Of a stretch of DNA of 64,000 nucleotides, positions 1-64,000 are shown in pieces. Where the stretch lies: the NCBI GenBank assembly GCA_963930775.1, contig OZ005699.1, positions 8,143,501 to 8,207,500 on the forward strand, in the 5' to 3' direction. The DNA comes from Cliona cf. orientalis. Its lineage: Eukaryota; Porifera; Demospongiae; Clionaida; Clionaidae. Every line of letters begins with the position of its first letter. The stretch's first letter is position 1. A program made the translations under genes and the position numbers. The notes beneath the pieces were generated by a model. The model made no database searches. It had not been told where the DNA came from and was given only the letters and a program-made list of their open reading frames with translations.

Positions 1-222
1 TCAATAGAGAATCACTCAGATACTTGTATGCAATTAGCGTACACTATCTATAGAGAGAAGGAAGTTAGAGGGAAACGGTGACTACATTGAATGCATAAAT
101 TACAATAGTAAGAAATGGGAACGAATTCTCCAACCATAATACAAGAGCAATGTGATTATACATAAAATTAATAATTACGAGTTGGCCGGAGAGTATTGTG
201 GCAGTACTGTTTAAGATGTGAA
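1..222. other. Window edge, non-coding
   Basis: No supported coding exon. This is the 3' flank of the minus-strand gene that ends at 223 and probably includes its 3' UTR. Confidence 0.4.
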
Positions 223-891
223 TTAGAAGCGCATACATGCCTCCGATAGAGTGGCATTGTCTTTGAAACATTCATCACCACAGAACGATTTATTTTGCAA
301 TAGTTCCATGAAGCAATTGGCCACATTCTTATACTGCGCCATCTGCTGAACACTCCACACAATACTTGTTACTGCAATAGCCGATGCAGCCAGCGAAATA
401 ACAATACTAATCAACACTAGGCAGCAGAGAATACGAATCCTGAAATCTCTTTTTGGAACCTCCTTTTGCAATTGATTGGCCTTTAATTCCTTGTCTTCTT
501 CAGCCGATGATGGTTCATTCTCTGACACGCTCTTCTTTGAATTCTGCGAAGTGTATACTTTTGGTACTGCTGGTAGAGGTTTAAAAGATCTTTTGCGAAC
601 AAGTTCACTACTGCTCTCATTGTTGCTACTCTCGTCGAGCGAAAAGTTCCCACTTTGATTCGCAATTGCATACTCATTCTTTGAAGCGTCGTCAGTGCTA
701 AATACCATCAAAGATTTGTATCCTAAACTGTTCAGCTCTTTAGCACTGCTGGGTTTGGACGTAATACCACTCAGATTCGCATACTCGGCAGCGCTGGCAT
801 TTGGTACCAGATCTTGGTAGACGTATTTTGATACTTGATTATTGTCATCAGTTGTCCCTTGTACATCATCGTATATTTCTTCTAATTCCAT
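223..891 (-). CDS. Single-pass membrane protein with ITAM-like cytoplasmic tail
   Basis: An intronless 222-residue ORF with no N-terminal signal peptide. Residues 1-150 are polar, rich in Ser, Asn and acidic residues. A hydrophobic segment at about 154-178 is followed by a short 40-residue tail with four Cys (193, 204, 208, 219) and Asn-glycosylation sequons. The order suggests a type II protein with a cytoplasmic N-terminus. That part holds Y7DDV, Y25QDL, Y37ANL, Y58KSL and Y74. YQDL-x8-YANL fits the ITAM spacing YxxL-x6-8-YxxL, and KPLPAVP (104-110) fits a class I SH3 ligand. A role as a tyrosine-kinase-coupled signalling or adaptor receptor is inferred from these motifs only; I do not recognise a named family. 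The ATG at 891 is the first in the frame. A spliced 5' exon cannot be excluded. Confidence 0.7.
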   Translation of the reverse strand: MELEEIYDDVQGTTDDNNQVSKYVYQDLVPNASAAEYANLSGITSKPSSAKELNSLGYKSLMVFSTDDASKNEYAIANQSGNFSLDESSNNESSSELVRKRSFKPLPAVPKVYTSQNSKKSVSENEPSSAEEDKELKANQLQKEVPKRDFRIRILCCLVLISIVISLAASAIAVTSIVWSVQQMAQYKNVANCFMELLQNKSFCGDECFKDNATLSEACMRF

Positions 892-1685
892 CGCTATTAA
901 TCAAGGATCAATTATTTTTAAGCTCAACGGCTATTATATAACTGTCAGCGTCGTTAGCTGGCTTCTGAACTGAACTACTATTACGGCTAAATGGTACTGC
1001 TATAGAATTAATATTCGTTCTGTGTTCAGAATACGTTACAAGTGAAGATACTCACTATTTTATTATAGAAATCGAACACATAGTAACTATTACTAGCAGA
1101 GCCTTGCTGCAGTGCATACACATGGCATTGTGTGTACGAAGTGTGCTTACCACTGAGTGCATGCAAGCTGTATTTGGTGTTTCTCTGTAGTATATTATAG
1201 TATGATCACGAGTTTGGTGTTTACATTGAAAGGGGATAGTGAAAGTTTTGCCTTATCTCCCACGGACTTCCTCCATTACTGGATATTTCCTTGATATTGA
1301 AGCACTACATGTACTGTATTACTACCTTATTTTATTATGGGAGCAATCCCCCCAAGGAGTCATAATTATTATTATTATTATTGTTGTTGTTTGAACATGC
1401 ACATGATTGCATGTGACATGCATGCATGCATACATGCAATGTCATGTATGTACAGGCAGTATGTATACACCCTGGTTTATAGCAGGGAGTACAAAATCAT
1501 CATTGATATCCTTAATTGGCTTATTAGCTTCTTGTCCATTATGGCAAGCTCAATGGATCATGCATGCTCTTCATCGATCATCATGATTTATGATATTATG
1601 GCTGCATGTGTTTCACAGCTGTGCATAATAATATATTATCATTCTGTTAGTTGATAGAAAAAATTAAATTACTGAATAGAGAGAG
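892..1685. other. Intergenic, no gene seen
   Basis: About 0.8 kb between two minus-strand genes. It contains a (TTA)n run near 1365 and a CATG/GCATGC-rich semi-palindromic stretch at about 1395-1460. The ORF at 1337-1654 is a His/Ile/Tyr-rich product of these repeats and has no protein-like features. Confidence 0.5.
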
Positions 1686-4600
1686 CTATAGTTTCAGTCC
1701 AGCCTCTCGGCTGCTTTTCAGTATCAGCTTATCTAATTTTTTGCTCAGTGTTTGCTGTTCAGTGTGTTTCAGCTTCTGGATTGCTGTTGCTGTTGACACA
1801 GCAGGTGGCGCCTTCTGCTGATAACTCTTTAGATGGTCCACCTCCGCTTGAACTGCAACAAAAGAGAATAGTTAAAATGCAATAATAACGAAGGGCTCAG
1901 AAGCAAAGTGGGCTAACCCCGAACTAAATGTGGGGAATTGTCTAAAAAGCTCAAAAATGGACTAAAAATGTACTCGACCAAGTTGCCAAAAAATTAAATG
2001 TTTTATATACCTCATGAAACACATGTTTTCAAGATTCGGGGGGCTAAGTCAACATTAATTTTGTGGGTTAGCCCACTTTGCTTCTGAGCCCTTCAATTAT
2101 TATTGTCTATAATAGGTGGGAGTAGCCCAGCCCCCTTCTTTCTCTCAGTACACCACAGAGTTATTATTATTTGTGGCGTTGGGTGAGAGCTACCTTTTGG
2201 GACTAGATCACTTTAATACTACACACATACACACACACACTCACACACACAAACATAAACATGTACTCACACACAACAACAACAACAGTTCACGGAAAAC
2301 AGAATCTGATGCTTACTCTTTGATAATTCTTCAGTGAGTCTTTCACAGGCTTCCTGCTTCTCTTTGCACGCAGCCTCCAGTCCTGCACAGTTATCAATAC
2401 CAGTGTTCATTCTCTCTCTCCCCCCCCCCCCCCCAAACTTCAAGGCCTGATAATATAGAAGGGCACAGTGGGTGGAGTCTGTAGCCACAACAAAGCTTTA
2501 GGGTTACCCCATTCTCCACACCAAAGGGAGTTCTGTGCTGAAGGCTTGTTGGGCTGACATGCCTTAGGTACATTAGGGAGAACACTGAATACAATAATGT
2601 ATAGCTGGAAAATTTGGCGGGGAATTAAATTTGGCAGTTTGGCGGTCTATATTACAACCGTCAAAATTTCCTACTCACATATATACATATGGCGATCTGG
2701 TACCAAACCACCAAATTTAAATACGCTAATAGTCTTGCAATAGTGATTTTGGGCTCAACCGTCAAATTAATTCCTGCCAATATTTCTGGCTATACGGTAT
2801 ACCACCAATGACTCAAAGAGGCTCAGCAGCTGGGAGTGACTAAAATTAATGATGCTGAATTGAGCTTACTTTGAATGGCTTCAGTGTTTTCCTTGTTCCC
2901 ATCTTCAAGTGGCTTTAGCTCTGTCTTGGATCGAAGTTCGTCTAGCCTGCTCTCCAGTTCCCTTACTCCACTACACACGTGATGTAAGATAGATTACACA
3001 CACATACGTATACATGCACGCTTTGTTCCCAGGCCCATTCCCAGCTTTTAAATGTTGGATGCCTCCCACCTTCCAGTATCCAACATTGAAAAATTGGGAA
3101 TGTGTCTTTGAATGAGGTTAGCACATCCACATACACACACGGCCCTTCAGAGAGATATCCTCCCATCACGATTGCGTAGCTCTCCAAAACGATCTTAACC
3201 ACCTCTTCAGATGGACACAGAAATGGCAACTCTCCCTCAATATCACGAAATGTAAGATGATGCGGATAACTAACAAGAAGAAACACATCTCCTACACGTA
3301 CTGTTTGAACAACTCTCCTCTGGAGTGGGTAGATACTTACAAGTATCTAGGTGTGAAGATACAAAGCAAACTAGTTTGGGGCGAGCACATTCAAGATGTT
3401 TCAAACAAAGCTTCCAGAGTGCTGAACGTTCTAAGACGCGCAATGTATGGATGTCACCACACTGCCAAGAAGAGGGCTTACATGGCCCTCGTAAGGCCAC
3501 ATCTGGAATACTGCTCCCCTGTCTGGTCCCCTCATCAGCATAAACTAAACGAAGCACTGGAAAAGGTACAGAAGAGAGCAGCAAGGTGGGTGTGTGGAGC
3601 ACGCTGGGACAACGAGAGATACCATTGGTCCAAGACTTACGCTGACTGCTGTGATGAGCTAAACTGGCTTACTCTGGAAAACAGGAGGAAGCTTCTGAAC
3701 GCATGTCAAACATACAAAATAGTACACAGTCTGGACTGTATTCCCTTCAGTGACTACTTCAAATTCAAGCCTCGTCCCCTACGATCACATACCTACTCTC
3801 TTTTTGTATCACAGTCACGTGTTAATGCTTTTAGGTTTAGTTATTTTGTAAATGCACCTCATTTATGGAATAATTTATCTCACGAAATTGTAAATTCTTT
3901 ATCACCTGCTAGTTTCAAAACAAAATTATTTAAGTCTATGCTTTTATCTCAAGCGCGTGCTTAGTGTCCTTTATTTTTCGTGTTTCCTGTACTATGTTAT
4001 TTTTATTTATTCTTGTTTTACCTCTGTTACTAAATTACTCTCTATGTTCTTTTGTGTGTTAAGGGAAGTACGTCTATAGGATTACCTTTTGTACAACCCG
4101 TTCCATGTATGGATAAAATCAATTCAATTCAATTCAATTCACGAATGCACATGTGCATACACACCATACATGATGGAGGCAGACCTTTGTTCCTTTGCTT
4201 CTCCTTCATTCAGTTGTTTGAGCTGATTCTGCTTCTCCCTCAACTGTCTCTTCAACTTCCTGCTCTCTTCAATTAGCGGGGCTGCCTAATAAAAACGTTA
4301 TTAATAACTTTAATGACTGAATTGATAACCTAACTCACACCAGGCTCTCCCCTTAAAGCAGAAATAGATGAGTTCAACCAATATAAGTGAGACTTACTTC
4401 TTCTGCTTGAAGCAGATTCTTGGCAAACTTTCGTCGATCTGTTTGTCTATTAGAGGTGAGAAATTAAATTTGTGTCCAATGTACACATGTACTGATCTTA
4501 TACGATCGATTACTTACTGCTTCAGTATTGACTGTTGGATCTCTCTCAGTTCCTTGTCAATGGACTCCACCTGACTCCTCTTCTCTCTAACACCACACTC

Positions 4601-4807
4601 AAGTCTCTCCACTAGTGCCTATTGGTGTATAAATTTGAATACATACCAGTTATACCAGTAGTTTCTAGTAGGGTAGTCAGTGATTTGATTCTACCAAGAG
4701 CCCCTATCTACTTAAATTTTAATACTACAAGAAAATTATTTCATCTAGGGTGACTATCATACCTCGACCTCTCCATCGGAGAGCTTTTCCAGCTCCTTTT
4801 TGTTCAT
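1686..4807 (-). CDS. Coiled-coil protein, seven exons
   Basis: Seven minus-strand exons join in frame: 4763-4807 (ATG at 4807), 4518-4618, 4398-4446, 4185-4285, 2870-2970, 2317-2382 and 1686-1852 (TAG at 1686-1688). They total 630 nt and encode 209 residues. Introns have GT-AG ends; the donor next to 4185 is weak (GTCTGC). From about residue 15 to 150 the protein is Glu/Lys/Arg/Leu-rich with heptad-like hydrophobic spacing, typical of a long coiled coil. A Pro/Ala/Thr stretch follows, then a basic helical C-terminus ending in REAGLKL. There is no signal peptide or membrane segment, so it is probably cytosolic, cytoskeletal or nuclear. I do not recognise the family. It shares a 99-bp divergent promoter with the peptidase gene at 4907. 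The intron at 2971-4184 carries a retrotransposon remnant in the opposite orientation. Confidence 0.72.
2596..2799. mobile_element. MITE, TATAGC/TTTGGCGGG family, copy 1
   Basis: An element of about 200 bp in an intron of the coiled-coil gene. Its left end (TGTATAGCTGGAAAATTTGG) is the inverse of its right end (CCAATATTTCTGGCTATAC). Copy 2 at 6119-6321 is collinear over its whole length. The arms contain TTTGGCGGG and CCAAATTT motifs. There is no coding capacity. Confidence 0.75.
3120..4141 (+). mobile_element. 5'-truncated non-LTR retrotransposon (Jockey/CR1-like)
   Basis: An open frame running from a stop at 3119-3121 to 3964 encodes the C-terminal part of a non-LTR reverse transcriptase. 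It shows a W..WQLSLNITKCK segment, YKYLGVKI, LVRPHLEYCSPVW and LEKVQKRAARWV, all standard motifs downstream of the catalytic core. The catalytic YADD region and everything upstream are absent, so this is a dead 5'-truncated insertion. The ORF is followed by an AT-rich 3' UTR that ends at about 4119-4140 in a short (AATTC)n tail, as expected for target-primed insertion. It lies in an intron and runs antisense to the coiled-coil gene. Clade placement is from motif style only. Confidence 0.82.
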
Positions 4808-4906
4808 CTCTCAAATTTGGTACAGACAAGCCAATTTTCCCGCCAAAATGCTGCTGATGTCAGCAACCTCAAATAATGCCAACGTCAGCAGAATTGAAGC
4901 ACTGCT
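4808..4906. promoter_or_regulatory. Compact bidirectional promoter with E2F-like palindrome
   Basis: Only 99 bp separate the ATG of the minus-strand coiled-coil gene (4807) from the first ATG of the plus-strand peptidase gene (4907). At 4835-4848 lies TTTTCCCGCCAAAA, a near-perfect match to the E2F/DP consensus TTTSSCGC on both strands. Two TGATGTCAGCA/AACGTCAGCA-like motifs, with CRE/MARE-type cores, follow at about 4856-4889. No TATA box is obvious. Shared control of the two genes is an inference from geometry. Confidence 0.55.
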
Positions 4907-7638
<2,732 letters not shown>

Positions 7639-8468
7639 TGTGATGACGAATACCTAAACTTACTCTAGAATATTAGGAGAATGCATGGTAGCTCGAATGT
7701 TGGGTATCTATCTCGATTAAATATCGGGAGAAGCTCGAGTGTAATAATTATTGCTGTACAAATTTTCATTAATTTTGCAATACAACAAACAATTGAAACT
7801 ACTCCATGTTGAGGTAACTACACTTAAGAAATTAGCTAGAGCTTCACCACATAATAATATACCCTGAGTGAATATATGAGCTGTACTTGTGCATGTATTC
7901 TATTCCCGACTATTTTTACCCCGCGCGCATGCGCAAGGGGTAAAGCAATCGGTTTGTATGTCTGTTGTTGTTGTTGTCGTTGTCGTCGGCACGAAAATCG
8001 CCAGATCTCGAGTTCTAGGTGTCTGTGCGTGTTGTAAGCACAACATATCGGTAGATATCGGTGAAAATTAAAACTGGTTTGTACGCGCTTCGAATTGCTC
8101 AAAAAGGCTTACTAGTGCTACAAATCGTGCATTTTCTGTTCTGCATGCCTGTGGTTTGTCGACCACACCCACTCTTTTAGTATGCTGATGCAACTGCGCA
8201 TGCTCAAGCTCAGTGTTGAAAAGGGTCGTCAAGTCATAAAACAGCTATGCCCAAGTTGCAATATTGCAGAGTATTGCAGAGCGCGCGGGGTATGTGCTCT
8301 ACAGAGCTCTAGTTCCATAATTCAACAAAGGGTGTCAATACGTATTAAAATTTAATGGAGGTGCTGAATTCCATAATATTATACACAATGTACATGTATA
8401 CACATCGTCCACATTTAAAAGAAAAACCTCATAGATTGATCTACAGAAGTATGCATGCATGCATAATA
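7639..8468. other. Intergenic, no gene seen
   Basis: The 3' flank of the peptidase gene. It contains a GCGCGCATGCGC palindrome near 7922 followed by a (TTG/TCG)n run, which resembles a decayed repeat or a former promoter. There is no ORF with protein-like composition. Confidence 0.45.
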
Positions 8469-10731
8469 CACTGGAAAAAATGCTGCACTAAAAACATGCT
8501 AATCGCACTAAAAACAGACCAGTATCTTCTAGAAATTAGTAGCATGCACTTAACTCAAGTGCAATACAACCTGGACATAGATTATACCACACTAGTATTA
8601 AGACATGCATACTTTTTTAAGGACAAGCGTACTTTTTTTAAGACTGTACAAATCTAAATTAAAGCGACTTGGACTATTCTTTAGAAGTGTACATGCTTAT
8701 TAGAAGTGTGTAATATTAAAATTAGTAGCTAGAGTCTAAAAGTAGGATATTCTTCTAAAAACTAGTAGAAATCTAACATCTAAATAGTAGCTTATAAGCC
8801 TCTAAATTAGAGCTTCACACTAATGTTTAGTATCTTAACTTAATATTATTCTGTACCTACTTATACTTAGATTGCAGGCACTATGCTTTAGTGTTCACTT
8901 CCATATGCTTTAAATTTAAGCATCTTTCCTACTAGATTATAGTACGTGTATACTGAATGTTTGACTTCACTAGTTACAGCATACTTAAAGTAAGTACTGT
9001 TCCTACTAGACAGTAGTGTATGTGTGCTAAATTGCAGTACATGTTTACTAAAGCATTCTAGGTACTAAAATTTAGAAGTGTATGCTGTGCTATGTACTAG
9101 TATTAAGAGTTAACTTGCACTAAATGTAGTTCCACTGCACTAAGAGCTAGAGTACATGATATCACAAACTATAATCAAGTACCACTCCCACTACAGACTC
9201 CAGTGCATGCATACTAAAGTGTAGTGCAAGTATACTAGCTAGACACTAAATCCTAGTATCTTGCACTAATCTAGTGGGCGGGGCCAAAACGGCGGTACGC
9301 ATGCACGTGATATACATGTGACAGAAATTCAAAATTTAAGAAGCATGCAGCTGGGTGCGCTCGTGTTGGCTGCTGCTGCCATGGCTGCTAATGGACTCCA
9401 GCTCGGGCTAGAAGGCTTGTACTTCAGAAAAGGAAGGCTTTTGGTGATCATGGATGTGAATCTAGAAGTGATACATGAAGCCATTGGATGTGGCACGCGC
9501 CAAAAGTGAGTTTATTGAGACAAAAGTTTGAACCCGGGGAGTTTATTAACCTATGGGTTGTGATGCCTCAGGTAGTAGTGGATCCCTCCTCCTGTTGGGC
9601 TTTATGCAGTGAAGCTAGAGTCTACACCTGCTATTTCTGGTCCTGGTAAGCTTAGATACTCTGATAACTAGGAATCCCCTCCGTCAGTGGTATTTTACTC
9701 TCCAAACAGTTAACCATGGATTTTTGACTACTCTTCTGGCAGCGTATCATCTGAAATTTTCTTTGTAAAAGGCTAAGACAAAAGAAAAGGTTAGACAATT
9801 GTGTTTATTAAGCCTGATATATTGTTTATCAAATTTAAAATTAATTGTTTTCATTTGCACATGGCACAGATATCAACAGTAACAGTTGATTCCTTGATAA
9901 GGTATATTCATCTTCATTTCTAGTAGCATTTATTTGACAGATTTGATGTTGCAGTTTCTCATCAAGGCACCAAATTTCGGCAAAATTTGATCGACCTTTT
10001 CCATATGCCATTCATGACTGCATGTGAACTTATAAGGGAATGAAAATTATAAAGGTAAGATAATTTTGTTGTCATGGCTAATAGCACTCTTTGACACACT
10101 TGTTATTTTCCACCAGTTCCCTATCAAGGCAAACAGTATGATTATTCAACAGTTTCATCAATTAAATGGGATAAACCATCTGAATTTGATTCGCAGAGGG
10201 AGAGAAATTGGTGAGGATAGAACAAACTGGATCTTGTTGAAAAGCTTGCTATTAATACTGACCTTCAGTGCTTTATTTGCTGTTATTTATGGACCATAGT
10301 CTACTGACAGTTATTCTTTGTCCGTTATCTTTGCATTCTAGTGTTGAGTTGTTTATTTCTAATTGTTAGAGGTAAAAATTGCTATACTTAAGTATGTGAC
10401 ACTTAGACTAAGTGGTGTATATAATCTATGTACTAGTTTATAATAACTAAAAATAAGATCATTTTTCTAATTTTGAGAGTGGATTCTGCTAATGAAACTG
10501 TAGCAGAGACAACTAATAATGAGATACAATCTACTATAATTAAGTACTGTGTATCCAAGAATTAGTGGGACAAAGTTGTGTGTATCGACCACTAAGAGTA
10601 AGAACATGGCTCCTACAATTTAGAAAAGGCACACTAAAATCTAGACAAACCATGGCTTGTGACAGTGAGCAGCAAAAACACTAAAAATTGGTAGTTTTTC
10701 TACTAATATTTAGTATGCATTTTTTCCAGTG
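8469..10731. mobile_element. Non-autonomous 2.26-kb TIR element with TA flanks
   Basis: Termini are CACTGGAAAAAATGC on the left (8469-8483) and its exact inverse GCATTTTTTCCAGTG on the right (10717-10731), each flanked by TA, so the junction reads TACACTGG...CCAGTGTA. The interior, especially 8500-9260 and 10440-10700, is packed with degenerate ACTAAA/CTAGTA motifs in both orientations. No transposase-like ORF is present. A central GC-richer island at 9266-9520 starts with GTGGGCGGGGCC and holds a 54-codon ORF from ATG 9345 with a hydrophobic start, which ends beside a GTGAGT donor-like site. That island may be captured host sequence. The TA target suggests Tc1/mariner-type mobilisation (inference). 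Confidence 0.7.
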
Positions 10732-10766
10732 TAGTTAGTAAGTCATAACGCAGCTGGCAAGATGTG

Positions 10767-10814
<48 letters not shown>
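10767..10814. repeat. (TG)n microsatellite
   Basis: An uninterrupted TG run of about 45 bp, immediately outside the right end of the 8469-10731 element. Confidence 0.9.
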
Positions 10815-10818
<4 letters not shown>

Positions 10819-10903
10819 CATGCGTGCATGTGGGAGGGGGCAGGTTGAATCACTTGACTTCCATGAATTAACGAGATCCGATGACCAATCAATATTGATA
10901 GCC

Positions 10904-11635
10904 ATAGGGTCCTTCAAATTTAATACACTCAAACCGATCAACTAGATTAGTCATTTGACAGGTGTTCGAGTCTTTAATAATTCATTCATCAGTTTTCTAG
11001 GCTTGTGATCAACAATCTGCAGTTGCAGTGTTCATAGCTATAGGATCTAGGAAACCCTGATGTTTATAATTACTGCAAACGTCATGCTTGCAGTTTCATT
11101 TATTATAGTTATTTGTTGACTGTATCTTTAAGATAAACAAAACTACTTTGTGTTTGATATTATTACCTATTTCCTCATGAAGTATTACGTCGACTGGTAT
11201 AACAGTGGCTGTTTAAAGATGATAATTATGTTATGATCATGAAAACAACATAATGCATGTAATAGGGTCCTTCAAATTTAATACACTCAAACCGATCAAC
11301 TAGATTAGTCATTTGACAGGTGTTCGAGTCTTTAATAATTCATTCATCAGTTTTCTAGGCTTGTGATCAACAATCCGCAGTTGCAGTGTTCATAGCTATA
11401 GGATCTAGGAAACCCTGATGTTTATAATTACTGCAAACGTCATGCTTGCAGTTTCAATTTCTTTTTAATTTATTATAGTTATTTGTTGATTGTATCTTTA
11501 AGATAAACAAAACTACTTTGTGTTTGATATTATTACCTATTTCCTCATGAAGTATTACATCGACTGGTATAACAGTGGCTGTTTAAAGATGATAATTATG
11601 TTATGATCATGAAAACAACATAATGCATGTAATAA
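10904..11635. repeat. Tandem duplication, unit about 358 bp
   Basis: The segment 10904-11261 is repeated at 11262-11635 with only scattered substitutions. The second copy has a short T-rich insertion of about 16 bp near 11455. Both copies start ATAGGGTCCTTCAAATTTAA and end ACATAATGCATGTAATA. It is non-coding and, given the high identity, recent. Confidence 0.9.
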
Positions 11636-14078
11636 GGAATTAGAGAAAATACCTTGATAGCTATAATACTAAGTAATAAAAGTAGCAACTGTACTGTAGG
11701 AAACTTATGAACTTTGAAGGATATGAGCCGGAAACATGGGAATGACTATTTCCCACACTGGACAAGGTAGCTATAAATTTGAAGACACCACTCCATTGAG
11801 ATAGCTAAAGTCTTCACCAATGCAAGAGAAGAATCTACAAAGAAAAAATCAGTGATGAATACCGTAAAGATCTTCATTCTATTTACGTTATTTATCACTC
11901 TCAGTTCTACCTTGGACCTGGAGAGTGAAGTTCAAATGATTAAAAGCACATTTCAAAACAACAAAACTATCAATGCTGAGCATATTTTACGCAATATTGC
12001 AAAGAGAGCTGTTTCTCCCAGTAAGTACGTGTCAATTGCGAAATGCATTTTACTATAACGTATATATGAACTATATACATGCAGGTTCATGTTTGTCAAA
12101 ATTGTATGTAATGGCATTCACGTCTAACCTGAAGTGGGCAAATTCAGATTCAAGTCACGAAATAGAGCTTCAATACAATGGAAAAACGCAAACCATGGCC
12201 TTATATGATAGACCTGGAGATGACTATTTGTCGAATAAAGGTGATCTTTGGGAACTGAGTCTCTCCGACTGTGTCAAACTTCCAGAGATACAAAGAGTAT
12301 CTATTGTTGAAGGCGGAAATGACGGATGGAACATTGGATCTATCGTGACTTTAGTGAGTGATTCTTTGAATGTTCAATTACTAACACGAGATTTTAACGT
12401 GAATCGGTGGATTGATGGAGATGGTGCCTCTTCTCATGAAAAATTTGATCTCTCACTTTCCCGTTCTGAAGTCAATACAGGTTAGATGTACATTAGCTAT
12501 ATATGTATCATGTACACATTTTTTGGCTTTCATTACATGCTTACATGTAAGTCCTCGATAAATTATTATGCTTTATCATGTTTCAGGTTCATGTCTGTCA
12601 AGGTTGTATGTCATGGCGTTTACATCTGATCTATCAGGGGCCAGTTCAGATACCAGTCACAGTATACAGCTTCAGTACAATGGAGCTGTTAAAACCATGG
12701 CTTTATATGATAGGCCTGGAGACGATTATATGTCAAACAAAGGTGATCTATGGGAACTGAGTCTCTCGGGCTGGCAGTGCATAAAAATCCGTGATTTGCA
12801 AAGGGTATCTATCATTGCAAATGGAAATGACGGATGGAACATTGAATCTATTGTGACTTTGGTTAGCGATTCTTCGAATATTCAAGTAGACTACTCACAC
12901 AAAATTTTGATGTGGACCGCTGGATTGATGGAGATGGACCTTCTTCTCATAGACAATTTGATCTCACGCTACCTGGTAAATATCACATCACACATTATTT
13001 CCCACGGCATGGAATCTCCTTGCAGTTTCTGCGCACTAATTAAATTTTGCTACATAGTAGCTAGCTAATTAAAATTTTGACCCATGCATGCTCTACAAAG
13101 TTATATAGAATAACTGATGTTATTCTGATGCATTTCTTGATGTGCAGTACTTGACTGCCAACAGCTTCCTCCCCTAGGCTCAAGAAAAAGAGAATGCAGG
13201 AGTCTGTTGACGACCTTTACCTACGCACCAGTTGTGTGCATGAGCAGAAAGCACATGGCTTGCAGTAGGCAGAGCTGATAGGCGTGGGCAATAAATATGC
13301 AGTATTTGAACCGACCCTTGCGCATGCGCGTGGGGTAATTATTATGTAGTCTGAATGCCCGGTGCATTAATTGGCAGGCCATGCACTCTTTTTTTTGCTA
13401 CCTTTGCAAAATTATTAAATCTGAATCTCTCTCTTCCACAGGACCTTGTCTATCAAAGCTCTATGTAATGGCATTCACGTCTAATCTTAAATGGGCAAAT
13501 TCAGATTCAAGTCACAAAATAGAGCTTCAATACTATGGAGGAAAGCAAACCATGGCCTTATATGATAGACCTGGAGATGACTATTTGTCAAACAAAGGAG
13601 ATCTTTGGGAACTGAGTCTCTCCGGCTGCATAAGACTTACTGAGTTACAAAGAGTGTCTATTGTTGAAAATGGAAACGATGGATGGAACATTGAATCTAT
13701 AGTGACTTTGGTAAGCGATCCTACAAATGAGATTCAAATGCTAACGCAAAACTTTCATGTAAACCGTTGGATCGATGGAAATGGAGATCCTTCTCATAGA
13801 CGCTTTGCTCTGACACTTTCACTCTCTAAAGTCAATGAAGGTTAGCATATACACATTGTAAGCTTGTGGATAATTATTACAATTGTAGATATTTTGAACC
13901 TAATTTTGATTTCACTCAGGTTCATGCCTGTCAAAGTTGTATGTCATGGCATTTACATCTGGTAAATCAGGGGCCAGTTCGGATACCAGTCACCGTATAC
14001 AACTTCAGTACAAAGGAGGTGTTAAAATCATGGATTTATATGACAGGCCTGGAGATGACTATATTACATCCCCAGTAG

Positions 14079-15291
14079 CAATTTACTTTTCTGTGGTTAT
14101 GAGGTAATTATGGTGTAATTATGATGAAACCTATGGTGTAATCTATGAGGTAATCTATGAGGTAATTATGAGAAAATTCAGGGCCTTAACGGAGCCTTTC
14201 TGAGACTTGAAAAGAAGTAAATACATAGAGTATCTAACGCATGTATCCAGCAAATACCTTAGAAGCTGTATCTTGCTCTCTCTGACAAGTGTGCCCGGTC
14301 GGACTTCGCTCTTTTCTTTGGCTTACGTAATCCCATAAAATATATATAGCATGCATGCTGCTATGCATTCTAATTCCGAGCGAAGCGAGGTCTCTACTCG
14401 GGCTCGAGAGTTGTTTCGTATGGCTTCTGGGCGTATCTTTCGCGTGCGTCTAAATTTTCTTTCTCACTCTCTTCGGCGACTCAGGCCACCTCGCCATGTA
14501 TTGCTGAGTCAAAAGCTGTGGCCTCCCTCAAGATGGTCATGCAAGGCCTACAAACTCTACCGTTCTGCTGGACTGTGCTTACCGGGCAAATCAATGTTCA
14601 CGCGGCCAAAAACGATCGCACCTTCTTGGCCCAAAGTTGTTTGTCCCGTCGCTGATGATAAAGATGTTGCTAGATGTGGCCTGTCAATTGGCCTGGTCTA
14701 CTCTTGGCTTTATTCTCCCAAGACTGACGACATAATGGAGCTCCTTTTGTTGCTAATACTTCAGCATAGACGATAGAAACCACTCCCTTATCACGTGATC
14801 TACATGTGCAGCATAAATTTAATTTACAGGCGCTAGGCCAAGGCGGGGGAACCCTAAAATAATACAATACAGGATATTGGTTGGCATAGTGGCTCGCTGA
14901 GCGAGGACTGCTACACAAAGTGTAACTCTAGTTATAACTGCCGAGAACGCTGTCCTCCCTGGCCTGGAGTTTGTCTCGGAAGCGCAATCGAGAGTTCGCT
15001 GAGTTTGTCTCTGAAGGCTCTGCCTGTCCTGTCTGGTGTTTACTGTGCTTTCTGAGTTGTCTCTGAAGCGTGGATCTGGACTCTGAGTTTTAATGCTGTG
15101 TGTCTCGCTACTGTGACGGTGGTTCTGTCCCATTTGGTGTTCTACAAGACTATCGGCTTGCTAATTTCTCATCCGGATCTGTACCATTTTAATACAAACT
15201 TGCTGTGTTATCATAGTTGGCAATTGCTTTGCCCCAGTCCAGCTCTTCTCTCCAATCCGATAGCTATCTTGGAGGCGGTGTGACACTCAAG
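14079..15291. other. 5' leader of the Helentron
   Basis: About 1.2 kb from the 5' terminus to the Rep-helicase ATG. The first 200 bp are homologous, inverted, to the small element at 35415-35987 and include repeated GAGGTAATTATG/GAGGTAATCTATG motifs. Plus ORF 14351-14776 is Arg/Ser-rich, has no recognisable domain and is not called. The promoter for the Rep gene presumably lies here. Confidence 0.5.
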
Positions 15292-18200
15292 ATGGTCTAC
15301 AAGCCCTGTCCTCAGTGTGGTAAGAGTAACCATCATAACAAGGTGAAGTGTGCTGAGTGTGGTGTGTGTTTGAAAGCTGGTAAACGTGGGAGACCGAAAA
15401 AGATAAGTGATGATAAAAAAAATTGCCCAGGTAGACCCTGCATACAAGTTAATGTACTGTGTCCATCCTGTGGACATTGTAATGATCTTTGCAGGATGAG
15501 CAAATGCTCTATTTGTGATGAAAGTTTAGTGGGTAAGGGAGGTAGACTGGAGGAAATGTCAACTGTACGTTGTCCCTCCTGTGGTCATGTGAATGAAGCT
15601 AAGAGAACCAGCTGTAGTGTGTGTGAGTGTGTGTTAATTGGTAATCCTGGTCGACCGGAGGTGAAATTAAGCACACATTGTCCCTCCTGTGGTCACATTA
15701 ATGAAGCTACGAGAGCTACCTGTACTGTGTGTGCATGTACTTTAATTGATAAGGGTGGTCGACCAGCGGTGAAATCAACCATACCATGTCCCTCCTGTAG
15801 CCACATAAATGAAGCAAAGAGAATCAGCTGTAGTGAGTGTGAGTGTGCTTTAATCAATAAAGTTGGTCGGCCAGAGGTAATGTCAGCCTTACCTTGCCCC
15901 GTATGTGATAAGGCCAATTGTGGTGACCATATAACTTGTAGTTCTTGTCGAGAAATGAATGATGCTGAAAGGCTTGTATGTGGTAATTGTAGTCAACCTC
16001 TTAAGCAACGTGTACTCAGAGGTAGACCTGTGGAAAGGAGGGAAATCTGTCAAAATTGTTTGCAACCCAATAGTTTTGCAACTACAGTATGTACAAGGTG
16101 TGGTGAACCACTAGCTATCAAAAGAAGCAGGAATAACAAGGCTACCAGTGCATCCTCTGATGTAAATGTGCTCTTTAACCCCTCAATTGAGCTGCCAAGT
16201 GAATGGGACACATCCCAAGGGAGTATAAATCTCAGTGAAGACTTATTAGCTAAGCTCAAAAAGAGGTGCATGCAGCAAAGAGAGTTTGACAAACAAGCCT
16301 TAGTTGATGGTATGTGTTACAACTGTGGACGTGTTTTGTGGTCCACCTCCTTGATCAGCCCTCCTAATGGGATGGATGCTGACAGTGCTCCAGCATCAGC
16401 ATACCTACAAGCTGTGCCTAATTGTAATATCAGCTTTGTAGCTAGTAATGAAGCAAGTTCTGATGAGAAGTGGTTTTGTTGCTCATACTGCAAAAAAGGA
16501 TGTGTTCCTATAGAGCAGCATGTTGGGGATATCTTCAATAAAGACGGTAGTGTGAAGCCAATTTCTGACTGGGATATGAAGAAACCTGACCCCATTTCGG
16601 CACTAACTAGCAGCTATGAGAGACAACAGGTCTCTCTTTGTAGGCTTTTTTCTAAAACTGTAAAAGATGCTGGGGTATCACAATATAAGCACATTCAAGG
16701 AGAGGTGAATTCAGTCAGAAAACTGGATAAACATTTCTATGGGTTGTTTGGTTTCCTGGCTTGCAAAAATGAAAGTATATATGAGCATAGCCCTAATCCC
16801 CAGAGTTCTTTAAGAATTCACAGAGCAATCAATTGGCTTCACTCTAATAATCATCTCTATAAGAGATTTTTTTCTGAGTATGAAACCCTGTTCAGATATG
16901 TCAAGCCAGAATTTATCAATCCTGCCCTTTTAGAGGATCAAAAGATACCTTTAAAAGACATTTTGGACCAGGAAGCAATTGGAATGGCCTTTCCTGTGGA
17001 CTCAAATTACTTTGATAAGTACCCCCTTGTTTACAATGCTAGTAGTGAACCTGGGACTAGTGATGTGGCAGGTAGGCAACATCCAAGACCTCAATGCCAA
17101 ACAAACCTCCATGACATAGTATACACTAAATATGGGGAAATGTTTCTTGATGTCAAAACATTTCCCCATCTCCATCCCTGGGGTTTTGGAGGGTGGCATT
17201 ATGACTGTGAAATGTCTTTCAGTGCACATATCAAAATGCGCTTATTTGACATCCGTGGATGGTTTGCTTCTGATTATCTCTATCCATTTTTCAAGTTTGA
17301 TTTTATGTCCAAAAGTCGTTTACGTATGTATGCCAGCAAGCGTTGTGTTCAAATTGGCAACCTCACTGAGGTACTGAATGCCTCAAAAGCAAAAGACAAT
17401 GACCCATATTCAAAGTATGGAACTGAAGTTCCTCGTAGTATTCCTGGGTCTGCTCAGTATTGGAAGTCTTTTGGACTGGATTTAGTAGCCATGGTAGAGC
17501 AGAGAGGCTTGCCTGATTTTTTTTTGACATTAAGTGCTCATGATGGATGGCCACAAGTCCAAGCTACACTCCGTGAAGGGTGGGGAGCTGTAGCATTAGA
17601 CACTGACACTGAAGACTTAGCTGCCAAGGTGAGTGATCGGCAGCCAGTGGGGTGGCACCCAGAGGTGTCAGTATTGGCAGCAGAGAAAAGGTATAGGTGG
17701 CTTATCAACTTGCTCAAAAGTGACGACGGACCCCTTGGACAAATTCAAGAGCTGGTAGTAAAAAAAGAATACCAAAAACGAGGAGCCGTCCACTGGCACA
17801 TGCTTGTGTGGGTGAAGCCTGGTACAGCACCTCCCCATGCAGTGATGGCAGAGGTCCCCAGAGGACCAGACACCTCCGACAAGGTTGCCGCTTATGTTAG
17901 AAAGATAGTGGAAACAATGATGCTGCATAAAGTATGTAATCCAAACCGTTGTCTGAAGGGCATCTATGGCAAACCATTGACAAAGTGCAAATATGGCTTC
18001 CCATACTCAACTCCCCAGCCTTGCAGGGAGCTTGATGAAGACCACATTAGGTATCTGGACATGCGAAGGCTCACTGAGGATGCTGTTGTGGTCCAATATA
18101 ACCCTGAGATTGCTATATTGTGGGGAGCCCATCACAATGTCCAGCATGTCAGTAAACATGGGTTTGAACAATATTTGTCAAAGTATATAAGTAAAACTGA

Positions 18201-21200
18201 ACCTAGTTGTAAAATTGATCTGCCAGAAAATTGCTCTGAACCACAAAGGTATCTTCGAACACGTGTGATTGGTGCGATTGAAGCTTTAGATGTGCTCATG
18301 GGATTTGAACAGCACCATTCCACTCGAGTTGTTGTATATCTTCCCACAGAGTTGAAGCCAAGCCGTAAAACGCTCAAGCCAAAAAGGGATCTCGAGAGCT
18401 TGCCTGATGATTCTGAAAATGTTTATTGTGAGACCAAACTAGAAAAGTACTTACAAAGACCACCACAACTTGACAGGCTTACATACCCAGAGTTCTTTAG
18501 GTGGTGGGATTTGGCCAGCTCTGCACAGCAGCAGAAAGCCACTGATGCTGCTGCTGAAGGGGGTACATACAGTGTGGCTCGTCAGGGTGCTGACGACTTT
18601 GCATCTTTTATGGATGCGTCAAGATGTTTGCAGTCTGCAGAGAGTTCATTATCTCAGCTTCTTAATGGTAGTACTTACAGGTCAGATGATTTTATAGCTC
18701 TGGTGAAGTCCATGAGGTACCATGATGTACCCAAAGTTGTGATTGATGCTGTGATCAAACATTTTGAGGGAGAAGGTATTGATGTTGGCAACACTAATGT
18801 ACACTTAGCATTGTCTGAACACCAGTATGAGAGAGCTGAGAGTTTATTAGCTGAGATTGATTTGTGTGACGAAGAGCTGTTCAAAAGGTTGTCATCTTAT
18901 CATTGGCTTATGCCCACCAAACCCAGTGCAGATCTTGTTTCTGTATTGTCGAGGTACCCTCCTGGTACCACACTAGCAGATAAGGATGGCAGGTACTGGG
19001 TAAGGCGATCCAGAATGACCATTACAAGGCACAGATTCATATCCTCTATAGGCGATGACCAGGAGAAGTATTATGAGCAGAAATTTCTATTGAATGTTCC
19101 AATTACTGACCAATCTGAAGTAGTTCAAAATCCCCCAACATCGTGGATTGAGCACTGTGTGCAATTGAACATGTTTGACTCACACATTGATGCTCTTGCT
19201 TGTATGCAATCTGGGATTTCACGTGGTTTTAGTGTGGAGGCTCTGAGATCATTAGCTCAGCTATATATTGACAATGGTTTCCTTACACATGCTGAGGCAG
19301 ATACTTTTCTGTCTGACATACCTGTACCTGGAGAGAGAGATGAACCTCAGTCCACTGTGGCTGACTACATGCTAGGTGACAGTAGTGGTCAGTTTGATGG
19401 TTTAACCACCAATACACCCACCACTGATCTTAATTCAATTATTAGTACATTTACAGACTCTCAAAGGAGGGCATACAGGTGGATTGAAAGTCAGCTCACA
19501 GCTGGTAAACAGATCACAGTTGCCATAGTTGGACCTGCAGGTACTGGAAAATCCTATCTCCTGCGTGGTCTCATAGAGCTTCTAAAGTCCAACCACCTAG
19601 TAGTTATGAAGCTTGCTCCTAGTGGTGTTGCAGCACACCTCATTGGTGGCACTACAATTCACAATTTTTTTGGATTGGATATTGACTGTAACAGCAGTCT
19701 TGAAAATGGTACTATCCAGGCTGCAAAGCTTCGTAAAACAGATGTGCTTGTCATTGATGAGTTCTCTATGTTGGATTTTTTCCTTTTTCGAACAGCAGAG
19801 GGGCTTTGTAGAAAGTTTGCAAAAAAGAACAGTTCATGCCACCCCTGGGGTGGCAGGCATGTGATCCTCTTGGGTGACCCAGCACAGTTGCCTGCCATTG
19901 GCCACAGAGACATCTTTGGAACCAAGTTATGGCGCACCTTTTCTATTCTGATCCTGAGAGAGGTCAAACGTGCCACTGATCCCATTCTGAGTAGTATTTT
20001 ATTAAAAGTGAGAATGGGAGTGTGTGATACAGAGGTAATGCAAGTGCTAAAAAGTCGTGTGCAACCATGTAATATCAATGACATTGAACTTGATAGGACA
20101 GTTGTCATTTGTTCCACACGTGCTGAGTGTGATGTGATCAATGAGGAATGTCTTGAGAGGCTACATGGCAACCCTGTTAGCTATGAAGCTGTAGACACTG
20201 ATCACAATGGTCACCCACTGAGAGAGGCCGACAATAGGCGCTTGCAACACTATAGAGAGAAACTACCTGACTGTCTCACCCTCAAGATAGGGGCAAGAGT
20301 AATCCTCCGTAGGAACATCAGTATTGGCTCTGGTTGGGTGAATGGTACACTGGCTGTAGTGGTGTCAATGCACTCTAATTGTATTGTTGTGCAGAAGCTA
20401 ACCAACACTGCACACAGGTATCCTGTGCCCAGGTTCAAACAGAAAATAGAGATACAGGGTGCCTCATACAGTATAATGAGACAACAGTTTCCTCTGCAGT
20501 TAGCCTATGGAGTCACAGTACACAGGGTCCAGGGGTGCACAGTGCAAAAAGCAATAGTTTGTCTCAATAACAAGTTTTTTGAGTCTGGTCAGGCATATGT
20601 TGCTCTCAGTAGAGTTAGAAAGCTTGAAGATTTAGTACTCTGGGACTTTTGTACTACAGCCATTAATTTATTACACTTCTACAAGCAACTGCTGGCTTGG
20701 TGTGAGTACATGGACCAAATTAACCCCAATCCACCAAAGGATGTTGTAGCTTACCCAGAGAGATGTGATGATATCAGTAACCAGCCACTTCCTGATTCCA
20801 CAACATGTTTAGAGGAGGCCAGTATTCCCTTTAGTGACACTTCCAAGAAATCCAAGCCATTAAAATCAGTTGACCAAAAAAGACCATTAAGCAAACCACT
20901 TCCTCCACCTGATCCTAAAAGTCCTAAATTAGATCAGACCACTCCCACACAACAAATGAATGTAACTGGCAGTCCATCTTTACAACCTTCTAACTCTAGT
21001 AGTGCCTTGATTGTTTTGGATACCCTTTGTTGCACCATGTTGAATGAATTATCTTCACATAGTAGGAATTTAGAATATATAGTTGCATACTTTGAAATCC
21101 GTTCAGCAATACTTGATCAGGTGGTACAATACTTAAATTCACTTCCCATTCCATATGCTAACACTCTACCCAACCTGCAAGTAGACAGATATGTGCAACA

Positions 21201-21816
21201 GGAATGCCACCCACTTTTTCTGCAAACATTTAAGCCTATAAAAACCACAGGTGACGGCAACTGTATGTACAATGCTTTGTCACTGGCATTTTGTGGTACA
21301 GAACATCTCTCAATAGTCATTAGGCTACTTACTACATATGCTCTGGTCAAGCACAGGACTGCCATGATTGATGCACTATCCCATATATACTTCGATGGAA
21401 ACCATGAACAACATACCCAAGCATTAACTGACACTATGCACAAGGCAATCCATTTGGGTGTGTGGGGAACAGATCTGCACTTATTCTCACTCAGTCTTCT
21501 TCTAAACAGACCTATTTTCTCATACAACACATTCTATATAATTAGGCAATCAGTGAGAATCTTAAACCTTCCTGATACAGCAGACCCTCACCACTTAGCA
21601 CAAAGGTTCTTATCACGAGATCAAGGCACCAGGGGACACTTTTTGTTCTGCAGTGATGTGCTCCGAGTGTCCCTTTCCTCTGGAAGTATTACCTCACTTC
21701 CTCTTCCACCACTGTGTCTATTTAACATTTTAAATCAACACTGGGTTGCACTGTTAATGTTATCACCACTGGTAGCTGCCCATGTGCCAATACCAACAAC
21801 AAGAACGATAGCTTAA
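15292..21816 (+). CDS. Helentron Rep-helicase with zinc-ribbon/AT-hook array and OTU domain
   Basis: An intronless ORF. The first ATG is at 15292 and gives 2174 residues; 25 open codons upstream lack an ATG. (1) Residues 6-290: about seven CxxC...CxxC zinc ribbons at a 36-residue period (CPSCGHxNEA), alternating with GRP motifs such as KRGRPKK (31-37) and RGRP, resembling minimal AT-hooks. (2) Rep HUH nuclease: H834-W-H836 and paired tyrosines Y961/Y965 in YLSKYISK. (3) SF1/Pif1-like helicase: Walker A GPAGTGKS 1414-1421, D1489-E1490, GDPAQLP 1528-1534 and a QAYVALSRVR motif from 1767. (4) OTU-type cysteine protease: GDGNC with D1988 and C1991, and H2150-W. All catalytic residues looked for are present, so the protein may be active. 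It should nick, unwind and transfer one strand of the element. The OTU role is unknown. No separate endonuclease domain was seen. Confidence 0.95.
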   Translation: MVYKPCPQCGKSNHHNKVKCAECGVCLKAGKRGRPKKISDDKKNCPGRPCIQVNVLCPSCGHCNDLCRMSKCSICDESLVGKGGRLEEMSTVRCPSCGHVNEAKRTSCSVCECVLIGNPGRPEVKLSTHCPSCGHINEATRATCTVCACTLIDKGGRPAVKSTIPCPSCSHINEAKRISCSECECALINKVGRPEVMSALPCPVCDKANCGDHITCSSCREMNDAERLVCGNCSQPLKQRVLRGRPVERREICQNCLQPNSFATTVCTRCGEPLAIKRSRNNKATSASSDVNVLFNPSIELPSEWDTSQGSINLSEDLLAKLKKRCMQQREFDKQALVDGMCYNCGRVLWSTSLISPPNGMDADSAPASAYLQAVPNCNISFVASNEASSDEKWFCCSYCKKGCVPIEQHVGDIFNKDGSVKPISDWDMKKPDPISALTSSYERQQVSLCRLFSKTVKDAGVSQYKHIQGEVNSVRKLDKHFYGLFGFLACKNESIYEHSPNPQSSLRIHRAINWLHSNNHLYKRFFSEYETLFRYVKPEFINPALLEDQKIPLKDILDQEAIGMAFPVDSNYFDKYPLVYNASSEPGTSDVAGRQHPRPQCQTNLHDIVYTKYGEMFLDVKTFPHLHPWGFGGWHYDCEMSFSAHIKMRLFDIRGWFASDYLYPFFKFDFMSKSRLRMYASKRCVQIGNLTEVLNASKAKDNDPYSKYGTEVPRSIPGSAQYWKSFGLDLVAMVEQRGLPDFFLTLSAHDGWPQVQATLREGWGAVALDTDTEDLAAKVSDRQPVGWHPEVSVLAAEKRYRWLINLLKSDDGPLGQIQELVVKKEYQKRGAVHWHMLVWVKPGTAPPHAVMAEVPRGPDTSDKVAAYVRKIVETMMLHKVCNPNRCLKGIYGKPLTKCKYGFPYSTPQPCRELDEDHIRYLDMRRLTEDAVVVQYNPEIAILWGAHHNVQHVSKHGFEQYLSKYISKTEPSCKIDLPENCSEPQRYLRTRVIGAIEALDVLMGFEQHHSTRVVVYLPTELKPSRKTLKPKRDLESLPDDSENVYCETKLEKYLQRPPQLDRLTYPEFFRWWDLASSAQQQKATDAAAEGGTYSVARQGADDFASFMDASRCLQSAESSLSQLLNGSTYRSDDFIALVKSMRYHDVPKVVIDAVIKHFEGEGIDVGNTNVHLALSEHQYERAESLLAEIDLCDEELFKRLSSYHWLMPTKPSADLVSVLSRYPPGTTLADKDGRYWVRRSRMTITRHRFISSIGDDQEKYYEQKFLLNVPITDQSEVVQNPPTSWIEHCVQLNMFDSHIDALACMQSGISRGFSVEALRSLAQLYIDNGFLTHAEADTFLSDIPVPGERDEPQSTVADYMLGDSSGQFDGLTTNTPTTDLNSIISTFTDSQRRAYRWIESQLTAGKQITVAIVGPAGTGKSYLLRGLIELLKSNHLVVMKLAPSGVAAHLIGGTTIHNFFGLDIDCNSSLENGTIQAAKLRKTDVLVIDEFSMLDFFLFRTAEGLCRKFAKKNSSCHPWGGRHVILLGDPAQLPAIGHRDIFGTKLWRTFSILILREVKRATDPILSSILLKVRMGVCDTEVMQVLKSRVQPCNINDIELDRTVVICSTRAECDVINEECLERLHGNPVSYEAVDTDHNGHPLREADNRRLQHYREKLPDCLTLKIGARVILRRNISIGSGWVNGTLAVVVSMHSNCIVVQKLTNTAHRYPVPRFKQKIEIQGASYSIMRQQFPLQLAYGVTVHRVQGCTVQKAIVCLNNKFFESGQAYVALSRVRKLEDLVLWDFCTTAINLLHFYKQLLAWCEYMDQINPNPPKDVVAYPERCDDISNQPLPDSTTCLEEASIPFSDTSKKSKPLKSVDQKRPLSKPLPPPDPKSPKLDQTTPTQQMNVTGSPSLQPSNSSSALIVLDTLCCTMLNELSSHSRNLEYIVAYFEIRSAILDQVVQYLNSLPIPYANTLPNLQVDRYVQQECHPLFLQTFKPIKTTGDGNCMYNALSLAFCGTEHLSIVIRLLTTYALVKHRTAMIDALSHIYFDGNHEQHTQALTDTMHKAIHLGVWGTDLHLFSLSLLLNRPIFSYNTFYIIRQSVRILNLPDTADPHHLAQRFLSRDQGTRGHFLFCSDVLRVSLSSGSITSLPLPPLCLFNILNQHWVALLMLSPLVAAHVPIPTTRTIA

Positions 21817-21940
21817 CTTTCACATTCATATACACCAATAGCACATGTTCATGCACACACATCACTATAGATATGTACATATATACACATAGACCACTAT
21901 AATAATAATATAGAAGATTGGTCTCACCTTACAGTTGTCT

Positions 21941-21941
<1 letters not shown>

Positions 21942-22009
<68 letters not shown>
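21942..22009. repeat. (CA)n microsatellite
   Basis: An uninterrupted CA repeat of about 68 bp, 125 bp after the Rep-helicase stop codon. Confidence 0.95.
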
Positions 22010-22010
<1 letters not shown>

Positions 22011-22266
22011 CTGTTGATCAGTGGTAAAATTGGAGACCTTTTAAGTGCATAATATTATATTCACTAAAGATTGTGTAATAATATTATTATAATAATATTA
22101 TGACATGTACAGGTAATAATATTATGTGTATGTATTATATGCATGTGGTTAATTTGCAGCCAATTGCACACATTTTAGATAGTTTGGGCCCCCATGCACC
22201 TCAACGTTCACGTCGTGGGGCCTGAGAGCACATTGTTTTTGTAACAGAGATTATTCTCTTATGTAA

Positions 22267-22353
22267 TACCGTGTTTATTCTAATAGAACACAACTTATAA
22301 TTTTAGTTTTCGCGATTTTCTGGTACACTATGACAATTAGCATAAACACGGTA
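22267..22353. mobile_element. MITE, ACCGTGTTTAT family, short copy
   Basis: An 87-bp near-palindromic element with ends TACCGTGTTTATTCTAATAG and ATTAGCATAAACACGGTA. It shares termini with 5795-5962 and is nested in the Helentron. Confidence 0.65.
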
Positions 22354-25300
22354 ATTAACCAATGTGTTGCTGATGGAGGTGCATAATTATTGATTCAAAG
22401 TGAGAAGAGAGAGATGCATGTGATTTATGTATTACCTACTGAAATATTCTATAGAGTTGTTATCTTGGTACAGGGTCATCAACATACTAGTTGGTATGAC
22501 AATACATATCAGATTCTTGATTATGAAGGACTTAGGTGTAGTAGGAAATGCAACCATTATTCAGCTCAGAAGGGCTTGAGCTCAGTCTCCATATATCCAG
22601 ATCCACGGCCCCATAAAATCATTATATCAACAGTTTTTGATTATTATAATAATTATACACAATAATTGTGCTATACCGTAGTTAATCGAATACAACGTAT
22701 GCATGATCCAATTATCCTGAAAGAAAGAACCGAGGCTTCTTATGTAACCTTACGTACCCTACCCACACCCATTTTGGTGATGCCACACCTGAACCTATAC
22801 TATGAAACTTAATATGGCGAAATTATGATGATGACTATGGGGTACTCATTCCTGATTATTCCAATTGTAATCCCATTAACAATGCTCCAGGGAACTGCAT
22901 GATCAATACAAGACCTCATTCAAGATGCCAGTCAGAAGGATCTGGATCCAGGCCCTCTTCTCCATGCAGTGGATGCAATTGATTCTGATCAGGATGATAA
23001 CTAGTCCTAGTCTGAACTTCATGTTCTGTTGTTATTTTTTAATTATGCACACACACAGGCGTGCACACGTACACACACACCATTGCATGTGCACATGCTC
23101 ATACTATGGATGTATTATGATGGATAGCTCAATGCACAAATTCATTAATTTTTTTATGATTTCTTATTACATTACATACCAGTACCCTCTACAATTTTCC
23201 AATGAGAAATAATATTATACAATGACCTCAATCTGCTTGCACTGAGGTCACTCATGATCATGATCATCAGTCATGCTGGTGGAAAAAGTACATGGTGATT
23301 GATGATTCTTGAATTCTAGGCAGCTCTATAAGGGCATCATATTGTAAATAGTTCAAGTTGTTTGTCCTCATAATTAGCCTACCCTACTATCACCCATGCC
23401 TCAGTACTATAGTAATTGGCCTATAAAACTTTGGTTGCTAAGCAACAGCCAAAAAAAATTTTAAGGCAGGATTTAAAGCAGTAAAGGACCCAAGAGGGCA
23501 TATAGCCCAAGGATAAGGGTGGTTGGTATAGGTTGTCTTTGTTGTCTTTCATTTTACACCTGTGCATACTATACTACACAATGTCATCTCAGCTGCAAAC
23601 CACCTTTACAGTACTAGTTCTGCTTTAGCTACATGTACATAGCTGTAGCCCCAAAAAATCCCCAAGGCTAGGTCTTCCCACCAAAAACATTTAACTAATA
23701 TAAACCACTACATCATTTCCTAATGTACTAAGTCCCTCCCAAAACCAAGTCAACCCAATATTATCAACTCACACCACACTACCTACTGCTACACTGCATG
23801 CATGGTTGAATGCACCTTATAGTCTGAAGGATACATGGTTAATTTAGCTACACAATATACTAGCCCCAAGAGTATATACAATGCTAACCTACTCTTGATA
23901 TAATAATAATATAAACACACATGCACAGCACCCTGCAGCAGTAGTTAAAAGGATCATAGAAGTCAAACATAATTTCAAATTGCTGTTTCCAAATCACTCA
24001 ATTAAGTACGGTTCATTCAGTCTGCTAACTACACTTAATTAGTCTAGGTACTTTCAGTTACTGACCTAGGCGGAACCTCACTTTGGAAGAAGGACTGTTT
24101 CACAGCGATGAACATGAATAATCTGCATGATAAGAAAAAGTGCATGAAAGGATCAGCTGGCTATATAACTTCAAGGGGTAGCTAAATTAAACCACTAGCT
24201 ACTGAACAGTTAAACGTAGCTACAGAGATCATATTCAGTACCACATAGCTACATGTATATATAAATTATTATGTATACTATCAGCATTTCCTACCTATAA
24301 CCTGCAGCAGCAAACTAAGTTACTTGGTAAGAAAACTGTTGCAGTCATGATGCATACAGCATCCCTTGAACCCTGGCATGGCCAAGTTTGTCTCAAGGAG
24401 AAAAAAACAACTTGAACTTAGACTACAGAGCATGTGTTTAAGCTACCTGTGACTGATTAGCTACAAACCACTGTCTAATATGAATTTTGCCATAGGCACA
24501 TAGCAGGGTACTAAAATTAAATTACTAGGGGGGGGGGGGGCAAAGCCCCAAATCACTCAGAGTGCACAGCCAGACTCTCTGCCAGGGCCACTAGTGGCTA
24601 GCACAGTGGATCCCCAGTCTTCTGTCAGCTTGAAAGCCAGCCATAATCTCAGTATAGCTAGGTTCTGGCAAGTAGTTATTTACATGGTCGATCCAACACA
24701 ATGCATGCCAGTCAACAATGTCAAATTAATATTACTGACCTGTGCTTTAAATAGAGTCACATAGACACTGCATCATGATCATATCATGTGAGCTAACTTC
24801 CTGGTCATTGAATTTTACCCCAAGGTAAGCTACCATGTACAATTATATATGTACTGTGGATTTCAGCTCACAAGGAACATTCAGTTTTGCAAAATTTAAA
24901 AGAGTATCAAAATTGCACCTAGGTAAACTGTCCGAGTCTACAACAAACCACACCAAGGCAAATCATACCAGTATAGCTAGGTGTTGTGGTATGTAGCTAC
25001 TTTTTCTTTTAATTTGCAAATTGTCAAGTGTTCCAAGTGAGCTGCAATTAAAGCACAGTACACCGATACTTATCATAAACTTTTATTAAAACTTGCCAGT
25101 ACTTTGAGGGCCTATGAAGGTATAGCCAACATTTTCAGTGCTAAATCAGTGCACTGTCAGCATGCATAGTTCAGCTGGCTACATACACTCAGGATATGAT
25201 TGTAGTAGCTATGTATGCCAGTCACCATACAAGTCAATGATGGCTTCCATTCAAAGTGCTACTGGGATAGCTAGGTTTGTAAGCCTAAATTTAAGTTCCC

Positions 25301-26172
25301 CAATTATGGCCAGACATGCCACAGTCAGGATTTACAACCTTGGCTCAGGCTTGCACTGAGCCCTGTCAATATAATATAGTCACTGAAACCTATCATCATT
25401 AATGGTACAGCTTATAAGTGAAGGTGACAGTCTGTTCAAAAGTGTATAGGCATACTAATCTGGTACCATACTTATACACTTCATGTGCAGCTTTACTACC
25501 AGATCAAGGTTTCAAAACGCTAATGAAACTTGCATAGTTAGCAATGCCCATCTAGAACTTTATTATACATAGCAAGCTATGTATGTGGTATGACTAATAA
25601 TTAGGTTGGCCAAGACAGCTAAACAAATCCATTGTCTCTTATAATAATATGCAATGCTACAACAAAACAGCCGTCAGTGAAAGTAATATAGCCCCACCCA
25701 TTGAATTCTTTAAATTTAATGACCTTGTTTCTACTCTAGTAATACTAGACCAAAGCTCAGCCATGTACGTATATGTTCGGCCATTTGGAATCATTTTCTG
25801 GAATGTATACCAAACAAAATTTAATAACTACCTAAGCATATTAATCACTTCTGAGACTCATGTTTTAGGAGTTTTGTATACTTAAAAATCTGTATCAACA
25901 AATTAATCACGGATCAATAATATTATGGACTGTGGACGTTTTAATACTAGCATGGCTTTCTATGTACATTGTATACCTAGGTAAGTTATGCAGAAAGGTA
26001 GTCCAGAGAGGCACCTGGCTATGTCACTATATCAACTGAAAGCCTATGATGTGCAGCTTAACTGAATTAATTACTTAACACTGGAGAGCCACCACCTATT
26101 TACTTTTCCACTAGACAAAAGCACAGTACCAACCACATACTATATCACATCTACATGACATTGTACACATGC

Positions 26173-26530
26173 AGTCTCATCCCCAGACCCCATCTCCAAG
26201 GAGGAGAAGGGTCTAGTGAAGGCCGAGTTCTTGGGCCCTGGCACTAAGGGAATTTCTATAATAATATTATGCCAATGAGCTCTGGCTCAGTCACATGCAT
26301 GGTCTCATGGCACATACACTTGCTATATATGTGCATAAGCTATTCAATTTCACTGCCCAATCAGATTCAACATTTACTTTCCTACCACATGCATGCAAAT
26401 GCAGCCCTAGACCAAAGTTTTGCATGGTCTTGTCAGCCAATGTACCGTACATGCAATGAGAACTGAACATTCAGCCCAAGTTCTCTAGACCCTTCACCCT
26501 CCTTGAGGGTGGAGGTCTGTGGATGAGACT
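26173..26530. mobile_element. MITE, CTCATCCCCAGACC family
   Basis: The left arm AGTCTCATCCCCAGACCCCA is matched by the inverse right arm ending GTCTGTGGATGAGACT. The arms extend about 55 bp to GGGCCC/GGCCC-like inner ends. A better-preserved relative is at 57428-57768. It is nested in the Helentron and supplies the stop codon met when the neighbouring RGG exon is read through. Confidence 0.7.
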
Positions 26531-26635
26531 ACTGCACATACTCAATAACCTGTCTGCAATTAAATATTTTGAGTGACCCTGCCTATATGCACCATAGCTT
26601 CTACACCAATGAATATTAAATTTTAGCCAACTTAC

Positions 26636-27813
26636 TACTGATGAGGGATAATCATAAGGGGTGCTCCTGCCACGGCCACGGCCACGGCCACGACCACGAC
26701 CACGGATATGGCCACGACCACGCCCTCCTCCTCTGCCACGACTGCCACCTGGTCGACCCCCACGTCCCCTTTGTACTCCTCGTGTTCCTCGACCAATAAA
26801 TCCCCTTCCTAAATAAAGAGTTGGCGTTGGATGTGGCAATAAGGCTCGTCCCCTTCCAGGAAATCTTGGACCCAGATGAACAAATTCACTGTTGACATCA
26901 GCAGACCTACTACCACCTGCTCCAAGGTCGACGTCACTTGATATAGACTCAACACGTGATGCAGAGCTTGTAGCAACAGGATTTGAGACTCCTGTATCAC
27001 TATCATCTCCAACCATGGTAGACAACAAGCCAGATGAGCCAGCTGCAGCTGCACTATTAACAGCTACTGGCATAGCAGCTCCATTACTTGCTGTGAATTT
27101 AATGAGAGATCAAAGTCACACCATGCATGTTAATTATGATTTATTCACATAATACCACATCCTAACCACAGCTATAAAAGCAAATTTGGTGAGAAGCTAT
27201 ATTGACACCTTATTAAAGGAATGGTATCTATATGGATGAACGACTCCAAATTTTCACGCTAGCATGACAGGGTTTGGGTTTCGGGGACCTATTAATATTT
27301 TCGCGAGTCGTTCTTCCATATACATCCAAGGAATAACATGAGTTACTATTGCCGCTACTTTGTGAAATCAAACCATCAGGTATCTTCCATGGAATCGCTA
27401 TGTAGCTAACTACACTACAATGTCATGTCAATGCTGCCAAAGTCAACAAGACCTAATATTATTCTGATATTATTATAATAATGATCTAGAATAATATTGA
27501 ACCATTGTGATACCTACATCTTTCAGCGGGGAGTGCCTCTGAGTCAGTGCTTTCCCTGGTAGCAGCAGCATCATCATGGGCAGCATCATCATAATAATAT
27601 GCACCTTCCTGAACCGGTAGCTGCTGCTCATCGTTGTCAGAATCCAAGAGCTCTTCTCCTGATTCATACTCCATAGGCTCTGCATTTCGTATAAATCAGT
27701 TACATTAATAGGAGACTATACTATAATTATGGACTAGACTTACCCCTCTCAGACGCTGAATCGTTGGACTCGGCGTTGTTGCCATGGACACCATCAGTGT
27801 AGCTGGACGACAT
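26636..27813 (-). CDS. RGG-box protein fragment, probable captured gene in the Helentron
   Basis: Three minus-strand exons join in frame: 27744-27813 (ATG at 27813), 27518-27679 and 26636-27090, with consensus GT-AG borders (GTAAGT after 27744 and 26636). The first two encode an acidic Ser/Asp/Ala-rich leader (ESGEELLDSDNDEQQ). The third is Ala/Ser-rich, then runs into repeated GRGRG/RGG units, an RNA-binding type low-complexity tract, before YDYPSSV. Reading past 26636 enters a MITE, so the strong donor there is preferred and the real 3' exons are missing or unrecognised. It runs opposite to the Rep gene inside the transposon, so it is likely host sequence picked up by the element. Identity unknown. 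Confidence 0.55.
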
Positions 27814-28284
27814 CTTGAGAAGTTGAGGAGGTAGCTATAGCTCTGCCTAGTAAAATTTCGCGTTCACCTGGCTCGTGACTGGTCTGAGCTGGTATAGTAG
27901 AGATTCAGAATACAGCTACACACGTCGTAAGAGATGAACTCACCCAGCACGAGTAAAAGCCGAGTCAAATTAATACTTCCGTAGCGCAGACTATAAGCTT
28001 ATGCAGGCATAATAATTACTGTGCACGCACGTGGTAAACATTAAAATTTTTTTGTCGACAATAATAAATATGTCATGTCAAGACAAAATCAACACAATGT
28101 TATAGTAGAGTATACAGATCTCTATATAATTTATAAATGGAATGATAATCAAGTGGCAAATTTTATATATAAACCTGACTTGCCAAAAAGTCTGCAAATT
28201 TTAAATCAGCATGGCTTTAAATAAAGCTAAAGCAAGATGTTCGTCGAGCCAGTACTCAGTTTATTGCAAGGATCATGAGATAGA

Positions 28285-28584
28285 TCAATTGCGGCCATCC
28301 AACTGATTGTCATTGTCACCATTCATCGCAGCGCTAGCAGCGATGGCCTCCCACTCCTCCTCCTCGAGTTGCCAGTCATCGTACTCAGGGGCTGCAGAGT
28401 CTACCGTCGCTGCTTGTGCCTCGGCCGCACCTATTAATTTTTTTTTTAAGTATCAGAACTTAATAAAGTAAATAAGTTGTGTGCACATTACTATTAGTAC
28501 CATTTTCTTTGACTTCAGATTCATCAGCGCTAGCCGCAGCAGCATCCCGGTCGATAGTAACACTCGCTGCCTCTCTCTCAGCCA
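28285..28584 (-). CDS. Acidic two-exon gene fragment in the Helentron
   Basis: Exons 28501-28584 and 28285-28430 (TGA at 28285-28287) join at phase 1. They encode an acidic Ala-rich peptide with WQLEEEEWEAIAAS and a C-terminal NGDNDNQLDGRN. A possible first ATG at 28763, about 60 bp below a TGCGCATGCCC motif (28824), does not connect in frame by an obvious donor, so the 5' end is unresolved. Together with 26636-27813 it forms a second minus-strand, promoter-plus-exon block inside the transposon. Function unknown; capture is inferred. Confidence 0.35.
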
Positions 28585-28763
28585 CTGCAAGGGAGAAACC
28601 GATAGCTCATCTGATTCATCGATACGGATTCAGCAATTTCTGAATACATGGCTATATGCGTGTAATTTCTTACTTGCTTTTAGTGGTAACCCAGGCTCGA
28701 TCGATCAGCGTTCTTACACTTCTACAGCACCTCGGCTGGTAGCTTTGTCTCCGGTTTTGACAT

Positions 28764-30445
28764 CTATGCTCTTATTAAATGAGCGGCCAGGCGCGCGGAC
28801 GCCAGATGGCGCTCACAGTATTATGCGCATGCCCACACAAGCAGTATAATATTAATTTTATTATCGTAACCCAATTCTCCATCACTAAATCTTATGATCA
28901 ACAACTTGCTTATTCAATAAGACTTCTTATATTCCACTTTCTCCATATTTCTCTTTGAACTATATATGCAATAGCTACATCATGTACGTGTACATCTCTC
29001 TGATCATGATCAGCTACTACAAGAAGTTTCAATGCCATGATTATTACTGAGGACAGCCATAGGTAGCTAGCTTGCAACTTAAGACTATAACTGCCACCCA
29101 CATTACTGATGGACTAAAGCCCTTCTATCGATATACAGTACATCATCAAAATCTTTATAATCTAAGTACACAATCACCGGCGCATGCGCAATTGCATAAG
29201 ATGTTAATGTACAATGTGCAAGCCTCTATACTATAGGGTAAAGGTCGTGAGCAAAATACATAGTATAATGGCCGCTCGGGTAAGTAGTTCTCCACAATCG
29301 GTTATTTACTGTCATAAATTGACTCTATATAAATAATTATTTTATGCTCCAACTCTGGTGAGATCACTACAGTATACCCCATCAGTTCAGTTAATATAGG
29401 AAAGCTCTCCCAATATTAAATTTTATATAAATCTGCAGAAACTAATTAGACATGAAATTACATCAGCATGTGCATTCTATTCTTGAGCCCATTATATTAC
29501 ACGTGTGACGACCTTTGCCATAAATTATAGAGACAAGGGTGCATGAGACAGAACTTTACAAGTATAATAAAATTAATTGTGTAGTCATACCAAGGGCTTA
29601 TAGACCCTAGAACCCCTTGATTATATACTTTAATCCCATGCAAAATTCTTGCATAGATACATAACTTTTGCAGTTCCTCAAGAGCTATAGTATATTATAC
29701 TATTATTATTATTATCTTATTGCATCCCCAGTAACAAAAATTCTGTGGTTATGAGGTAATTATGATGTATTTTAAACTTTCTTATGCAGTGCAGATAAAT
29801 CAATCATAATTATAATAAGGAACAGCTCCTGTGGTTCACATCATTAAAAGCACTTCATATCTTTAATATAATCATATGTTCAATAATATTATTTCAAGGT
29901 ATATATATAATATTTAATATTATAATAATTATACCTATATACATGTTTTAATAATAATTTATACTATACTGTAACATTCATATATACCACATTTCAGTCG
30001 ATTTATTGTGGAAAAATCATTGCCAATGGATGACCTTAAAACAGTTACACTTAATATATATCGCTAGCGCAAAAAAATTAATGTTCAACGACCAATGCAT
30101 TTCATAATAAATTTTAATGTTTCTGCTTCTGAATCATTTCAGGCTTCACCTTTCAGATTCCTGAATTTCCACTTGCCTGGCTCAGTGATCCCCCAGGCTA
30201 AGTCTGACTCAATGGAATAATTATTATATATATATAGCAGCACATAGGGTGCACCACGTATAAAATCTTAAGCTATAGCCACAGATATGTTAGCCTGCAT
30301 TGTATAGAATATGGACTATTATAATACCATACAACGTCATTAATAATATTATAGACATACAAAAATCAATAAAAATCTTATAAAATTCTTTACCACTCTG
30401 AGTCTCAAATGCGGTCAATTAATGTCATGCAAGTTAGAGGTATAT
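28764..30445. other. Helentron interior near the 3' end
   Basis: No supported ORF. It includes a GGCGCATGCGCA palindrome at 29179-29190 with ATGGCCGCTCGG followed by a GTAAGT donor at 29268-29285, a possible orphan first exon. It also holds a second copy of the element's own 5' end at 29721-29767. Confidence 0.45.
29721..29767 (+). repeat. Internal copy of the Helentron 5' terminus
   Basis: TGCATCCCCAGTAACAAAAA, followed by TTCTGTGGTTATGAGG and GTAATTATGATG, matches the true 5' end at 14066 in the same orientation. It lies 1.1 kb before the 3' end. It may mark a nested non-autonomous copy sharing the outer 3' terminus. Confidence 0.65.
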
Positions 30446-30507
30446 TATGGCAGGCATCTGTCTTGTATTGGCCCGAAGGGCCAATACAAGACAGTGGCCT
30501 GCCATAT
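30446..30507. repeat. Long near-perfect hairpin with GAA loop
   Basis: The 17-bp arms CTGTCTTGTATTGGCCC (30458-30474) and their exact inverse (30478-30494) flank a GAA loop. After a 2-base mismatch the stem continues with GGCAGGC/GCCTGCC and weaker pairing out to about 30425/30525. It lies about 350 bp from the Helentron 3' end. A separate perfect 20-bp palindrome, GTTACCTACTAGTAGGTAAC, is at 30658-30677. Confidence 0.85.
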
Positions 30508-31140
30508 AACTGACTTGTTAGATGTTGACATAGGAATTTAATTAGTACCTATTCGAGCATGTTGCCCACAGTATCACTGTGTACACTAACATGAACCTAT
30601 TTAACACTCTAATATTGATGTTCGTTTGTACATGTATTGGAGAATATTCTGTCACTAGTTACCTACTAGTAGGTAACATCTAACAAATATTATTATAATT
30701 ATGCATTCGTGAGTTCACATGCATGCATGCTATATACTAGTTATCTAGTAATACTAACCATTACTAGCTATGATTGATGATGATGTTGATAGCACAATTC
30801 CTGATCACCTTATAACATATGACCCATTTACTATTCACCTACTGGGGATGTGGTCACGTTTTCATGTCAAACAAAGGTGATCTATGGGAACTGAGTCTCT
30901 CGGGCTGCATAACAATCCGTGATTTGCAAAGGGTATCTATCATTGAAAATGGAAATGATGGATGGAACATTGAATCTATTGTGACCTTGGTTAGTGATTC
31001 TTCGAATATTCAACTGCTAACACAAGATTTTGATATAAACTGTTGGATTGATGGAAATGGACCTACGTCTCACAAACAACTTGATCTGACATTACCTGGT
31101 AAATTCACAATTAATTAAAAGTCGTGCATGTATCATAATC

Positions 31141-31625
31141 ATAGAGTCGGTAGACTCTATAAGTAGGGATGACACGGATACTCCATATATGTAATACATT
31201 GCAAAAATCCAAATATCTCAAAACAGGTAACTTTATGAAATTTCTAAGTGCCAAAATCAGAATCTACAGCAAATTATCCATCTAATAAGACCAGGATCAT
31301 CCATCAACTCAATTGTATATGCCAGGACCAGATGTTCAATAAAATAGCCATTTGTCAATCTTTCTTTCTTTCTTTGTCATTTCCAGGGCTAACTCGAGAC
31401 TCTCTGGACCTCATACCTTAGTTCTCATGTAAATCCACTCTATTTTGTAGCGCGCAGTGCAGTGACACGCTAGTTTTGCGTTATCTCTACAGTCACATAA
31501 TGGTGGGTGTGTACGGCGCATAAAGGATAGGGTGTGTCCGATACGCCATTTTTTCATATAATGCGCATGCTCATAATGCGTTGCCATGGTAAAATCGTTA
31601 CTGTAGTCAGCGGCGCGCGCCACCG
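31141..31625 (+). mobile_element. Dispersed repeat A, copy 1
   Basis: It begins with ATAGAGTCGGTAGACTCTAT, an imperfect palindrome. It includes a (CTTT)n run at about 31365 and extends to the GTTGCCATGG...GCGCGCGCCACC end. An inverted, diverged copy occupies 59480-60000. No recognised ORF. Confidence 0.75.
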
Positions 31626-32037
31626 CTGCTAGCGCATCGAACCAAGCTAGCTTAGCCTAGCCATAGCTAAGCGCCAGGCTCTCGCGCACGAGCTAGACCA
31701 GTGCAAGCGCGAGCGCGATAAAGCGAACCTAGCTAGAGGTTAGCGCGTGCATCTCTCAGCAGAGTACTGCGCTGGGATATGGAGACTCGAGGCCTCAACG
31801 TACGGGCGCGGCACGGCCCTCAGCAGTCGGCATAACAGCTAGCTCAGTAGTGACAAAGATAGTCGATAAATCAATAATAGCTATACTAGTACTGGAGTCT
31901 CATCGCTATTTGGCCGCCTGAAAACAGCTATATAAGGAAGGGCGTGGCTACTACTTTTACGCGCACACGCGAACCGCTTCGTGACCTCCCATCTACACTT
32001 ACTATAGTTGCACTCATGCAATAAAAAAGAACAGGAA

Positions 32038-32423
32038 CAAGTGTAAAAACAATTGAATAAAATTGAAGGAGGAAGTAGGGATGACAATGCCAAAAAGTAC
32101 ACAAACAAGATTTTTAGGGATAAGAGATAATCACAACCACTATACATCCCTACGCTTGCTGTTTGAGTAGCATGATATTAAATATAAAAATTATTGACAG
32201 GGAGAACATAAATTTCTGCCACATGCAAGTCAAGAACACTCCAAGGATAGCATGCCTTGAATAAGTTGACATCAATAGGTCTGTAATTATAATCAAGAAA
32301 AGCAAGTGTAGGGACGTATAGTGGTTGTGATTATCTATTATCCCTAAAAATCTTGTTTGTGTACTTTTTGGCATTGTCATCCCTACTTCCTCCTTCAATT
32401 TTATTCACTTGTTTTTACACTTG
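32038..32423. mobile_element. Fold-back element B, copy 1
   Basis: Arms of about 120 bp, nearly perfect inverted copies, start CAAGTGTAAAAACAATTGAA and end with its inverse. They contain GCCAAAAAGTACACAAACAA and TACATCCCTACGCTTGCT. The spacer is about 150 bp. Copy 2 is at 58389-58782. Confidence 0.85.
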
Positions 32424-33318
32424 TATATAATATATGCTAAGCATAGTGTATGTATTATCACAGTGATTGCTATTTTCCCGGCCGACCTATAGCTATTGTA
32501 TCAGTTAATTTTGGTGGTAATAGACATTATTAATCATTGGCATCATCATAATAATAATATAATAGCAATGTTTGCAGTTGGAGCATGATCATCCCACTAC
32601 ATCAAATTCTCATTTGTTACTCCATGCCCCAGGGATGTGATCATAAGTTAGTATTTGGATGATTTGCTAGTATATAGCTTGTACACACTTGGTTTAATTT
32701 ATATCCCATATTACAAGATTCCACACAATATGTATGTATGATTTATATTGACACAAAGTAAATTAAGCTATTTTTTAATCATTATTAAGTATGTTTGATG
32801 TAACAATGATGGGATAATGTGCATGAGGTATTCACAGTAATGCCCTCCAGGTTTTAAGGACACTGATTGTCCGAAAAATCTTTCTCGTTAGATTATGAGC
32901 TACATTTTGGTCTTTGTTCCAGCTCCATTACTAATACTGTTAACGTTTTTTTGGTCTGAGCATAAATGTGACAATCATACATGTAAGGTTGTCTTTGAAG
33001 AAGCTTGGTATGTAGCTATACTATGGCATAGTCTAGTATGTTCAGGACCATGGTAGCTGCTTTCATCTGCTCAAGAGCTACATTTTGATTTTTGTTCCAG
33101 CTCTGTCCCAGCTCAATAAATAGCATTTTCTGGGACGGTCTATCGATAATGGGGCTAGAACGGTAGTGAAAGCTACCGCATGGTCCTGGGCATTTAGGGA
33201 CTAGTGGCCGCCCAGGATCTCACTTGAATACCCCCCATCCCTGGAAGTATGCCTGCGGTAATGTCCGCAGTGTTCACTCCCAAACGGATCACCGAAGCTG
33301 CGGCACCTCGGCCCGGGG

Positions 33319-33547
33319 GGAGGGATGATTGGGACTATTTTTATTATTTTTTTTTACAAGTAAGCTTATTAGGAGGATGATTGGGACTACTTTTATTTTT
33401 TTTCACAAGTAAGCTTATTGGGACTATTTTTATTTTTTTTCACATGTAAGCTTATTAGGAGGGATGATTGGGACTATTTTTTTTTCATAAGTAAGCTTTT
33501 TAGGAGGGATGATTGGGACTATTTTATTTATTTTTTTTCACAAGTAT
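33319..33547 (+). repeat. Minisatellite, unit about 45-50 bp
   Basis: About five units of GGAGGGATGATTGGGACTAT followed by a T-rich run and CACAAGTAAGCTTATTA. Units differ in the length of the T run. Confidence 0.85.
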
Positions 33548-34221
33548 GTTTGATGTCACAATCATGGAATAATGTGACTGAACACTACTAACAGCATGCT
33601 ATAGTACAGCGTGCATGCGCAGATGAAGACCACACCCCTCACTGCAGGCCAAGAGTAGCTGATCAAACTCACCGTGTAATGGGCTATTCCATTTACTGAG
33701 GAAGATAATTGTGTCTTGGGGGGTCTTTTGAACCTATTTTAATGGCGTCTATGGGGTAAAAACATAAAAATTGATTGGTCCTGAGGGTAAAATGTTTAAT
33801 ATGATTAATTTTGTCTAAGGGGTATCATACTTGTTATTAGGCATCTGAGGGGGTAGTTCAACCAGGTACAAGGGTACCAAGGAAAATTTAATTTGTTCTA
33901 TGGATGCAGGATTGCTTTTCATTAGGTGTCCCAGGGTATCTTTTTGTATTTTAATTGGTCCATAGGGGGATTATCACCAAATTTAATTGCGTCCAAGGGG
34001 ATAATGGGCTTCAACCCCCTTGGTAATGATGTCTTGGGGGTCAAATCCTCAAAATGTTCCTCAGTAGGGGTGCATTGTCAAGGTGCCTAGCTAGCCCACA
34101 ATGTCATGAATTAGAGCATTGAAAGATAATATGATAAGGGGTTTTATGATTCAATTTGACAGAAATCTGCTAACATGCACTCATATAATATGTGCACTAA
34201 ACTTAAACTACTTTGTTGCAG

Positions 34222-35162
34222 GTGTAACAATTACTCCCAAAAAGTGCAACGGTATGGAGGGATTATGTAACCTTCGAATAGACCAAGTTACATTCCCAGG
34301 AGCACATAACGCTGGAGCTGGATTTAATGGAGGACTGTACTATAGCAATGGCTTACCTGCACTACAGTGTGCTTACAGAAATGTCGATAGTAACTTCTAT
34401 GTTATGTTAAAGCGTGGTATACGCTTTTTTGATATTGACACTTGCGTCCGGAATGGCCATGTGGAATCCTGTCATGGAACTGCCTATGCTGGGCCTTTGA
34501 GTAAAGCTTTTGACCAGATTGATAACTACATGAAATGTCACAAAAATGAAGTCATAATCCTCCACTTTAATCGTGACGTTGAGGGAGATAGGCCAACAGT
34601 AGCCAAAAAGCTAGTTACCGAGCTAGAGAAACGCTGGAATCCGGACAAAGCTAACAATCAATTGAAAATGCATATGAGCACTTACCCAAAATGGCCTACT
34701 CTCAGGCAAGCAATAGAGACTAAACAGAGAATATTTATTTTCATGGACAAAAACTTGGCACAGCACATCTCAAAGTCATATATTTATGACAGAAATTCCT
34801 TCTTCAGATCTACTTATGAGAGTGGGATTATTGTTACTGCTATTATTGGTTGTGATGGAATTATTGGTCCAGCGAGCAGAAAATGTAAACAAAATAGTGG
34901 ATTCATTGAGCTTGCAGGATTTGGAACCATTAGCGCTACGTCTGTATTCCTAGGCCCATCATGTGTCAAGGGTATGGCCAAGCTGTGCTCGCGATCACTT
35001 AAAAGAGCTGCAGAAGTGTGTTACAAACAAAGAGAGAAGAATAAAAAAACAGTTAATGTACTGTTGGTGGACTATCCAGTTAGTGAATATTATCCAAAAC
35101 AGAGTGTTGTTGATATAGCTAAGTTTATGAATGAAAAGAATATCAAGACGTTTTCGGGATGA
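34222..35162 (+). CDS. PI-PLC X-domain terminal exon of the PLAT gene
   Basis: Acceptor TTGTTGCAG precedes 34222. The exon enters at phase 1, matching every upstream PLAT exon, and reads 313 residues to TGA 35160-35162. It encodes a phosphatidylinositol-specific phospholipase C X-type TIM-barrel domain. FPGAHNAG holds the first catalytic His (codon 34305), RGIRFFDID supplies the acidic/Arg residues, and ESCHGT holds the second His (codon 34473). VIILHFNRD and FIFMDKN follow, and LLVDYPVSEY is near the end. There is no Y or C2 domain, so it resembles bacterial, oomycete and plant secreted PI-PLC-like phosphodiesterases rather than metazoan signalling PLCs. With the upstream signal peptide it should act outside the cell on GPI or PI head groups. 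This exon is intact and can be spliced to exon 4 (13840) in frame. Confidence 0.82.
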
Positions 35163-35414
35163 GAAACTTGATAATTCCAAAAATATGTGTCTTACTATTA
35201 CGGGATAAAACTATGTTATAGTATATGTATGTGCAAAAACATTAAATTTTAGTGACTTGACTATGATAAATTTGAATCTCCTTAGAATAATTTGTTATAT
35301 TTTTTAAATAGTATGTTTGGATAGAAGAGCTATGCTGTTCAGTAGATCAGAATCTATGCAAAATAATAATTGTGACATGCTTTAGTTTAAGAATCTGATG
35401 TCTTTCATAATGAT

Positions 35415-35987
35415 GAACCCTTGACCATCTCCCCAGTAGCTGCATAGTGTAATGGTGCATGTGGTAAAAGGTCGTCAATAGAATGCGTACACATCGATCG
35501 ATGCTCGCCCCAGAAATCATGGAGATGGCGTCTAAGATCGATTCTCAGCCTTGACAGCGACAAGTTTCGATGCTTCAATCACAGAGACGAACTCGACAGT
35601 ACAGTACAGTATTCCTTCCGAACTTCAGGTTGGTCACGCTGCTGCAGTCGCGCGCGGGACAGCCCCTTGTGACAATGCGTGCTATATATAGCGCAAGGCT
35701 AGCTTTATTTATCCACGGCATTACGTAAGCCAAGAAAACACGTGAAGTTCAACCAACAGTACTTCTCAGAGAAAGTAGCGCTCAGCTTGTAATGTATTCG
35801 CTGGATACACGCGTAAGATACTCTACATATTTACTGATTTTCAAGTCCCAGAAAGGCTCCAGCGAGGCCCTGAATTTTCTCATAATTACCTCATAGATTA
35901 CCTAAGAGATTACACCATAGGTTTCATCATAATTACACCATAATTACCTTATAACCACAGAAAAGTAAATTGCTACTGGGGAGATAA
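35415..35987 (-). mobile_element. Non-autonomous Helentron relative (573 bp)
   Basis: Read on the minus strand, its 5' end (35987 downward) matches the first 250 bp of the 16.8-kb Helentron, including the GTAATTATGG motifs and GGCTTACGTAAT. Its 3' end has CTACTGGGGAGATGGTCAAG, matching CTACTGGGGATGTGGTCACG. The inverted repeats ATCTCCCCAGTAGC are perfect over 14 bp and are inset from the 3' end only, the same asymmetric arrangement. No ORF. Confidence 0.82.
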
Positions 35988-36099
35988 TTAGTATGATTTG
36001 ACCATTTCCTCCACTGTGAGTATGCCATTCCCACGTCACAATGCCCGCTGATAATAACGGACCACGCGCCGGTAGGTTATCGGGGGGTGTGTAGACTAA

Positions 36100-36111
36100 T
36101 GCGCATGCGCA
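36100..36111. promoter_or_regulatory. NRF1/alpha-Pal-like palindrome upstream of peptidase copy 2
   Basis: TGCGCATGCGCA is an exact match to the NRF1 consensus YGCGCAYGCGCR and lies 41 bp before the ATG at 36152. Similar palindromes occur at 63059-63070 and 44108-44117, also upstream of genes. Confidence 0.5.
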
Positions 36112-36151
36112 GTTAAGTGTCAATGCACAGTCAGCAAAATTTAGTATCGCC

Positions 36152-41483
<5,332 letters not shown>

Positions 41484-41643
41484 CGGCTATGATAATGATG
41501 GAACGGATTGCCATGGTACTGAGACGACTGTGGTATTATACAATGCATAACTGCTGTGTTCACGGTTAATAATTTTTGTTTGCACTATTTATAATTATTC
41601 TATTTTTGGCACATCTCTATAGTAAGTTATAATTTTATTAAGC

Positions 41644-41644
<1 letters not shown>

Positions 41645-41696
<52 letters not shown>
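41645..41696. repeat. (CT)n microsatellite
   Basis: A pure CT tract of about 52 bp in the 3' flank of peptidase copy 2. Confidence 0.95.
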
Positions 41697-41700
<4 letters not shown>

Positions 41701-41748
41701 CTCTTTTTTTCTCTCATTCTGAGGTTCTTTTACTGACATAGATCATAA

Positions 41749-42244
41749 TCAGGGTTTCATTTAGGGGGGGGCGGGAGGGGTCATTCGCCCCCCCCTTGGA
41801 AGCTGCCTGCCCCCCCTTGAGAGTAGCCACCATCCATACATGCACAAGTAAAAGATTTAAACGGTGAAAGTGTCGAAAGCGGCAGTTTTGCTCATTTTAA
41901 AGCCATAAATTAGCTAAAGCTTCGCGCTACGCGCGGTAGGAAACATATTCCACATCCTTGCAACATTTGACTTGAAATAGAGGAGAACCAGTGGATATTA
42001 CTGACAGACTTTCCCCATCCGAGTGCTCAGAAGCCACCAGAAACAGTCTCAGAGGTTGAAACATAAAAAAATTTTCCTGGGTGAGCATACCCCCAGACCC
42101 CCCTAATATAATGAAATCAATGAGCACGACGTCATTCTTCACGGATGGAAAAACATACTATATAGTCTTTGCCCCCCCCCTTAACTCTGGAATTGTCGAG
42201 TTTGCCCCCCCCCCCTTGACGAAAATCCTAAATGAAACCCTGAT
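41749..42244. mobile_element. MITE, TCAGGGTTTCATTTAGG family
   Basis: Left TCAGGGTTTCATTTAGG followed by a G run. Right end is a C run, then CCTAAATGAAACCCTGA. About 495 bp; AT/TA-type flanks. Non-coding. Confidence 0.75.
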
Positions 42245-44383
42245 AATGTTATTATTATTGTAGTCCTAACTAGCGTCATCCCAGAATACACATCCTATCC
42301 TAGTGTTTCAAATTTCCACGGTGTAGTCTCATAATAATCCCATTGCAGTAAACTGCAACAGTAACTGGGGATGGATGTTATGACTACAGTTGTCACGCAT
42401 GTACACTGTGTAGTGCTTCTTAGCCCTGGCTCTTTTTAAATTTATGAATTGAAGCTACATGGCATGCAATGGATGCAATAACGTGCCTACCGATAATTAG
42501 CTAACTGTCATTATCATGATAATGATCATTATTCACAACAATTCTCATTGTGTTCTCAATAACACCGAAGCAGTATACGGGACATTTGTAGGTTAATTGG
42601 GCAGTAGCTAATGACAATATTATTATGTATAGCAATATTATATAAGGAAGATGGTAATTTTCTGTATGCTACATATGGCTAGTCACTTTTTTTGTGCATC
42701 CTGTCACATCACGCACTGAGGGGAATATGGAAGTCTCGGGATTGTTTTCTCTACACAACTGGGTCATAATAATCGTGTGCGTGGTCCATAGTGAACATGT
42801 GCATATACAACAAGGTTTCTACTATATTTTGGCATCATTTCAACCTTGTTTTCATTCCCTTATTAAGCAGTATATTATAGGTACATATATAATAATAATA
42901 TTATTATAGTAAAATTAATGCTTCCTCATGGATTCATGGTATATGCATATTATATTATTTTTATTATGTTAAGCACTTCATCTCTTTTACAACTTTCATA
43001 ACATAATAACTATATATACCAGTATTGTATACTGTCATTTATAGGCTAACCTACATGAAGTCCAGTTCATACTCACTCGTACTCATGGTTGGTGCAACCT
43101 TTCTGAACTTTCACTGAGATGCACTGTATAATATGAACAGTTCAAATTAAGAATGCATGTGTATGTGGCAGTGATTCTGCATGTGGAGTAACTTTATGGC
43201 TGCCAAATTCAAGAGATTGAAACTAGAAAGTGCAACCCTTTAGCATGCGTATAATATTATAGCTATGTATGAATCTGGCCATGCATGACTTGCATATAAT
43301 ATGACATGTATGCCAACCATTGCTTCCCTCATGGGATATTCCCATGTGTAAGTATGTTAGCATGTTGGCATAATAGGCAACCTTAGAATAAGGGTGGTTT
43401 ATGGTGAATTATAATCTGGCCTATTAAATATAATGTGCTGGGCTAGCGCTGTCAATGTATACTGCCAGTAATGCCTCCCAAATTTGACCGTCACATGTCA
43501 TATCTCACATAGACGTCTGTCTTTATCGGGCAGCTTGGAATCGGGGATGCAGCCAAATTTTGAAACTGTCAGTGTCTGGGATGCCATGATGGTGCACACC
43601 ATTATAATACGTCATCATAGCTCAGATGTCAATATGAGTAATATAGCTACTCGAATTGCATAACTGGATTTTTCAGGATGAGGGCATGCATGTGCAGCAG
43701 TGAATGCTATTTGCTGAGATCAGGAAGAAAATTAATCTGGAACTGTGCCAGGCCAGTCGTGTATGCAGATATTTAATCATTAATACAGTAATGTATTAGA
43801 GTACTAGTATAGGCATAATATCTCTTTGTGTTTCGTGTACTAACACAGGGGTTTAATGTCCTAAACATTTCGATACATGCACGCTCAAGTTGCATCAGGT
43901 TGCTGTACCACGCACTATGTTGCCAATGCTTTGCTATATAGGTATCATGACCATAATATGCTTACCTATATGGATCAGTCTCTCACACTGGCAATTGCCA
44001 TTGGCATTGCTGGAAATGGTGATTTTTTGTGCTATATTAAATAAACCGGATGCAGAGTCTTGGCTAAGGCTACAAGGACATGTATATACAGCGGGCTACC
44101 ATTAATGGCGCATGCGCGATTTGCAGCCGAATTAGGGAGGGGGTGGGGCTAACCAACGCGTGTATTAGAGTTGAGGAGGTGGTAAATAGATAGCTTGCAA
44201 ATCAACCAATCTAAATAACTAGTTAATAACTGGTTGGGGGCGAGTTTTCTGTACAAAAAGACCGCTGTTCCTGCATATCCCTCAGAAGTGTTTCAAGTCA
44301 CAAAGCTTGGAGTGATCAAACTAGAACAGAGAGTGTTGCTGATAGCTATCAACAAAAACGTTGACCTAGCGTATCGTATCAGG

Positions 44384-50157
<5,774 letters not shown>

Positions 50158-51050
50158 GATTGTAGCCAAATTTAATTGGATTAGAGGGGAACTCCCAGAG
50201 TATTATTGCATCTACAGCTCCAGACATGGAATAATGTCATACTATCATCCAATGCATCATTGACAGCAGGAATCATTATTTTGCTGGGCATTCAACAAAC
50301 TTTCATGTTTAAGATTGAGTATAATCAATATATATTAATTTAATTTTTCATGCGCTATGTACTTTGTACAATAATTATTATTAATTTATGTCATTAATTT
50401 AATCTAGTGGAATTACCCTGCATGTGTTGACGTGTTAATTAAACAATATGTATATATAATAGGATTTGTAATTAGACAATGCATAATGTACAATGTACAT
50501 GCACTAAAGTTTCTACTGAAAGTGACAGACTAAGTCATGTGATCATGCATGATTTATCTCCATGCATAGATCTAACATAATTCCCGTATTGAAAAATTAA
50601 CTATTAATAGTAGCCAGAGAACAATGGGTAAGTGTATGTATAGTCACGTTATCACTAAGATTGTGTACTTTCATTATCACATTCGGCGGATATTGACTCG
50701 CGTCCGGTAATCCCCTACAAGCCTGTTGCGGGGAGTTTTTGGGGCTGTAAAAGCTAGCTGTGTTATAATAAACACGCGCTGCCAGTAGGACAAATGATTT
50801 CGGTAGCTACGTAGCCAGCTGTTAGCAGCCTTGATATTCAAGTCTTGAAGATCCGTGATCGATCGCGAGGCGAGCATAATAACATATTAATTAAAACTAA
50901 GTAAGTTTAATTAATACGTACCATCGCCTGACTAGCAGATTTAATAATATAAATCAAGAATTAATCAACTGAACCGTTGCAAATTTATGTAGAATTAATT
51001 ACGCCTAGAATTTGCATAGGGAGGATCCTCTCAGTGTGTTCCAGCGCAGG
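50158..51050. other. Intergenic between the two ephrin-like genes
   Basis: 3' UTR of gene 1 and promoter of gene 2. A minus ORF at 50677-50877 (66 residues, ATG/Met start at 50877) has plausible composition but no domain or splice partner, so it is not called. Confidence 0.45.
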
Positions 51051-54000
51051 ATGACAGCGCCAATCCACCTCCATTTGTGGGCATGCGCAGTGATCGCTAT
51101 GATGTTCGCCATTGGAGTGGTCCATGGAGAAACGATCCAGTTGAATTGGACTTCAGACGGGGTTAGAGATTACACAAGGTAGGTGTTGCTGCCTTCTGCC
51201 ATTTAATATTAGCTATTGTCTTTTACCACGGCATTGTTGTGTGTGTATTAAACGCGAAATTTCTATTCGCTTCCGGCCACCGGGTTTTTAAATCGCCCCC
51301 GGTCAACCCTAAAGCTATAATAGTAACTGTTGTGCTACTAAATTAGCTAATGGATGCCATGCAGGCTGAGTCATGTGCTGGCTAATCAATATTCATGCCT
51401 GCAAGTGTATTGCACTGAGGGTCGTTTCATATTAAAGAGTGTCCCCAAAATCCTGTGAAAATGGGGACCCAGCTAGGTCTCTATTTTTCTACGAAAATGG
51501 GGATCCGGGGTCCCCATTTTGGGGGTCCCTATTTTATTATGGCACTGGGATAAATCCTGGTGACCAGCTAAACTTGCCTTGCTAATGCACCCACTATAAG
51601 CAGTTAATGACGGTTGTCCATGCCCTTAACTTTACCTCAGCGTTGGTCTAGATAAGAAGCTACTTTTCGAGCTGCATATCATCAAAATCCCCAAATTCTT
51701 CAAATTGGACTAATCTTCCGTGATTCAGGTGCCTCGGGCACAACAAACTTAGTTGTTTACGACTTTGGGACGTAATACCAGTACTGTAAATAATATAATA
51801 ATAGTTAGAGACTGAGTCTAAGGTCTCTACACATTTTAAGAGACCCAAAGGTCCGAGGCTATATAGCATCTTGAGCAAAGCAAGGGGTCTGAGGGTCTCT
51901 TAAAAAGCATAGAGACCATTGAACGAGGTCTGATTTAGAATATATATATATATAGCAACTGTAACCATGATATATGGCCTGGGGATTAGGCTACTGTTCT
52001 ACTATCTATGGTTAATTGCACTGCCCTTGGCAGCCCAATAATTTGCTGGTATGAAGTACAAAGTTGTTTCTCCCACTGTCTTCACCACGCATGTACATGT
52101 GTATTTAGAATAATATAGCAAATTGAATCTAATTGCAATTGGTCAGTTGGAGGTCCACTGTTTCACTTAGATACCTCTCAGTTCCCTTATAGACCTCTTG
52201 GAGAGGCAGGTCCACACAGTGGGCTGGCAGTAAGTAGCTACTGAGTCAGATAGTTTCACTTTCATTAATAGCTGATCAATATTAATAATTATACAATATC
52301 ATGTGCAGTAGCTATATTATTAAAGTTTATGTTTCCAGTTGGCTAATATTGTAGGTCCCCATCACCAATATCCATATGCGTGCAGTATTGGTTGCTAACT
52401 AGGGATAAACCTATTGTGATATCTTTCAAGCTTCTTAAGGCGGCATGCACAGATAATATTATTATCACCTATACACTAGCTTAAGACCCAGAGTGTTAGC
52501 CATTAAAATTAATGTTCGAACATTGTAACACTTTACTGATGAACTATCATAGATAGTTATCATCTCGGTTACTATTATGAAAACATGTTGACCGGCAAAA
52601 GATGTTGGCTAGCTATACGTATACCGTGCAGGGTTTACAAATTGCCAAATATAGATAATATAGCTACTTTCGTAACAGAAGAATAACTGTTACAGTGGAA
52701 CCGCTCCATAGTGGCTACTGTTGGGGAATGAAAGTTTGGGTATAATATTATAGAGGGGTGATGTTCAATATTTTAGGGGGTTTCATACATAACATTAACT
52801 TTATTATTATATCTATGGTGATGTAGTCGAGATCAAGTTCACTTATTGACAAGGTGCAATGGAATCGTTAGTGGAGGGTTCCACTATAATATTATTATTA
52901 ATGATTGTTGTTGTTATGATCTAGACACTCAAGCTTTCTGGATGACAGTTTGTATAATAATAATGTTGTTATCAACGTTCATAGAATCTGATGTGTTCAA
53001 CTTTATGCTATATATAATATTTCCTCCTTTCCAAGTATCAAAGTTCATTGACTCAGAAGTAGAGGAAATTAGTATAGTCCTAATCGTTAGCTATAGGTAA
53101 GGCGGATACCAGCTTAGCCGCTACTATCACAACTACATGACATGGTGCAATTCTTTTTAGAATAAAGTGGTCTGTATATACCCTATCAACTACTACTTCT
53201 TCCCAAACAGATCAATGTATACCCAAGTTGTTTACTCATGACAGCTACATCACAATAATTAAAGCCTGAATGGTAAACAGCATGCTAAACAATACAATGG
53301 GGAAATACATCACCTGAACAGGAACAGAACCAGCTTGCCTGTAAACATCGCTGATTCAAAATCCCTTCAGCTCAGCAGTATTGCTTGTAGTAGCTAGCTA
53401 TAGTTTACTGCATGCATGTGTTCAAGTATAGTAAGTGGCCGATGGGAATTTGGCCCAGGGGTGCTCATGCAGACTACCATTATTGTCCCTTCTGGCTAAA
53501 ATTAATAGTGGCTAAGCCATATCATGCGTTTTTAATTATGAGTTCATTTACGGGTACTAGTACATACAGCACACAGCCTCCAAGTACCAATAGCTATAGG
53601 TGCAAATATATGAAACTCAGAAGCTTCATATTCTGGAAATATGGGAAAAATTGACAGCAGCTAGCTATCACAGTAACTCCGTTTATCTGTACTCTGGACC
53701 TTCTCCCTCTCTCTCTCTCTGAGTCTCTAGCTCATGTGTGTAAATAAAATAGTATACTATTACTATAATTATGAATGTATGCAGCACTCCATTGAGGTTG
53801 AATCTTGGTGATACACTGGAATTAACATGTAGAAATGTCAGCAATTTATTCATTCAGGTGTGTCATATATAATCATGAGCACATACTGTCTCACATACAT
53901 CTGCCTCTAATACATGCACACGCACACACGTACACATGCACACACTGCTGCAGGCTGATCGAGTTCAGTATGACAGCTGCAATGCCAGTGCTGGCTCTGG

Positions 54001-56908
54001 AGTATTTAATTACAATGGCTTCTGCTTTTCAGGCAGCAGCATTAGGCTTACATTCAGAGAAAATTCACAACCCCTTGAAAATACAGTGAATTTTGAAAAT
54101 AATCGAGTTTATTTCTTAACAAGTGGGTATTTTTATTGAAATTTATGCCTACCAATACAATTACCTTGTCTTATAATAATTAGGTTATTCTGAGGGTAGC
54201 TTGAGACCTAGCGACGATACCTTCACATCTGGTGGTCAGTGCGAGGATGGACTCAAACTGATCTTTGTTATTGGACAAGCCCCAGTACCGCCAGAGGGTG
54301 GTGGCGGTGGTGGTGATAATTCAGGGGGAAATCAGCATGGCGGTACAGGGCCACCGTCAACACCAAATAGTGAAGGATGTGAGTTAACAATGATAACACC
54401 TCTGATAAAGGCACTTCATTTCATGCAATAAAAGATTATGACATATTTAGTATCTGAGAATTGAAACATTACTGTTATGGTACAGTGGTGAATGTCATTA
54501 ATGTATGCTTATACACATTATGATAACAAACATCATGTTATAGCACTTACTTAGCATTATCATTCTACATAACGATTTGTTACCAATCTCCATTAGCATA
54601 GCTTATCATAATAGTACAATCATAATGTTTGGCCCTTTCATTACCAATTTGCATTAGCATAGCTTATCATAACGTGTGATAATACAATAATGTTTGGGTC
54701 TTTCAGCTGCACTATTATCGACACGACTTGCCACTGTTTATCATAAGACCGAAAATCTGAAAAGTATCATGCACTATAGATAGTCTGGTGACTCTGGCCA
54801 GCTAGACCCTTGTCCACTCCCCCCCCCCCCCTCCCCGTACCTCCCCTCCCCCTGCCCACTCTCCAGAATGACAGGAGAGAAGAGAGGGTCTAGCTGGCCA
54901 TACTATGCTGTACTGTAACAGGTATACTATAGTAACCTAGTAAGCACACAATACCAGCTATACTCAATGATATTTAATGTGTATATAATATCAATACTCT
55001 TTCTTGCTCATGCCCACACAGTGAACTCCAACTCTGGCACTGGAGTAGGGCCCCCTATCCCTATCATCGCTGGGGCTGCAGGTACCTATAGTTACACATA
55101 CTGGTATAATGTACATTACGATACATAATTCTTTACTGGGTACACGAAACGTGTAGAGTATGTGCATGTAGATGACAGTAATTATTTATGAGACTTTGAA
55201 AGTGAAGCAACTCGTTTGTTTGTGGTGGTTCAATTCTTGGGATATTATTGTACCTGGAAGTTGATATTGGCATAGGCAATACAAACCTGTTGGGCTGTTT
55301 GGTATCTTGATTATTTTGGCTCTGAAGAAGTTCATGGAGAGATTTCTATACAGTCATAGTATGCTGCATTGACTGCAGGCCTGCGTACAGTAAATTCATG
55401 TGTTGAATAATAGAATGCATGCTAAGGCACAAAAGTATTAAAAGTTCATACCTTAAATCTTGAAATACCCTTAATGTGAATAAATAACATTAACTATGCA
55501 GGTGGTGTGCTGCTTTTGGCTGCTGGTCTATTAGTCATGATCATAATTATCGTAATATGTGTGAAAAGAGGTATGTTGTTACATTCTCCCTGAGTGCATA
55601 AAAAAATTGCACATGTGCATGGTTCAACTTGGGTGTTGCCTATTTTTGTGGGCAAATTGCTGCCCATTGGAGTGGCATGACAGTGAAAGTAAAGCACACA
55701 CAGCACATATGCATTTTTTGTATTTTTCCGACAAATATTATATCAACTTAGCATGCATATATTATAATAATAATGTTATGCAGGACATCGTTCTCGGGAT
55801 AAAAGTAGCGCTACGTATGGAAACAGTTCAAAAGCGTCATACTACAACGAAAGTATGTTCAGTAGCGAGCCAGACAGTCAGGTAAGGATGCACAGAATTT
55901 TATACATTGCAGCTGCATGCTATTAGTATACATAGATCCTCGGTTGTATTTATGCAGGCTTGTACCTTGACAAGAGCAGATTTTAGTCTGGTAAGGAATA
56001 TTTTGTATAATATAGTAGGTAATATTATTTGCATACACCAACAGGTGCATGCATGGTACAGCTGATGATAGCTATACCAACCTTGTACACAAGCTCAATA
56101 GAGGGAGGGCAAAATTTTTTTAGGTTGTTTAACTTTCTTGCGTAATAGGGACCTAAACCAGTGATAGAAGTCAAAGTTCAAGAAACTACACAGCCAAGCC
56201 ATGATGACGTTAGTTTCCAAACATTTGGTCAGAAGAAAAGTGCCTCCATTGATTATTTGCATGAAAATCAACATTATAAGTCTGCTGAAAGAGGTTTTGA
56301 TGATGGTAAGCTAATGTGAATGAAGTTATCACAATAACACGAGTCCATCCATGGCCATGGCATGAAAGGCTTTTACCAGTATGCACGATAGCTTATGTCT
56401 AGTATGGATGGGGCCTTATAATTATACCGGTATACTATCCATTCACATCTGTGTTGACCACAGCCAAACTAGTACTATTTAGGGAGCCACAGACCCTGAT
56501 ACGCACCCTGACTAATGGGATAATAGGTTTAGATGATAATAATAACTAATTTGGCTATAAGTTAAGTGCATACATAAGTTTGTGTTCATGCATAGCTACA
56601 GGTCAATTGTCAACTCCATTTCGTGTTAATCCTACTCCAGAACATTTGCTTAAAGGTGAGACCATTTTTATTAATAAAATTTTCAAATTTGTTGGCATTA
56701 ATATGGGGGGGGGGGGGATTCCTTTACTTGTATCCTTTCTAAATCCTTTCACACATTGTAACCTAATAGCAAGTAAATATTGGTTATTTCTTCAGCACAA
56801 TCCACTTCAGAGATATTTTCTGGAAAGCCAAAGCCTCTTCCACTTCCAAAACCTCGACAGAACAACGTGTACAAATCATCGAGTGCAGACAACCTCATCT
56901 CCCGATGA
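51051..56908 (+). CDS. Ephrin-like single-pass membrane protein, gene 2
   Basis: Eleven exons: 51051-51178, 53785-53857, 53954-54122, 54184-54378, 55022-55081, 55502-55570, 55784-55881, 55958-55990, 56149-56305, 56596-56655 and 56796-56908; 1155 nt, 384 residues. It is a tandem paralogue of gene 1: exons 1+2 sum to 201 nt in both, phases match through the TM exon, and landmarks align (LNWTSDGVRDY, LGDTLELTC, YDSCNASAGSGVFNYNGFC, NNRVYFLTS, GGQCEDGLKLIFVIG). The stalk is Gly-rich, and the TM begins GGVLLLAAGLL and ends IVICVKR. The shorter tail carries YGNSS and YYNES (pYxN) and a KPKPLPLPKPRQ proline-rich segment near the C-terminus (SADNLISR). The four ectodomain Cys are conserved. The tail has diverged most, suggesting different intracellular partners. 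A GGGCATGCGCAG motif lies within exon 1. Confidence 0.78.
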
Positions 56909-57308
56909 CCATTACCTAATGTGTGTAACATTTACAATTATTATTATTGGTCAATACATGTATAATTAATTATAGCTATATATCTATAGCTGGTGTGCAT
57001 TATTTATAGTCTTTGTAGTTGCTACAACATCACTTTCATCACATGGTACTTAATTTCTTAATACATCACTTAATTTTATTACCAGCATCAAATTTCGTCT
57101 ACGACAATATTAGTGTAACACACAGGAAGTGAACTAACTTATTTAATTATTAACTCTAGTTATGTACCCATATTATAATATAGTATATGCAGTGCTGTAT
57201 TGAGTCAGTATTGAATGAATGATAAGTGTCTTTGCTGTTTCAGTTTGTTGCTGAGAGTTCGAGACTAAGTTAGTTACATTAGTTATAGCTATATAGTTGG
57301 TATCATGA
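56909..57308. other. 3' flank of ephrin-like gene 2
   Basis: AT-rich, no ORF of note; probably 3' UTR plus spacer. It ends at the MITE that begins at 57309. Confidence 0.45.
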
Positions 57309-58284
57309 TACCGTATCCTCCCGAAAATAAGCCCCCTCCCCTCTTTGACCTTCAAGTTCTTGCACAGGTATGTTTGCCTCGATTATAAGCCCCCCCTCCC
57401 ACCAAGTAGATAAACTGCACATATACTAGTCTCGTCCCCAGACCCCACCCTCAAAAGGAGGGAAAAGGGTCTGGTGACTTTGGGCAAAAAGCTTGGTCCA
57501 GTTGACGACCCGCGGAGGAATTTGCGCGTCCCAATCAGATTGCAGCTTTAGCCCAGTCATATGACTCGCTAGCCGCAGGAATGTAGCAGGGCCATTGCCC
57601 GCTATACAAATTTGAATCGCCTATGCAGCCTTACTGGCCAATCAGATCCGAGCTTTGTTCAAGCGCACCCATGTCGGCGCGCGCGCCCAGAGCTGGCCAA
57701 ACCGAGAAAACGGTCCAAAGTCACCAGACCCTTTTCCCTCCTCGAGGGTGGGGTCTGGGGACGAGACTACACATATACACGCGCGCGAGCACGTACGTAC
57801 GTACGTAACCTCGTCCCCCGGCCCCTCCCAACGCGGGGAGGGGCCTGGGGACGAGGCTAGTACGTAACCCCGCCCTTCAATTGACTACGAGTACAAAGAC
57901 AGTGCTGGCTTTTAGAAAAGCCTGTTTTGAAGTCATTCTGTTATGATGGAACTTCTAGCTTGGCGAAGACACTTACGAGGCGGTCAAGATGCTTTTACTT
58001 TCCTCTAAAGACGTACACACACGGAATAACAAGTCGTTTTCCCACCGCCGATCCTCGTGTTGCCGTTTACTTGACAGATCATGTCGCTGCCGCTCTTTTG
58101 GAGAAAAGACGAGCAAACTCTGGATATTTCCCGCGATACGTGACCAACGATGGTGGCTAAGGGGGGCTTATATTCGAGGGAAAGTGCATATTCGAAAATA
58201 AGCCCCCTCCCAGTCTAGGTCATGTCTACTGCTGAAAAAAGGGGGGGGGGGGGGGGGGGGGCTTATTTTCGGGAGGATACGGTA
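57309..58284. mobile_element. MITE, ACCGTATCCTCCCGAAAATAAG family, with nested insertion
   Basis: Ends TACCGTATCCTCCCGAAAAT and its inverse ATTTTCGGGAGGATACGGTA. The inner arms repeat AAATAAGCCCCC, and a long G run occurs at about 58238-58261. A second inverted-repeat element (57428-57768) is nested inside. Non-coding; ORFs at 57612-58201 are products of the repeats. Confidence 0.85.
57428..57768. mobile_element. MITE, CTCGTCCCCAGACC family, nested
   Basis: Arms of about 53 bp: AGTCTCGTCCCCAGACCCCA...GTCACCAGACCC in inverse orientation at both ends. It belongs with 26173-26530. A related 50-bp hairpin with CCTCGTCCCC/GGGGACGAGG lies at 57808-57860. Confidence 0.85.
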
Positions 58285-58388
58285 ATAGTAAATTTAATTG
58301 GCCACCGAGATGGTAAAGGGTCATTAGATATGGAAGTAGCTTGCTCTAGACCACATTGTATATATACTAGGCTCGGAGTCTGTATACA

Positions 58389-58782
58389 CAAGTATAAAAA
58401 CAATTGAATAAAATTGAAGGATGAAGTAGGGATGGCAGTGCCAAAAAGTACACAAACAAGATTCGTAGGGATAATGTATCACATCCACTATACATCCCTA
58501 CGCTTGCTTTTCTCATACACATCTGATTCAGCATGTAAATTTAAAGTGTCACTACTATTGATATTGATCCCTGGGTATACAGTATTGATTTTCCATTCCT
58601 GCATGCATGTGCCCCATATATAATATTATGCCAGTGTGTGCACGGCTACTCAAAAAGCAAGCGTAGGGATGCATAGTGCACGTGGATGTGATACATTATC
58701 CCTACGAATCTTGTTTGTGTACTTTTTGGCACTGCCATCCCTACTTCATCCTTCAATTTTATTCAATTGTTTTTATACTTGT
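58389..58782. mobile_element. Fold-back element B, copy 2
   Basis: Same arms as 32038-32423 (AAAAACAATTGAATAAAATT, GCCAAAAAGTACACAAACAA, TACATCCCTACGCTTGC) with a different spacer. Confidence 0.85.
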
Positions 58783-59064
58783 TACTGTTCTTTTTTTTAG
58801 TGCCCTCAGGGCCTGGTAGTTATTAATTTTCATCAATGCCACCTAGCTGACTAATCTCGTGGGGACAGAGGCTGGGCATATACCATGGTGACCGGTTTGC
58901 CTATTCATTGTTTAATATTAAAAATTTAATGCATGGAACTAGCTACTTCAAAGTTTTTTTCTGGACCTATATAGCTACATCCAACTGTGCTCCAGCAATA
59001 AATACAATATTATTATAGGGAAGCAAGTACTGGATCTTAGCCTTTGAGTCAGGTACTACTGCGG

Positions 59065-59324
59065 CTATATGTATGGTACTCCGACACACCGTGAGTTCAA
59101 ACTTGAATACTCCTGCTGTAAGTGCAAATCCCAGGCAGTCTTTGATAGCTTTGCTAGGGCGTCTTCTTTTGCATCACACACAATTGAACGTGCATCAGTG
59201 GGGTTCTCGAGACTGCTCAGGTAACTAGTTGACCTGCGAATGAAGCCACGCCCCTCGTTATCTCGATCCTGAAGCTGGCTGACTCGACCCGGCGGCAAAC
59301 TTGACTCTTGAAAGAAGGCTGTTT
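59065..59324 (-). other. Exon-like ORF, uncertain
   Basis: The minus frame open from a TAA near 59324 down to TAG at 59065 encodes an 85-residue segment of normal protein composition (SQLQDRDNEGRGFIRR, AKEDALAKLSKTAWDL). A TTCTAAACAG acceptor-like site lies at its start, and no ATG is available in frame. It lies between repeats B and A and may be a captured or orphan exon. I do not recognise it. Confidence 0.25.
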
Positions 59325-59479
59325 AGAACCAAGTAGCGATGAAACCATTCCGTTTCAGAAGCATATTTTATAGGTCAGTAAGCTTACTGTTGGTAAGTAG
59401 CCACAATGATCGATAGTTCACTGAGCTGATCAGCTGAGCGCTCGTGCGAGCAGGTCCTAGATCGATCCTGGCTGCGCCG

Positions 59480-60000
59480 GCGCACGCGCGCCACTTACAT
59501 CGGTCACATGACTTCACCATGGCAACACCAAATGAGCATGCGCATTATATGACAAAATGGCTAATTGGACACACCCACTCGCAAAACGCGCGCTGTACAC
59601 ACCCACAATTAAATCGCTTTCCTGATAACACAAAACGAGCTTGCCACAGACATGCGCGCTCCATAATGGAGTGGATTTATACTTGAACTAAGGTGAGCGG
59701 TCATGGTAGTCTTGAGTTAGCCCAGGAAAACAGAAAGAAAGAAAGAAAGAAAGAAAGAATGAGAAATGGCTATTTTTTTAACATCTGGTTCTGGCATATA
59801 CAATTGAGTTGATGGATGGTCTTGGTCTTGTTAGATAGATAATTTGCTATAGATTCTGATTTTGACACTTAGAAAGTTCACAAAGTTACCTGTTTTGAGA
59901 TATTTGGATTTTTGTAATGTATTATATATATGGAGTATCCGTGCCATCCCTACTTATAGAGTCTACCGACTCTATGATAGAGTCTACCGACTCTATGATA
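59480..60000 (-). mobile_element. Dispersed repeat A, copy 2 (inverted)
   Basis: Inverse of 31141-31625, with a (GAAA)n run at about 59730 and the terminal palindrome TAGAGTCTACCGACTCTAT present twice in tandem at 59957-60000. Confidence 0.75.
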
Positions 60001-61107
60001 ATATTATTGGCTTAGCTTCATTTTCCTATCCCATCCACTTTATGATCCCACAGTGAATCATGCAACTGACCAACAGGCTGAGCGGGCAGGCATCATTAAT
60101 TCACTTTACAGAAGTAAACCTTCACTTTCTTTACTCCTGATGTATTCAAGGTGTACTTTGCATATTTCTTCACCTTGGAATGTTGTAGGGATAGTTCTTA
60201 TGATGAGGTAGCTACAGCGCTTCAAGACAAGACTCGATCAATGTCATTATTGTAATGTTATGAATTTGTCATGAAGCTCTTCAAACACATTTGATGTGCA
60301 TATATACCTTTAATATTATAGGCCTCTCTAGCATAACTTCCTCAGACACAATATTTTCTTCCTCACTAACGAGGAAGGTTGTATATAGACCAGAAGTCTA
60401 TAATCTTAACACTTGACAGCTCAGGTTAACTAGCTACGTGAAATCAAGTTAAACAATGCACCCCCCTCCCGTCTCTTCCTCTCTCTCTTGCTTAATCTTT
60501 CTCTTTCTAGAAGCATGATAGTTCTTAGCTTAACAAGGATGGGCACACACACTCTCACTTGTCTGTGTCGATAGCAGCCAAACTGCACTAGAGCATCACA
60601 GTTCCCTGTGTTGATAGCAGCCAAACTGTACTAGAACACCACAGGCATGCATCACCCCATCTACATCCTAAAGCTAGCTGGAAGAGAAAAAATCCGGGCA
60701 GCCGCCGAGAATTGAACCCAGGGCCACTGACTTAAGCCGCCAGCGCTCTGACCACCCTTAGGCACCCGAACTCCCCCCTTCCATGCAGATCATCCATAAT
60801 AGTATAGCTCTTTATAGCTTTCATGATTAATAATAATATTATTACAAAAACTGAGGGGCCTGAGCCCTAGAGATGACATTACTTGTAGCACTACTAACAG
60901 TACTTTACTAACAAAAATAACCAGTGAATAATATTATTATGGTCCTTCCTGATAAGTAGCAACTCCCAGCCCAATGCTCTGAGGTCCCTAATAGTTATTA
61001 TTATCATAGTAATAATTTAATAGCAATGATAAATCTATCTAATGTATGGATATTGTTAGTAGCTAAAGGGTATGCATATCTTCATCATTTCTAAGGACAG
61101 AGACTGT
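60001..61107. other. Intergenic with tRNA-like sequence
   Basis: 3' flank of the minus-strand receptor. It contains a short duplicated segment (GATAGCAGCCAAACTG, at about 60570 and 60612) and the tRNA-like sequence listed separately. No coding ORF. Confidence 0.45.
60695..60768 (-). tRNA. tRNA-like sequence (degenerate tRNA or SINE head)
   Basis: The minus strand gives a 74-nt cloverleaf-like sequence. TGGTCAGAGCG resembles the A box. Anticodon stem CTGGC/GTCAG encloses the loop GGCTTAA. T arm CTGGG-TTCAATT-CTCGG contains the B box. A six-T run follows at 60687-60692 (minus), a pol III terminator. The anticodon would be CTT (Lys), but the universal T33 is replaced and the D stem and acceptor pair poorly. 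A decayed tRNA or tRNA-derived SINE is more likely than a functional gene. Confidence 0.4.
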
Positions 61108-62953
61108 TTATGAAAATTTAATGAGTGGCCGTTCGTCTGCGGCCGCCATTAAAGCAGATGTTTCATCCATCTCTTCATATGAAGCTCTTCTGGAGCAAAA
61201 TCGAGCACACAAAGGTTTATAGCATGGGGAGCCTTTGATGTTACACATCTGAAATACTTTGTACACCATTCTGAGCAAGAGTACAACAATGAAGACAGCT
61301 AAGGGACCAGCTACTAGAATCCTTACTGGTAGTGATTCGATAAAAGGAGAATTTCTCTTATTACAGTTATAATCACTATAAAGGCAAAGAAGAGAAAAAT
61401 CAGCCAAAATGAGTGTGTCCAGAACGTTTGCATAAGTTTTCTTATACGGCCTCATCAATGCCAGGGCCAGAGCAACAAGTGAGGTAGCAATTCCGGAATT
61501 ACGAAGAGGGAAGAAGTCTTTGTTCGTATAAAAGTAAAAGAGTGGAAGCAAGCACATGCCCACCACCATAAAGAAGTAAAATCCGGAGAGGCTCCTCATA
61601 TCTCGTCCACCGTCTAAACCGTTTCTATAATATCCATGATAGTTTTCGACGAAGGTGTTAATGGTGATGGTATCCATGTGGCACTTTGACAGGCATGATC
61701 GAAAGAACTTAAATGGGTAGCATGTCAATAAAATTGGGGGTAAAAGACAGAAAAAAGATGCTACACACATAGTGGCGATTAAAAAACCGTTAATGGTAAA
61801 ACTTCCAATTACCGATCCTTTATATAGACTAGAATAGTTTCCTGATGGATCAATATTGACGGGAAATGCACCATAATACATCTGAGTTTGATATAAACAC
61901 TTGTGGTAAGAGAGAAGAAAGAATGTTGCGAAGACATCAATAAGATCATTTTTTGTGTCAATTCCTTGTTTTCTTATTCTGGCTATGCATAATTGGAATG
62001 GTTTCCATAACCAACGGAGTAGTCTGTAGTTGCGGCCATGTAATTCAACGAACAGCCATGTTAAAAATATCAAAAATATTGGATAAAATACTGATACATA
62101 GCCGAATAGCGTGACATGGTAGAAGTTGAGTTTGCTGCTGATGCAAAACGGAGGTAGAACATGTATAAAGAAATCTAAACTAAACATATCACACAGAAGT
62201 ACAACGATGTTGGAGTCCAGTAATCTGAGGCGTCCATCTTTTGTTTCATACATTGGTACTAGTTTGCCTATTGGGTGAAAAGCATCAAATGCTATACGAC
62301 AAAGGAGAGCGTACATGATCAAACAAGGCATCGGTGGTACAGTCAATCTGATTTGAAATGCTAATACAACAAAATACAAAACTGTCACCGGAATTATCTC
62401 AATCAGCAGGACAAGAGGTACCCCATACCAGACACCACTGCAGTTGGCACATCTTTGCCACTCGGAGGTGAGAGAGGGACCAAAACCATCAGCACACTCA
62501 CTGCAAACGAGACCCTTTCTATGCAGTGGGCCACACATGTAATCATTAAGCTCAGTTAGGATGGTAGGCAGTTGTATGTAGCCTGGGATTGTCACGTTAT
62601 ATGCACCATACTGAAAGTAGCTACACCAAGGCAGTATTGACAATATTCTGGTATCTTCATCGTACGTTGCGCAGGCACCTATATAAGAGCATTGCAGGTC
62701 CACTCTCGAAACATTCGATAAAATTTTCATTTGGCCAAAATATTGAGTGGATTTGGTTGCAATCATAGGCCTTGGTTGTTTCGTTGAAGCAGAACCACTT
62801 GTTGTTCTGCGGGCACTGATTATCGTCATGACTTGAATGCAGAGTAAGCTGAGTCTCCAGCGATGGAAGTGATTCTCCACTTGCTCCAGATCTAGAGCCG
62901 CGGACCATCAGTGCAATGAACACTATCAACGAACACTTAACCACGACAGCCAT
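61108..62953 (-). CDS. Multi-pass membrane receptor with Cys-rich loop, apparent frameshift
   Basis: The main frame, from about 62730 down to TAA 61108, encodes a Cys-rich extracellular segment (ACATYDEDTRILS, MCGPLHRKGLVCSECADGFG, CANCSG). About nine or ten hydrophobic helices follow between roughly 62435 and 61240, then a cytoplasmic tail (SYEEMDETSALM). The signal peptide (MAVVVKCSLIVFIALMV, ATG 62953; an earlier ATG is at 63040) and the first Cys region (NQCPQNNKWFCFNE) lie in the next frame. That frame stops just after the frames overlap near 62725, around a run of A and T. No GT-AG intron fits there. A one-base indel, real or an assembly error, is the simplest reading. The CGPxxRKGLxCSECADGFG-plus-helices pattern resembles a large sponge receptor-like family; ligand unknown. 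TGCGCATGCGCA sits 19 bp before the 63040 ATG. Confidence 0.75.
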
Positions 62954-63058
62954 TTCCGCTCCCAGAAGAGTTGACTGACCGAACAAAACGAATGTTGTGC
63001 TAGCTATTTGTAAAGCACCGTTGTTCACACGTAACGACATTAATTTTAAACGAGCAGC

Positions 63059-63070
63059 TGCGCATGCGCA
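63059..63070. promoter_or_regulatory. NRF1/alpha-Pal-like palindrome upstream of the receptor gene
   Basis: TGCGCATGCGCA, an exact consensus palindrome in the 184-bp gap between two minus-strand genes. It is 19 bp upstream of the ATG at 63040 and 106 bp upstream of 62953. Confidence 0.5.
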
Positions 63071-63224
63071 TAATTATATTATATAGGCTATATATTTTTT
63101 ATGACACGTGAGACACAAAACTTCGAGATAGGCATACCACCGGTATTAAACTACTTGTTCACACGATTGTTCCTTACAGGGACACTAATACTAAACTAAT
63201 AATATTAAAAAATTAATGACAATG

Positions 63225-64000
63225 TCACTTGCTAGGGTCTAGCAATTCCTCATCGTCGTCTTCATCAGGCTGATCGTGAAACCTCGACAGCAAACGATAG
63301 CCTTGTTTCTTGCGCCTTATCCTGCACTTACAGCGACTGGCCTTTGAAAACGTGATGCACACTAGCAGAAAAATCAACAAGCTGGCAGAAACGGCGAGGG
63401 AAGCATATGAAATGATATTTGCTTGACGTAGCTTTTGCAATTGGGAGTCTGGAGTATTTGCTGTGGTTGTAGTTGAGGATGGCCATGGATTCACGGGATT
63501 TTTAATCATATAAGAGGCAAGAACGTTATTCACTGTATTATTCAGCCATATGACATTGGAGTAGCTCCCATCTTGGAATGGTGGGGCACCAGATGGTGCT
63601 AAATCGTCGTCATAAAGAACACAAGTTGGGAAATTAGGATCTCTTTTTCCAGGCAGATACGGACCAATAATACTATTGCAAGCACTAAGTACTTTCCCCA
63701 GATCAGCCGAATTGTCATAGATATTGGTTTCTCTGATGTCCAAGGTACTACCAAATATGGCCATAGCTCCTCCCCTGTCGCTGGCAAGGTTTTTAACAAG
63801 TGTGCTTCTTTCAACCTTTAAGAAGCAGCCCTTTCTCCCAACAAACACAGCTCCGCCATCATCCCCAGCTTCATTGTGGGTAAAGATAGAGCTTGTGATC
63901 GTATAATTACTAGAATGAGCCAAAGTGAATAAGGCACCTCCATCACGCTGCGCTGAATTATTGCTGAATATGGAGCTAGAAATTGTCACATTACTTTCTT
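63225..64000 (-). CDS. Pmp/beta-helix repeat membrane protein, C-terminal part (5' partial)
   Basis: The frame is open to the window edge and ends TGA/stop at 63225. It holds successive beta-helix units of the polymorphic-membrane-protein type, each with FxxNxA and a GGA motif: IFSNNSAQRDGGAL, IFTHNEAGDDGGAVF, LVKNLASDRGGAMAIF, then IYDNSAD. A 100-residue linker, one TM segment (about 63423-63349) and a basic, then acidic, cytoplasmic tail (DEDDDEELLDPSK) follow. It is a cell-surface adhesin-like protein by architecture. The GTG at 63989 is only a reading-frame artefact; the true start is beyond 64000. It is in tandem with the multi-pass receptor 184 bp downstream. Confidence 0.8.
   Translation of the reverse strand, partial: ESNVTISSSIFSNNSAQRDGGALFTLAHSSNYTITSSIFTHNEAGDDGGAVFVGRKGCFLKVERSTLVKNLASDRGGAMAIFGSTLDIRETNIYDNSADLGKVLSACNSIIGPYLPGKRDPNFPTCVLYDDDLAPSGAPPFQDGSYSNVIWLNNTVNNVLASYMIKNPVNPWPSSTTTTANTPDSQLQKLRQANIISYASLAVSASLLIFLLVCITFSKASRCKCRIRRKKQGYRLLSRFHDQPDEDDDEELLDPSK

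What the first reader, a model, noticed from the sequence alone, without database searches (positions are those of the whole stretch)
14057..30870. A 16.8-kb Helentron inserted in a coding exon, with a readable empty site
The left flank ends in GACTATAT and the right flank resumes at ATGTCAAACAAAGG. Homologous exon 3 reads straight through at this point. Removing the insert leaves a 378-nt exon, a multiple of three with phase-1 ends, like its paralogues. This fixes both element ends to within 2 bp without any search. It confirms the asymmetric inverted repeats (13-bp match at the 5' end, 12 bp inside the 3' end). The element is large, apparently intact, and inside a gene.
Basis: partly seen in the sequence, partly recalled or inferred. 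Interest (0 to 1): 0.88.

Follow-up and report, generated by a model that had tools for sequence, protein, structure and literature searches.

The report
Giant rolling-circle transposon splits an exon
A 16.8-kb jumping element of the Helitron superfamily sits inside a protein-coding exon of an unnamed eukaryote, and comparison with its other copies indicates that it is a patchwork of related elements with an unusual mix of known Helitron features.

Summary
The element spans 14065-30863 (16,799 bp) with AT on both sides. Joining the flanks with one AT gives a 378-nt open exon. Three neighbouring homologous exons read through the site, one with the same TATATGTC. Copy 2 on C1 shares both ends. 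Of 967 3' ends of this type in the genome, 950 are followed by AT.

'Helentron' fits only partly. The intact ORF is Rep-PIF1 helicase-OTU, under purifying selection. It has no AP-endonuclease match and no TT target. No 3' hairpin is supported, and the Rep motif reads RGA(V/I)HWH. The 13-bp asymmetric inverted repeat resembles Helitron2; the A^T target resembles canonical Helitrons and the Phytophthora proto-Helentron.

It is also composite: a second 5' terminus at 29721 makes 29721-30863 a 1.1-kb relative that supplies the 3' end. Copy 2 (18.5 kb) has a different middle, ending in a decayed internal 3' terminus exactly at an AT that is uninterrupted in the window (28889-28890). Its divergence from the window jumps from 1.3% to 8.4% inside the ORF. 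Nested insertion followed by recombination explains this best (inferred). New variant of a known kind.

The parts
14065..30863 (+). Whole element, 16,799 bp (16,801 bp if read as T...A inserted between A and T)
   Evidence: Exon join and copy comparison
14063..14064 (+). AT at the 5' junction (target A^T or one copy of a 2-bp duplication)
30864..30865 (+). AT at the 3' junction; 950 of 967 3' ends of this type in the genome are followed by AT
14066..14078 (+). 5' arm of the perfect 13-bp asymmetric inverted repeat (ACATCCCCAGTAG)
30839..30851 (+). 3' arm of the inverted repeat (CTACTGGGGATGT), followed by GGTCACGTTTTC to the 3' end
15292..21816 (+). Intact ORF from the first ATG, 2174 aa: N-terminal Cys-rich repeats, Helitron_like_N Rep, PIF1 helicase, OTU-like cysteine protease (the listed ORF starts at a TTG at 15217, 2199 aa)
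14376..14926 (+). About 550 bp absent from copy 2 at the same place (6 of 7 bases repeated at the two edges)
22974..28888 (+). Middle segment shared in pieces with copy 3 (C1:33721067-33727918) but not with copy 2; 22974 is where similarity to copy 3 begins
26471..27073 (-). Open frame with an RGG-rich stretch (200 aa from ATG), no Pfam match up to E = 1; the stretch searched (26595-27073) is also open in copy 3
28889..28890 (+). Uninterrupted AT at which copy 2 carries a decayed internal 3' terminus
29721..30863 (+). Internal 1.1-kb relative: second 5' terminus TGCATCCCCAGTAACAAA preceded by AT, sharing the 3' end of the whole element
11855..12020 (+). Host gene, exon with signal-peptide-like start (E0)
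12085..12480 (+). Host repeat exon E1, 396 nt, reads through the site
12587..12975 (+). Host repeat exon E2, closest empty-site paralogue (TATATGTCAAAC); 389 nt, shifts the frame if included
13442..13840 (+). Host repeat exon E3, 399 nt, reads through the site
13920..14064 (+). Left part of the split exon E4
30866..31098 (+). Right part of the split exon E4
34222..35162 (+). Last host exon in my model, weak PI-PLC-X match (E = 0.00059, 19.9 bits against a Pfam cut-off of 23.1)

Best explanation
This is a mobile element of the Helitron superfamily that moves by rolling-circle replication and has landed once, at an AT, in a coding exon. Its Rep-helicase protein would nick at the 5' end (TTACATCCCCAGTAG), peel off one strand and stop at the 3' end (CTACTGGGGATGT..GTTTTC), and the copy would join into an AT; these enzymatic steps are inferred from the family and not shown here. 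The mobile unit is a composite: a Rep-helicase 5' half, a long middle, and a smaller relative (29721-30863) whose 3' end now ends the whole unit. It has moved as one unit, because copy 2 on C1 carries the same two outer ends in a different place (shown). Copy 2 is best read as the same outer element into which a related element inserted at the AT at 28889; homologous recombination between the two Rep-helicase genes then removed what lay between, leaving a hybrid gene, a foreign middle and a decayed internal 3' end (inferred, about 0.6). In the host gene the insertion breaks one repeat exon; skipping that symmetric exon would keep the rest in frame (sequence shown, splicing untested).
For: Exon join gives 378 nt open in frame and three paralogous exons read through. 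Helitron_like_N E = 1.4e-17, PIF1 E = 1.4e-26, OTU E = 3.4e-7, each above its cut-off. HUH, two-tyrosine and Walker-type motifs are in the sequence (motif names recalled). dN/dS 0.21, 0.14 and 0.16 against L041 (1413 codons), L040 (1879) and L044 (1204). Copy 2 shares both outer ends with different flanks. Second internal 5' terminus at 29721. 950 of 967 3' ends followed by AT; 11 of 11 distinct 5' ends and 10 of 10 distinct 3' ends matched in the fetched loci also have AT. Window-copy 2 divergence over 14927-21836 is 68/5386 up to about 20320 and 127/1512 after it, likelihood gain 86.6 against a maximum of 10.5 in 500 permutations. The same cut shows no such jump against L040 (17.7% and 17.3%) or L044 (19.4% and 17.8%). 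Copy 2 has about the last 66 bp of a family 3' end, with most of its inverted repeat lost, ending exactly where window similarity resumes at the AT of 28889. From there window and copy 2 agree at 1747 of 1795 aligned bases, 97.3% (89-93% if gaps count).
Against: No reference Helitron proteins were available, so no phylogeny was built. Only one copy with both outer ends besides the window was read whole. Copy 3 was read only at its two sides, where it had no Rep-helicase match, scored 21 of 505 candidates. Segment 22711-23012 matches C17 and C6 at 72% across 22974, so which copy is rearranged at 22974 is open. The stretch of copy 2 upstream of the decayed 3' end also resembles the 5' part of the small family over 30 bp, so that 3' end could belong to a small nested element and not to a full one. 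L041 also diverges somewhat more after 20320 (5.4% before, 7.3% after). 17 of 967 3' ends are not followed by AT. Copy 2's own Rep-helicase frame is broken by stops in the reading (L046).
Confidence: 0.8

Rival explanations
1. A true Helentron in the published sense.
For: 12-15 bp sub-terminal inverted repeats near the 5' end and more numerous non-autonomous partners are Helentron features (PMC4067079, Results parts 1 and 2); OTU proteases are reported in Helentrons (PMC4067079 passages).
Against: No AP-endonuclease match, AT and not TT at the 3' ends, Rep motif-2 residues A-V/I in 19 of 19 readable loci of 20, no significant 3' hairpin, 3' repeat 12 nt from the end, where the mite families of PMC4067079 have 38-60.
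Confidence: 0.12
2. The mosaic of copy 2 and the window arose by template switching between copies during rolling-circle synthesis, not by nested insertion and homologous recombination.
For: Identity between the two falls from the 5' end towards the middle: 99.4% at the 5' end, about 98.7% in the first part of the ORF, about 92% in its last part, about 70-80% after it, then none.
Against: It does not predict a decayed 3' terminus lying exactly at an AT that is uninterrupted in the window, nor the return to 97.3% identity after it.
Confidence: 0.25
3. Two separate insertions stand side by side in the exon: a large element that lost its own 3' end, and an independent small one at 29721-30863.
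For: 29721-30863 has its own 5' terminus preceded by AT.
Against: Copy 2 carries the same outer 5' end and the same 3' module at another place with other flanks, so the pair has moved together; the exon resumes directly after 30863 and its AT.
Confidence: 0.05
4. A cut-and-paste DNA transposon with a 2-bp AT duplication.
For: AT on both sides; sequence alone cannot tell this from insertion between A and T.
Against: The only long ORF of the element with a transposition-type domain is Rep-helicase; the inverted repeats are asymmetric.
Confidence: 0.03

Closest known systems
Helitron2 (PMC3627910, passages seen) and Fusarium FoHeli (PMC5148889, abstract and sections 6, 10, 16 seen)
   Same: Short asymmetric terminal inverted repeats, 5' arm 0-2 bp from the end; 5' T; Rep-helicase; some copies with several 5' termini and one 3' terminus, explained there by self-insertion; FoHeli1/2 insert at an AT-containing site.
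   Different: Here the 3' arm is 12 nt from the end (about 20-30 in Helitron2), no supported 5' or 3' hairpin, A^T target and not TTTT, and an OTU domain.
Proto-Helentron of Phytophthora infestans (PMC4067079, Results parts 1 and 2 read)
   Same: No endonuclease, insertion between A and T, 5' end TT, large (about 14 kb).
   Different: It ends in CTAG and has Helentron residues in Rep; here the end is GTTTTC(A), there is an inverted repeat pair and the Rep motif has A-V/I.
Canonical Helitron / Helraiser (PMC4778049, passages seen)
   Same: A^T target, Rep-helicase; capture by running past the 3' end to a later terminator is documented there.
   Different: No 5' TC, no CTRR 3' end, no significant 3' hairpin, inverted repeats present.
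Helentron / DINE-1 (PMC4067079, Results parts 1 and 2, section 17 and passages read)
   Same: Sub-terminal inverted repeats, abundant non-autonomous partners, OTU domain known in the group.
   Different: No endonuclease match, no TT target, other Rep residues.
Maize Helitrons with multiple termini (PMC3288121, passages seen)
   Same: Internal 3' termini without the intact end motif, in elements thought to come from nested Helitrons.
   Different: There the ends are CTAG-type; here recombination inside the Rep-helicase gene is also indicated.

Membership tests
Helitron superfamily | Rep (HUH, two tyrosines) fused to a PIF1-type helicase | tested here: met
Helitron superfamily | Precise insertion without target duplication | tested here: inconclusive
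   One AT in the empty-site paralogue, AT at both ends; A^T insertion and AT duplication look alike
Helentron | C-terminal AP endonuclease | tested here: not met
   No such Pfam match up to E = 1
Helentron | TT target | tested here: not met
   950 of 967 3' ends followed by AT
Helentron | Rep motif 2 with S after RG | tested here: not met
   RGA(V/I)HWH in 19 of 19 loci with a readable motif, out of 20 loci given, the window's own included; L057 starts after the motif
Helentron | 12-15 bp sub-terminal inverted repeats | tested here: met
   13 bp, 1 nt from the 5' end and 12 nt from the 3' end; in the mite families of PMC4067079 the 3' distance is 38-60
Helentron | 3' stem loop | tested here: not met
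   z = 0.19 for the last 100 nt and -0.92 for the last 50 nt
[quoted passage not shown]
Helitron2 | 3' arm about 20-30 bp from the 3' end | tested here: not met
   12 nt; published distance
Helitron2 | 5' hairpin formed with the 5' arm | tested here: not met
   z = 0.61 for 14065-14125
Helitron2 | Rep phylogeny within the Helitron2 clade | not testable with these tools
   No reference proteins could be fetched
Canonical Helitron | 5' TC and 3' CTRR | tested here: not met
   Ends are T(T)ACATCC and GTTTTC(A)
Canonical Helitron | Insertion between A and T | tested here: met
   the same data would also fit an AT duplication
Proto-Helentron | No endonuclease, 5' TT, A^T insertion | tested here: met
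Proto-Helentron | 3' CTAG and Helentron Rep residues | tested here: not met

The most novel reading that the evidence does not exclude
The window holds a lineage of rolling-circle transposons separate from the described subgroups. It combines a Helitron2-type asymmetric inverted repeat with the A^T target of canonical Helitrons, carries Rep-helicase-OTU without endonuclease, has left about a thousand ends in this genome, some of them in short copies, and builds giant elements by nesting relatives and recombining inside the Rep-helicase gene so that the whole mosaic moves as one unit.
Probability: 0.35. Interest if true: 0.55.

Novelty: new variant of a known kind. Interest (0 to 1): 0.42.

Why it matters
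The subgroups of rolling-circle transposons are separated by their ends, target and accessory domains. Here those features are re-mixed in a family with about a thousand ends in one genome, which makes the end and target rules testable in one place. The pair of large copies also indicates, at base resolution, how nested relatives can fuse into one larger mobile unit. The exon insertion gives a natural test of whether a symmetric exon lets a gene survive a 17-kb insertion.

Tried and rejected
Rejected: the coordinates 14057 and 30870 as element ends; they lie in the flanks. My own first reading of the 3' end as 30865 was off by two bases and was corrected; the AT at copy 2's junction was first noted as 28888 and corrected to 28889-28890. 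Rejected: copy 3 as an untouched donor locus; C17 and C6 match at 72% across 22974, so copy 3 may be the shortened one. Rejected: an inverted shared second gene in window and copy 2; the supporting match (26002-26045) is a dispersed repeat also present in L015 and L023. Rejected: faster evolution of the OTU end as cause of the identity drop; L040 and L044 show none, L041 a small one.

Led nowhere: the one viral-contig scan found no match to the six peptide patterns of the ORF. Pfam names nothing in the repeat exon E1 or the RGG frame; of five other long ORFs of the window three had no match at E 0.01, one had a match below its cut-off and one a PMP repeat. A first script comparing the two middles failed on a BLAST setting and was redone. 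The organism was not identified.
Full report
What is there. The window lies at G000:C11:8143501-8207500 of an unnamed 217-Mb genome in 149 contigs. The left exon piece ends ..GACTATAT at 14064 and the right piece starts GTCAAACAAAGG at 30866, with AT at 30864-30865. The element is 14065-30863, 16,799 bp. With one AT kept, the exon is 378 nt and open in the frame of its neighbours. Three homologous exons in the same gene read through the site; the closest, E2, has the same TATATGTCAAACAAAGG. A genome search with the left exon piece found 6 places: itself, these three exons (89%, 73%, 73%) and two at 71% on C1; none is an empty allele.

The ends are real. Copy 2 (C1:5305232-5323707, minus strand, 18,476 bp) has the same 5' end and the same 3' end in other flanks; copy 3 (C1:33717853) has the same 3' end. 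The 5' pattern TATCTCCCCAGTAGCAATTTACTT gave 973 places with up to 2 mismatches and none for the pattern read backwards. The 3' pattern ACTGGGGANNTGGTCANGNNTTC gave 967 places, 950 of them followed by AT and 17 not. Six short copies were read with both ends: L003, L005-L008 and one in the window at 35415-35986; they are 565-573 bp long as counted, and L004 had no 3' match in its stretch. How many of the ~970 ends belong to such short copies was not counted. In the fetched loci, 11 of 11 distinct 5' ends matched are preceded by AT and 10 of 10 distinct 3' ends are followed by AT; rows that repeat the window's own ends are counted once.

The protein. The ORF is open from 15217 to 21816; the first ATG gives 2174 aa from 15292. 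Pfam finds Helitron_like_N, PIF1 and OTU above their cut-offs and no AP endonuclease up to E = 1. The genome search with the protein gave 32 matches, 21 of 505 candidates being scored. dN/dS is 0.21 against L041, 0.14 against L040 and 0.16 against L044, so the protein has been kept by selection. Of the 20 loci cut out for the protein, the window's own included, 19 have a readable Rep motif 2, and all 19 read RGA(V/I)HWH. The DGNC and HW of the OTU domain are in the sequence; that these are its catalytic residues is recalled.

The composite. A second 5' terminus, AT then TGCATCCCCAGTAACAAA, lies at 29719 onwards, so 29721-30863 is a 1.1-kb relative that shares the 3' end. Copy 2 matches the window in pieces over 14065-22498, lacking 14376-14926, and over 28889-30863, but not between 22.5 and 28.9 kb, where it has about 8.8 kb of other sequence. 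Copy 3 matches the window in pieces from 22974 to the 3' end at 89-95%, with one piece of about 195 bp inverted and some insertions. It was not among the 32 Rep-helicase matches, and the 1,000 bases around its 22974 edge hold no 5' terminus. The stretch 28889-29720 has long matches only in these three places.

The recombination reading. Window and copy 2 differ at 68 of 5386 sites up to about 20320 and at 127 of 1512 sites after it (14927-21836 compared). A single switch point improves the likelihood by 86.6, against at most 10.5 in 500 permutations. The same cut gives 17.7% and 17.3% against L040, 19.4% and 17.8% against L044, and 5.4% and 7.3% against L041, so a faster right part does not explain it. 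After the ORF identity falls to about 70-80% and then vanishes. It returns from 28889: 1747 of 1795 aligned bases agree, 97.3%, or 89-93% if gaps count. In this 3' module copy 3 agrees less with the window (94.1%) and with copy 2 (95.6%). At the junction copy 2 has ..GTGGTCAAGGGTTC, the end of a family 3' terminus that has lost most of its inverted repeat, then AT and CTTATGATCAAC. The window reads CACTAA-AT-CTTATGATCAAC without a break, the AT being 28889-28890. This decayed end matches L003-L008 and the window's copy at 35415-35986, seven of seven, over about 66 bp at 76-81%. The simplest path is an element inserted at this AT and a later recombination between the two Rep-helicase genes. This path is inferred. 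A 30-bp match of copy 2 to the 5' part of the short family just upstream leaves open that a small element, not a full one, was nested there.

The host gene. Exons E0, E1, E3, E4 and the last exon at 34222 join to an open frame of 759 codons. Leaving out E4 gives 633 codons and stays in frame. Reading from E4 into the element stops after 14 further codons. Including E2 shifts the frame and stops after 325 codons, so E2 may be skipped or the gene may be decaying. The last exon has a weak PI-PLC-X match, below Pfam's cut-off, and the repeat exon tested (E1) has none. The exon model is mine, from splice-like sites and frames; whether the gene is expressed is unknown.

Compared with what is known. 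In print, Helentrons have an AP endonuclease, a TT target and Rep residues RG-S; the Phytophthora proto-Helentron lacks the endonuclease, starts TT, ends CTAG and inserts between A and T (PMC4067079, Results parts 1-2 read). Helitron2 has 8-15 bp asymmetric repeats and two hairpins, with insertion after TTTT in the Chlamydomonas families (PMC3627910, passages). FoHelis have such repeats, AT-containing targets in two subgroups, and extra 5' termini explained by self-insertion (PMC5148889, sections 6, 10, 16). Maize has Helitrons with internal 3' termini lacking the intact end motif, attributed to nesting (PMC3288121, passages). [quoted passage not shown] The parts are therefore known, while the combination here fits none of the four subgroup descriptions fully. 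Seven paper searches were answered; I saw no closer element in their listings, most listed papers were not opened, and they cover only open PMC papers.

Verdict. The finding is real, and the name Helentron is better replaced by 'Helitron-like element with asymmetric inverted repeats and an A^T target'. The exon insertion is a single ordinary event. The mosaic build of the large copies and the mixed set of features are the interesting part.

Noticed in passing
window 35415-35986 (-): A 572-bp short copy of the same family, flanked by AT on both sides, lies just after the last host exon.
   Followed up: partly
L002, oriented as copy 2, positions about 490-1450: Head-to-tail relatives share single AT junctions. 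One (from about 1001) has a different 14-bp inverted repeat (ACATCCCGAGTCCC at 1003, GGGACTCGGGATGT at 1422) but the same layout and ..TTC then AT, so the layout is wider than one family.
   Followed up: partly
window 26471-27073 (-): RGG-rich open frame with no Pfam match; the stretch 26595-27073 is open in copy 3 at 93% identity, with a third, 26-residue match on C17.
   Followed up: partly
window 30446-30506 and 30426-30703: A long hairpin inside a dispersed repeat that matches all 27 loci L012-L038; copy 2 lacks 30446-30503.
   Followed up: no
window 27227-27327 and 24838-25061: Short dispersed repeats in the middle segment; most of the second (24868-25029) is absent from copy 3, so it was gained or lost after the split.
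   Followed up: no
window 21942-22009: (CA)34 just after the ORF, near where identity to copy 2 falls.
   Followed up: no
window 12587-12975: Repeat exon E2 is 389 nt and carries a 5-nt difference that shifts the frame, so the host gene may use alternative exons or be decaying.
   Followed up: partly
[quoted passage not shown]
   Followed up: no
window 63225-63989 (-): Frame with a Chlamydia PMP-type repeat match (E = 1.5e-7) and a weak beta-helix match.
   Followed up: no
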